64,000 nucleotides of DNA from Auricularia sp. M13 (taxonomy: Eukaryota > Basidiomycota > Agaricomycetes > Auriculariales > Auriculariaceae): NCBI GenBank assembly GCA_037042915.1, contig CM073196.1, positions 434,001 through 498,000 on the forward strand, in the 5' to 3' direction. The notes under the pieces are model-generated. The model did no database searches, had not been told where the DNA came from, and worked only from the letters and a program-made list of their open reading frames with translations. The position numbers and the translations under genes are program-made. This document shows positions 1 through 64,000 of this stretch, in pieces; position 1 is the first letter of the stretch, and each line of letters starts with the position of its first letter.

Positions 1-4
1 AACA

Positions 5-3000
5 GTGCGCCGACTGTATGCAACAGCGTCCGAACGCTCGGCGAAGCGGCGTAAAATCCGCGGGCAAGCGGACAGAGCTTGCGACGGCCGTGATGACCGC
101 AACAGGAAGCGCTTGCTCGCCAACGAATGGAACGAGCCGTTGGCCCTGCTCTGCAACGCCGATTTCGACAGATACGGCGACGCTGTCCGCGCCTTCAAGA
201 GAATGACCGAATGGCTCACGTTCGCGGACGCGTTCCTTAACGTCCTCCTCGAGTTAATTCCAGAGGACCAACTGCCGCCTATGCCCGGCCCTCTGGACAT
301 CACGGTCAAAGGGTACTTCAATAGCTTCATGGAGGCGTCGTTCCGCGCAGCGTCTAACGCACAGAATAACTCTCCTCTACGCTCCACGGCTGCCTCGCCG
401 ACGATACGTCAACAACCTACCCCTGCGGCCAACTGGACGACCAAGGATTCCGTCGCCATGTCCAAGATGATGAGGGAAGAATCTGACTCTTTCTACGGGT
501 TCCGTCCCAAGGCAGGTAATCGTCGCCAGACCTCCGCACGCGAACCGGCCGACTTCTCAGCCTGGGGCGACGCTCTCGCGGGGCTAGGATCGCCCTCGTA
601 CCTCAAGCGGGTTCCCCCTGCGCCGCCCGCTCAGCAGACGCATACATTGGACGCGGTTGCTGCAGTCGCGCGTGCGCAACCAGCTCAGATTGATCCATCT
701 TCGTTTCTAGGACGGCTCCTCGACGCCGGCACCCGCGTTGCTACCCCAAACGCCCCCGCGCCCGTCAAGTCGCCGAATCCCTTTCGTGAAGGTGGGCGCG
801 GCACTCCGCCCCACCTGTTGAAAGGCCATTTCGGTCCAGGCGGCTTCGGCGGCGGCGGCGGCGACGGTGGAGGGGATGATGATGACGACGGCGATGACGA
901 AGGTGGCGGCGGCGGCGGCAACGGTAGAGGAGGGCGTCGTGGTTTCCATGGGCGCCGAGGCAACTCGCGCGACGACCAGCGTCACCGCCACGGTGGTCAA
1001 GGAGGGGGTGGAGGGCCTCCCCACCGTCCTGATGACCCGGACGACGAGCCTGGAGACGACGACGGCTATCCCGACGGCTTCTACGCGCGCCGCAGCACGG
1101 GGCTATCGCTGGATACGCGCGTCAAAAGGGACGAACTCCCTGCGTGGGACGGCCAAGACAACTCGGCTATGCTCTACTTCAACCAGCTCAATGAATGGGC
1201 TCGGGCGGGCAGAGACGGGAACCTGATACACCAGCTCGCGGAAGCCGCACCGCTCAGATGGTCTGGCCCTGCCGCGATGTGGTGGTCGAATTTGTCCGAC
1301 TTCGAACGCGACAAAATGCAACAGTCGTTCTTCAGCTTCCTGGCCGGCATTCGCAAGAATTTCCTGTCGGTTCCCTGGGCGCAGAAACGCGGCGTAGAGT
1401 TCGCCGCCATGCACTTCCGGCAGCCTGGACACACGCAAGAGAGCCCATTCGAATACATCAACCGGCGCATTCTCCTGGCCCGCGTCTTGTTCGACCTTAC
1501 GCCCGAAAAAATGGTCGCGCAGGTCATGGCGAACGCACCAGCAGAGTGGTCGTTCGTCATAGGAGAGCATAACATCGTGTCAACGGATGTCCTCATGTCC
1601 CGCGTCAAGAACATGTCAGACGCGTTGTCGTCGGCCCACGCTGCTTCGAGTGGGGGGCAAGAAACCGCTGCTATACGCGATCGCCTTGAGGCCCTCGAAG
1701 CTCAGCTTGGCGCGAAGCGTTCCATCTGGCGCCCATCGACGAGCAACAACCCGTACAAGACGGCACCGCCGGCGAAGCCGTTCCGATCCGCTCACCTGGC
1801 CACCAGCGCGGAGGACGCGTACTTCAACGTGCATGACGAGTCCGCGCTCATGGACCAGTCGCCCGAACAGACGCCAGAGCTCGCTGGCGCGAGCGCGGCC
1901 GTCCTACAATCCGCATTCGCCGTACTGGCAAGCAGGGGAAAAACCCGTCCGCCGCCAGTGGGGGGGTACCCTTTCCCAACGAGCAGCGTCGTTAGCAAGC
2001 GCGCTCCTCCATCGCCTTGCAAGGTCTGCGGCAGCGCGAAACACTGGGATCGCGACTGTGGGCACTTCCCTTCGTACCTAGCACGGAAGAAGCAGAATGT
2101 TCTGTTCGCTGCGGACCGCTCGTCTGAGGAGGAAAGAATGTATGACGCTGTCTACACGCTATACTCTAATGAACTCGCTTTCTCTTCGTACGATGGCGCG
2201 GATCCGGCTCCTGAATCGTCCGCTTCCCCGCAAAAAACCGCTCGCTTAGAGGAAATCGAAGACGTGGACGTAGCCTTGGCCCGCAACATAGACACCTGGC
2301 TAGGACCGGGGCTATTGCATGAGGCGCAGGATTCTGAATCCAGCCCCGTGACCCGACCAGTCTTCTCTGCCAATGCTTCTCCTCCTTTGCCGATTCCTCG
2401 AGACCCTGCTACGCGAAGCAGGCAGGAAAGGGACGACCTCCCTGACTTGCTCGCGAGCAGCGACACAGAAGACGAAGACGTTGAAGTAGCCGCCGACGTC
2501 CCTGGGCTAGCAGCTTCCCGCTCTCCCGCTGCGGAAGGCCTGGGTAAAGACGATGTGCCAGACCTGCTGGAGTGCAGCGACTCTGATGACGACGACGGCC
2601 CGGACAGCTTTCCCGCTGGCGGCCCCTCTGTTCAGGCGGCCGTATTCGCGCAAGCTCTAGCGGCCGCGGTCAACCTCGCGGAAGCCGCTGGTCCCCCTGT
2701 CCGAGACGTCCCCGTCCTTGACCCTGATGCTCCCACGCCCGAGTGTGTTATCCGTATGCCGCTGAGAAGGTTAACTCCCAGTGGACGCTCGTCGGTCGGG
2801 ATATCCGTCCTGACGTGTCGAGGACGCCTCGGCTCGCTGGAAGACAAGACTGCGGAGCTCACGCTAGACTCAGGCGCGAGCCTATCGATTATCAACAAGG
2901 AGTTCCTGATGTCGCTGAAGCATCCTCCGAGCATTCGGAAGGGATTGAACGTCCAAATCGCGCAGCTGACGACGAAGACTTGCGACATCGAGGGCTTCGT

Positions 3001-3343
3001 TAAACTTCCAGTCTTCATTCGGGCAGAGGACGGTGCTACTCTGGAATTTCAAGTGGAAGCCTACGTCGTGCCCAAGATGGCGGTGAACATCCTACTGGGG
3101 GAAGACTGGCATCTCAATTACGAGCTGCAAGTCCTCCGGAACGTAACCAAAGGCACTCGCGTCAAGATTAGCGACTCTGGTTATCATTTCGCGGCGTCCT
3201 CTGTGTCCAAAACCAACCCGGACGCCTCGCCGGTCCTCTCTGCTTCTGCTCTCGCGCAGCTTTACCGTCACGGATCCTCGCGCAGCTTTCTTCATCCGCG
3301 CCAAGAGTCATCGCAGGGCCAAAGCTGCGCGCCACCGCCGTAA
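5..3343 (+). mobile_element. Gag and aspartic protease part of the Ty3/Gypsy element
   Basis: A single frame of about 1110 codons that probably begins upstream of the window. The middle is glycine- and aspartate-rich and low in complexity (about 840-1080). It is followed by a Gag-like helical region (about 1130-1650), a CX2CX4HX4C zinc knuckle near 2020-2060, acidic linkers, and a retroviral-type aspartic protease with the motif LDSGAS near 2866-2884. Protease joined to Gag rather than to RT is seen in several fungal Ty3 elements. Treated as part of a fossil element. Confidence 0.85.
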
Positions 3344-3437
3344 ACGCGCGTCAGGCAATGGGGAGCTTCGAGCGTACGAAGATACCATCATCAGCGCTAA
3401 CTGCACCGCTCTCGTCGACTACGCTAGCGAGCTCCCA

Positions 3438-6400
3438 ATGGACCGCGACTGGTTCGTGGAGCGTAACCTCGTCTGCGTAGGCGACGACACCTTCTTGACC
3501 GTCGCCAATTGCCTGATATCCACGGCTCAAGGACAAGTGCTCGACGATCAAGGAAAGCTAGTCCCTCGCCGTTCGGCTATCGCGGTGTCGAACCCAACCA
3601 GCCGCCCCTGGATGATTAGTTCGGGGACCCTACTGGGCACTGCTAAAGATCCTGCTTCGGTCTTAACGGTTCCCAGAGATGAAGTTCAGCGAGCTGAACT
3701 CTTAGCGCAAGCGCAGGGTCTCGCCGCGCTCGTGCAGGAACTAGACTCGAGGACGGACAAGGAACGCTCGGTGCACGCCTTTGCTTGCAGGGCTGACGCA
3801 ACTTCTCCAGATAGCGATCCTACCGTCGATTCAGCTGCTACGGCTAACGACAAAACGGACGATCGCGCGGAGGGTATCCCCGTGCTCCCCGAGGAACCGA
3901 AGAAGCCGCCTGACAAGACGGAGGACGCCAACGAGCTCGAACCGCCGTCTACTGCTGACGCGCCGGACCCCACGATTTACCCTTCAGCCGACTTTGACAA
4001 ACTCGTCGACCTATCGCCCGACCTGCCTGCGGAGGTCAGGGAAAAAGCGATAGACATGCTTCGTCAGCACCAGCTCGCTTTTGGGCTGGACGGGCGGCTG
4101 GGTCATCTGAGCGTGAACGCTCGTGTCCGCACTAAGCCTGACGTCGAACCCATCGCTGTACCGATGCACGGTGCTTCGCCCGAGAAGAAGCAAGTAATCG
4201 AAGAGCAGCTCGAGAGTTGGCTGCAGCTTGGGGTAGTGGAAGAGTCTATCAGCCCCTGGGCTGCGCCAGTCGTGATCGTTTTCAGAAACGGCAAGCCGAG
4301 GTTCTGCGTGGACTACAGGAAGCTCAACGCAGTGACCATAGCGGACGAGTTCCCGATCCCGCGACAGTCCGACATTCTGTCTGCCCTCTCGGGTGCGCAA
4401 GTGCTCTCCTCGCTCGACGCCCTGGCTGGTTTCAATCAAATGGAAATCAATCCGGATGACGTCGAGAAAACCGCCTTCCGAACGCATAAAGGGCTCTTTC
4501 AGTTCAAGAGGATGCCCTTTGGCCTTCGGAACGGGCCCGCCATCTTTCAGCGAGTGATGCAGAATATTCTGTCGCCTTTCCTTTGGATCTTCACGCTCGT
4601 CTATATCGACGACATAGTCGTGTACTCAGCGACTTACGGCGAGCATCTCGAACACCTCGCTAAGGTTCTATCGGCGATCGAGAAGGCTGGGCTCACGCTT
4701 TCTCCGAAGAAATGCCATTTCTTCTATTCGTCGATTCTTCTGCTCGGCCACAAGGTCTCGCGACTGGGGCTATCGACTCACGACGAGAAAGTCGCGGCTA
4801 TTGTCGACCTTCTGCCGCCCTCGAAGCTCAGCGCTGCAAACGTTCCTGGGGATGGTAGTTTATTTTCAAGCATTCATACCCTACTACTCCTTCGTAGTCG
4901 CTCCCCTCTTCAAGCTATTGCGCAAAGACGTTGCCTGGAGATGGGGCGACGAGGAGCAACACGCGTTCGAAGAAGCCAAGACCGCTCTGCAGCGCGCGCC
5001 AGTACTCGGGCATCCGATACGAGGCAAGACGTACCGCTTGTACACGGACGCGTCAGACGAGGCGTTGGGCGCCTGCTTGCAGCAGATCCAACCCATTCGA
5101 GTCGGAGACCTAGTGGGCACCCAGGTCTACGACCGACTGAAACGCGCCTTCGACAATAAGGAGCCGATTCCGCTACTCTGTTCCAGACTCTCGACCAAGT
5201 TGCGAGACGTCCCCGACCCTGGCACGTGGGCCGAGAAGTTCGACGATACAGAGGTTCATGTCGAGCGAGTTGTTTGCTACTGGAGTAGAACGTTCAAGAG
5301 CGCAGAACGCAACTATTCCGCGACTGAGCGCGAGGGATTGGCAGCCAAGGAAGCGCTTATAAAGTTTCAGCCGTTCGTGGAAGGCGAGTCAGTAATACTC
5401 ATCACCGACCACGCCGCGCTGCAATGGGCGCGAACGTGGGAAAACACGAATAGACGGCTGGCGGCCTGGGGGCAGTATTCTCCGCTTTTTCTGGCCTGGA
5501 AATAGTGCATCGAGCCGGACGACTTCATTCGAACGTCGACCCGCTCTCACGCTTGCCCAGAGACGGCGAGGGGACAAGAAGCCCGCCAGCCTTCATTAGC
5601 CCAGCCAAAGATACCATTCCAGCTATCAGGACAGACGTGGACGCTGCAGAAATACTGGAACGCGTTGCGGGCAACAAACCAGCCGCGAGGATGGACACCG
5701 TCTTCTTCGCGTCTGGGATGGAAGACTTGGCTGAGCCCGTGCCACTCAGCGCTCAAACGTACGCGGCCCTGACCAGACGTCAGAAGAAGAAATTGGCGGA
5801 AACGAAGAAGCAAGCGCACCCTCGTCCGCCCTCGCTCGGTGAAGCGGGCCATTCCCTTCTAGACGAAGCGCCACGAGGGCAGCCGGCTCAGCTCTATCCC
5901 ATCGACCCAAGGGAGGCAGGCGCTACCGAGCTCGTGGAACCAAGAGAGACAGAGGGTGTCCCTGTCACCAAGCTCTCTAATCACCATCACCCTGGCCGGC
6001 CTGATGCTGAAGCCGCGGGCCTGCGATACGAAGATCAGCTTGATTGGAAAGCCGCTAACCCGCCTCCGACCTTGCTTGTCACCATGAACGACGCGCTCAA
6101 GAAACGCTACTCGACGGGGTACGACCGAGACCCAGCCTTCAAGGGTAAAGGTTTCGACTCCGACGAACGTTCTTGGTACGCAGGAAATCGGTTCTACAGG
6201 AGCAACGATGGCCTCTTGTTCTTCAGAGACGCCGACTTGATGCCTCGCCTATGTGTACCGCGGTCAGAACAGCCTGGGCTGCTCAAACAGCTGCACGAGT
6301 CGGCTTTCGAGACCGCCCATGCCGGCGCCGAGAAACTCTACGCGCGAATGTCTTCGCAGTTTTACTGGCCTCGTATGCGCACTGACGTGGCCAGCTTCTG

Positions 6401-7589
6401 CACGACATGCGATATCTGTCAGAAGAATAAATCAGATACCAATACGAAGCACGGACTGCTGCGTTCGCACAACATACCCTCGCTGCCATACGAGCGCATC
6501 TCGTTCGACCTCATCACCGGGTTGCCTTGGTCCGGGCTTTACAACGCCATATTAGTCGTCGTCGACCTTTGCTCCAAGCACGCCCAATTCATACCTACGG
6601 ATACCGGACTGGATACCGAGGGTTTCGCCCGGTTATTCATTCGGGAAGTAGTCTGTCGATTCGGTCTACCCCAAGAGTTCATTGCTGATAGAGACGGCCG
6701 TTGGCTCTCTAATTTCTTCGAGGCCGTCACCAAGCAGATGGGCATACATATGCTATTGTCTTCGGCGCACCATCCACAGCACGACGGCCAAACCGAACGA
6801 ACAAATCGCACACTCGAGACGATGCTCAGGCATTACGTGGCATCAGATCCCAAGGACTGGGACAAATGGCTGCCGTCCTTGGAATTCTCGTACAACACGA
6901 CAGTCCATAAGTCGACCGCCCTCTCGCCGTATTCCGTGCTGTACGGGTTCCAGCCGCGCAGCGCTATCGACCTATTTTCTCCCGGCCGCAAGGGCGACAT
7001 CCCGCGCCATTTTACAGCTCACAAAGACGCTGACAACTTTCTTCTTGCTATGCAGAATCATCGTCACGCGGGCGCGCGACGCCATCGCGGCCGCTCAACA
7101 CCGCCAAGCGCAGGCGTACAACGCAGGACGGCACGACTTCGCGCTGGAACCTGGCCAACTGGTATTACTCAAGCCGCATTCGCTTGAGCTCGTGGAAACG
7201 CAAGGCGAGGGCCGGAAGTTGCTTCAACGCGCGTTCGGCCCCTTCACGATACAAGAGCGCGTTAGCGACGCACGTACCGCGTGAATCTGCCCTCAAGTTT
7301 CCCTATGTCAAACGTTATACATGCCAGCCACCTCAAGAAGTACTTTCCGTCGCCAAAACACTTCGGGCATCGAGCTAGCCTACCGAACCCACGATGGGAA
7401 GACCTCGTGGAGGAAGTCTACGAAGTGGAGAAGATCGTGGCCCACCGTCGAAATCGCTCGCGCAGGCAGATGGAATACCTCACTCGCTGGGTGGGGTACG
7501 GTCCAGAACACGACAGCTGGCTCACGTCTCGAGAACTGAGAGACGCGCCGGCTATCCTGATCGACTATCGGCGGGCCCACGGCATCTAG
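3438..7589 (+). pseudogene. Pol region of the Ty3/Gypsy element (RT, RNase H, integrase, chromodomain), broken
   Basis: Reverse transcriptase spans about 4100-4800, with the fingers motif YRKLN, palm motif LDALAGFNQM and the catalytic box YIDDIVVYS. RNase H lies at about 4930-5480 (YTDASDEALGA). Integrase has an HHCC zinc finger at about 6300-6430 and a D,D-35-E core at about 6500-6850. A chromodomain (hydrophobic and aromatic residues around YLTRWVGYG) spans about 7410-7570 and marks the element as a chromovirus; such domains are known to target integration to particular chromatin. The region is spread over several frames, with roughly four or five breaks, and cannot be a functional polyprotein as it stands. 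Confidence 0.88.
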
Positions 7590-7785
7590 TCGCGCCAACG
7601 CATGCACTCCCATTTCTTTACTATGATATCTCACTCAGTATGTTCTCAGATATGTCCTTTTATTATTTCCGTCATTTCTCTTCTCATTCGTTAGGATAAT
7701 GGTACGACTTTCCGATTAGCCACGCATAGTTACTATAGTTCAGACTCCGTCGTTTCCTTCTTCCCATCTCCCCGTCTTCACCGCC

Positions 7786-10191
7786 ATGCAGACTCCCTCG
7801 CGCTCCCCCGCCCTCGCTCTGCTCATCCTGTTCTGGCTAGCCTTCATGGCGACTCTCTCGACGGGCAACCTGGGCGACACTCCCGACCGCACTTCTCCGC
7901 CAGTGCCGCCCATGATCGACGAGGACGAAGGCATCACCACGACCGTCATCCAGGACCCTCCTAACGCTAGGCTGCCCTAATCGTGGGCCGTGGACGACGC
8001 CCCCACCTACGGTTTGTTCTCCAATGAGAATCGATTCTTCGTACGGCGCTGGATCTCCGCTGATGAAGCCTGGATCTCGCCGAACTCACCCACGCGCCGG
8101 CTGCCACCCGCTCCTACGGACAGAGGCCCCCGTCCCTGTGGCTGCCCCGACCGTCAAGGACGATTCGTCAGCGTGTACGGCCAGCGAGAGAATATGCGCA
8201 TGTGGCCGTGGATGGCCGACTGGTACGACCCGAATAATCCAGCCCGCCCGTACGCCGCCAACATCTGGAACGGCATGGGTCCGTGCCCCCGCATGGGTCT
8301 CGACTCGGTCCTACACCGATTGCCCGCTGTACAAGTCAACGAGGACCCAGACGAACCGTGGTTCTGGGTAGCGGAATCTGCTCGTCGCGAAATGGAACAG
8401 CAAGAGCAATTTGACGACTTGCTTATTCCACTGGCTTTCCCCGCTCACCGGCGAGGGATCCTTCCCGCCGTGAGTAGCCTGGTGTACGACGGCGCCCAAG
8501 ACCTGGCCGTTCTGCGCGACAGATGGGCCATCTGGGTATACACGCTGCTGTCCAGACGCGCGCACGTCATATACGAATTGGTGGGCCGTCTCGTGGCTAG
8601 GGCTCTCCAGCTCGGGACGAGCGCCAGGCTCGAGCAGCTCCGTCAGCAGCAGTACTTTGGCGCATGCCCGCAGGGCGCTTGGTTCGACGATGTGATCGAG
8701 CACATGGGTACCATCCGTCAGTTCATCCTCGACGGAGTTCCCGTGTACTACCGCTGGCGCACGGAGTATGAGGCACTACCTTTCCTCGCCGACCTCGCGC
8801 CGCCAGAGGCCCCTGCTCCTGGCGACCCTCGGTATTGTCCACCCGCGACGCCCCGCCGCACTCGCTCGGCTCGGCCTGGCCCGTCACCACAAAGAATTAT
8901 CAACCACTTCGAGACTGTTCGCGTCCCGCCCGTGGCTGCCACGAACCTTGACGGCTCTCCGTACGTCGCCGACGACCGCGACATGCACCTGCTTCGCGCC
9001 TTGGATCCCGATCGCTCACCGCCCGCTCATCCGGAGGAGAACGTAGTAGTCGTACCCCACGTATCGCACCCGCGTGGGTCCACTCCCATTAGCCTTGGCA
9101 GCGACTTATCGGACGACACGATGGACACGGAGGACTCGGTCCTCGACTCCAGCGCCACCGAAGAAACCGCGGCGCGCGTTCCTGTTCTCCTCAACCGCCT
9201 CACCGACAGCTTGGTCAACGAGCAAGACATGACCCCCCTCCTGCAGCGGCTATCGCGGCGAGTCCAGGCTCCTCCGTCCTTGGCGGATCGGTTGTCTAGG
9301 GACAGCTCGCCGCGGCCGAACGTCGACTCCAACACGCTTACACAAGAAGCGCCCTCGCTTGCCTTCGGCGAGACGACCAGACGATCGTCAGGTCGACTGG
9401 ACTCTCGTGATCGAGGAAAGCTCAGAGTCTCCCGCGGCGGACGCCTTCTTCCGGCGAGTAGGACTTGGCGAACTGCCCACCGCGGTCGACCGATTGGAGT
9501 ACCTCTTCCAGCGTGGCATGGCTTACATGACGGCGGCTACGTTCCCGGAGGATCGTCTTCTTCCTCGTCGCCACGCCGCACCGCTGCCCACGAACGCGCA
9601 CCCTCCGGCGACGAAGCTGCGCACATCGTCCCGCTCGAATACAGGATCACGCGAGACACTCCGCGCGACCAGCGTTATCGCATCTGGGCCCGTGGCGTAC
9701 ATCTCGTGCTCAACCGCCCTCACGCCCGCGCCGCGCTGGGCAGAGGCGGACTCCTTTGGCGTATAGCCCGGTGGGGTGGCTTGACTCAGGACCACGCGCT
9801 CGCTGGGCCTTCAGCCGAGGTCCGTGAAGACGGCTCCCGTCGCGTAACTACTCGCCACGACAACGGACGATTGGTGCCGGCCGTTGACGACTGGCTATCG
9901 CAGGACGAGGAGGACACGCTTCGAGGAGAAGTCGTCGGCGGTTCTGATTCCATCTGGCCCGATCTTATCGTCCTGTCGCGCAACTGGTGGCAGGGAGAGT
10001 GGACCGACGGACACGAAGCCTGGTTCCTCCGGCAGCTGGGTGACATGCATCGCAACCCGACCGCGGGCGTGATGCTCTTACGCCCCGCCTTCCGCAACAT
10101 CCTCCGTCACGAAGACTTCATTGCTAACGGAGGGCAGCGCCATGGCAGGAACGGTGGGAAGGGGGGCGAACCGAGCAAGGATCGCGGCTGA
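7786..10191 (+). mobile_element. Additional ORF region downstream of pol in the Ty3/Gypsy element
   Basis: After pol comes a short ORF with a strongly hydrophobic N-terminal segment (7786-7980), then a frame of about 730 codons (7990-10191). The large frame is rich in Trp, Arg and Pro and has no domain I recognise. Its position between the chromodomain and the 3' LTR is where extra or envelope-position ORFs sit in some Ty3 elements, but I see no fusion peptide or transmembrane anchor in the long ORF, so I do not call it an envelope. It could also be a captured host segment. Part of a fossil element. Confidence 0.6.
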
Positions 10192-10211
10192 TGCCCTACT
10201 CTGGGGGGCTC

Positions 10212-10532
10212 TGTAAGGAGAAACGTCTTACCATTGTTCGTAGATACATCCGCCAGCTTATGTTCCGATTGTTTGGCTCTATTAGGAACACACTTAGACA
10301 TTTTCATCGCACAAACCCTCGCCCCGCGCACGACGCCCAGTGCAACGCGAGCTCGCGATTGTCTGCTCCTCTGAGCTCGAGCCCTAAGAAGCGCTCGAGC
10401 CACTACTCCAGCCGGACCGGACGCTTGTCAGCGGTCACTCAACCTCTGACGGGCGCTCACGTCAACCTTACGCTCGGCCCTTGCTAGTCATCCGCAACCT
10501 CTAGAGACATTCCTTCGCGGATACCTCTCACA
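10212..10532 (+). repeat. Candidate 3' LTR
   Basis: The candidate starts with TGTAAGG directly after a G-rich, polypurine-like tract (GGGGGG at 10203) and ends in CTCACA, giving a TG...CA unit of 321 bp. The next bases, GTAACCCCACACTGTCGG, recur at 14200 without the element, which fixes the right boundary and suggests GTAAC as the 5-bp target duplication. The matching 5' LTR is not in the window, so this is inference from end structure and flank comparison. Confidence 0.6.
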
Positions 10533-12018
10533 GTAACCCCACACTGTCGGCTAACTTCCGTCCACGCTGTCAAAGAGCTGCGAATGGTCTAGAAGACGCG
10601 GAGGACCGACACCAGAGTGTTGCCCGGAACGAATGAGTAGAGACTAGAGTCATGAGGCTTGATGTTTGCGGGAGAGTGTACTTAGTAGGCTAATTTATTC
10701 CTGCTACCTTGGTAGTAGGTCTTAGCGTTCGATGCCGGAATCCGCAATAGAAAACTATTTGATACGAAACGTTCCTCCTGCTGCACCTTCCTTCTATGGG
10801 CATTTTCCGCGGAAAGTTGGCCATTTATGGGCCTAATCCGCGGAAATGCACGGCTCTGCGGTCCGACAGAGCGCGCACAGATCTTCGACCTCGACCATTT
10901 GTCGTCATCGTTGTTGCCCCGTGCGGTCCAACGCGCCCTCCTCATTGCGCTTGCTGTACTTGAGCGACGCGGCCGCCACGCTCAGACCCGCTGTACCGCA
11001 CCCTTATTCCCCGGCCGAGCTCGCCTCTGAACGCAGTCGACGCTCTTCTTGCCTGGAGCTCGTTGCTGTGCCGCGAACGGACAAGGTCGTCGTCGTCTCG
11101 ACGTCTTCGTGCTCTCCGAATTGGGATTCGCTGCCAGGGATGAGGACGACAAATTTATGTTCGTGAGCAGCATCTGGCGGATCACTCGTTGCCGAGCTCC
11201 ATCCACTCTGCTCCATGTCTGCCGGTCCCATCCTACCGTGCTCCTGCTTGCGAGTTTTCCAATACAAAAATCGCTTCCTCCTCGGACCTCAAGCCCACAT
11301 CAACATTAATACCGTCGATTGCAGCCAATGCACATTCCGTCTCGATATCGGCGGCGGCAAAGACGACTATGAGGCTTGCATAGCCGTCAGTGTACGAAGA
11401 ATCTGCCTGCAGAACTCTCAGAGAGTTCAGGCGGTCCGAGCAAGCTTGACGGCGCAGCCTTCCCGTTATATGCGTATAGACATGAGGTCTCTATGTACTT
11501 CAATGTGATAACTGATAGCTCCGTGCACTGTCTTCAATGTTGCAAGAATTTCCATCTACCAACGCCGGATGTTCGCAGCTCATTTTCAAATCTGGTATTC
11601 GTCGATATTTGAGCATTGCCAAACTTGGACAGCTGTAACTGTAGTAAGAACCGCAGGACTCCTTACTCACTCCACAGAATCGTATCCATAACTCGTTCTG
11701 AGCATACAAGGTAGCAGGTATTGCCCGCGAGGGCCTGTGGGAGTTATGCAGTTAGGGAAACCGTATGAAAACCAGTCACAGATAGCAGTGATTTTCCGGA
11801 GCCCTGGCTCGGCCGCGCGGACGGCCGCGCAAAGAAGAGTGGGCGTTGCCAGTTTGGGTGTTCGTTGATTCTAGAGACGCAGCGCGCCCTCTAATGTGCG
11901 CGGTATAGGGGTTTCCTTGAGTATGTGTTTGATGTAAGTACAGCGCGGCGACACAAACATGCACAAGCATCGGCGCTGTGCTTGCCTCGCGTCGGCTGCG
12001 TCGGCGATTCCACGCACC
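10533..12018. other. Gene-poor stretch with degenerate repeat modules
   Basis: No gene could be supported. Two blocks resemble sequence further right: 10533-10690 matches 14200-14225 and 15530-15620 (for example GTGTT.CCCGGA), and 11770-11855 matches 15650-15725 (CCAGTCACNGAT and GGTGTTGCCAG-like words). The intervening 10700-11770 has only short, unconvincing ORFs. Confidence 0.45.
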
Positions 12019-13355
12019 ATGACGAACCCGCTGCAAGACGACTACGAACGGTTTCCGCAATCGACGCGCGCGTCAACGCAAGCCCTTGCGGCCATCTATA
12101 AACGCGCAGCAGACCAGGGCGTTTACAACCTCACTACCCAAGAGCAATTCTGGTCTGACCTCCAACCGTACCTCTTGTCGAAGGGCTATCGTCTCCGCCC
12201 CCGATATGCACCAGGATGGGAACCTTTCTGGGTTGGAACCGACATCAACCCGTACTTATTTGAAGAGCATGTGGCATCGTTCGTGAGTCTGAAGTCGCAG
12301 TCTTGTTGCGTGCTCACCGACACTGTGTCAGCTTCCACGAGTGATCGACGCCCAACGCGTTCCCGACGGGAAGGTCGTCGCGATAAAATGGGTCCCGCAC
12401 GCCGACCATACGCGCAACGAGCTGAATGTCATGCGTTTTTTGTCTAGTGACCCATTGCGCGATGACCCGGAAAACCATTGCAACCCAATCTTGGACGTGC
12501 TCACGCATCCTACGGATCCCGACGGCATTTTCATCGTAACCCCATGGCTGTCAAGCTTTGTCTATGTGAGAATCGAAACGGTTGCCGAGGCTTTGGACAT
12601 GATGCTGCAGTTGACCGAAGTGGGTTTCCGCTTGTTCATTCTCGCTGTCTCTGACCATCCAAGGGCCTTGCGTTCATGCATAGAAATAATGTTGCACATA
12701 GGTGAGCGGTCAGGGCCCGTCATATCCCATGATATTCATCGATCCATAGGGACTGCACGGGGCTCAATATCATGCAAGACGTTAGTGCCTGCTTTCCCGG
12801 CGTACAAACGCATCCTGTACGGCCCGTATACACAATGGATCTGAAGACAAGGCTCCAACCTGACCGCACGGCCCCACGGAAGTACTACTTCATTGACTTT
12901 GGCGTTTCTTCCAAGTTCGACGGTCCAGGACCTCACCTGGTCACTGGCGTCATCTGTCGCGACGCGAGCGCTCCGGAGCTATCTTATACCATACCGTATG
13001 ACCCCTTCAAACTGGACATCTATCTCCTTGGGAACCATTTCCTCACGTTTGTCAATGTGAGTTCATAAGACCACCTGACTTGACGTCTGCTCACGTCGCT
13101 TTCTGTCCGTAGAAATACAGCAATCTGGAGCTTCTGCGTCCGCTGCTTGTGGAAATGACGCGGCCTCACCCCCCGAACCGGCCGACCGCGCAGCAGGCGT
13201 TAGACAGGCTGAAGGACATTTCACAGCAGTGTTCTGGTGTCCAAAGGAGGTGGAGGCTGCGGGAACGTGATGAACCTTGGGCCGACGCGTTTTTCGACGA
13301 TGCGGGATCTCTCCTCCAGGAAGCCTTCTTCCAGGTACGGAGTCTCCTTTCTTGA
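12019..13355 (+). CDS. Protein kinase-like protein, copy 1
   Basis: Five exons: 12019-12282, 12332-12619, 12664-12701, 12750-13056, 13113-13355; 379 codons plus stop. The start is set by alignment with the paralogue at 28757. Visible kinase landmarks are VAIKW (ATP-anchoring Lys), NELNVMRFL (candidate helix-C Glu), a catalytic loop HRDCTGLNIM split by the third intron, IDFGVSS (DFG) and an APE motif. There is no clear glycine-rich loop. About 90 residues of an unusual leader precede the kinase core. Catalysis therefore looks possible; the substrate is unknown. This type of short kinase-like gene is expanded in Agaricomycetes. The second intron ends in AAG, a weaker acceptor than in copy 2. 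No neighbouring gene suggests a pathway. Confidence 0.85.
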
Positions 13356-15883
13356 CATGCTGTGACCCTTGCATATCTGGGCCTTGTTCCTCGCATTGTA
13401 TTCCAGCCGATTGCAAAACGATAGACCCCAATAGCACCCGACGCACGCTCCACGTCGGAAGGGCGGCACCACCTGAAGCGCGCAGCTCCATGCCTCGGTC
13501 GAGCTCGGTCAGAATGGCGCTGGGACTGCTCTGCATGTACCCAAGCGTACTGGGCCTCCCAACCGCCCCTGATAAACTTCCAAATCATCCTAATAGAGCC
13601 TTGTCGCAGTCAAGGAACTCCAGCTGAGGCGCTGAGGGTTGCAAGGCATCTACAGCGCATGCTTCTACCACGGCCGCAGTTGCCGGAGTACAGTCGGAAG
13701 GCCGCTCACAACCTTTCCGACCTTTCCGAAAAAGCCCCACTTTGCTCAGTGGAGTGCGCGTCGGGTGCTATTGGGGTCTATCGTTTTGCAATCGGCTGTC
13801 ACGTGTGGACGTGTGTGCCAACATGGGTTCGTTTACGAGTTTCATTCCGGCAAGAATCCCGCTGTCAACGGCGTAACAGATAACAGATGTTCCAAAGAGT
13901 GCTAGTCTGTCACGTCCATTGTATAATGCCCTGCAATGTGTGAGCTCGTGTGTCCCACATGACTGTTGACACGCAAGATACAGTGCGCCGTGCACGGACG
14001 GAACACTGGTGTGCACTCCTCTGACAGATTCCACGCTGCGCTTGGACCCCTAGGTCCCAGATCCTACTGACGCTCAGGAATACCTTGGCGGTAACTGTCA
14101 TTACAATCGCCCCTCGCCTCTCCAGGCTGTGAGCCTCGGCTGTGAACTAGTATATTCGGATTCGTATCTGTCCGCGAAGGAGACTAGATTCGTATCATGG
14201 TAACCCCACACTGTCGGATAATCCGCGCAGTTGAAGACCCGCGACTGATCCTGAACACGCGGAACAATGAGGTTCGGTCAGATTAAGGTGTAGGTATGAG
14301 GTGCGCGGCCATATGGAGGACTCTCTGTACCTTGAAAGCACCGGTGTTCTGTGGTCAGGACGCCGATTCAGATACACTTACTCAACGCCTAAGCGCTGAG
14401 CGCGCACGCCTAAGCTTATCCGGAGGAATTGGCAAGAGTACAAACACTGCCGCCGTTGACTTCGCACCCTTGCGCGGACGCCTAGAACAACTGGAAGGTA
14501 TGTTCTTACCTGATCGGAATCCCTGGCTATCAGACGTGCATAATCTATGAAACCATGCACTGTTCGGTTGAAACAACACGTACGTTTACGCCTGAATTCG
14601 AGTTGTTCTACCAGGGTACGCGCGGAACCTGCTCTCGCCGGTGTTCTCGCCGGAATGAAGGCCATAGGCGCACAGGGGCACACACTTGCCCACACTTGAG
14701 TACAACAAAGTCGTTTAACGCGACAGGACGCTACTAGGCACCAGACGAGTCATTCCGATGCTGCTAAGGGTAGGCCCCTCACCCGCAGCGTCGACTCCAC
14801 CTGCAAGCCAGCTACTGGAGTAGCTCGCACGAGCTCACGACACACGCTTTCCGAGACTTCTGTGTGCCTGACCACTCGGACGAGTGACTGGAGATGGGGT
14901 CGCGTTCGCCGTCAATGCGCAATAGTCTCAGATCGTCAGTAGCACGGACCGCAGGCGTAAATTGGCGAACGACAGCGGGATTGGTGTGTCGTGTGTGATG
15001 GAATCCACGATTATAGTGGCAGGTCACGGTACGAGCGAGGTAACCTGATGCACTGAACGGCGGTCGAAAGCACTGCTATAATCGATTTCGACTCGCCGAG
15101 AAATGAAGGCGAATTCAGGTGTCGGCGGCCTCCTGAAACAGTATCAACATCATGTGAAACGAGGGAGGGAATTGGTAAGCCAGCGTTCGCGAAACGCATC
15201 GAGACGGAGCACAAGGCCCCAACTTCGTCGTCGACTCGAACTACAGCAGCCGAGACACTCGGGAGAGCGAGACATGGAGGGCGTCGCGATGCTCGTGCTC
15301 TCCAACCAGGAGGACCTACTAGCGCACGCACCGGGCACTACGCAGCTCGCGGACACGACAACTGACGGAAAGTTCGATGGCTTCCACAGCGCGACAGGCA
15401 GTTGAGCAAGAGAGTCCTTGGGTAGTCTACTCAAGTACTGCCGATTGAGAATTCGCACGGGAGCATGGAGCCAGAGTAAATGAACATCCGATGTGAACGC
15501 GTACTTTGAGAGCGAGCACGCTGCCCAAGGACTGACGCCAGTGTGTTTCCCGGAGCGCAGGAAGTAGAACAATGTGGCTGAATTATGGCGGGCGAGTGTC
15601 ATCTTGTAAGCTGAGGTACGCATTCAGCGAGAGCCAGTCACGAATCGAAGAGATTTTCAATTTCCAGCGACCGGCCGAAAGAAAAAATTATTCGACATCG
15701 GTGGGTGTTGCCAGTCATTTTCGTTGTCTGTAAGAAGCGCAGAGCGCATCAAGTTCGCAGCGTACCCATTGGTACATTGGTGAGGTTGCTGAATCGTCGA
15801 AGGAACAGATCAAGCCGGCGAGCCGTGCCGGATGCAGCCGACGCGCAACCCTTCCTGCTGCTCAACGGTTCCTTCCATTCGCA
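13356..15883. other. Intergenic, about 2.5 kb, no supported gene
   Basis: Apart from the inverted repeat at 13405-13797 and the repeat modules at 14200-14225 and 15530-15725, I see only short ORFs without splice support or recognisable motifs. Confidence 0.5.
13405..13797. repeat. Imperfect inverted repeat, arms of about 42-53 bp
   Basis: The left arm (13405-13446, extendable with mismatches to about 13456) is the near-perfect reverse complement of 13754-13797 (extendable to about 13744). The core words are GATTGCAAAACGATAGACCC and GGGTCTATCGTTTTGCAATC. The loop is about 300 bp. I see no flanking target duplication and no transposase, so it may be a small non-autonomous element, a foldback relic or a hairpin transcript source. 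Confidence 0.75.
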
Positions 15884-16665
15884 ATGGCCAGTGTCAAAAT
15901 TGCCACGCTAATTATTCGGGTATGTCTTGTAGCTGAGCACCAACGCGTTTTGCTGACTTCAGCGCTGGAGAGACCATAGCAAAGCCAATAAGCAACAGTC
16001 TGAAAGAGCAGGCGCGACAGTGCGTGTCCATGCACTCATACCAGCGATACTGGCGCTGAATTTATGTGGAGACACCCGAAGTTCCGCGAGCTATGCGTGG
16101 GCCTCGCACAGCGCATGCATCGCGCGGAAATTCGGATGCGCTACCATCTGCTCGGCCAGGAGCGCAAAGCCGTACGCCCGCTAAACGAAAAGACGTACGC
16201 TTCACGCTCTATGCCTACTTTTTATCTCAAACTTGATTTCATACAGAGCAGTCGATAACGGCGCGAATGCCATAGCTGAAGGATTCCTGTTCAGCGTCGC
16301 GGCTAGCCTAATTATTGCCGAACAGTGGCGATCTTCAAGAAAAGAGACCAGACGGCGCGAAGGCGTTGCGGATAGCATCGAAGACCTCTCAGCAGGCATT
16401 CAAGAGCTGCGTAGCTCCGTAGAGAATCTGACGGTGCGTCTGGAGGAGGAACGAGAACGGTGCGTCGCATTTGTTTCCTTGCATGCCGTCGACTAGCTCA
16501 TTTTCTCTTAGAAGCAACCAGATGGCGCAGGTACTCGACACGGTGCTTCAGGTGGCATTGAACAACTCCTTGACCGAGTTCATGGATACTCCTTTACGCG
16601 TACCTGCGTCGAAGCCCGAAACACCGCAACTTTCGCCTCCGCCGCCTGCCGAATCGGATCCTTGA
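15884..16665 (+). CDS. OPA3: OPA3-like mitochondrial protein
   Basis: Five exons: 15884-15919, 15973-16019, 16072-16194, 16247-16459, 16512-16665; 190 aa. The N-terminus MASVKIATLIIR followed by TIAKPISNSLKEQARQ and HPKFRELC is the family signature. The middle block with GANAIAEGFLFSVAASL is the conserved hydrophobic region. A charged coiled-coil stretch (about residues 95-125) and a proline-rich tail follow. OPA3 proteins are mitochondrial membrane-associated, linked to mitochondrial morphology and lipid metabolism; exact function is not settled. The first acceptor (GAGAG) and second acceptor (GTGGAG) lack a pyrimidine before AG, but only these junctions restore the conserved RTIAKP and RQHPKF sequences. 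Confidence 0.92.
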
Positions 16666-17185
16666 TCGACTTAATCACGCTTTAGCCCTCATCCGCATAT
16701 TCATCGTTGGTTTTGCCTGTAGACGGACACAATCCCTGCTCTGAATCGAGATCTCATGTTTTAACCGACTGGTGTTGCCGGTGCGCTGTATGCTCCAAAC
16801 AGTTCAGATGAAGACTTTGCGCTTAGCACGGGACAAGATACTGTTATGTACCCAAGAGATGACAATTCGGTCACAATCCCAGAACCGCTATCGTCCACGC
16901 AGAAGATCTTGCTTCCGGGTGAAATCGTCAGGATTGCAACCTTTTCAAGGGCTCCCGATTAATCTATTTGAGCGCAATTCGCTGGTTCTGTTCCTGGGTC
17001 TGAAAAGACATAAGCATGGTGTGTAATCCTACTCAGATTGATTACGTACCAATACTGACCCTTATGTAGGCTTCGGCATATGGGATCATTGGGTGACGCG
17101 GCTGGGGAAGCCTTTTATCTACTTAAACAACCGCAGGCCCTCTTGAACTTGAAGCGGCCTTCCCACTCCGCGCATTCCCAGCATC
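16666..17185. other. Intergenic between OPA3-like gene and dehydrogenase
   Basis: About 520 bp holding the 3' end of the OPA3-like transcript and the promoter of the dehydrogenase. No clear TATA box or coding exon is seen. Confidence 0.5.
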
Positions 17186-18064
17186 ATGGGTGCCTACAAC
17201 GACGTTCACGAGCAGCTCTGCGAGAAGCCCGAGCTCCCTAAGGGCGACTTCACGGGCAAGACGGTTCTCGTCACCGGTGCGAACGTCGGACTGGGAAAGG
17301 AAGCTGTAAGGCACTTCGTGCGTCTTAACGCCGCGCGCGTCATCATGGCCGTGAGGTCTGTGTCCAAGGGAGAGGCTGCCCGAGCTGAGATACTCGCCAC
17401 GCCTGCCCTCGCCGGCAAGAATGCAACCGTCCTGGTCTGGCAGGTCGACCTCTCGTCGTACGCCAGCGTGCAAGCCTTCGCGGAACGCGCATGTACCGAG
17501 GTCGACCGTGTGGACGTCGCGGTGCTCAACGCCGGCGTCGCGATGTACACATTCGAGCTGGCCGAACGGGACGAGATGACGATCACCGTCAACGTTGTCA
17601 GCACCATCCTCCTCGCCGTGCTCCTCCTCCCCACGCTGCGACGCACCGCGCAGTCTTTCCGGACGGTCCCTGTTATCTCCGTCGTAGGGAGCGGCATCCA
17701 CAACTACGCCTCGTTCCCCGAGCAGTCCGCAGACAACATCTTCGCCGCGCTGAACGACCCGGCGCGCGCGCGCATGTCTGCCCGGTACACCGTCTCCAAG
17801 CTCGTCCAGCTCTTCGTCGTGCGCGAGCTCGCTGCGCTCGTCAAGGACTCGCAGCCGTTCGTCGTGGTCAATACGCTCAACCCCGGACTGTGCGGGACGG
17901 AGCTCGTCAGGGACGCCTCGGGACTCTATACGCTACAGGTCAAGGTGGCGAGGAGCCTCATGGGGTGGACTGCCGAGGAGGGCAGCCGGACGCTTGTCCA
18001 TGCGGCAAGCGCGGGAGTGGAAAGCCACGGCGCATATCTCAGTGCAGCCAAGATCAAACCGTGA
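17186..18064 (+). CDS. Short-chain dehydrogenase/reductase (SDR)
   Basis: Intronless, 292 aa. The classical SDR landmarks are present: cofactor loop TGANVGLG (residues 30-37), NAG (115-117) in strand 4, a serine in ISVVGSG (about 165-169) and the catalytic YTVSK (Tyr201, Lys205). A single ORF of normal length for the family. It resembles the retinol-dehydrogenase/WW-oxidoreductase-like SDRs common in fungi, which use NAD(P)(H) to oxidise or reduce an alcohol or ketone; the substrate cannot be read from the sequence. No signal peptide or membrane segment is obvious. The lack of introns is unlike most neighbours but common for fungal SDRs. Confidence 0.93.
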   Translation: MGAYNDVHEQLCEKPELPKGDFTGKTVLVTGANVGLGKEAVRHFVRLNAARVIMAVRSVSKGEAARAEILATPALAGKNATVLVWQVDLSSYASVQAFAERACTEVDRVDVAVLNAGVAMYTFELAERDEMTITVNVVSTILLAVLLLPTLRRTAQSFRTVPVISVVGSGIHNYASFPEQSADNIFAALNDPARARMSARYTVSKLVQLFVVRELAALVKDSQPFVVVNTLNPGLCGTELVRDASGLYTLQVKVARSLMGWTAEEGSRTLVHAASAGVESHGAYLSAAKIKP

Positions 18065-19113
18065 GCAGAGCCACTTCATATGTGAGACGGGCTTTCCAGA
18101 TTGACTCTGCTCGTACAGTTCCGCAATGTCACCGTTCGTCACGAGCCCTGAAGGCGTTCGCCTTCAGAAGAAGTTGTGGAGTGAGCTTTCTGCGAAGCTC
18201 GAGGCGGTTTACCCTGGTTTCAATGCTCTCATCTAGTTTTTCGCAGAGATAATGTCCCATACCACAGTCCTCAGAATTTCTAATTACACTCCTTGCTCCA
18301 TAGAATGCATGCACGATTTCTGTGGAATATTCAATTTCCAATAAGTTGAGCTTTGTGCAGTTCGCGATGTCTGAACGTACTGCACTGAATTGCAATGGAC
18401 TATTCGTTTCCATGTCTAGGGACATGGCACATTATCCTTTTTGAGCGTAGAGCAGATGCGTGGCCCTAGTCATGTTTCACGCTGGTTTACCATTCGCTTG
18501 GTTTTGCACCGTCGATCATCCTCAGGGCCTGATGTGTTGACATCTTGGCCTTCCCGATATTGACGGCCCCAATGTCGTTCTTCCCCAAGTTATTCAACCT
18601 CATTGACTGCCTTGCAAATTTTGTCATACTTGGCCGCATGCGGGTATCTAGCCCGTGGTCGTGCATGCTTATTTTGTGAGCCAGCCGTTACCATGCCGGC
18701 CGCCGGCATTTTCGTGCTCGGATACCCGCGCATCGGTGTCTCGACCTTCGCGCCAGCCTTCACGCAGCGGTCCAATCTGGCTTTCGGAAGAAGGCGGGAC
18801 CCAATGGTGTCTACGGAGGGCTTTACAGGAGAAGTCCTGCGACTTGTGTCGGATACTCGGGGTAATCATATGAGGCGTCCCCTTGACGATGCTTCGGTGC
18901 TACGTGACGGCGCTTCTGAAACGAGGACCGTCTGGCCCTCGTCCTTTTCTCTTGGTCACCGTCATCCCTCGTTCTTTTTATCCTTCTTGGCCACTGCCCG
19001 CCTGCGGTACTGGCTACTGCCTGGTGCTTTCGTTCTTTCCACCGCCCATCCGGGGCCCGTCCTTCGCTAAAAGTCCTGTACGATGCTTCACACCCTGCGC
19101 GTCCAGTTTGAGA
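18065..19113. other. Intergenic, about 1 kb
   Basis: The last 250 bp before 19114 are pyrimidine-rich and probably the 5' leader or promoter of the membrane-protein gene. An ORF at 18603-19070 has no recognisable motif and is not called. Confidence 0.45.
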
Positions 19114-21449
19114 ATGCCGTGCGTGTCTGGCGCTCTGCCTCTTCCCGCCTCTGTGCAGTTCCACAGACTCACGCGACCCGACTTGCAGTACACCCGCATC
19201 ACGCTCACGCCTTTCCACTTTTGCTTTTTCGTCGTCATCTTCCTCCACTGCGCAGCGCTCGTTTTTCTGCAGTCAGTCTCGTTCGTCGTCAATGCGGAGG
19301 CGCGCGACTTCATGATCCACGTGCGTCCTCGCCGCACCTTTGGCCTTCTGGCGCGCTGACTGGGGCTGGACAGATCATGCAAGTGACAGGCGCGCGGCGC
19401 GACGCGCTGGCCGTCGTGGCCACCAAGCCGCTGATGCTCTTCATGTGCCAGTCCGTCCCCGGCAACGGTCTGTCGTGCGGACTCAGCGACAGGGAGTACC
19501 AGGACGCCAAGCACGCCTGCATGCAAATATCGCCTCCTATGAACATGACTGACGCCGAAATGTCCGCCATGGTGCGTCTCCAGGGCCCCCTTTCACTGTG
19601 CACACGAATTAATGAATTGCGAAATCCAGGATACCGACGACAGCGATGGCGACGACGACGGTGCCAGCGCAAAGAAGAGGATGCTTTATCCGCAAGACAT
19701 GACGCTCATCCCTGACATCCGCAACTCGTCTCTCGTCGGGCTCTCCATCGTCGGCATTGGCACTCCCACCGGCATCCGCGACCCCAACGGAAACCTCTGG
19801 GTGTCCGATGCGTGTGCCGCCGCGCTGCGCTACCCGGAGCAGATGTTTCAGGATTCGGAGCGCGAGAACGTCTCGTTCTTGTTCTTTCACATCTGGCTAC
19901 TCGTCATTTCCTTCGCTGCGGTACGCTGCCTCGCAGGATATCGTGCTAGATGCTGATCCTATTCGTCGCAACAGATAACCAATGAAAGCATTCCTCATCT
20001 GTACGCGCCTTTTGCTCTGGGATTCCGTCATAACTGAACCTGGCGTAGTGCTTCCGCTCTGGCCGGCCAGTGTCTTGCGACAACGTTTTCGGTCTGGGAC
20101 GTCTTTCGCACTCTCACCTTCAAGTCGCGCTACGAGCAGCTCGTGGAGAAGACGCTGTGCGGGGGCGCTAACATGCTGCCGAACTACTGGCGCATGCGCA
20201 ACCAGTTCAACGTGCGCTGTGCGCTGTCACGGCGCGCCGCGTTCTGACTATCTCGCAGGCGTCCATTGCGTCGATTAACTTCGGCGTCCTCGTCATCTCG
20301 GCCTACCTCTCCATCAAGCTTATCAAGGCGCGTTCCCCCGCCCTCGCGGTGTCGTTTCCCTGGTTGACAGAGACCCTTTAGCTATACTCCACTGCGACGT
20401 TCCGCAGTGTAGGATCTGCACCGACGATTGAAAGGCTCTACCGCGTACGTAGGGTAACACTGTCGTTTCACGCATGCGACTAACGCATTGTTCGCCAGAT
20501 TCTTACAGCGTTCTCGACCATCCTCCGCCTATACCTGTTTTTCCTCATGCTCACCACTGCACTATGGATCGACCAAATTGACGGAGGGCTCATGCACACG
20601 TTCCTGACGCAGCAGCAGTTCAACGGCTATCTGGGCATTTGCAGTATTGCGCTCATCGTGAGTCCACAATCCCCCGACGCCCGCAGTGCCAAGCACTAAA
20701 ATGCGTGACCTCCGCAGGTGGCACTTCCGCTGGTGATCATGGTACGCATACCTGCCATGATGGTAATGATGCGTCTTAGCTGACGGTGGCGCAGGGCGAC
20801 ATGTCGATGCGTCAAGAACGGCGCCACCTGGCGAACGGCTTCCTCGTCGCGCAGACGCTCTTCCTGGGGTACCACGGCGCGCTGCTCGGCAGTTCGCCCA
20901 TCTACCGCTGGACGCTCATCGTCTGGCCGTTCTTTGCGCTCAACGTCGGCGCGGCGTTCATCTTGGCTGCCGCGACGCTCGTTCTGGGCGTCATCTGCCG
21001 CCGCAACTTCGGACGCGGGCTCGACCACTACTGTGCGCATAACTCCTTCATCTCACCCGCCCGTCGTTATACTCAAACCTCATGCACGCGTAGTGCACGT
21101 GACAAACGTGCTGGAGAGCACAGGCTTCACGCGCGGCTTCATGCCGGCCGAGCGCACGCCCTCGCGGCGGCGGCTGAACGGCGACAAGGCGAAGCAGTTC
21201 GACGCGGTGCTCGAACAGGGCGACACGGTCAAGGTCAAGAGCGCGTTCCGGTCGAACACGACGGCGAAGAAGCCCAGCGGCAAGAAGAGCCGCTTCCGCG
21301 ACAGCACGGAGAGCTTCGGGCAGACGAGCCTCGAGGAGGAGAAGTACGTCGGCGTGTCGACCGGCGACTCCATCCCCGTGTTCGACAACCGCGCCGCCGT
21401 GCGCGCGCCCGACGGTGCAGCTGGTAGGCGCGAGGCTGGAGATGTTTGA
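19114..21449 (+). CDS. Polytopic membrane protein of unknown function
   Basis: Eleven exons: 19114-19320, 19374-19571, 19630-19920, 19975-20000, 20049-20211, 20259-20327, 20382-20444, 20499-20657, 20718-20741, 20795-21032, 21094-21449; about 597 aa. About seven hydrophobic helices are visible: one near the N-terminus (FHFCFFVVIF), one after a roughly 170-residue loop (FHIWLLVISF), then five closely spaced ones up to about residue 480. The large loop holds Cys and Asp-rich patches and probably faces outward or into a lumen. The last 120 residues are a basic, Ser/Thr-rich cytoplasmic-type tail. The sixth intron (20328-20381) needs a GC donor. The topology recalls fungal seven-helix proteins, but I cannot name a family. 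Confidence 0.75.
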
Positions 21450-22982
21450 TGGGGATGGAACTGAAGGAGTGGATACCCCGTGTTGTTGGTGTGTTGTGTT
21501 GGGTGGAGGCTGAAGGAGCTTGGAACTTGGAGGAGGATACGGGCGTTTTTAGCACGAAGCACTGGCTGCTTGGTTCCGTCTCTCTTTGCGACATGTGCCT
21601 GTGGATGAATACCTTGTATCGAGTAGGATAGGTGCAAGCAAGCAGAATTGCCACCCCTGCGTGCTTGCCCCGAGCGAGGAGTAGTCAATGCAGGATACCG
21701 ACCAAGCGGCTGCACATCGTTCATCATGTATGCGGTTTAGTTGGGGTATTGGCCGAATTATCTCGGTCGATCAGCACAAGTAGTCTCCTCCCTGACGAGC
21801 GTGCGGGTGTCATTTTTTCGCGAAACCAATGGGATATTGGATGATACTTCGGGGGGGGACAGCACTTGCAAAGACCTTGAAATCGTCTCTCGGGAAAGGG
21901 TGGGTGGAGACTGCAAGTATGAAGCGTTCAACCTCACATCATCCCTACAGATTGCCACTGATGCGACTCTCCGCGTCGTACGCGCGCATTCTACTGCCAT
22001 ACAAGATAGTGTGAGTGTCGCATGATGTGCCGCGCGGAAGTCCGGCGGTGTCTGAGAGAGAGAAGTCTGAGAAAGTCTCTCTCCGCTCCAGGGCGAAGCA
22101 TATGCCCGCCTGAGTCTGTACCGTAAACACTCGAGCGTTGTTAATTAACCGAATGCCAAGATCAAGTCTCAGGTAGTTCTGAGCTCCGGCCGTGGTCTTA
22201 CTTTCCCACGGATTTGACCAATGCCCAGTCTGAACAAGCAGCCATACTACTTACTTGTGTAGACATCCAGTCTTCTAGTGCTCTCCTTTTTGGAGGGCTT
22301 GCACTGCGCTTTACGAGGCCCACCGCGCGATCTCCGTGGCTACCAGATGGAAGACGGTGGAAGGTAACTCGTCTTTGCGACAGCAGATCGCCTAAATACC
22401 GATGGAAAGCTGACTATGTATGTTTACATGCCTCATACGCTGATTCTTGGGTGGTATTATTAATCTGAACGCAAATAGCAGCGGATGACCTCGGTTGTGC
22501 AGATTCAGTGTAGCGCTGCAGAGCCGCATTAGAAGCCGGGCGCCGCCGGAAAGCGCGTCGCTCATGCGAGACGACACATACATACACTGCATTACAATCT
22601 ACACCCGGACTCGGCGTGGAGTTTGTATCGGCAGCGTAGTCCCTCTCGATTTGGAACGCCCTGCACAATGCCGACGGCTTCAATCTTCGGAGCTTGCTCT
22701 GCAGCTAGCCAACGCCTGCTGAGCACCTCAGTGGTCGAGCTTAAATCTCAACCTGCATTGCTTTACACTCCTTGAACGTCAGTCGTACGTACCGCGGATT
22801 TCGACGAGCTGTTGTTTCCGTTGTTTCAGCGAGCTGACACAGCGCGGATGCTTAGTCAGCGTTCTATTTGTAGCTCACCCGTGCCGGCGTGCCGCATGGA
22901 TTAACCGCCACCGCCGCTCTTTATAAACTGGCGCTCCAATGACGCGGCTGAAGCATCTCCTTGCCGTGCACGCTTTCCCCCT
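21450..22982. other. Intergenic, about 1.5 kb
   Basis: Nothing coding could be supported. The segment contains the 3' region of the membrane-protein gene and the promoter of the transporter; only short shadow ORFs are present. Confidence 0.5.
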
Positions 22983-25080
22983 ATGTCTGCTCATCGCCAT
23001 CCTCCTCTAGGTGAACGCGTCGACTCATGCCACTTGCCAAATGACCTGGAAAAACTCTACCCGCCCTCGCGCCGAGAGAGCTACTCGCGATCGCATGGCG
23101 GGAACCTCGAGACAGTGCTGAGCAGTCGGAGGTCGTCGACCACTGCGAACGAGCGCACGCCGCCCGAGCGTGACTCGGCGGCTTTGGAGCTGGGTGTCAC
23201 GGCGGAGGGCGACTTGAAGCGCCGCAAGACTGAGCAGACGAGAAACGACGAGGTTTTGCCTGTCGACGAGCGCGCATACCCAGACGACATTGTCACGTTC
23301 GACTCCAAGACCGACGCTGACAACCCGAAGAATGTAAGTGGTCTCATCTGCCCACACCGGTTCCGCAGCGTGCTAAGCGCCGGGCGCCCGGGAATTTGCA
23401 GTGGACGTTCTCCCGGAAGGTCACGATAACGCTACTATTTGGACTGACTACGATGTGCTCGACATTTGCTTCCTCCGTCTTCTCACCCGCCAGCCAGTAC
23501 ATCGCACGACAATACGGCATAACGACTGAAGTGTCCATTCTCGGGATTGCGATCTTCATTGCAGGGTACATCCCCGGTCCAGTATATTAGCTAATCCTTC
23601 CGCTTTGTACAGGAACTCACGCACCCTTCTAGGTCATATGGGCGCCCATATCCGAACTATATGGTCGCAGAATAGCAATTCTGCTGCCCATGTTCGTGTT
23701 TATCTGCTTGTCGGCGGCTACGGCGACCGCGAAGGATCTCCAGACAATCTTCATCACGCGTTTCTTCGCGGGCGTCATGGCCTCGTCGCCTGTGACGATC
23801 GCCGGTGGCGGCCTAGCAGACATGTTTGACCAGAAGGAGCGCGGCTCGGCCGTAGTCTTCTACGCGCTCGCCGTCGTCGCAGGTCCCACGCTAGGCCCTG
23901 TCATCGGCGGCGCGGTGTCCCAGAGCCACTTGGGCTGGCGCTGGACGGAGTACCTCACCGTCATCCTGACCGCGGTGATCGTCGGCGCAGCTGCGTTCTA
24001 CCTGCCCGAGACGTTCGCGCCCGTCATCCTCACGCGGAAAGCTCGCGCACTCCGGTTGCGGACCGGGCGCTGGGCGCTGCACTCGCGGCGTATGTGAGAT
24101 TTTTTCGGCTGGTTTCGCGACACGCTGACGGTGCTCCAGAGGAAATGACCGAGTACACGCTGACCTCGTTTCTTGAGGGGAACCTTTTACGACCGCTCAG
24201 GATGATCGCGCTCGAGCCGATGGTCACGTGAGCACCCTCGCGGATAGATGATTGCGAGCAGCCTCTGACTTCGTTGCAGTGCTATCACGCTCTACAACTC
24301 CTTTGCATGTAAACCCCGTCGAAAACCGCACAATTGAACTTCTCATATCTTCACAGATGGAATTTTGTATCTGCTGTTTGCCGCAGTGCCCATCGTCTAC
24401 GGCGGGCAGCGCGGCTGGAACACGCTCGAAGCGGCGCTCCCGTTCATCGCCGTGCTCATCGGCACGATTATCGCAGCAGGTCTCAACATATTCTACTCGA
24501 CGCGCATCTTCATGCCACTCGTGGAGAAGCACGGGCGCGTCGCTCCAGAGAAACGCTTGCCACCCATGATGGTCGGCGCCATCGCGTTCCCCATCGGGTT
24601 CTTCCTGCTCGGGTGGACCGCGAACCCCAGCATCTTCTGGTTCCCGAGTGTTCTGGGATTGGTGTTCATCGGGATGAGCTTCCTGCTCATCTTCCAGGTG
24701 CGCTCCGAATCCCGTGCATTCTCTCCAGTTAGCCACAATGCTCATAAGTTTTGCTTGATGGCAGGCTGGCATTAATTACCTCATCGACGCGTATACGCAG
24801 TACGCCGCGAGCGCCGTCGCGGCCAACACCTTCCTGCGCTCCATCTTCGCCGCGGCGCTGCCCTTCGTCGCCGAGCCGCTCTTCCACAACCTCGGCGTTC
24901 CGTGGGCCTGTGTGCGTTGCATTCACTCATTCAGGAATTTAACTAACAGTTTCATGTCGATAGACGCTTCTGGGCTGCATCAGCGTAGTCCTCGCGGCGG
25001 TCCCCTTCCTCTTCTTCATCTACGGCGCACGACTGCGCGCCATGTCTCGCATGGCGCAGGCCGACCATGATTCGGCGTAG
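22983..25080 (+). CDS. MFS transporter, DHA1-type (drug/polyamine-like)
   Basis: Eight exons: 22983-23333, 23402-23581, 23633-24089, 24140-24227, 24280-24308, 24357-24697, 24765-24911, 24964-25080; 569 aa. A 120-residue hydrophilic N-terminal tail precedes WTFSRKV at the start of the first helix. The motif WAPISELYGRR between helices 2 and 3 and the antiporter-type GPTLGPVIGG in helix 5 place it in the DHA1 group of proton antiporters, which includes fluconazole-resistance and polyamine transporters at the plasma membrane. Twelve helices fit the length. All introns are 48-67 nt with normal GT-AG ends. The substrate is not deducible. The fifth exon is only 29 nt. Confidence 0.92.
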
Positions 25081-26063
25081 CCTCGTAGACGTTTCCACTT
25101 GAAAATCACGATGCTCACACTCACGCTCATCGAGACGAAATTTTAAGCATCCTCACGACCGCATTGCAATGTATCATACTTCACAAACACGCATCTCGAA
25201 ATGTATTGTACGTCACGCACTTTCCATGATAATTAGCATCGTTCGGTATAGAGATTAGGTCACAGACAAATACGAATTGACTTCGACGGCTTCTGATCAT
25301 GAATAGCAAGGGGACAAGTTGAGAGAGAATGCTTCCCGCCTTGAAATAGCTTGTAGACGTCTTTCGTCATGGGATCAGGACAGACGAGCAATTCATGAAC
25401 CCGAGTTTTAGGGCGAATGTGCTCTCGCAGGCGCAATACAGCCCAGCCCCTTTGGCCCGTCTGTTTAGACTCCTGTCGCGCCGTATCGTTGAATTGTAGT
25501 CGTACTACCCGAATTCACATACCCAGATTTACCTCTCGGCTTTTCCGACAGATTCTCACTATAATAATGAAGCCTCCGAGATGGAATTACATAGGGCCGC
25601 CGCATTGGCGCATTATGATCGGATCACTATGTCGGATTTCCGGTCGTTATCTGCGAAGCATCCAGAACAGAGCGTTCCACAGATTGAGTCGGTCTAAACC
25701 TTAGTCTTACGCTGATGAATAGGTATTGGTGACATACGCATAACCAACTCTCAGAGGCTCAGCCTGCCCACCGACATTGCAATGTCCAAAATAAATCCCT
25801 GTGGGTACACCGGTTTCACAGAATAGTTTCTCACCATGCAATTAGATGGACACAAACCACAAAAGAGAGAGATTGACCTTCGACTGGAAGGGGAGGGATC
25901 AAGTCGTCAATGGTTGCCTCCGGCGCTTGCGGTGCTATGGACGAGTCGGAGTCTGAAGCGTCTGCTCCACCCTCTACCAGTTTCTCGTGGTCTTCCGGCC
26001 GCCCGCGCCGACGCCCGCCCCGCGCTCGTTGGACGCACGAAGCATTCACTTGCTTCCCAAGCC
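25081..26063. other. Intergenic, about 1 kb
   Basis: 3' end of the transporter and promoter of the eIF2A gene. Low-scoring ORFs at 25417-25704 and 25836-26049 have no motif or splice support. Confidence 0.5.
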
Positions 26064-28161
26064 ATGGCTACCCCCGTCGTCCATCAATACGCCTGTGCGC
26101 ACAATTTTGCTGAGACGTGCTGCGGCCGTGAGCTGACTGCTGGCCGCCAGTCCGCGCTCAAAAGTCCTTCGGGATTGCACTCTCAGCCCCCATTTACGCG
26201 GAGGTGGACGCTTTCCCCAAGCCAGATGCGCACGTTCGAGCGTTCCAGTACAGCCAGGATGGCCGTCTCTTTGGCTACGTGCTCCCAACCAGGTCAGTCG
26301 ACCGTCGCGTCGCCAGAAATCGAACTCAGAGGAACTGTACAGCGTGAGAATCATCAACGCCGACACGTGCGAGCTCGTGTCTGAGCTCGCGGCCCCGAAC
26401 GTGGTCGAGTTCAACTTTTCTCCGCTGGCCACGTTCATTTCCACGTGGGAACGGCCCACCAAGCTCGAGGACGGGTCGCAGCACAAGAACCTGCGCATCT
26501 GGAACGTGTCGACCGCCGAGCAGGTTGCCGGATTCTCCTCCAAGGGTACCGAGAGCTGGGACGTGCAATACACGGCCAACGAGTCTCACGCTGTCCGCGC
26601 CGTTGGGGCCGACGTCCAGGCGTTCAGCCCGGCCAACGACTGGCAGCTGTTTGGCAAGGCCCGCGTCGAAAACTGCACCAGCGTCAGCGTCAGCCCCGGC
26701 AAGAATCCGGTTGTCGCTGTTTTTGTCGCGGAGAAGAGTGTAAGTTAGGCTGCTGAAGTGGAGCGTTGTGCTCACGTGTCTGCAGGGCCAACCAGCTTCA
26801 ATCAAGCTGTTCAGCCTGACCGCGCTCGGCGGCCAGCCCATCGTTCAAAAGTCGTTCTTCAAGGCGGACCGCGCCACGGTCAAGTGGAACGCCCTGGGTA
26901 CCCAGGTCCTCGTCCTCACCCAGGCCGAGGTCGACAAGACCAACAAAAACTACTACGGAGAGACGGGCCTTTACCTGCTGTCCGCCGCAGGCAACTTTGA
27001 CGCGCGTGTCACGCTCGATAAAGAGGGCCCCGTCCACGATTTGATGTGGAGCCCGAACTCGAAAGAGTTCGGCGTCACATACGGCTACATGCCCGCGAAG
27101 ACGGTGCTGTTTGACCAGCGCCTGCGCGCCGTGCACGACTTTGGCATGGCCCCGCAGAACTTCATCTCGTTCAACCCGCAAGGCCGGCTCGTCGCGCTCG
27201 CCGGGTTCGGCAACCTCGCGGGCAAGATCGACGTGCACGATCGTCAGACGCTCAACAAGGTCTGCACCATCGACGCGCCCAACAGCTCGCACTTTGAGTG
27301 GAGCCCGTGCGGCAAGTACATCCTTACCGCCACGCTCTCGCCCCGCCTGCGTGTCGACAACGGCATCAAGATCTGGCACTGCTCGGGCCCGCTGCTGCAC
27401 ATCCAGCCCGTGGACGAGCTGTACCAGGCCGGGTGGAAGCCGCGTCTTGTGGACGGCGTCGCCCCGGCGTTCGGGAGCGCCGTCCCCGCCGCGCCGGCAC
27501 CCAGCGCGGCCGTCAAGGAGCTGCTGGCGACTGCCCCGCCGGCGCCGTCAGCCCGAGTTCCAAGCCCGCCGGCGCGTACCGCCCACCCGGCGCGCGCGGG
27601 ACAGCGACGCCGAACATCTACAAGCGCGAGGACGAGGGCGGGAGCTCGTTCAGCCTGAACGGCAACAGCGGCGCCAACACGCCGCCGTCGCGCTACGGCC
27701 GCGGCAGCCCCGCGCCGCAGCAGAACGGGTACGCCAACGGGTACGGGCGCGGCGCCGCCGCGGGCCAGCGCTACGTCCCCGGCGCGCCGCCGCCCGAGCA
27801 GCGCGCGGACGGCGCCCAGGGCCAGGGCGCGGGTAAGAACAAGAAGCCCAAGGAGAAGAAGGAGAAGAAGCCGCGCGAGCAGCCCGCGCCTGCGCCGGCG
27901 GCCCCAGCGCCCGAGCCCGAGCCCGCGCCGGCCGAGGCGGACAACCCGAACGGCAGCGCGGAGCTCGACCCCGTGCAGAAGAAGATCCGCAACCTCAATA
28001 AGAAGCTCAAGGCCATCGACGAGCTCAAGGAGAAGCGTGCGCGCGGCGACAAGCTCGAGAACACGCAGGTGCGCAAGATCGACAGCGAGCCGGAGGTGCG
28101 CCGCGAGATCGCCGCCCTCACTGCCGTCGCGCTGCAGCAGGGACTGGCCATCCCTACTTGA
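26064..28161 (+). CDS. EIF2A: Translation initiation factor eIF2A, with an apparent one-base frame change
   Basis: Four exons: 26064-26094, 26151-26292, 26343-26739, 26786-28161; expected about 648 aa. The N-terminus joins to QYAFRAQKSFGI, followed by beta-propeller blades (for example FQYSQDGRLFGYVLPT, LRIWNVST, FEWSPCGKYILTAT), then a proline/glycine linker with KPAGAYRPPGARG and a basic C-terminal helix (QKKIRNLNKKLKAIDELK) typical of eIF2A. The factor delivers initiator tRNA in eIF2-independent initiation and is cytosolic. Summed exons are one base short of a whole number of codons. The propeller frame and the KPAGAY frame differ and overlap as open frames between 27298 and 27658, the switch falling near 27520-27570 in a GC-rich run. 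No intron fits. This is either a sequencing or assembly indel or a real frameshift losing the C-terminal 200 residues. Confidence 0.88.
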
Positions 28162-28756
28162 GAGTTCAGGGCGTGCGATTGCGCGGAGGTTATTGCGTTT
28201 GTGTTGCAGGGGTAGTTGATGCTTGGGGTTATCGTGTTCAGTTTTCGTCGTCTCACCGTCTGGCTACGTGACTTGAGAATGGCTTTCGCAAGCCCGTTGA
28301 TAGACAGCAGTGTGGTCAACGTGACGACAGCTCAAGCTGAATTTGCATACATATGATTCAGATTCTGGATTCTGGCCATGGAAGCCTTGAGCAACTGGTT
28401 CTCGACCTGCAGCGCATAGCGGGACCAAGAGAACGACAGTCGATGATAGCGACGCGTTTAAGCCCCACTCCGTTGGTTTGCTCTCTTGGTGGGTGAGATT
28501 TTTCAACGAAGCAGAAGAACGCCCATTTTCCTGCTAAACTCAGAATCATCTGACTACCACTTTCCGGAGGGCTGCAGCTCTAGGGCCAGGATCCCTCCAG
28601 TCCAACAGGTTACTGACAATTCCCATACAGTGAGTGTCTGGTATTAACCGCAATAAGAATTGCCATTGTGTCTCGGCGGCAAACGGCGATCAACCTTCGG
28701 CACTCTTGTCCTCGCACCTCACACCTCCTCCCACTCGTCGTGACCGCATCCAGCGT
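28162..28756. other. Intergenic between eIF2A and kinase-like copy 2
   Basis: About 600 bp with the 3' region of eIF2A and the promoter of the kinase-like gene. No coding signal seen. Confidence 0.5.
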
Positions 28757-30097
28757 ATGGCCACATCTAACGTGAATCCGCTCCAATATGACTACGTACG
28801 TTATCCGCCCTCGACGCGCGCGCCCTTGCCCGAAATAGCAGCACTTTGGAAGAAGAGCGGCGAAGCTGGGCGATATCATCTTAGCAAATGGGAGCAATGG
28901 TGGGCAGCTCTACAGCCATATTTTCTTTCGAGAGGATATCAGCTGCGCCCGAGGTACCAGCCTGGCTGGGAGCCGGTTTGGATTGGCACAGACATCAATC
29001 CGCGCTGTTTCGAGGAATCCATCGTATTATACGTTCGTGGGCTGCTCTTAACCCTAATCCCTAATCACATTTTTTTCAGTTATGGCGCGTGATCGACGCC
29101 AAGCGCGTCTCCGATGGAACTGTCGTTGCAATCAAATGGATTCCAGATGCTGAACATACCCGCAATGAGTTAGATATCATGCGCTTCCTATCCAGCGGGG
29201 ACTTGCGCGATGATCCCCAGAATCATTGCAATCCGCTCCTGGATTCGTTCGCACACCCAGTCGATCCCCATGGCATATTCGTGGTCACGCCATGGCTTGC
29301 TAATTTCGTTTACGTGCCGCTCTTGACCGTGGGGGAAGTGGTGGAAATGTTACGGCAGCTACTCGAGGTCAGATACATATACGTGTCAGTGCTTTCTCAA
29401 TGCTAACGTTTCAGGGCCTTTCCTTTATGCATCGCAATGGGGTCGCGCATCGGTGAGCTAGTTCAGCCAGCGTATGAATGTCACTGAGCTACTACAGCGA
29501 CTGTACGGGATTGAACATTATGCAAGATATCCGCGCTTGTTTTCCGAGAAAGCGGACACATCCTCTACGGCCAAACTACTCTGAGGACATGCAGACAAGG
29601 TACGAGCGTGACCCGGAGGGCATGCCGACATTCTACTTCATCGACTTTGGTGTTTCTTCCCGGCACGAGGGTCCAGGTCCTCATCTCGTTACCGGAAACA
29701 TCTGTCGAGACCAGACGGCGCCTGAAATGTCCACGACTATTCCGTACGATCCATTCAAGTTCGATATCTATTTGCTCGGCAACCACTTCCTCACACGATA
29801 TCTCGATGTATGTCTGATCCTTCAGCACCAATTATTGACTCTCATGTCCCTCAGAAATACTCCAACCTCGAATTCCTTCGGCCAGTTATATCAGCTATGA
29901 CCAATGCCGACCCCGCATCGCGGCCCACGGCTCCGGAGGCCCTGGAGCTTTTCGAACGAGAAATGCAGAGCCCGTTAGGCGTGCAGCTGCGCTGGCGGCT
30001 GCGTGAACGTGATGAAAATTGGGCAGATGTCCTCGTTGAAGATACCGGGTGTATCGTGCGCGAAGCGTCGCGGCAGTTGCGCAAACTATTCGGATAA
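28757..30097 (+). CDS. Protein kinase-like protein, copy 2
   Basis: Five exons: 28757-29032, 29080-29367, 29415-29452, 29498-29807, 29855-30097; 384 aa. Every intron lies at the same codon and phase as in the copy at 12019, and exons 2, 3 and 5 have exactly the same length. Kinase landmarks: VAIKW, helix-C NELDIMRFL, catalytic loop HRDCTGLNIM interrupted by intron 3, IDFGVSS, and APE within TAPEMS. About 95 leader residues include RYQPGWEPVWIGTDINP, shared with copy 1. The first donor is GTTCGT, an unusual form. Probably an active or recently active kinase fold with unknown substrate. The two copies lie 15 kb apart with unrelated genes between, so duplication was dispersed rather than tandem. 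Confidence 0.87.
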
Positions 30098-30421
30098 TCT
30101 CTACAACCCAGCGGCGGGATTTAGTACCCAAACGCACCATCCACTTTCACTTTACTTTCCTCCCTCGATTGGCACCCACGTGAAGCTTGTTGAATCGTAT
30201 AACAAGAGACAGGATTCGATGTTGCACGAATATATGTATGAGCCTTTGTAAAACGCTTGCTTCAGCGAGCCCGATCCCGCCATTCCCATGCTTTCACCTA
30301 TTCGATATTCCCGCATGATTTCTGATCAATAGATTGTACACTTAATATACCACGACCAAGAAGATGCAACAAAACGGCAGCTCTAAATCTATGCGCTTCC
30401 AAGAGTATACCCGCGTCACCA
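30098..30421. other. Short tail-to-tail intergenic region
   Basis: About 320 bp between the convergent kinase-like gene and the LPMO gene; probably shared 3' ends. No gene or repeat seen. Confidence 0.5.
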
Positions 30422-31758
30422 TCAGTGGCATGGCGCGTTGTCGTGCTGACCGAGCGGTGCCTGTGCACCGTCGCCGGGGACAAGCACGGGCGCCGAGTCG
30501 TCGACAGGGCATACCGGGACGGGAGTTCCGTCGGCGTAAGGGTCGTCAAAGATATCGTGCTGTGCGCCAGGAGAAAAGCCCATCTTGGCATTGTACCCTG
30601 CGAATCGTCAATATGCTGAAATTGAACTAAGCAGCCAAGCAGAGTGCATACCGGGACTCTTCCACAATCCGTCGCGTTGGCGGCCGGAAAGCTCTACGTT
30701 GTTGCCTTCGCGCTGGTGTGCGATGACCATCTGCTTGGGACCTTTCACGCAGTGCTCCGGCTTGTCCTCGCACCAGACGGGCGCGCGGGCGCGAGCGGGA
30801 CGCTTGGCTTCTGGGCGGGCGTTGGTCACCTTGCAGCGGTACGGGTGCATGTAGACGTTGGCCTGCGAAACGGTGGCGTAAGCAATCCCATTGTGCCAGA
30901 TAAGTACACTGCAAAGCAGACCTGTCCACAATGGTTCGGAACCCATCCCCACTGGCCATTGGCGTCAGCGTAAGGATCTCCGAGGAAGATCAAGGATGGG
31001 ATGACGCACAGCACAGATGCAACCACCAGGCGGGCATGCTGGCAGGTCAGGCACGTCATAGCGCGCGTGCAACTTGAACGGCGTGCTGTGCGTCGGTCAG
31101 GGACCATATACGAGCCGAGACAAGTGGCAAGTGACAGCGACGGACTTGGGCGCGACGGTGAAGACGACGAGCTCGTCCATCTTGACCTCCTCAATCTCGC
31201 TAGTGTACGCAATAGCGAATACCGTCCCAGCGGCGTCCGCCTCGGACTTGGTGTGAATATTCGGACTGCCGATGCAGCCTGCGCGCGAGAGCGGGAACCC
31301 GCCGGGCCGCTCAGCGGAGTAGTCATCGGCGTGGTGCTGCCCGTCGCCCCAGCCAGTGATGAGCCGCCCGCCGTATGAGAGCGATGTGAAGGCCCGATTG
31401 GAAGATAGCTCGGCGATGAAGTGGCCGTTTGCAGGACTGTCAAAAGTTGTGTTCAGAGAAAGCGAACTACTCTGGAGAACTGCTGCGAACATTTCGAGGA
31501 ATTCGCCGTCTGGGGGAGGATATTCTCTGCACTTTCCGTGCATGAACCACCCGTCGCGGTCCTCATTCCAAATGGGTATGGCCGCAAAGTAAGTGTTGGG
31601 TTGGTCCTCGTGGGTTAAGCCCTGCACCGACCATAAGACAGAGCGTTTCACCAGATATGACGAAACCGCACATTTCGACAGTACATGCCCCTAGTCCAAG
31701 CAGCGACATGGGCATAAGCGGCGGAAGCACAGGCGAGTGCAAAGACAGAGCGGCGCAT
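30422..31758 (-). CDS. AA14-type lytic polysaccharide monooxygenase, secreted
   Basis: Six exons on the minus strand: 31672-31758, 31146-31621, 31010-31085, 30922-30951, 30652-30862, 30422-30597; 351 aa. A 16-residue signal peptide ending AAYA is followed at once by HVAAW, putting His17 at the mature N-terminus as needed for a copper histidine brace. Other AA14-like features are YPPPDGEFLE, a later His in NGHF (His96, a candidate second ligand), the FAIAY tyrosine as a possible axial residue, and the cysteine-rich block DLPACPPGGCICAWGWVPN followed by YRCKV. AA14 enzymes are reported to cleave xylan coating cellulose in white-rot fungi. The fourth exon is 30 nt. I did not check the ligands against a structure, so the family call is strong and the ligand call moderate. 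Confidence 0.82.
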
Positions 31759-32659
31759 GATGGAGTGGGCTGTCAGATGGTGGTTCGGGGTCAAGCCTCG
31801 TTAGCGCCCGACGGCAAACTGCGCAAGTACATTCTTCTGAATTTGCTTCCATTAGACGCGATTGTCCTCCCCAGTCACCCTGTTATAGAGAATTGGGTTT
31901 GCTTTGTTCTATATGATTGAACTATTCCGGTGGCACGGAGAAGACATCCGCAATGTCCGAGATGTACCTGATTGTCTCCGTTTATCCATCCGGCGTCGAG
32001 ATCTGCTATTGCCCGTAGGATGAATATGGAACTGCTGCGATGCCGTCAGGGAGTAAAAAGTACTATCATAAAGTAATAGGATGCCAATGGAGAACATTGT
32101 GCCTAAGCGTGTTTCCGAACCGTGGAGCTTTCGCCGCTGTCAGAGGGAGCTTTTCGCGGACGAAGTACCGGTGGAGACTCACTGATCCAAGCACATCCGA
32201 TTCTGAGAGACAGGACAGCTTGCTTGTGCTTTCCACCCGTCCGGTCGTAATGAGTTGTGTTGGAGAAGAATACTTCACAATGAAAAGGACGAGATCATTC
32301 CCATATTGGTTGTACAAGGAGGTGCAGCCTGTCTGAGCTCGCTATTCGTGTCCGCCTTGCAGCCAAGTGTAACAACGAGCAATGTGGAGTCAGTCGGTCG
32401 GAACTATGTTCGGCCCGCTGTGATATCCGAAACCAGTGAGATTTACGCAGAGAATTGAGGAAGAGGACAAAGGAACTTCGTTAAAGCCTGCTCAGAGTGC
32501 ATGGAAATTGTAGTCTTCGCGTGACGCACGCAGTTGATGAGGATTTGCGCTAGTCCCTGAAAGCGGTGCATACTGTATCATAAGCGCCCGTAAACGTCAT
32601 TCTTGGTAAAGCTCGGAGGTGGCCGGCGCGCTTTTCTCGCTTACACCTCACCATCAACG
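31759..32659. other. Divergent intergenic region, about 0.9 kb
   Basis: Lies between the minus-strand LPMO and the plus-strand membrane-protein gene, so it probably holds both promoters. No TATA box is convincing and no ORF has support. Confidence 0.5.
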
Positions 32660-35370
32660 ATGAGCAACCCACCTTCGCCGCCGCGGACGTCGACGACGAC
32701 GCCTAATTCCGATACGGTTCTGCGTCCTCCAAGCCTATCAGGCGCGCGGCCTGGGCGCGCTGCCCGCCTGCGCAGCTGCGAGGGCGCAACGCTGCCGCAG
32801 CGCGCTCAACGCGAGCCCAGGCTGGCTCCCATACCCTCGGAGGTGCCAATCCAGCCTTCTTCTTCATTGCCGGGGGCGACGACGACAGCGCCGGACCTCG
32901 AGGCGCAATTACCTGCAACGCCGAAAGCACGACGGACGCTGAGCAACCTGCTCAACATTACACGCCCTCATCGGCTTAGAGGCAATAAAAACGCAGCTGC
33001 TGAGCAGGTCGCGTCCGCTATTCCGCCCAGCCCGGACGACATCGACCCGAATTACCTCGCTGCGCGCAATCAGTACAATCAACAGGTCGTGGATTTTCTC
33101 GATGCCATTGGTACGCATATAATTTTCATTGTACTCGCTCTGGTTTTGTGATTTTGCGAGGTCTTTCGCCATTGTGACGTCGAGGCTATTGGCCTAACCG
33201 GAATGGGCGCTGCCTACGTTGAGGCTACGGCCGTGACGTTCACAGCCGTACTGTCCGGTTGCTGTCGTATTTACGACCCGGCGGTATTACCTCTCTTCGT
33301 CTTCTGAGACGTCGCGTGAGGCCATACCTTGTCCTCCGAAAGGATGCATGTGCAAACGCTGCGCGATTTCGAGAAACAGCATTCACCCGCTGTTGCATGA
33401 CCCACCAGAGCTGAAGAGCCGTTCACTGTGAAAAATGAACGGTTCTTGAACTCTGATATGCTCTCCCATCAATGTGTCGTTTTGAAGAGCTTCGACTGAC
33501 GCTTGCGATTATTTTGCCAACAGACCCTGAAGTGGCGACGGTGACAAACCTCAGCGACATGCAGAATAGTCTGTTCCTGCCTAACCTCGGTGCTTATCTT
33601 GACCGAGCACGGCCATTTCGCCTCACCCGACCACCCGCGCGGCCACCAGTACCTGATGTCGACAAAACGCTACCGCGGCCACCATCACCGCACACGCGCC
33701 GTGCGTACCTCCCCGGGCACATAGCACTTCGCTCACCACACTAATAGCGTCCGAGCATGTCGATGACGACGATGAAAGTGTCGTCCGCGCGGGCGAGTAC
33801 CTCGTCATGCCCGCGAGCGTCGTTGACTGGGACGCGCTGACGGAGGACGAGCGGCGCGAACTGGACGAGTATGTGCGCTACCTCCTCCACAGCCGGAAGG
33901 AGAGGCTCCGCAGAATATGGCGCGGGTTCAAGCAGTATGTCAGAACACGTAGGTTATCCGTCCCGCGTTCCGGCAACAGTCTCTCATGCCATTCCAGCGC
34001 TGGGAGCGTTTATCGTCATATACGCGTCGCTGCTCACGTTCTGGGGCGCCGCGTGGGTCCTCTTCCTGATTGGTTGGCTTAGTGCGGGCAGCCGGCAGGC
34101 GTACTTTATCGAGATCTGTGACCAGATCCTCACGGCTTGTGCGTGTCCCTCTCGTGTTCTGTGCGTAACGGCGTGCTTAAGAGCTTATTTTCTAGTGTTC
34201 TGCGTCGTTGGCAGTAGGTTGCCCCGATGTCTCTGCTTTGCCACCGTCTCTGATGTCATGCTACAGTCAGCTTGGCACCATTCCGCGCAGTGGATACCTA
34301 CCACATGAGTGCGTGCACCCCCGTCTGCCCATTTTCCGTAGCTGATATGGCATCTCCAGTTTATATCGCGAAACTCCACAGCAAGACTCTCCGCCTGCGC
34401 AAAGAGCGCGGTCTGCCTCCGCTTGTGGACGATAATGATCTCCCTCGCGATGTTTCTGGGGAGGAACAAGTTCTTTCCGAAGAGGAGCAGCGGCTGTTGG
34501 TGCATCACCAAGACAAGCTTAGCAGCAACCACAGTGCGTCCGTCTTCGTTGTTTTAAGCGTGCGCTGAATACGGCGCAGCGTTCTACCGCCCTCACGAGA
34601 CGGCTACGCATAGAGCGTTTCCGCTGGACTTGCTCATCGCGACTGTGTGCATTCTCGATTGCCATTCGCTGTTCCAGGTGCGTTGTTGCCCCCGCACGCT
34701 CATATGCGGGAAGCTCATGTGTATCAGATCGCGCTGGGAAGCGCGACATGGAGCATCTCGTACCATCATGGCTACAAGCGCATCCTCACGGCCGTTATCC
34801 TCAGTCTCAGCATCAGCTGCAACATCACTGGCGTACGTCTCTCTCTTACCCTTCATCTTTAACGCTGACGTTCTTTAGGGCATCCTGATCGCCGTGGGCA
34901 ACCGCCGCACGCGCAAGAAGGATGTGCTGGAGCGGCGGCTGATGGAGGCGCTGTCGGAGGAGGCCATCCGGCGCAAGGAGCGCAAGAAGCAGAAGCGGAT
35001 TATGCGCGAGACGGTCGAGGAGAAGGAGGCGCGGCTGCGTGCTGAGGCCGGGCCTGGTCTCATCGAGCGCGTCAAGGAGAAGATCGAGGAGGAGGGCGCG
35101 AGCGGTGTGCTGGAGAAGATGAAGATGCGCAGCAGCGATTCCGGCTCAGGTAGCAGGTCGCACTCGCGTTCGCGCTCCCGCGACGGCGATGCCGGGCGGA
35201 GCGCGTCGGGCTTGCTCGAGCGCACCGAAGGCGGCATGACGCCCGGCTCGCGCGCGGCCGTGCCCACTTCGCAGAGTGTGAAGGGCAGCTTGGACATGCC
35301 GAAGCGCGGGCGCGGGAAGAAGAGTCTCGAATCGCACCCCGAGGAGACCGGCAGCGAGGAGAGGCATTGA
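32660..35370 (+). CDS. DUF2985-like integral membrane protein
   Basis: Ten exons: 32660-33110, 33524-33700, 33748-33948, 33998-34138, 34196-34213, 34267-34308, 34360-34533, 34580-34677, 34728-34832, 34879-35370; 632 aa. A disordered N-terminal 200 residues is followed by an acidic helical block, two or three hydrophobic helices (LGAFIVIYASLLTFWG, WVLFLIGWLS), a DTYHM-IYIAKLHSKTLRLR segment, then FPLDLLIATVCILDCHSLFQ, a WSISYHHGY segment and SISCNITGG, ending in a long charged, Arg/Lys/Glu-rich coiled coil and Ser/Arg tail. This arrangement is what I recall of the fungal DUF2985 family (unknown function). Exon 5 is an 18-nt microexon encoding part of LFCVVG. The first intron is 413 nt, long for this genome. 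Confidence 0.82.
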
Positions 35371-35502
35371 ATTATCCCACCTTCAAGTGACGACGGACAC
35401 GATCCTAACGACAGAAGTACAATACTTACCGCATATTCGTCACCCACTCATGAAACACGTTGTACACTGTAATTAGAAATTCACTTGTTTTGTTGACCGC
35501 AA
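35371..35502. other. Short convergent intergenic region
   Basis: Only about 130 bp separate the stop codons of two convergent genes, so their 3' ends probably overlap or abut. Confidence 0.5.
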
Positions 35503-36611
35503 TCATACAAACGATGCTTTCTGGAGGTGCGAGTGCCTAACATGCGATAGAGACAGAGCACCATGATCGCTCTGTGGTGCCCAAGTATTACCCATGTTCG
35601 TCGGGTAGTCCTGCAGATCCTGGTAATCGGACGGCTGGTACGTTCCAGGCAGGACGTCCCACCTACCTCGTAGCCACCGAACTGGCATGTCGGGGCCATT
35701 GGTATGGCATATCCTTGGGTGCCGAAAGGGTTCATATGCGTATGCATGTCCATGCCGCTGCTCCCGATTCCACCCACACTCGCGCCAAACGCGGGCGAGT
35801 GGCCAGTGCTGACGGGGAAGACACCCATCGTCTCAACGTGCTGCACAAACATGCTCTGGATCTCTTTGTCCCACCCGCACACAGTGTTCGTAAGGTTCGT
35901 CATGGCCGTCTGCGGGCGAGGGTTGGACCCCAGGATGTTCTCCACGGAGTCGACCGGGCGCGACGGCGCGTGGTAGTGCGTGACGCAGACGCACGGGGGC
36001 GGGGCCTGCTGCGGCTCAGGGCCATGCCAGTCCGACCTGGGGATCATTGAGAAATATGACAACGACGACGGTGTCAGCTGCGACGACAGCGAGATCCCAT
36101 CGCCCATGCTGCTGTTGGGCACGGTCGGGGTCATGTTGGACAGGCCGTCCGCAGTGGCCCCGGCACTGGCAGGCGGACATGCGCTGCGCGCGGCATAAAT
36201 TACGCTGTATCGATGTACACGCTCCCCCCATCTACAGTGGGCGACGGTGCCTCCGGCGAGTCCGCGATCGATAAATGTCTCGGACTCTCGCCATCCTCGC
36301 CATCGAAGGAATCCGAGTCGGGATGATCACTGGGCGTATGTGCATCGACAATCGCCGCGGCTTCCGCCTCGTGAGCCTTGCAAATGTAGGCTATCCACCG
36401 CGTATAGTAGTATGCAGTCAAGCGGTCCTTGATGGTCCGCTGCAGCTGCTCGTGCGATCGCGCAAGCTCGCCGCGCGCCTGCTCCTGCCGCCGCGCACGC
36501 TGGGAGCGTACAACGGTTCCAGCACGAACCCCAGACGTCGTAACACGGCAGAAGAGCTTTTGTGGAGAAAACCATCTCCCGGCTTCGTTTGCACTGGGAT
36601 CGCAGGACCAT
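35503..36611 (-). CDS. Hypothetical protein, start unresolved
   Basis: Minus strand, three supported exons: upstream exon ending at 36204, then 35667-36165 and 35503-35619. The middle exon encodes a Met-, Gly- and Ser-rich, probably disordered region (MIPRSDWHGPEPQQ, MDMHTHMNPFGTQGYAIP), and the last ends HLQKASFV. The upstream exon has a charged helical stretch (ELARSHEQLQRTIKDR then TAYYYTRWIAYI) and an acidic tail. The low-complexity C-terminus is like that of fungal transcription regulators, but I find no zinc cluster, HMG box or homeodomain. The N-terminus cannot be fixed: no ATG opens the coding frame upstream of 36500 without another splice. The intron at 36166-36203 would be only 38 nt. 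Confidence 0.5.
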
Positions 36612-36638
36612 AGAGCGCGGGGCGTCTCGGCGGTAGGT

Positions 36639-37952
36639 TCATACAAGACTGCGCATTTGATAAGGTGGGGCAAAGTGCGAATAATCAGCCCCTACGCCTT
36701 CGTCAGTCAGTATCATGGGCGCGGTCTCGCGAGACGCACCCATGGCTTGTATATGCAGTAGTTTTTTGCCGCACAAGGACGGCATGGAATCGGTAGCTTT
36801 TAAGAGGCGCTGAGTCGCAAGATCCCAAGGGCCGGACGACGCGATCAGGACCTTGTGCAGTGCAGCCCACTTTGGCTGCGAGAGGGTAGCATCGAGAGCC
36901 CGCCACGATGGCGCGTGACCGAACATATCATCGAGGATTGACGCCTCTTGACTCTCGAAAGATATAGCGAATGTGCGAAGCGATGTGGGGCAGGGTGTGA
37001 CCTCTAGCGACAGGACTGCGGCGAGCGCGGACACTATCGTGCCTTCCTCATTGGTTGGATTGATGAACGGAAGGAGGACCGATAGTTGGATAGCCTCCAG
37101 CTGGGGAAGACAGCGGAAGATATCCGCCAGTCCGTAAGCTTCGAAGCCTGCGAAGAAGATCAGCAGAGCAATGATACCGAAGGACTCGAGCGCACCCGTA
37201 TTTCCCAACTGAACGAGCTCGATCATGCGCACCTGCGCCAGGTAAGGAGCCAGAGAGGCGGTCGGCAACGCCTGGACGCGCTGCAGGAACGCTTCATCCA
37301 AGGCCGGCACTCCTTCAATCTCGAGCGCCGACAGCTGAATTTCGTGATAGAAGACCCATATGAGCATCTTCTCCAGAAGTCGCAGGTCAGTGTCCACGTT
37401 CAGTGTGATGAGGCATTGGCCAGGAAGTTGAATGACTGGGTGTGGGAGCTGTGATTGCGATGACATCTGCCAATCCTGCACCCGCATGAGCGTCGACCCT
37501 CCGACCTTGAGCTCGGACAGCGACGGAAAGCACGAGATTAGGACAGTGAATTTCTGCATCGACCTTAGGAAGACATCATAAAGAGCCAGCGAGCGAATCC
37601 TGTCGAATTTCGTCGCGCAGCCCAATCCCGAGAGAACGAGCTTCGAGACGCGGTTTTCTGATTCCAAGTACTGAATCATCCCTGATTCTACGAGTCCACC
37701 GTTGCAGACTAGAGTTGTACAGTAATCAGTGAGCAGATGGGCATGATGCTGCATCATTGCCCGAAACTTGTCGCTGTCAATTGTGATTAAGGAGAAGAGG
37801 AGATGTAAAGCGCGGGGACGTAGACCTCTACAAAGGGCGCTGCACGCGAGGAGGAAGGGCGGATCGTCGGCGAGGTAGTCCATGATCTGCTCTATGAGCT
37901 CTATCGGAAGCCGCGGTTGCCATGGGAGAGCGATATCGACGAGTGTAGCCAT
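36639..37952 (-). CDS. F-box domain protein
   Basis: Intronless, minus strand, 437 aa from the ATG at 37952. Residues about 10-55 match an F-box (LPIELIEQIMDYLADDPPFL then CSALCRGLRPRALHLLF), which binds Skp1 in SCF ubiquitin ligases. The rest is leucine-rich with scattered repeats such as FPSLSELKVGGS and LPQLEAIQLSVLLPF, as in the large Agaricomycete F-box/LRR-like families that choose substrates. The gene lies just upstream of and in the same direction as the unresolved gene ending at 35503; their borders are close and could even be one transcript. Confidence 0.85.
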   Translation of the reverse strand: MATLVDIALPWQPRLPIELIEQIMDYLADDPPFLLACSALCRGLRPRALHLLFSLITIDSDKFRAMMQHHAHLLTDYCTTLVCNGGLVESGMIQYLESENRVSKLVLSGLGCATKFDRIRSLALYDVFLRSMQKFTVLISCFPSLSELKVGGSTLMRVQDWQMSSQSQLPHPVIQLPGQCLITLNVDTDLRLLEKMLIWVFYHEIQLSALEIEGVPALDEAFLQRVQALPTASLAPYLAQVRMIELVQLGNTGALESFGIIALLIFFAGFEAYGLADIFRCLPQLEAIQLSVLLPFINPTNEEGTIVSALAAVLSLEVTPCPTSLRTFAISFESQEASILDDMFGHAPSWRALDATLSQPKWAALHKVLIASSGPWDLATQRLLKATDSMPSLCGKKLLHIQAMGASRETAPMILTDEGVGADYSHFAPPYQMRSLV

Positions 37953-38424
37953 TGACAGAAACAGAAAGAGTATATGCAACTCCCACAGATGCTAGACAAG
38001 ATAGACTGCCAGAGGGTGACTTGGTAGGTGAGCGGATGAGGACAAGGTGCGCTGATTGCCGGCCCGGAGATAACTGGTCGCCGCTCAGCCTTATGTATCT
38101 GTTCGCAAGCGAGCACCGTACACCGTCTCCCTCGTCATCCTTGCCAACGACGTCGATGCAGTTCAGCTGCACTGACAATCCACTATCGTAAACCTGTGCG
38201 CCCGTGGTGTATTTGAGCCTCCTTTACGCTTTTCATGTCACAAGCAGCAACTTCGCAGTTGCTTTCGCCTGGCCATTTCCACCTGACACGGGAAATGGAT
38301 TGCGACAGGATACAAATTCATATCCGTGTGCTTTGATATAGCGGCGCTTTCGAATATCTGCTCCTACTGGCGGCACTCTAGAAGGTCTTGAACCAGTCAC
38401 TTCGGCGATCTGACCTGAACGGAA
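37953..38424. other. Intergenic upstream of the F-box gene
   Basis: Promoter side of the minus-strand F-box gene. No coding feature seen before the duplicated unit begins near 38425. Confidence 0.45.
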
Positions 38425-39154
38425 ATGGTGCTTTCATGGCTGCTCGTAGCGCCTAACCTGCTGTTTGGCTTCTGTGGCCGCAATTATAGACCTTCTCCAA
38501 TCTTCCCGGAGTGCATGTCAACGTCTGCTGTCGGACTGCGTGACAGACTGGGTGACAGGAGGCCGCTCGCTCCGAGGTGCTTCACTGGGCAGGTTCTATT
38601 TGGGAACTTAACGGAATTGCATGCTTGCAGCACTGCAGACAGGCACTATGAATCCTTGCTTGTCTTTGTGCGAGACACAACGTCGACCCAGCGGCTTTCG
38701 CGATTTCTGCTCTGCAATATCATTAGCCAGAATCACCACATAACCGGGAATCTACCCTTCCTCGCGTCGACGGAAGTGGGCGCACGTCCAAGCATTGGAT
38801 TCTGGATCACCGACGCTTCTTTCCCCGGTGACGATCATACACTGGAAGTTCTCATGCCATTCACTGCTCGCTGGTCAAACGCCGCAGCCTCCGACTAGGT
38901 GGTGTAAAATCTGGACATCCGCGTCAATCGTAGTTTCTGACACCTTCTGGGGGTGCTTGTGTCTTAGATTGGATGTTCGGATGACGACGGCACCCTGATG
39001 AACAGATGCCGAGGTTCTTGCAATCAAGTCTTAAGTTCGAAGAACTATGTCCGGAGGATGCGGCCAAGTGTTGTGGTGCGTGAGAATGATCTACCGTGAT
39101 TTTCTCTCCGGAGGCGTAGACGTCGCATACAGCTGCAGGCGTCTCCGCTGGTGG

Positions 39155-39160
39155 TATAAA
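39155..39160 (+). promoter_or_regulatory. TATA box of secreted-protein copy A
   Basis: TATAAA 55 bp before the start codon. The same element stands 55 bp before the start in copy B, in otherwise diverged sequence. Confidence 0.7.
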
Positions 39161-39214
39161 ATTCAAAACCGTTCAGTACATCCCTCAGACACTGGTTCTC
39201 AATCCCCAGCGACT

Positions 39215-41615
39215 ATGAAGCTCTCTAACCTTGCGCCGTTCATTGCCATTGGTTAAACGCTCCAGTTTCACGTACTACTCATTGAGGCTGACGTCCGCGT
39301 AGCTCTCTCGCTCAATGGCGTCGCCACGTACAACGTTGTCAAGATGGCCAGTCTCACGGCCTCCGTCGGACTTGGTTAGTCTAGACGATGTACGCCGCAA
39401 TGCAAAGAGCTCACGACAGCGCAGCCCTCATTTCCGGTGGCAACGTCAAGGCGCAGGACGATGCCATTCCCTTCGATGACCTGTTCCCGGATGGCACCCC
39501 TGACAACCACATCAGCATGACCGTCGAGTTTGACCAGGACACGGTGGACGAAGGCGGCGCGGATACTGAAAGCGACTTCCCCGACGATGACGACGAGGAG
39601 GACGAGCCGTTCGGCGCACTCTTCTTGGACTCGCCGAACGACGCGGCCATGGCAGACCTCTCTGAACAGTCCGACTGGGTCCTCGCCGCCTGCGACCCGC
39701 GCAGCCTTCAGCGCCAGACGGTGCATATTTTACTCTCTTCAACACCGTCGCATCATCTGGCCGGCTATCTGACTACATCTTGGTCGCAGGTTTATGCTTT
39801 CTGCTCGAAGAACATGGCTGGTTCGTCCTGCGCGCACGTCTTCAAAGGCCAGGCGGAGCACACGATCGTCAAGATGCCAAAGGGGTGTGGAAAAGGTCCG
39901 CTCGCCCGCGTTCACACTCTCGCTGTGCACTCGGGTCCGCAGGCGCTCAGCGCCTCGGAGCTCGCTAAGAAACCCGCGTCGGAGCCGCTCTACAAGCTCG
40001 TGTTCGACTACGACTTCACGCTCATTCCGGCCGAAAACGGGCCCGTCTACATGCGCGCTGACGTTGCGGACATTCCGGGATACTGGTACGTGTCCATCCG
40101 ATAGGACAATTTGTCGTTTCACTGGGATTCATGTCTGTTTGAAGGGATGCGATCGTTGACAGTCCGACCGATTCCAACCAATTGTCTACCCAGCGCCGTC
40201 GCCGTGGTGTGGTTCAGCAGCGCGGCTGGTTCCCCAAGCTGAAGGACTGGGTGTCCAAGGTGACGACGGTCTCAGAATCTAGGAATGACAAGCGCAAGTT
40301 CGAATACACGAATTCGATCACCATCTTCAATCAGAGCAAAGATTGCGGCAGTGGGCGATTTCTTTTCTATGTCTCTCATCATGAGCTGAACCTAGTCCAG
40401 CATACCAGGCCAACCTACAAGCAACCGTAGCTGCACACGCAGGTATTTCATGCGCGTCGTGGCGCCTCCGAGCGTTGCTGACCATCTATAGCGTTCAACA
40501 CAGAATACGGTTTCTACTTCCAAGGCACTCTTGTTCCGCCCGCTGTCAACCAGGCCTATGTATTCTTCAGTGGGTGATAAAAGAGTGCTTCTTTTCTTTA
40601 TTTAAGCTGGCTAATGGCATATAGACGGAGATGCTGTTGCTGGCGCCAGCTTCACCGTCAGTGGTGTTTCCACGGTCGATTACGACTCGAAGCGTGTGAA
40701 CTTCGGAACCTTCGCCTTCCCTGGTCTCTCAGTTCCAGGGTGTGCATAATCCGATGCTTCATCACTTTCACTCATTGCTATCCCGCAGCGTAATTGCCGT
40801 TGGCCCCAGTCTCAATCTCGATGGCTACTTCAGCGGTAGCATCACAGTCAACGGTTCGCTGACCGCCGGCATTGACTACGTCTTCCCGCCTGTGCATTTC
40901 GCTGTCGGCCCGGGGTCAAACGTGCAGAGCGCGCAGGTGCAGCCCGTTTCCAACCCCGGGAACCAGATCTCCACGTCTCTCACGGCGGGAGTGGCTATCA
41001 GTGCCAACGCCGCGCTGCACCTCGTGCCGAGCGTCCAGCTCGGCATCTCGCTTGTCGGCGGCAGTCTGCTGGATGCGCAAGCTTATATCGAAGCTGGTGA
41101 GCTGTCCATTCCGGTAATGAGAGCGAATGCAGTACTAATGCGGTCATTCCAGACCTGTTCGCGGGCATCGGTTTGAACAGCACGGTCGGGACTGGCAAGC
41201 AATTCACCGTTTGTGTCAACCCGTTCTTCGGTGTCGACCTCGATGCTGGAGTCAGGGGAAAGTGAGCTCTGTTCTATTGTTGTATCGTTCCCGATTCTGA
41301 CCATGTCAAGGGTCGCATTTTGGAACGGTCAAGTCGGACCGTTCGACTTTTACAAGAATCAGTTCTCTGGTGCCTCCAAGGTGCGTTTTCTCCGGATGCG
41401 TGAGAATTGAGCTAAATCATATTCAGTGCTTTGCCCCTGGGTCTGCGGTTGTACCTCCGGCCCCAGTCCACGCAACCGTCGACGAGGCGCCGATTCGGGC
41501 CGCAGTCGTGGGTCGCCGTGGTCTCAAAGGCCATAGCACTCTCGACCACCTGTCAGGCGGACTTGGGAAGCGCATCCCAGTTCCTGGAATCGTGAGCTGC
41601 CCCAAGAAAGCCTAA
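39215..41615 (+). CDS. Secreted protein of unknown function (DUF7029/DUF7223-like), copy A
   Basis: Eleven exons: 39215-39251, 39303-39374, 39410-39720, 39790-40085, 40145-40350, 40492-40569, 40625-40739, 40789-41096, 41153-41261, 41311-41380, 41427-41615; about 596 aa. A hydrophobic signal peptide (LAPFIAIALSLNGVA) precedes an acidic stretch, a Cys-containing domain (CSKNMAGSSCAHV, then KGCGKGP) and a basic RRRRGVVQQRG segment. The C-terminal half has repeated beta-type blocks (VGPSLNLDGYFSGS, TAGIDYVFPPVHF, VQLGISLVGGSL) like fungal extracellular DUF7223 regions. No catalytic motif is visible. The second intron as drawn is only 35 nt and identical in position in copy B, so the junction near 39375-39410 is the weak point. 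Confidence 0.8.
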
Positions 41616-42605
41616 GGTGGAGACTCGGGTTGGTGATCCCTGAACACCACCGCACTCAGTGCGATTTCTTGTAACATGTTAGTCAGTGCGGTTGAGTGAT
41701 CAACTAGCAATCTTTTGTGCAAATGCACCCTCTCACTATGTGGAGCGCCTGCACTTCGCGGCGCGGTTCCTGGGATCCATCCTTCGGAAGTTCTCGGCAT
41801 GCCCAGTCCGCGGACTCGGAACAATTTTTTGACTCTGCCTCGTTCCAACATCTTGTCACCGGCGGCCTGGCCCAGTACCGGTCGCTGCTCGTCTTAAATG
41901 CGATCTTCTTTGAAAGGAGTCAAGAGGTCTTTGTGACTGGGCAGGGGCCGCCGTCCATACGAGACCGTTGAAGAGGCTGTGTTGCGCAGACTGGCAATGG
42001 GCGTCCTCAACATTCTTTCGGCTACGTGGAATGCTCGACTGCTCATTCTGGTGCTCCTTGCGCGTCGTCTGACGCTCTATTGCTGATAGACAGCTTGAAA
42101 CGCCGTTCTATTGTCTGCAATCTCCCAAACTGCTACGACGCTGCACCGGCGCTGCTGCAATGATCCCGCCCGTTCACTTCCCAGCTCATCGGTCAAACCA
42201 GACTCCAGAGTTGTGCACTGGAGGCTCTGGTTGGATGCCAGGGCAGGTTGAATCCACTTGCAGCTGCTCTACCTCGTTTGCATTGATTTGTTCGAGAAAC
42301 GAATGCCTCGCGGAAGCCGTTCACCCTGCGCCCGGGAAACTCCCTTTTATTGGTATCCATGCAGAGGCTCCGGCGGTACTACGCTGGCAGTCCCGCAGAC
42401 GGCTTCGCCGCGGATACTTGCATGCTGCTTCAGTGCTCGCCACAAAAAAGGGTCAAACAAATCGTATGCTATCGACGTCTGGGTGCTCGGTGCCAGTATC
42501 TACCCTGACGACCTCCGTGGGGCTCGGCGCAATGAGATATACAGTATAACATACTAAAATCTGCGGATTGCCTTTCCCTGCGAATTAATAGTAACAACGA
42601 ATGTG
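41616..42605. other. 3' flank of copy A and duplication edge
   Basis: Non-coding part of unit A up to about 42535. The reverse complement of 42517-42533 reads as the end of the small-gene family (codons for RRAPRR) found intact at 48450-48881, so the unit ends inside a relic of that gene. Confidence 0.55.
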
Positions 42606-43527
42606 TCACGCCTGCTTATCGAAGCTCTCCTTCGCCTTTCCTTTAACAATTGACATCTCCACCATCTCTTTAGCTTTCGCTGCCCGCTGGCCAAGCATCG
42701 TGATCCCTGCACCAACAGCCACAAGGATTATGGCGGCCGCAAATGCAACGCCGACAACCCAATTCGGGTATGCGCTTGTCGGCGGCTTCGGCTTTGGCGT
42801 TGGCGTGCTAGTCGTGGATGGAGCGGGCGGTTGATATTCAGCGACACTCACGACGCGCGCACCACCGGCGCCCGAGCCTTCTGCGGTGGCACTGAGAGAC
42901 GTCTGACTCGAATTCTGCAATCAAAGATGAGATAGACAACAGCGTTTGGACCCAGCAACGAACGTCTTCGGGCGTCGCGCGCGCTTTGAGCAACCAGTCG
43001 ATCAAGCTCTGAGTTTTTAGCGTAATGGGCGCGTTTATCGTGCTCCCCTCGGCGTTGTGACAATGTCCCGGGACACCGCAGCCAATGTATATAGCTGAAA
43101 TGACGTCAACTACGGTGCGGCGACCCTGAGAGCTGCGTTCTCACGTTCTTCGGACACAAGTTCAATCGTGAAGTTCGTTTGCGTGCGCTGCGTTGCCCCG
43201 GAGTTGAAACCGCCCTTGAGAGGCACACAGGGCGCGTCGAATGACATCTGAGCCAGCGCGTGGCTCGTCCTGGTCAAATATACTGAACTGTCTGAAACAT
43301 CCCGTGATATAATCGCGTACCCTTCTGGGAGAATGAAGAAAAACTTATCCCCGACTTGCCCAGACCACTCGTTGCGCTGCCACGACGCTGGATCGTTCCA
43401 CACGAAAATCTTCTCAGAGGTGAGATCATTGTTTTTCACAGTGAAGCGAGCGACATACCGTGGTCTCCGTCGCAGTCACATAGGTCACGCTAAATAGGGC
43501 CGCAGCGAGGGGATACAAGGCGTGCAT
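42606..43527 (-). CDS. Putative secreted type I membrane protein, middle exons uncertain
   Basis: Minus strand. The first exon starts at 43527 with a signal peptide (LYPLAAALFSVTYV), has a consensus GTATGT donor after codon 23 and continues at AAGATTTTC near 43414. The next exon (to about 43112) encodes a Trp-rich, probably beta-sandwich ectodomain (IFVWNDPASWQRNEWSGQVG, LTRTSHALAQMSF). The last exon, 42606 to about 42910, holds a Pro/Thr-rich stalk, one transmembrane helix (WVVGVAFAAAIILVAVGAGI) and a basic tail. Splicing across 42910-43112 could not be resolved. It fits a single-pass cell-surface protein; no family recognised. Confidence 0.6.
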
Positions 43528-44359
43528 GGTGCAAGACCGTTTCGCTGGATGTGGGCGGAAAGCAAGAAAGGAATCCCAGGTTCGCCCTGCCTCGACGCGT
43601 GTCCACATGTTGTGGGGCCGTAACCGCACAGCGTTGACGGTGAGCGCTGAGCGCTCCGAGTCCGACAAGAGCGCTCGGCACGGGGCAGTTGAAGCGCTAA
43701 ATATAGGGTGGAAAAGATATGTACTGCCGTAATAGATAGCTGATGTAAACATCCACGAAAGAATACGTAGTGGGATTATGAAATATCATGAAATCAATGC
43801 AGACACAGCTAGGAGGTATTGTTCGCCTGTCAGTTCGCATCGTGCACGGTTCAAGAGATTGAGGCGGAGCTGGGGATTTGCTCCTGCGGCCGTTCCGATG
43901 GCTTCAACACCGTCTCCTCTCGCAGCGAAGTCCATCTGGCTTATCCATCCTCCAACATCGTGCGCTATTACGCATGTACTTATTCCAATGCCTTTCGCTG
44001 CTTCCAGGGTCATACTGAGCGCGTCGTCCGCTGCGCACCCCTTTTCCATCCGGATATCGACCAGTCTTTCACGTTCAGCCTCGAGCGTATTGCTCTCGCC
44101 GAGATGGATTCGAGGCTGACGCTCGGGTACAATATGCCCTTCGGCTACCGAATGAGCGCAGGACTGCTATGCTCGGCCTCAATCTGAACTCGCCGATTTT
44201 TTCTGCCTTGTCGATGGAATACGACTTGCCCTCTTTCCGTCGACATCCGTCGTAGATGCAGGTCGAGGCTTACCGGATCTCCTACCATGCGTATCTGCTG
44301 CTTATCCGGACGACAAAATGCTTGTCAAGCGCTCTGCCCCGCCGCCACAGCGTGGTCCT
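43528..44359. other. Spacer between the duplicated units
   Basis: Promoter of the minus-strand membrane protein and about 600 bp without a supported gene. ORFs at 43786-44049 (minus) and 43819-44187 (plus) overlap each other and lack motifs. Confidence 0.45.
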
Positions 44360-45171
44360 CCGACAATCACAGAAGTCTCCGCTCTTGCTCCTGTTCGGCT
44401 GTCGTAATTATAGACTCACTAGTAGTCGTTATTGGAACGTCAGAATCTTATGGTGCACTCTTCCGCAGCCTGGCAGCTGACAGGAAGCAGGAGGCTGCGA
44501 GGTTCGATGCGCCGCATTTGTGGCCCCGGAATGCAGTGTTCGACTCAGTATCATCATTGGAATGCTACGTTGCTTCGTGGTTACATCGACCAGCGGTTTT
44601 TAGGCTTTCAAGCCTGCGAAGTTTTGGCTTACCAGCGCCATCGGACCCCGAATCGGCATTCTCTCACGTGTGTTGGCGCGCGGCAAACAATCGCATTCTC
44701 GATCTTCGGACGCCACGGACGATCATGCTGGAAGTTTCCACAAAGGTCACTCCTCGCTCGTTAAACGCCACACGTCCGACTGTGTTGCACGTCTCTTCTC
44801 CGCATATTCCCCGCACCGGTGATACTCTGATTACCGAGTGAACGGGAAAGTATATGTTTCTCTGCCATCATCTGGATGGAGATTGTTCTCACACAGGGAA
44901 TGAAGTTACTTGCTTGAAGTTCAACTCGTCGGTCGTAGTCCGTGTCGACCTCTGTGGGCGCTTGTGCCTTGCCAACTTGGATCGGATTCTCGGACGACAG
45001 CACAGGTGGCACCCTGATGAACGGACGTCGTGCTTCACAAAATCGAGTCTTGCGCTCTGAAGAACCATCTCTGGGGATGGGTCCTATAGACATAGCGTGA
45101 GAATGATCTACTACGATTTCCTCTCAGGTGGAACGCATGTCGCATATTGCCCTCGGCGTCTCTATTTGAGG

Positions 45172-45177
45172 TATAAA
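45172..45177 (+). promoter_or_regulatory. TATA box of secreted-protein copy B
   Basis: TATAAA 55 bp before the start codon at 45232, conserved in position with copy A. Confidence 0.7.
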
Positions 45178-45231
45178 AACTCAGGACAATTCACCACATC
45201 CTGAAGACACTGGTCCTCCACCCCAGCGATC

Positions 45232-47612
45232 ATGAAGCCCTCCAACCTTTCTCCTTTCATTGCCATCGGTGCGGAATATTCTGCGTACTCCTACTCGTCG
45301 AGACTAATAGCCGCCAGCTCTGTCGCTAAACGGCGTCGCTGCGCACAACGTCGTCAAGATGGCCAGTCTCACGGCCTCCGTTGGACTTGGTTAGTTTAGA
45401 CGATGTAAGCCGCGATGCAAAGAGCTCACGACAGCGCAGCCTTCATTTCAGCGAGCAGCGTCAAAGCGCAAGGCGACTCGGTTCCCTTTGACGACCTCTT
45501 CCCAAACGGCACGCCGGACAACCATATCACCATGAGCGTTGAGTTCGACCAGGACACCGTCGACGACGGCGGCGCGGACACCAATAGTGACTTCCCCGAC
45601 GACGACAGCGAGGAGGACGAGCCGTTCGGCGCGCTTTTCCTAGACTCGCCGAATGATGCAGCCATGGCGGACATCTCTGAACAGTCCGACTGGGTCCTCG
45701 CGTCCTGCGACGCGCGCAGCCTCCAACGCCAGACGGTGAGCTCGCTGCTCTCGTCGGACCCTTGCATTATCTGACAATGCATCGTCTAAATCGCAGGTTT
45801 TTGCCTTCTGCTCAAAGAAGATGGCGGGGTCGTCCTGCGCGCACGTCTTCAAAGGCCAGGCTGAGCACACAATCGTCAGGATGCCAAAGGGATGCGGCAA
45901 AGGTCCGCTCGCCCGCGTTCACTCTCTTGCTGTGCATTCGGGTCTGCACGCGCTCAGCGCCTCGGAGCTGGCCAAGAAACCGCGGTCTGAGCCACTTTAC
46001 AAGCTCGTGTTCGACTACGACTTCACGCTCATTCCGGCCGACAATGGGCCCGTCTACATGCGCGCTGACGTCGCTGACATTCCTGGCTACTGGTGCGTCT
46101 CCCATATCTAAAGCCTTTCCTGTGCTCACTGTCTCTCTCCAGGGATGCGATCGTTGACAGCTCGACTGATCCCAGCGAGCAGCCCGCCCGTCGCCGTCGC
46201 CGTGGTGTAGTTCAGCAGCGTGGCTTCTTCAGCAAGCTGAAGGACTGGGTGGCCAAGGTGACGACGGTCTCAGACTCCAGGAAGGACAAGCGGAAGTTCG
46301 AATACAAGAACTCGATCACCATCTTTAATCAGAGCAAAGATTGTGGCAGTGAGTCGGGCACTTTGCATCTCTTCCTCCACGAGCTGAGTCCGCGTAGCCT
46401 TCCAGGGCAGCATGCTAGCAACTGTGGCTGCACGCGCAGGTATTTATGCAAACTCAGCCTATCTCAACGTTGCTTACGCTCTTTAGCGTTCAACACGGAA
46501 TACGGCTTCTACTTCGAAGGCACCCTTGTTCCACCCGCTGTCAACCAGGCCTATGTATTCTTCAGTGGGTGGTACGGTTATTGCATTTCATAGCAGCCTA
46601 ATATAGTCTAGACGGGGATGCTGTTGCTGGCGCTACCTTCTCCGTCAGCGGTACTGCCAGCGTCGATTACGACTCAAAGCGTGTTAACTTCGGTACATTC
46701 GGCTTCCCTGGTCTTTCCGTTCCAGGGTGCGTATGTATATCCTGATAACTCACCATCTCCACTCATTAAGCTTCTACAGCATCGTGACCGTGGGCCCCAG
46801 TCTCGCCCTTGACGGCTACTTCAGTGGCAGCATGACGGTCAACGGCTCGCTGACTGCCGGCATCGACTACGTCTTCCCGCCCGTGCACTTCGCTGTCGGC
46901 CCGGGCTCTAACGTGCAGAGCGCACAGGTGCAGCCTGTCTCAAACCCCGGGAATCAGGTCTCTACGTCGCTCAACGCGGGAGTGGCTATCAGCGCCAACG
47001 CCGCGCTGCACCTCGTACCGAGCGTCCAGCTGGGCATCACGCTCATTGGCGGCAGTCTTCTGGATGCGCAGGCTTATGTCGAAGCCGGTAAGTCTTCCTA
47101 TCTGACCGCGGAGTGCACACGGCGCTGACATAGGTCGATTGAGATGTGTACGCCGGCATCAGGTTGAACAGCACTGCTGGCACAGGTCAGCCGTTCTCAG
47201 TCTGCGTCAACCCGTTCTTCGGCGTCGACCTCGATGCCGGAATCAAGGGGAAGTGAGTTCGACTCTCATATATATCGAACGAAAGGTACACCGATTCTGA
47301 GTGTGACCTAGGGTCGCTTTCTGGAGCGGCCAAGTCGGCCCGTTCGACTTCTACCAAAATCAGTTCGCCGCTCCCTCCAAGGTGCGTCTCTCCTACAGAC
47401 ATGAACCAATGCTAATCATGAACTAGTGCTTTTCGTCCGGGTCCGCGGTGACTTCTCAGGGTCCTGTCCATGCGACCCTCGATGCGCCGACCGGCGCCAC
47501 CATCGTGAGCCGCCGTGGCCTGGGAGGTCACAGCACCTTCGTGCACGAATCAAACGACCTCGGAAAGCGCCTCACCGTCCCTGGAGTCGTCAGCTGCCCG
47601 AAGAAAGCGTAA
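45232..47612 (+). CDS. Secreted protein of unknown function (DUF7029/DUF7223-like), copy B
   Basis: Eleven exons at the same positions and phases as copy A, from 45232 to the TAA at 47610. It keeps the signal peptide (FIAIALSLNGVA), the acidic stretch FPDDDSEEDEPFG, the conserved GYWDAIVDS and KFEYKNSITIFNQSKDC blocks, the basic RRRRRGVVQQRG and the C-terminal beta-type domain ending VSCPKK. All exons stay open and most residues are identical to copy A, with changes concentrated in the exon-5 linker and the last exon. Both copies therefore appear to be under purifying selection. Probably extracellular; function unknown. Confidence 0.82.
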
Positions 47613-48449
47613 TAAATCGGCAATTTCGAGATGGTATGTCCTACATAGGCGTGATTTTTTTGGGGTCCTCTGTAAATGAATTTGATAAATGGGGAACTAC
47701 TTGGTGTAAATGCACCACTATCATCCAGTACATTGGGCATGCGTACAGTTCCTGAGCATCCGGCGGAGACAGATCGGCATATCCGGTCCGCTGAGTTCGC
47801 GCCGCTTTACCTTGCACCATCTCGTCGACAGTTCAACAGCATGTCTATATTGTCTGGAATATTACGTCCTGGCGCCCACAGTACTGAGCACTTCATATTA
47901 CTCCGTCGACTTGGCTGGGCACGCACGACCGTAATGGCGCCATCGACGCTCTTTCTGCACGAGGGCTACTGGAAAATGCTGCACCTTATTCGCATATCAT
48001 CGACCCATTTGGAAAGCCGTTGTTCCTGTTCAAGATCCCAAACACCTGCTCTGCCGCACCCTCTGCACCATGATTGTTCGATTCCTAGCTCACACATCCA
48101 GATCCCGCATTGGGAACTGCGCGACCTGGTTGTATGTCTGAGGATAGGATATCTCCGCGAGCGCTGCTGTTATCACTATGTCTCATGAGTTCGAGACTGC
48201 ACGACTCGCGGAGCTGCGTACATCCGAGTCCGGGAAACTGGAACCTAGCCAACTGAAGCCGGGTCCGACTCTATCCGTATCCGTCCAGACGCTCTGGAGG
48301 CGCTACACTGGCAGTTCCGCAGGCGCTACTTGCATGCTGCTTCAGCGCTCACCGCAAAATAGGGAACAAACAAATCGTATGCTATCGACGTCTATGGGTA
48401 CTCGCGGCAAGGATCCACACCAACGGGCGCTGCTACTATTCCATATATT
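47613..48449. other. 3' flank of copy B
   Basis: Non-coding part of unit B, homologous to 41616-42520. It contains CAAACAAATCGTATGCTATC near 48370, shared with unit A. Frames are not conserved between the units. Confidence 0.55.
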
Positions 48450-48881
48450 CTAACGATGAGCTCTGAGCCACCCCGACGGCTTCGGTGGGGCTCGGCGCAA
48501 GTCTTGCAGCGGCACTGTGTACAGAGAGCCGCCTATGTCGACGATGGCTAGTAGCTCTCCCTGCAATCCGGTTCGTTATACTCGCGCGAGTCGCAGGATA
48601 ATGGATGTACGTACGCTGGGCCCGTATCCGCTTGCCATGCGTTTGAAGAATCCATCAAACGTTCTCTCAGGCTGGTCGGCAAACTTCGCGATGATTGGGT
48701 CGTTCACCTAGGGAGAAAAGGGTGATATGATGAGGCCTTTTTTCATTTGCAAGTCGAATTCCATGGCATACTTGGAACGCGTTCTGCATGGAATAAGAGA
48801 GTACACATCAGCATGGAACACGTTGGGAGGGCGGGGAAGCCAGATTGTTCTCACCTTCTGTGGAGCCTGAACGAAGGACAT
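48450..48881 (-). CDS. Tiny four-exon gene, microexon family member 1
   Basis: Minus strand, exons 48855-48881 (9 codons), 48772-48783 (12-nt microexon, NAFQ), 48615-48707, 48450-48560; 80 aa. All introns are phase 0 with GT-AG ends. The third exon contains NDPIIAKF and ends GPS; the fourth begins GELLAIVDIGG and ends with PLQDLRRAPPKP. The paralogues at 50713-51130 and 60780-61173 have the same four exons, with an exact 12-nt exon 2 in each, which is why I accept so short a gene. No signal peptide, membrane helix or cysteine pattern. Family not recognised; probably a small cytosolic or nuclear protein. Confidence 0.72.
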
Positions 48882-50712
48882 CGTACGCAAAGCGAAAGCT
48901 GGGAGTGGCGACGGGCTGGTGCGACTGTGCGATATTGAACCGATCACAGCTTCACCAGCCTTTTGTACTCTTGCGATAGTGTGTTAGCATCTCAGCCCGT
49001 CTACACCTCGGCTTGATCTCCCGGTTTTGCGGACCAATGTCGCAAGCGCCAAAACGGACCAATCTCAAGACCGATGCCGAAGAACCTTGTATTACTACCC
49101 TTGCGATGACATCGACTGTGCTATCCCGCTTCGTTTCGATGCACCCGGTACGCACACGCGCGCGCGGTATTCAGACACGTTGTCCGCCGAATGAGTGGAG
49201 GAGAAAATCGGTAAAGCAGGCAGGTTAAAGCTCAGGCGCTGATGGGAGCGACATCGTTCATATCCGAGACTAAGAGGTGCTCAGCTCAGTCTGAGCAATG
49301 GGAGCGTGTGATGTTTTGCAGCAGGGATTTAGTTCATGGCAACCTCGTGGCCTTGTGCACTACTTCGGATGCGGTTGCGTAACAACGTGGCCACTGACCG
49401 GGCGCTCGGTTTAGCTCAGGACTTCTACCTAAAGCGGTCGAATGAACGAGGAAAGGCAGACGCAGTACCTGCACCGGTCTCAGCTGATGTGCTCTCCAAA
49501 TCTCGGTGGCTCCTGCCGCCGCGGTTAGCTGATGCATGCCGGTACCACGGATGAGTGTAGGCTGTGATCACACGGTACTTTGAAGCGAAGATCAACTGAG
49601 GCGGCGAGTCGTTTCAGCTGGTACTAGACGCGCTGACGGTGACATACTAGTAGAGCACGTCCGACTCATCGGGAATATCGAGACAGAATCTCGACCTCAG
49701 GTGAATATGTACCTATCTCGACGCGCAGCACTGATATCTCAGAATTAAGTGACAGAATCGCCGCCGCAGCGGGCAGCGCGAGCGCGACATGGGCACGGCG
49801 CGGAGCCCGCGCCGTTCCTGCTGCGTCCCGGAAATCGGCTCGAACCGGCCCGGGCCCGCCTCTTCCTGCCGTCGTGACTCGTCAACTTCTCGAGCTGGGC
49901 GATGAGGACGCGTCTGCGGCCGCATCGACCAGCACAGTACAGCTGCCGGAGCCGTTTCCCAGCACTCACTTTCATGCTTCCGGGGGCTCGCGTTGTCATC
50001 AGGGACCCGCCGCCGCCGGCGCTTCTGCGTCCGCACCGATCATGGTGCGGATGTGGCCCATCGCGACGCCTTGGCCGGCAACAGTCTGTTTCCTTGCCAG
50101 CGAGCACCGACGTCAAGTGCGCTGCTGCAGTCAGTAGCTTTGAATCAAAACTGTTCATGGCTACGTCCCATTATAACAAACTGTCCTTTCAGTTACTCCT
50201 CCCTGGGCCTGTCTGGAGCGTCGGGTGCTTGTGAAAGAGGTATTCGGAGCTCGATTCAGCTTTATTGGCATTCCGATACCCTGTCAACAGTTTGACGTGG
50301 CTGACTACATGACTCGAAGTCGGTAGGTACACTAATCCGGAACTGTTTGGAAATCTCACGCACAGCTTCCAGAATGCCGCTTTCCCCTCTCGCTTTCGTC
50401 CTGACCACGTGACATCGTTGTCTCGTCTGCTATAGCTACTGGGCGTTCCGTCCTGCGGAGTCTAACTCATCCGGAGCTGGCGATACGAGGAACTCGCAGT
50501 CGTGCACTCTCTGGCGAATGTGATACAGCAAGGGACTCGCAGACAGCTTGCGTCGTATCGATTTGTGCGCTGAAAGCTCCGTCCCGACTTGCGCGCTCCT
50601 CATCTTCCGCCAAGTGAAAATCCCAAGCGAAACCAGGCTGCTCTTCTCATAGTCGACCTCTATTAGTTCACACGCTGGGATTTTTCTGCTGTTCGTGTAC
50701 TCGCAATCCGAT
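48882..50712. other. Intergenic, about 1.8 kb
   Basis: Contains the Atg15-derived fragment at 49834-50100; otherwise only short ORFs without support. Confidence 0.5.
49834..50100 (+). pseudogene. Degenerate fragment of the Atg15 5' coding region
   Basis: Resembles 53326-53600, the start of the Atg15 gene 3.5 kb to the right. Shared words include CGGCTCGNACCGGCCCG, CTGCCGTCGT, GGACGCGTCTGCGG, TCGACCAGCAC and GACCCGCCGCCG, in the same order. The start codon is not kept and the frame is lost, so this is a partial duplicated relic. Confidence 0.6.
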
Positions 50713-51130
50713 CTAACGGTGGAACCTCCGGCGCGACGACGCTCCAGGGGGGCGGCGCACGTCTTGCAGCCGCAGCGTGTGGAAAGAGTCGGCAATCTTG
50801 ACAATGGCTACAATTTCTCCCTGCACCCCGTCAGACTCAAACGTCGCATGGCATATTTGGCGATGCGCACATTGTGTCCCAAACGACTTTCTTGGTAGAT
50901 TCCATTGTAATCTACTCCCTGGAGCCTGGCGATGACCGGATCGTTGCGCTATATAAAGCGCTGTTATACCGAGCAATTTCGAGTTACGGTATGATGATAG
51001 GCTCACTCTGAAACTGTCCTGTATAGCACGATTTCCTGATCAGCACGACATTGTCACTGAGATATCGAAATTTACGAACATGTTGAGAGGATTGGGCGGT
51101 CTGGCTGTCACATTGCTGATTGCGAGACAT
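50713..51130 (-). CDS. Tiny four-exon gene, microexon family member 2
   Basis: Minus strand, exons 51080-51130 (17 codons), 51007-51018 (12-nt microexon, DSFR), 50871-50948, 50713-50820; 82 aa. Exon 3 carries RNDPVIARLQG; exon 4 begins GEIVAIVKIAD and ends in LRLQDVRRPPG plus a basic tail (SSRRRFHR). Intron positions and phase are identical to member 1, and the last exon aligns without gaps over its first 24 residues. Only about half the residues are identical, so it is an old copy whose splice pattern has been kept. A plus-strand ORF (51080-51538) overlaps its 5' end and is treated as a shadow. Confidence 0.72.
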
Positions 51131-52137
51131 TGTCGGGCAGAGGCTGATGGAACTGCTGTTGGGAGTTGGGCGACCACACCCGTCAACCTTTTTGTACCGC
51201 CTCCAATTGCACATCGGCGTCTCAGGCTTGTCTCAGCTATGGCTCATCTCGACCACCTTGGTTTCCAGCCAGTGCACCATCCAGGCGCCTATACTGTACC
51301 ATTGTCGATCCCAATTCGCATTCTGCCAAAGGTAGCTTATCGCGACCCTGCAGATACCCTCAACAGGTCTAGTCTACTTATTCCGTCCGTACGCGCGCGC
51401 GGCAATCGGAACCTGTGTCCGCAGAATGCCACTGGCGAGCGCCCTGGACGTCCAAATAGGCATCCCAGGGTTCAGGCGCCGCGGAGATACGACATCCCGA
51501 GAGCTCAGACGCTCAGTTTGCAACGGGAGACTGTATAATGTTAGTCTGGAGCCGGGTTTCCGGTGTTTGATGTACCGCAGCGTTGTAGCTGGCGGCACAG
51601 CACTCCGAGTCCAGCATTGTGAGCGCTCGGTTGCAATGAGGAGTTCCGATCCATACTCAAAGCAGCCATCTCAATCGGAATAGGCATCTACCGTACCCTC
51701 GCTTTCTGTATCTCAGCCCCAGTTGATCATGATGTGCTTTTCCAGTCTCCGGCTCCAGAAGCTGTAGAAAGAACATGCAATCTGGGTTCATGCGGCCTAA
51801 GCTGATGCACAAGGGCACGAATGAAGGCTACAGAAGATCTCTATTCTCTATCAGACGCGCAAAAGTGCCAGTGGTGCATTGGTTACTATTGCCACAAAGA
51901 AACACACTAGGAACGGCCTCAGGCTTGAAACCCAGACTTATACAGTAACGGTAATGATCTCGAAGTCCAGGCGAGGATACTCAGTACTACGACGGCGCAT
52001 GGGAGTCTCGTCCGTCGCGCAGTTCGAAAAGTTCTTGAAGGTGCCGTACAGTAATTCAGAAACCGCGATTCCCAACGACACAAATATTATCCTCCATTAA
52101 CACCAAGTTGACTAACTAAGTACAACTAAACATTCAG
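51131..52137. other. Intergenic, about 1 kb
   Basis: Promoter side of small-gene member 2 and 3' side of the proline-repeat gene. ORFs at 51374-51683 on both strands have no motif. Confidence 0.45.
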
Positions 52138-52661
52138 TCAGACCCGGGGCGGCTTGGGAGGCGTATTCGGAGCCGTGCCGGGCGGTTTCTCTGGCGTACC
52201 GGAACCGGTACCGAGAGGCTTGAGGCCTGGCGGGGTTATGGGAGTCGCGACGGGCGGTTTGGGACCTGGCGGGGTGACGATTGTTTCCACAGGCGGTTTC
52301 GGGCCTGGCGGAGTGACGATTGTTTCGACGGGGGGCTTGGGTCCTGGCGGGGTGACGATGGTCTCGACGGGAGGTTTGGGACCAGGCGGGGTGACGATAG
52401 TCTCTACAGGCGGCTTGGGACCTGGAGGCGTGACTATGGTCTCAATCGGAGGCTTCGGGCCCGGCGGGGTGACGATAGTCACAGGTGGCTTGGGACCTGG
52501 AGGCGTAATAGCAGTCTCGCCGAGTGCACCCAGGCCGTTCTGCACAGAGCGTGAGCCGCAATACGAGATGCGAGATGCACAGGTGGACGTACGCTGTCCA
52601 GCGGGGCGGCCGTCACGGTGGCGAGGCTCGTAGCGAGGAGGACGAACGAGAGGAACTGCAT
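52138..52661 (-). CDS. Small secreted proline-repeat protein
   Basis: Minus strand, two exons: 52593-52661 and 52138-52539; 156 aa. A clear signal peptide (MQFLSFVLLATSLATVTAA) is followed by seven to eight copies of a 13-residue repeat, IVTPPGPKPPVET, encoded by 39-bp DNA repeats between about 52210 and 52510. No catalytic motif. The repeat resembles extensin or collagen-like cell-wall linkers and may form an extended polyproline rod in the wall or at the hyphal surface. The copy number is likely to vary between strains because the DNA repeats are nearly identical. Confidence 0.75.
52210..52510. repeat. 39-bp coding minisatellite
   Basis: Seven to eight in-frame units around GGCGGGGTGACGATNGT, within the proline-repeat gene. 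Differences are mostly at third codon positions. Confidence 0.85.
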
Positions 52662-53381
52662 CGTGCGAGTGCGATGTGTCGGGGCGGTATTAGCGGGATG
52701 AGGATGAGGAAAACGAGAAGGAGCGCGAGGGGAAAGCGTAGCCAGACCTTTTATGATCTTCGGGAAGGAGCAGGATATTACTTACGTTGTTCGCAGCCGC
52801 GTCGCCGCGACGCATGGAACGACTTCCCATGCTGTCAGACTTGCATGCATCACTGCGGCGCAGGATTGGGCGAATCCCATGACTCTTTGTCTAACTGCGG
52901 ACGCAGACGATATTTTAAGTAAGGTGAGAATCGCGGGATTGATGGAGGGAACAAGAGCACGCCGCTGTGCTGGTAGAATCGACGGCGGTGGTGGGACGAG
53001 GAGACAAGCGGTAAATTTTTGATTCTCCATGCGCCCATTGTCGTCCGACGCATCGTTTGGCCAGTAGAGATGCTTGCACATTACTTTCAGATGAAGACGA
53101 AGGGGTGCCGCGGCCGGCATATCGCCATCGAGGGCTGATGTCGCGAACAGGCGGTAGCTGGACCACGCTTGCTAGGGCCATCGTTTGCCATGATTTCGCG
53201 GCGCAGTGAGGACTCAATGCGAGCTGTACCAGTGAAGGTTTTTTTAGAAGTAAGGTAGGAATGACCAAAGACACCGTGGATTTTGAACCAGAAAAATTCA
53301 GGAGGAAGAGAAGCGAGTCGTCGGCTCGGACCGGCCCGCGAACAGCATCCGTGCCTGCTGCCGTCGTCATCGAGCCGGACG
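52662..53381. other. Divergent intergenic region
   Basis: About 720 bp between the minus-strand proline-repeat gene and plus-strand Atg15, so it should contain both promoters. No distinct element recognised. Confidence 0.45.
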
Positions 53382-55324
53382 ATGTGGACGCGTCTGCGGG
53401 CGGCCTTCGCGCTCGCCGGCGTCCTCGACCAGCACCCCTTTCAACCGCCAGCCCCAGCTGAAGCGCCGGCGCCCAACACGCTCACATTCACGCTCCGCCA
53501 CGAGCACGCGCAATCGCCCGACGGTCGCGTCGTCTTCACCGACCCGCCGCCGTTGCTGCAGCCCGCGTCGTTCACACTAAAGACGCGAACTGTCTCGGCG
53601 CCGCGGCCGGCGTCGATGGAGCTCTTCCACCGCGCGCGCCGGCGTCCGTCTTCGCAGTCGATACCGTGGGAGCCGGGCGAGGTGGCGGGGCCGGACGTCG
53701 GGTCGCGCGGGACGCTGCTCGAGCTGGCCAAGATGACGAACAACGCGTACCTGAAGCCGAACGAGACCGGCTGGTACGACCTCGGCGACCACTGGTCCGT
53801 CGGCTACCCCTTCGGCTGGGAGCCCGACCAGGACGGCTTCCGCGGCCACGTCTTCGCCTCCGAGGACAACTCGACCGTCATCCTGAGCATTAAAGGCACG
53901 AGCATGGGCGTGCTCGGCGGCGGCGGCCCGACGACCAAGAAGGACAAGATTAACGACAATTTGCTCTTTAGCTGCTGCTGTGCGCGCGTCGACTGGACGT
54001 GGACGACGGTGTGTGGGTGCTATGGCGGCGGATGGAAGTGCGACCGCACGTGTCTGGAGCAGAGCCTCAACGACGACTCGCTGTTCTACCCGCTCGGCAC
54101 GAATCTGTACAGCAACTTGACCTACATGTACCCCCACGCGAACATCTGGCTCACTGGACATTCCCTCGGCGGCGCGTTGGCGGCGCTCCTGGGGTCTACA
54201 TTCGGCATGCCTGTTGTTGTGAGTCCGTCCATCGCGCTCTTCTTCAGGCCCAGCTGATACCTGTGGCAGGCATTCGAGTCTCCCGGCGACGTCCTCCCCG
54301 CCACCCGATTGCATCTCCCCACACCAGTGAGTATCCCCCGATCGAAGCTTCATTCAATTTCATCCCCATCGCCACTTCCTTCGACGTCTGTCTTCTCGGC
54401 CCAAACAGCTTCTTGTACTCCTGCTTCCCTTCCATCCATTCCATGCTCTTCCGGTTCAACCAGAAACTTGCACCCTTTCCTTACACTCCACCCCACCCAT
54501 CCTACACGCTTCCGCCATCCGCACCTTCGCTGACCCTCCCCTCCCAGCCCTCCCTCTCGCACATCACCCACGTCTTCCACACGGCGGACCCCATAGCAAT
54601 GGGCACCTGCACGGGCGTGCTCTCGAGCTGCGCGCTGGCCGGCTACGCGATGGAGAGCCGGTGCCACCTCGGCTCCAAGATCGTGTACGACACTGTCGGC
54701 GAGCTCGGCTGGGCGGTAGATATTCGGACGCATGGGATTGTTACTGTTATTGAGAAGGTGAGTCTGGGTGTGTGGGTGAGGGTTGGAGGTGGAGGTGGGG
54801 ATGGGATGGCAGCGGTAGCCTGCCCTGAATGGCGACGTTCGTCCTGCGCGCCTCCCTCCCCGCGCCTCCAATTTTTCATCGGCGCGCTCACTGACGCACG
54901 TCCCGCCAGATGCTCGCGAAGAGCTGGACGGAGATGGGCGGCAAGACGGACTTTGGGCCCGACGGCGCGCCGCCGGGCGTGCTGGAGGACGAGGACTGCT
55001 CGGCTGCGGTAAGTGGTCATTCCATCTATCATTCTCCCCCGCCCTCTACACATTTGATGCATTTCGCGTCCACGATTTGTGCCTTTCGCACTCACAACTT
55101 GTGCTCCCCGCGCTCACACGTTGTGCCGCCCACGCTCACGCTATGCGCCCTTAACGCTCACATTTTGCGCCCTCGACGCTCACAATGTCTGTTTTTCACG
55201 CTCCGAGGCTGACGCGCGAACACAGGAGTGCTACAGCTGGGAGTTCGGCGAGTTTAAGGACAAGGAGTCGTCGGCGGCGCGGCTTCAACTGGGTCTGCCT
55301 ATGTCGGCGCCGCTGCGCGCATGA
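53382..55324 (+). CDS. ATG15: Autophagic lipase Atg15
   Basis: Five exons: 53382-54218, 54270-54326, 54548-54757, 54910-55008, 55226-55324; 433 aa. The lipase elbow GHSLGG places the nucleophile at Ser261, and the family landmarks are [15 protein letters not shown], a cysteine cluster ([17 protein letters not shown]), [21 protein letters not shown] and a C-terminal [10 protein letters not shown]. Atg15 is a phospholipase that reaches the vacuole through the endosomal pathway and breaks down autophagic and multivesicular membranes. The first 16 residues give only a short hydrophobic signal-anchor. The protein is shorter than some fungal homologues and lacks a long C-terminal tail. Introns 2 and 4 are about 220 nt, longer than usual here; intron 4 carries a minisatellite. 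Confidence 0.88.
55065..55204 (+). repeat. Degenerate minisatellite inside the last Atg15 intron
   Basis: Five to six diverged units of about 22 bp built on CGCTCACANNTTGTGCGCCC. The array makes up most of the intron and explains its length. Confidence 0.7.
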
Positions 55325-58037
55325 AGGCGAAGGCGCGGCTCGTGGGCGCAAACCTGGGCCAACTCGTTGCGCAGTTGCAGCGGTAGAGTTGCACCGCCGT
55401 TGCAGCGGCAGACTTGCGCCGGCGTTTCTTGGATAGAGAGTGCGGAGAGTGCGTGGATGCATGTCCTGTTGTTGATTTCTCTTTGGAGGACACACGGTGC
55501 GTGGAGGACACACGGTGCGTGGTGCGTTTGGTCTCCGCGCAGAATATTTGTGCGTGCGCGAGGATGAGGTTGAGGCTGACGTGGCGCAGTAGATACAGTT
55601 ACAGTATGCATTGTTTGGACGCGCCTCGCGGATGCACATCGTATCATGATTATGAATGAGCCTTTTGCATTGCATTTTCGCATTCAAACGCTCCTGCTAG
55701 TGTTCTGTTCAATGTTCGCCATGTGTTGGACTTGGGGCGCACACCGACCCAGGTGCATCATGTGGAAACTCGGTCGCTCGCCGTCTACGCCATCCTGGTC
55801 GGGGAACATAGCGTATGTTCACATAGTCGTGATGGATTGCACGGGGACTGACGCAGCGTAATGAATATTACAGTAGCAGATTGCCAAGTCAGTTTATTGC
55901 CAAAACTGGATTCCGGCGACACGAACAATGAACGCTCGGTAGCGACTGCTTGCCGCCGTTGCCTCATGGAGACCGCCCGCGCCCGCCTCCACAACCATGC
56001 GTCGCTGCGGGCTGAGTCCGCCGTCCGGACGTTGCGCAGACTTTCGACCTTCCGACGTGATGGACGCCGCGTCTCCGCGTGAGCGGAATCTCGTCTCCTC
56101 TCCCGAGTTCTGCGCACGGCTACCCTGCCGCTGAACAAGGTCTGCTGCTGTTGACACGAATGCTGTGGTCCTGAGATCATCTTCGCGGCGCGTCGTTGCT
56201 GGTTACTCTGGCCACGACCACGAAGTTCCCGGGCGGCTGGACGGGGTCTGCTCGAGACGTTTGCATTTAGTATTGGTGTGATGCACCGTACTCTGTCCGC
56301 GTGGACTTGCGACCGTCCCCTTATGCGTCGGCTTGACGCTGGAGCGCTCGCACGTCCCAGGAGTGCTGGGTCCGGTAGCTCACATGCTGCAACTGGTGGT
56401 GCATGCTGTTGTTGCCACGCGCCATCGGTATCCGTACGGGCTCGCATCGCCGCGCTTCTAGAGGACGTGCTCCGAATCTGCTTGCTACGTTGCCCCGCAG
56501 AAGTCCTGGATCACCGTGACTTGCTTGCGTCGAGTCGCTGGCCGAGATCACTTCCATTTCTTGCGAAGTCCGAAGCTGCAGGTCCATGTGCTGTGCTTTG
56601 TGCACCTTCACGACTGCCCTGACCGGAGCTCTCACAACGGCGAGGCTGTGCGTGCTGCTGGCCGGAGGACGGCGAGAATAGGCTGTCTACTGCGAAAGAG
56701 CTTTCATCTGCTCTTGTTCTGGGTCTTCTGGATGCGCTACATCGGACCAGTCTGGTACCTGGACCTGCAGCAGAGCATTCCAGATTGATCTACATATTGC
56801 AACTCGTAGTGCTGCCCACGTGCAGGCGAAACGCCCGGATATTTTCGTATTCATAACCTCGACTCGGAGCGCCGCAAAACATGGTCATCATATCATGGCC
56901 GGGCGCCCGAGGGGAACTCGGACTGGCCTGCGGTGTCTAAACGGGCCACATTCGTGCATCTGCTCATTTGCTAGTCTGCGGGTGTCCGGCCGTGCTGTAC
57001 GACCTGGCCATCGAGTCCGCACCCTGATTTGCATCCACCCGCTCCGAGTCCGGGCATTTGACTGATTATGGTACATTCGAGTTCCCCATCTCAGGCGTCT
57101 CCCAACAACGCTGGTGTCGTCCTTCCCAGCGTACGAGGAGGCTTTGTACCTACGCGGCGGTAGGGTGAGGATACTCTCGCCGTTGTTCGGTTCCCGCGTG
57201 GCTATCGCTGTTCATCTTCAGATCAGTGCACGGCATATCAAGAGGCGCGCGAATTATGAGACGCTATACATAGCACACCCGACAGTCGAGATCACACCAT
57301 GCAAGCCTCAATCCCTGGCCGGTGTCAAATTTTTTCCCCTATCCGCACAGGCGAAATGAGATCTGCGTATCCCACAAGGGCGGTTCCCTCTTCTCTCAAT
57401 TTGTGCATCTTCCTGTTGGCAATAGGTCCTGTGTGTGCGCGTGCTGTGTATGCACGCACGCACACACATTACTGCCTCTCGGGTGTAGCAGGAGCCCGGA
57501 GTCAATCACGGGCAATGTTAAGATGTCGGCTCGATGTTTGCGGCAAGCTAACGCCGTGTCGCTCGGGCGGCGGGCGGTAACTTTGCTTAAGCCGCAGTGT
57601 CCGGGACGGTGGACACGGAGAAAGGGTGTCAAAAGAAGCAATCGCTGCATGAACGGCTTCTGTTTTACTAGGTGGTGACGTCTGTCTGTTTGCTGAACAT
57701 GTACAGCCCTTCCAGGGATGATTGTCACGACGAGCTCCGGCGCCTACAGCTGACGACTTTCTGTTCGAGGCCCATTACGGACCGTCGCGCCTCATCTGAG
57801 CTAAGGACGCAGCTCCGTGGGCTGTTGCATGACTCTCTTCCAGAGGTTTTTCTCACACCACTGCGGGAAATGAACGGGACATTACCTGCATCTCTATCAC
57901 CTTCGCATACTCATGGGGTTAAGACTCTCGTCCACATAGTGTAGTGCGAATTGTAGTCTGACGAAGTGGACACTGGACTCTGATGTCCGCGGTAAACGTA
58001 TCAATTGGGAGAATCGATCGGGCCCTGCCCTTCATCC
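55325..58037. other. Gene-poor stretch, about 2.7 kb
   Basis: No gene supported. A 220-codon minus ORF (55785-56447) and several plus ORFs exist but are rich in Arg/Ala/Ser, as expected by chance in this GC-rich DNA, and show no motif. Confidence 0.45.
55483..55520 (+). repeat. Two direct copies of an 18-bp unit
   Basis: GAGGACACACGGTGCGTG occurs twice in direct succession, followed by a third partial copy of its end. Confidence 0.8.
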
Positions 58038-58474
58038 TTAGTTCCTGACCGGCGTGAGCTCGATCAAGTACACGTTCTCCCTCGTCCCGTTGAAATTGAC
58101 CGTCACGATGATGTTGTTGCCCTAAAACCCGCACATTTGTCTCCAAGGAGAATAGGACAGCTCTCCCACAATCCCACTCACCTCAATCCTGATGGCCTCC
58201 ACGGTGCCCGATGGGCCGCTTGGTTGAGCAACTCTGCGAACGCGGCTCCCGATCTGCGGGGCCGTGATGAGTGGTGACCCTACGCGGTGCTCCGCGACTC
58301 ACAGCTATGTCGGGGTCCTGCAGGTATAGGAGAGCAGTGAAGTTAGCACCCACCTAAGACTTTTTCCTATGCAAATGACCTACGCGAGGAGGCAGGCGTG
58401 GCGCAGGGATCTGATAACCAGTATGAGGTCCCTCTGTCAGTTTCGTATGACGACACGCGCACCGAGCGAGACAT
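58038..58474 (-). CDS. Tiny gene, distant member of the small-gene family, start unresolved
   Basis: Minus strand. The last two exons are clear: 58182-58253 (24 codons, IGSRVRRVAQPSGPS...) and 58038-58121 (27 codons, GNNIIVTVNFNG then VYLIELTPVRN). Before them a short exon ends at 58303 with DPDIA; it is either a 15-nt microexon (58303-58317) or part of a longer exon. The final exon follows the pattern of the other members: Gly at the phase-0 start, a hydrophobic VxV strand, a Gly, then a second strand and a basic end. The likely start is the ATG at 58474, but the first exon junction is not settled. Confidence 0.5.
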
Positions 58475-60779
58475 CTGTGGGGGAACTTGAGGGGAGATGG
58501 GAAAACTGGATCTGAAGTGTGAAACCGTTGCTTGTGTTTTATAGCTGAGCTACCGGAGAACGCGCGGCCGAAGCAATTGCTACTCCTTGTCAATCATTCA
58601 ATCACCGTATTGGCGGAACTACAAACATCTTCTCATAGCCCCAGAAGACATGGCGTTAAGCTGCTATCTACCCCGAAAACTGAGTCCCAAGCTGTTGCCC
58701 GCACAGTCCTGTTATACGTGGTCAGATCATCGCATCACGTGACATCTAATCATTTCGAATGTAATGTTATATTATAAGACCTTTTCTCGCTCATTTGATA
58801 ACCAGAGGCCGGTGTGAGAGTCTAGCTCGAAGCTCGAAGCCCAGCCTTCCGTCATCGGTTTTATTATTGATGATCTTCCAGAGCTAGTTCATCACACCGC
58901 TTTCGCCTGACGATCACCGCCTGACCAGGAATGGCTGGACTTAGTGCAATACCATACACCTCCGCAGGTCAGTGTATGGTATGGTAGAGATTCTTTTAGA
59001 CTCACAACACAATGTATCAGAATTCCCGCCTGGAGGTGCGTTTACAACATTCTTTATTCCCACTTGTGGGCTGTGTGGGGTGCAGTCCTCTCACCGAATT
59101 CATATACACAGGAACCCTTGTAACTCCCTGAGTTGGCAAGTGCCCCAGACTAACTCCCTGTCTTCCATATAAAACCAGTTAGCGAGGGCACTGTGCCTTC
59201 TATGCAATCTTCGTGTGGAACTTAAGCAGTAAACATCGCCTACGAACCGCCTTGACGAACCATCACCATCGTCGCTGTGTTTACCGCACTGTGTCCTCGA
59301 GGTCAACCTCTTTATAAGCTCTATTCACCCTCGGAATGCGTTCCGGATACCAGCCTCAGGTTGTTAGCGGGTCACCAGCGTCCTATGGAACCTCAGAAAG
59401 ACTGAAGAACACTTCGTGTTTCCTTTTTCAATTCTAGAACTGGCCCCCATAATGTGGTCGTGGTTTCCTCCGCAGATGCGGTCAACATGGATATAGAGTG
59501 TAAATTCCCTTGCTGTACCTTCTCGCGGTGGGAATACGACCGTATCGTCAATTCCTACGCCGGGTTCCATGGTGCGGGACGATTGCTGCCGCGGATTTCA
59601 TGAAGCGGCCTTAAGAACAGAATGCACACACGTGGACGAAACAGCGACTCAATTGCGTTCGGCAGAATTCTCCTTGACTTGGTTCCTTGGCTTTCAATGA
59701 AACCCTCATCGTGCAAGCTCTTTGTATAGGAATCTCCCAGCAATTATACAGCTAACCGCCTCGCGAGGGAGCAGAGAGCAAGTCGACGAGCACAGAACTC
59801 CGGCGCGGCGACATTCCCACACATTATCTACCGTGTTGCATTCCTCTCTGGCGAAGAAACTCAGAAAGAAAGCACAAACTGTATGCTCGCATAGAATACG
59901 CTGTGGGTAGGCGCACGAAGTCACAAAACAAACGCAGTTCCTGGACTGAGTCGCAAGTGGTAAAAAGCCTACATTCCGGTGCGATCGCGCGCCTATTCAC
60001 ATATAACTCAGGAGAGGCGGCGTTGCTTCTTCCCGACTGTGGAAGACTCGCTTGAGCTGAGACCTCATGGCCGCTCGCGGTGTAGGGTCTGTTTGCGACG
60101 CGTAGGTCTAATCGTTCCATGACGCGCGATGGACTAGGACATCCAGATGTGGCGCCAGCTCCACGGCCGGTAAAGCAGGTTTCCGAGGCCAAGCTTCATC
60201 GCCTGAGAAACGGTGCATCAATAACGCCGGGGGTCCGAAGCAGCAGCTTCGCACTGCAAATGGCAGGCTGTTCGTTGCTTCTTCTGGATCGGAAGCACTT
60301 GTCGAAACCGAGCGCTACGTTCGACGGCCACAATGTCGTTGCGAGGAATCCCGGCTCCACATCAACACACTGGTTCGCTTTGATCGAGAGCGTCTCTTGC
60401 GCGCGCGTTGGCATCGGGAAGGCATGTTTCCGCGGCGCCTGAGCTCCGGCATGCTCATCAGCCTGTCTAGGGTATTTGGCATTCCGCGGAGACATTCATG
60501 ATTCAAGGGTTAGGCGCTATTATGCAGTGTGATACTGACGAGGTAGACTACGACTATGGCAAGCAATCCCAGGGTCGCAGGAGGTTTGGCGGTATCGGCG
60601 CTTAGAACATTGGCCCGAAAACCAGGAGACGACCAGACGAGGTAGACGCAGGCTGAGGCACTACCGTGCCACCGAAAGTGCCACCGCCAAAGTATAAAAG
60701 TTGGTGAAGCATTATACGGAACTCTATCAAGTCCCAGCTGCAGTCTCACCAACCTACCTCCAGCTCCTCATTCTCAATC
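58475..60779. other. Gene-poor stretch, about 2.3 kb
   Basis: Nothing firmly coding. A minus ORF at 59364-59570 encodes a plausible strand pattern (DDTVVFPPREG) but has no exon context I can defend. Confidence 0.4.
60693..60698 (+). promoter_or_regulatory. TATA box of small-gene member 3
   Basis: TATAAA 82 bp before the start codon at 60780; a second pyrimidine-rich stretch leads into the ATG. Confidence 0.6.
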
Positions 60780-61173
60780 ATGCCACCATTCTGGACACCG
60801 AACGTTGCGCAACCAGTGCAGCAGGTTCGAGCATTCTCCCATGTAATCTCATGGCCGACCTTTGCTGACAATGCCTTCGACATGCAGAGCAGCTTTCGTG
60901 TACGCCAAAACACCGCATGAATTGGCACGAGTTGACAATGTCGTTATAGCCTAACGAGCCGGTCATCGCAAGCTTTCCCAACGGGGAGTTCCATGCGATT
61001 TTCCAGGGAATAGCAGGCATGGGACCCAGTGTGCGCCAAGTCCTGAGTACCCTGCGTTGCTGAATATTAACGAGACACAGGGAGAAATCCTAGCTATCGT
61101 TAACGTAGGCGGTACTCCTTGCACACTACCACTGCAAGCCATCCGACGGGCGCCGAGGAGGCATCACTTCTGA
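60780..61173 (+). CDS. Tiny four-exon gene, microexon family member 3
   Basis: Plus strand, exons 60780-60824 (15 codons), 60888-60899 (12-nt microexon, SSFR), 60950-61030, 61081-61173; 76 aa. Exon 3 begins PNEPVIASF and ends GPS; exon 4 begins GEILAIVNVGGTP and ends LPLQAIRRAPRRHHF. It has the same exon number, phase and microexon length as members 1 and 2 but the opposite orientation. The last intron ends ACACAG, the acceptor implied by the Gly-Glu start shared by all three. A TATA box stands 82 bp upstream, which supports an expressed gene. Confidence 0.75.
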
Positions 61174-61232
61174 GAGAGACGGAGAAACAGTAGCGCATGT
61201 ATTATGTATCGCGCCTTGTGTGTTAGCATAAT

Positions 61233-61480
61233 TTATGTATTTGTTCTCTTCTGAGCGATGAGCGGTCGCGTAGCATGTCGAGCACCCACGTCAAAAAGCA
61301 CTAGAACGGCATTTCCAGACTGCAGCAGAGCTTCTACGCGGATGCGCCCGACCTGGGCGCTGGTGGTTATTTCGGCAGGGCTCCAAGTTCGCGGATGAAG
61401 TACGTAGCCCGTAGAAGTCGCTGACTCGACGCAAACACACACAAAGATACCCCAAGGAAGTACAGGAAGTCCTAAATAAG
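61233..61480 (-). CDS. Partial model: further member of the small-gene family
   Basis: Minus strand. The last exon, 61233-61319, encodes 28 residues (SGNAVLVLFDVG then RPLIAQKRTNT) after a CTGCAG acceptor and has the same strand-Gly-strand-basic pattern and nearly the same length as the other last exons. The preceding exon probably includes AEITTSAQ, comparable to PELAQS in member 4. Upstream exons could not be traced. Confidence 0.4.
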
Positions 61481-62735
61481 CATGCTGAAACGGGCGCCCG
61501 GATGCGGGAACTAAAAGCAGGTCGCCTGAGTGAGATGTCGCGGTAAACACGCAGTTCGAGGAGCGCCTTTCCAGTGCATTCGGTGTTCCTGAACTAGCAG
61601 GGCTTGTGTATAAGGGATTCCGAGGCTCAGCCGCGCAAGCGATGCCATCAGACAAGCAAAGACCCAATTTGACGGCCTGTCGCGTTAAGACGGCCGAGCA
61701 GTCCAATTTTGCGTCCCTCTGGCTGAGCTCGACAGCGCTGGTATGAGTGATAAGAGCCTAGGATATCCTAGTCGTAGATACTGCACGTATATTTATTAAT
61801 AGAAGGTTGCAGCAGATATAATTGCGACCTGACTGCGAGGGCAAGAAGAACGGCTCGTGTAATGGGGTAAAATATGCCTCCACAGCCGAATCATGAAGAC
61901 ACCACGTGTCATCGTGTGTCACAGCGGTCGGATGGCACTTGAATATGAGCGCCCGGATCAAGAACTGGGCGGTAGGAGTCGGAGGAGTAGGGAGAGGACC
62001 AAAGTCGCGTCGGGATTTAAAACCAATAAGCCTCCGAGTCAAACCATGATCCTCGACAAGCTCCATTCGCCACACGGCCATCCGATATAGGCGAATAGCT
62101 ATCATTGACCCATGGCACGGGCATGGCGTATATTAACCACTGTTTTCGTCGCTATAAATGACCGCTGGTCCGTCGAACGTCGGCGCTATGAGGTGCTGCC
62201 TCAGGATTCTAGACACGCAATGCTTGGGCGCTTGCTGCCTAATCATGCGTGCATGCCCTGGAGAAGGGTGCCATTTTCCGCGGCGTTTGTTTCTGGCTCA
62301 CTCTGTCCGTGTGTTGGCATCTGTTCGAACAACATACCATCTGTTCATCCCGCTCGTTCGCTGGACTCATCGGGAGCTGTACTGGCCTGAATTCAGGACG
62401 AATTTATGGTGCATGGAATGCAACCGGTAATCCCAGCATCGATTTGCGCCGTGTCTAGTAATGGCGCATGCTTGAGTCAACTGCGGTATCAATAACATAG
62501 CGCTCGTTTGACAGGTCTTCCTGCTCCAGGATCCCGACCATCCTCGACCTCTTCACGTTATTTCGTCAGGCGCGACTGCGCCGCCATCTGGGTTCGCGAG
62601 TCATCGTTCATTTTCCGGGGCGACGCTCTCCCGACCCTGCAATACCGAGCCTGCCTTTAAATACGCACGCGCGTGGCTCGGAAACCTTATACTCAGACAC
62701 ACACATCGGACCAGTAGCGTTCCCTTTGTTTCGAT
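61481..62735. other. Intergenic, about 1.2 kb
   Basis: May include the unresolved 5' exons of the minus-strand small gene. No other coding signal. Confidence 0.4.
62656..62663 (+). promoter_or_regulatory. TATA-like element of small-gene member 4
   Basis: TTTAAATA 73 bp before the start codon at 62736. Confidence 0.45.
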
Positions 62736-63215
62736 ATGCCCGCCCCGTGCTATTCGCCTGTGGTAAGCTTCAAGACATACGCGACATTCCGCACGGAATA
62801 CTCACAGTATTCGTCCTAGACCACGACGTCGAACACGACGGCCAACGCGAATTCGAGTTTGAAGCGCGACGCGAATACGAGGCCGCCGGCGCTGACTGCT
62901 CAAGTCGCCCAAGGACAATTGGTCAGCTCTCTGCAAGTCGGGCTCATATCGCGTGCTGACTGTCGCCTACAGCCCAATCTCAAGGTATTGCCACACGCAT
63001 GAAGAAGTGCAGAATGGCTAATGTTTGCAGGACGGGGATACTGTCATCATTCAAGGCAGGGTCGTAGGACGTCCTGAGCTTGCTCAGTCGGTGAGCTCCT
63101 TGCCCTACACAGGCAGCTCGCTTCTGACACCTGTTCATAGGGCCATTACTTTGTTAATGTCAACGTCCAGGGCACGAATTATGTGTTCCCTGTCGATAAA
63201 TTGCGCCGGAGTTGA
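62736..63215 (+). CDS. Tiny four-exon gene, distant member 4 of the small-gene family
   Basis: Plus strand, exons 62736-62762, 62820-62984, 63031-63090, 63141-63215; 108 aa. All introns are phase 0, with strong donors GTAAGC, GTATTG and GTGAGC. Exon 3 (DGDTVIIQGRVVGRPELAQS) and exon 4 (GHYFVNVNVQGT, YVFPVDKLRRS) match exons 3 and 4 of members 1-3 in phase and pattern: Gly start, VNV strand, Gly-Thr turn, Pro-Val strand, LRR end. Instead of a 12-nt microexon it has a 55-codon exon 2, Thr/Asn-rich at first. The first exon and its acceptor (TCCTAG rather than the nearer CTCACAG) are chosen because the nearer site gives a stop. Confidence 0.62.
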
Positions 63216-63504
63216 GCCTGACGCTGCAAAGTTTCAGCAGGCAGAGGATATGCACCACTAGAACCCGGATAGTGTCTCCAACACTGCAGGACGCTCTTCT
63301 GTCACACTGTATCCGTATTCGTAGTTTTCAATGTGAATTGCGCTCTATTGTAGTAGCTACAGATACACAGACTCAATGGCAGGACCACAAATACACTAGC
63401 TTATGAGATACACGAGTTCCGGAAGCGTAGTAAGTACCCTGATTTGGAAGTCCTTGATTTCTTAGGCACTCAGAGGTTGAGCTGGTGGTACTTGATTGAC
63501 GGCG
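63216..63504. other. Convergent intergenic region
   Basis: 3' side of small-gene member 4. No feature recognised. Confidence 0.4.
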
Positions 63505-63756
63505 CTATGTAGTATAGTAATGCTGAACGATACTTGCTGTCTTCACACAACCTGCAGAGCTTTCGCTGGAATTTGATGCACACAACCGTGAACGTTGACG
63601 AACGCGACTTGTACCTAGTAGTATAATTGTATCCACGAAAAAAAGCACGTGGATTACTCGCGTACGCACCCCGTCCCGATAGACGACGTTTTCGACGCGG
63701 GCACGAAACCGGCCTTCCTCAAGACTCACGATGACCGTTGCTTCAGGCTGCGCGGA
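63505..63756 (-). CDS. Possible partial member of the small-gene family at the window edge
   Basis: Minus strand. An exon opening at 63756 after a TTACAG acceptor encodes SAQPEATVIVSLEEG then RARVENVVYRDG; a GTGCGT donor follows 87 nt in, or the frame runs on to a stop at 63505. The strand-Gly-strand-Arg pattern resembles the family's last exon, but similarity is weak and the 5' part may extend beyond 63900. Confidence 0.3.
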   Translation of the reverse strand, partial: SAQPEATVIVSLEEGRFRARVENVVYRDGVRTRVIHVLFFVDTIILLGTSRVRQRSRLCASNSSESSAGCVKTASIVQHYYTT

Positions 63757-64000
63757 CTGTAAGTATAGACGCGCTGGAATTGTTGAGTTACATACCACAA
63801 GACCAGGTACCTAGAGGCAGGTGACGTCGTCAGTGAGACCCGTACCAGCTGTCAGTGCGGCGTCCTACTGGCGGATCCTGCTTCTGCCTTGCAACCGTTG
63901 AAAAAGCAGGAAGGGGAGGGGTATACATTAAAAGTCCTATAATTACTGTGAGAGCATGTACGCGAGTAGGGACTGCCCTGAAACGACGGTACTCCCCCAG

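Follow-up and report, generated by a model that had tools for sequence, protein, structure and literature searches.

Very small, intron-dense genes in Auricularia sp. M13: a divergent clustered family with a conserved exon plan and a possible SH3-like barrel

The schistosome micro-exon genes (MEGs) encode small, fast-evolving proteins that are assembled in part from very small symmetric exons; as described in PMC4350168, their products all carry a signal peptide and the genes are apparently restricted to flatworms. The aphid bicycle genes, in the account given in PMC9168663, hold their exon plan and phase while their sequence diverges, and gene structure is the better signal of homology. Their internal exons are reported there to be almost all in phase 2, with about 17 exons per gene on average and at least five. 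Among fungi, the transcription factor gene Xlr2 of Trichoderma virens contains a functional microexon, and according to the abstract of that report functional microexons were previously undescribed in filamentous fungi (PMC11121469).

Here we describe a gene family from Auricularia sp. M13 that recalls these systems in part. Like the MEGs as described, it encodes small, fast-evolving proteins to which very small symmetric exons contribute in part, but its members have no visible leader, their genes have only one to three small exons each and a folded barrel is likely; in most models the greater part of the coding sequence lies in the two barrel exons (60-111 nt). The conservation of exon plan and phase despite sequence divergence is common to the bicycle genes as reported, whereas the phase is 0 here rather than 2 and the exons number four or five. 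Xlr2 is likewise a case of a fungal microexon, according to its abstract, although there it is a single exon of one gene and not a family. The first-pass annotation had known of no described family with this structure, a view that holds for the libraries and open-licence papers that we searched: among the titles listed from the open-licence PMC literature on fungal microexon, SH3-like, orphan and lineage-specific families, no such family appeared.

We lean towards the view that these loci are a multigene family of at least 12, and probably 13, very small intron-dense genes, the protein being mostly one small beta-barrel whose fold is at best guess SH3-like (KOW/Tudor). The 13 loci lie across 105 kb of one contig (C4:482.4-587.9 kb), six within the window (the whole stretch of 64,000 nucleotides that was analysed) and seven in the following 90 kb, and the intact proteins measure 67-91 aa. 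When each of 12 members was scored with a profile made from the remaining 11, eleven were recovered at 26.7-46.9 bits, against a reversed-sequence maximum of 11.1 bits across the 12 leave-one-out profiles and a shuffled or reversed maximum of 12.7 bits among the family profiles used in other searches. The twelfth, the gene at 62736 (G4), scored 12.3 bits, and because this is noise level its membership is based on architecture and not on profile score. One locus beyond the window, L525, first scored 6.5 bits and was singled out by eye for its likeness to the gene at 58038; it later reached 46.9 bits in the leave-one-out test. Members of different groups that are placed close together barely match each other by sequence. 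The leave-one-out recovery and the shared exon plan bear out the earlier proposal of a sequence-divergent family with a held exon architecture.

All four genes originally named in the window are present at their coordinates, with every intron in phase 0. G1 (48450..48881, minus strand; 80 aa, leave-one-out 35.5 bits) is modelled with four exons at 48881-48855, 48783-48772 (a 12-nt microexon, NAFQ), 48707-48615 and 48560-48450, of 27/12/93/111 nt, separated by introns of 71, 64 and 54 nt; a TATA-like TACAAA (48962..48967) lies 86 bases 5' of its ATG. G2 (50713..51130, minus strand; 82 aa, 33.6 bits) has the same layout, with exons at 51130-51080, 51018-51007 (microexon DSFR), 50948-50871 and 50820-50713 (51/12/78/108 nt), introns of 61, 58 and 50 nt, and TACAAA 66 bases 5' of the ATG (51191..51196). 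The four exons of G3 (60780..61173, plus strand; 76 aa, 41.2 bits) lie at 60780-60824, 60888-60899 (microexon SSFR), 60950-61030 and 61081-61173 (45/12/81/93 nt; introns of 63, 50 and 50 nt), and TATAAA is found 87 bases 5' of its ATG (60693..60698). For G4 (62736..63215, plus strand; 91 aa) five exons fit better than the four first proposed: 62736-62762, 62820-62921, 62973-62984 (microexon PNLK), 63031-63090 and 63141-63215 (27/102/12/60/75 nt), with TTTAAATA (62656..62663), which does not match the strict TATA core, 80 bases 5' of the ATG. The sizes originally given, 76-108 codons, thus become 80, 82, 76 and 91 aa for G1, G2, G3 and G4.

The three partial relatives put forward by the first-pass annotation fared differently. 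That at 58038-58474 proves to be a complete five-exon gene, G5 (58038..58474, minus strand; 69 aa, leave-one-out 26.7 bits), with exons at 58474-58463 (MSRS), 58410-58384, 58317-58303 (15 nt, DPDIA), 58253-58182 and 58121-58038 and TATAAA 69 bases 5' of its ATG (58538..58543). That at 63505-63756, minus strand, is a probable four-exon member, G7 (63543..63928, minus strand; 77 aa), weaker than the others and, at 13.8 bits, just over noise; its exons are placed at 63928-63869, 63810-63796 (15 nt, or 12 nt via an alternative donor), 63756-63670 and 63614-63543. The third candidate, 61233-61480 on the minus strand, was modelled in two ways, gave 9.8 bits at best, within noise, and was dropped.

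Three kinds of evidence, namely splice signals, promoters and selection, support the predicted genes as real. The 44 modelled introns all have GT-AG borders; 41 have G at +5 (background 27.5%), 42 a pyrimidine at -3 (45%) and 21 a CTRAY branch motif (8.6%), counts that are biased toward good sites where upstream borders were picked by eye, as many were, the last-intron borders having been taken from the profile score or from the first reading. Introns are all in phase 0 in 12 of the 13 models, and 10 of the 12 stronger loci have, ahead of the barrel exons, a phase-0 microexon of exactly 12 nt, compared with 11.6% of 32364 AG sites. This microexon, never part of any search, recurs in six of the seven loci beyond the window. 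Upstream of the ATG, at -66 to -93, a TATA core stands in 11/13 loci as against 2.5% of 8201 ATGs, by a pattern that was fixed after some members had been seen. The exception in phase is L505, where a 10-nt microexon breaks the frame; it was retained in the family without being counted as intact, and at least one copy may therefore be dead.

Constraint is also visible at the level of the codons. In group I, codon positions one, two and three differ in 36, 32 and 62% of codons, the third nearly twice the others; groups II and III show a smaller third-position excess. In all eight pairs tested, of the ten within-group pairs that exist, residues resemble each other more closely than when the same changes are placed at random, with P values in the weakest pair of 0.041 (identity) and 0.001 (similarity). 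DNA similarity between loci, in a same-orientation search, falls mainly within exons. Compared in this way, the predicted proteins show the action of purifying selection. Group I is joined to groups II and III through bridging members: hhalign gives 93.9% with L587 and G4 included, 36.8% with L587 alone and 0.7% for the strict group I.

Some 158 kb of this contig beyond the cluster was scanned and nothing in it rose above noise (top score 12.2 bits, from a single profile), so that, as far as this stretch goes, the last-exon pattern does not recur as a random feature of the genome would. Two sites, C4:473303 and C4:516845, resembled last exons, had none of the other exons and were dropped. Whole-genome searches that used every locus except G2 as a query, 12 in all, found no credible relatives elsewhere in the same genome; one low-scoring hit on C1 (E 0.36) falls in a reading frame opposite which the other strand has long open frames, and was judged spurious. 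Among approximately 5.8 billion proteins, two profiles (65 and 248 candidates) found no homologue at E <= 10, in a search that needs shared 5-residue words and for genes that are easily mis-annotated, so that absence elsewhere is not implied. Fungi are covered by this collection, since a control search with a lipase of the same window returned 1097 relatives, most of the 120 listed carrying Agaricomycetes names. For this one gene the closest named relatives were from Exidia glandulosa (76%) and Auriculariales sp. (72%), both Auriculariales, and then Trametes (65%); the genome is thus probably of that order, and an assignment to Polyporales, as assumed at first reading, finds no support.

Profile comparison suggests a free-standing barrel of SH3-like (KOW/Tudor) type. 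Against solved structures, the 12-member profile matched the KOW domain of NusG (PDB 1nz9) at E 0.00098 across the barrel, the length and a G-x-x-V-R ... G-T-[VI]-x-x-I ... V-x-V core being aligned. Below NusG came ribosomal L19 and L24, both SH3-like, interspersed with unrelated proteins, antibody chains among them. The profile of groups II and III matched 22 chains, of which 17 are CarS, NusG, dynactin CAP-Gly or PsaE, all SH3-like barrels; CarS (2kss), CAP-Gly and PsaE align over the whole or part of the barrel. The best of these forward matches reached E 0.016-0.032, with SH3-like chains besides 1nz9 at E 0.018-1.9, and the same profile, when reversed, picked up the OB barrel of IF-1 at E 0.012, on a par with those top forward matches; the groups II and III matches thus say little beyond a small beta-barrel. 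No solved structure was matched by the profile of group I and the bridge members, and the sole match of an initial four-member profile was an unrelated oxidoreductase (E 1.2). Two structure models were poor (mean pLDDT 43.7 and 50.2) and contained a retained intron, and structure searches with them gave no significant fold match. One low-confidence model places the strands in the order of two hairpins, then a turn and a final strand, and the exon boundary falls between the hairpins.

In known SH3-like barrels the comparison differs on several points: here the barrel is nearly the entire protein, the gene is split between the hairpins, no Pfam model is matched above cut-off and similarity is, the NusG match aside, at the level of the reversed control. 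The Pfam result covers G1-G4, an earlier model of G5, G5, G7, L3, L503, L505, L525, L529, L540 and L587, and includes KOW, Tudor and the other SH3-like models. In NCBIfam 20, none of the 12 loci searched (all but G7) reached a curated cut-off, cut-offs having been checked for ten.

A small beta-barrel of another kind, be it an OB-fold, an Hfq/Sm-like or a new five-strand barrel that binds RNA or DNA, is an unlikely but serious contender. Barrel-like composition alone gave E 0.012 with an OB protein in the reversed control, and the nearest Pfam score in the family is to an OB-type model (L503 against TOBE_2, 19.8 bits, cut-off 21); against it, the KOW domain tops the 12-member matches at E 0.00098 and 17/22 forward chains come from four SH3-like families. 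The effector-like or recognition role suggested at first reading, next to that of a lineage-specific regulator, would make these secreted or host-directed effectors or a self/non-self recognition family; this reading draws on the fast divergence and fixed exon plan, as reported for schistosome MEGs and aphid bicycle genes, and on a NACHT-TPR (STAND-type) reading frame within the cluster interval (C4:555-557 kb). We think it improbable, given that none of the 13 N-termini has a hydrophobic leader or signal peptide on inspection by eye and that selection in the tested paralogue pairs is purifying, not diversifying.

Still less probable is that the loci are decaying and mostly unexpressed relics of one older duplicated gene. 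The broken L505 frame, the weak G7, the unsupported candidate at 61233-61480 and transposon-related frames nearby would fit such decay, but open frames and splice signals are kept in 12/13 loci, TATA cores in 11/13, and the exons are under constraint at the protein level. We give almost no credence to chance exons, that is, a pattern imposed on random sequence. In favour of chance, the exons are short with a loosely defined splice consensus, part of the borders were set by eye and L525 was first spotted by eye at noise level; against it, the leave-one-out test recovers 11/12 members well above control, splice, promoter and codon signals add independent evidence and the microexon turned up in loci where it had never been searched for.

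If the SH3-like reading is followed, the last two exons would encode the barrel, as a beta1-beta2 hairpin and then the beta3-beta5 part, and two or three phase-0 exons, usually with the 4-codon microexon, would supply a variable short N-terminal tail. The proteins would remain intracellular and the barrel would bind peptide or nucleic acid, an assignment of function that we infer; each copy may have a different partner owing to its diverging loops and tails and, for group I, its basic C-terminus. Internal exons are all symmetric, with phase 0 and lengths divisible by three, L505 being the sole exception, so exon skipping could vary the tail and leave the barrel unbroken. A wider picture, of a fungal micro-exon family with a fixed barrel, an optional tiny-exon tail and a dozen TATA-driven loci making a set of small intracellular binders that serve in regulation or recognise invaders or non-self, seems to us doubtful.

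Genes of 70-90 codons in four or five pieces, one of them a 12-base exon, are likely to be overlooked by automatic annotation, and here the exon plan and splice signals persist while the sequence drifts. The family makes it testable whether fungi have counterparts of structure-conserved, sequence-variable families such as the aphid bicycle genes and schistosome MEGs. If confirmed, it would mean that mushrooms may carry entire gene families unseen by protein databases, and it would be a natural system in which to study microexon splicing and the way small barrels switch partners.

The four genes named in the first-pass annotation (G1 to G4) were reconstructed base by base, and recurrence of their architecture was then sought. 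When the last exon of G1 was used as a protein query against the whole genome (52.1 Mb, 14 contigs), the hits were G1 itself, G2, G3 and a previously unseen locus some 24 kb past the window, which spans C4:434001-498000 (C4 coordinate = window + 434000). Other members used as whole-genome queries gave matches only within 482-588 kb of C4, the contig carrying the window, barring one weak match on C1 that was judged spurious. Candidates were also collected region-wide as all open-exon pairs flanking a GT-AG intron of roughly 42-85 nt, and scored against profiles built from the final two exons. Combining the exon-pair profiles with the genome searches gave 12 stronger loci. Five of these lie in the window (G1, G2, G5, G3 and G4), together with the weaker locus G7. 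Beyond it, L503 (C4:503687-503250, -), L505 (C4:506004-505593, -) and L529 (C4:528981-529408, +) emerged from later profiles, L525 (C4:525475-525092, -) was first spotted by eye at 6.5 bits, L540 (C4:540531-540151, -) came from a genome search with L525, and L587 (C4:587570-587939, +) scored 27.1 bits against a profile built without it; L3 lies at C4:522119-522527 (+). No locus above noise was seen outside 482-588 kb in the 264 kb of C4 scanned with profiles. The family of very small, intron-dense genes originally reported is confirmed and extended, to 12 stronger loci plus G7 at C4 482-588 kb.

The small exon preceding the two final, barrel-encoding exons is exactly 12 nt long in 10 of the 12 stronger loci (11.6% expected from random AG sites), and in six of the seven beyond the window. 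The exceptions are G5 (15 nt) and L505 (10 nt); in G7 it is 12 or 15 nt, and placing the acceptor three bases inside the exon brings the count to 11/13. The L505 microexon (C4:505844-505835, -) sits in an otherwise well conserved member, which is possibly a dead copy or unusually spliced.

Three groups can be distinguished. Group I (G1, G2, G3 and L3, with L587 as a bridge) has a first exon of 27-51 nt, a microexon x[SAT]F[QRTK] and a pair of barrel exons, most members ending in a basic C-terminus. Group II (L525, L540) begins MPxxAVYQPVQQ, with microexon PTVV. Group III comprises L503, L505 and L529, plus G5 on the basis of its exon plan; here exon 1 is just MSFS or MSRS, followed by a 27-36 nt exon, the small exon and the barrel. 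G4 has as many exons as group III but a longer exon 2; its microexon, PNLK, is similar to the ADLK and PDLQ found in that group. When groups II and III were compared with group I by profile, they were joined at 93.9% with L587 and G4 included and at 0.7% for strict group I; the argument for unity otherwise rests on the common exon plan, microexon and promoter.

Several lines of evidence argue that these are real genes. Leave-one-out profiles recovered 11 of 12 loci with scores of 26.7-46.9 bits, and the twelfth, G4, with 12.3, against a best reversed-sequence score of 11.1 across all 12; with another profile, shuffled sequence reached 12.7. All 44 modelled introns are GT-AG, with G at +5 in 41 (27.5% background), a pyrimidine at -3 in 42 (45%) and CTRAY near the intron end in 21 (8.6%), counts that are somewhat inflated because many exon-1 and microexon borders were set by eye. 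A TATA core lies 66-93 bases upstream of the ATG in 11/13 loci, compared with 2.5% of 8201 ATGs. Exon differences between group I paralogues fall mostly at third codon positions (0.36/0.32/0.62 for positions 1/2/3), an excess that is weaker in groups II (0.23/0.30/0.45) and III (0.46/0.36/0.52), and in all eight pairs tested, out of ten within-group pairs, residue similarity exceeds that obtained when the same changes are placed randomly. DNA similarity between loci is mainly exonic, with short extensions, plus a single repeat roughly 300 bases long (71% identity). This repeat follows L503 and precedes L529, at most 1.5 kb from each and at differing relative positions, and could be left over from another element.

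The cluster interval also contains a KDZ-associated CxC6 frame, frames whose C2H2 zinc-finger matches fall short of the cut-off, a STAND-type, NLR-like NACHT-TPR frame (C4:555091-557373, +) and a class 3 lipase (window 53283-55012, +; ATG15-like by the names of some matches). The nearest named relatives of this one gene are Auriculariales, which points to that order rather than to the Polyporales affiliation suggested earlier. The earlier interpretation is partly supported: the reading as a gene family with a conserved exon plan stands. Near the lipase, a 39-base tandem repeat (7.4 copies, 52217-52500) lies downstream of a minus-strand frame that starts at 52661 with MQFLSFVLLATSLATVTAAP; this frame may encode a secreted, proline-rich repeat protein and contain an intron. 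Elsewhere in the window are reverse transcriptase and integrase frames at 5-7187 (+), with a gag aspartyl protease below cut-off, which we read as a Ty3/gypsy-type LTR retrotransposon; a short-chain dehydrogenase frame (17186-18064, +); and a 446-aa frame (36639-37979, -) with an F-box-like match below cut-off.

None of the 13 loci passed a Pfam cut-off (nearest TOBE_2 for L503, 19.8 versus 21 bits), no NCBIfam family exceeded cut-off for the loci scanned, and protein homologue searches found no homologous protein. Against solved structures, the 12-member profile best matched a NusG KOW domain (E 0.00098), the alignment spanning the barrel; among its remaining matches, ribosomal L19 and L24 stood alongside antibody chains and other proteins. 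The profile of groups II and III matched 22 chains, 17 of them CarS, NusG, CAP-Gly or PsaE, which we take to be SH3-like barrels. The same profile reversed matches IF-1 at E 0.012, and therefore only the NusG match of the 12-member profile exceeds the control. AlphaFold2 modelling of window sequences with a retained intron gave two poor models (pLDDT 43.7 and 50.2); in the second, the exon border separates two hairpins and a turn precedes the last strand, the strand order expected of an SH3-like barrel, which is not evidence by itself. We consider it very likely that the protein is some small beta-barrel and lean slightly towards an SH3-like one; the fold is probably already known.

This is a gene family without counterpart in the libraries searched, and its micro-exon plan is unusual and strongly conserved. 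Its function we can only infer. The models show no visible secretion signal, and all 13 carry a net charge between +1 and +5 (that of L505 from a frame-broken reading), making an intracellular binding module, for peptide or nucleic acid, the likeliest role. Loops and tails would determine the binding partner, expression would be regulated, as the TATA promoters suggest, and skipping of the frame-neutral small exons would yield tail variants.
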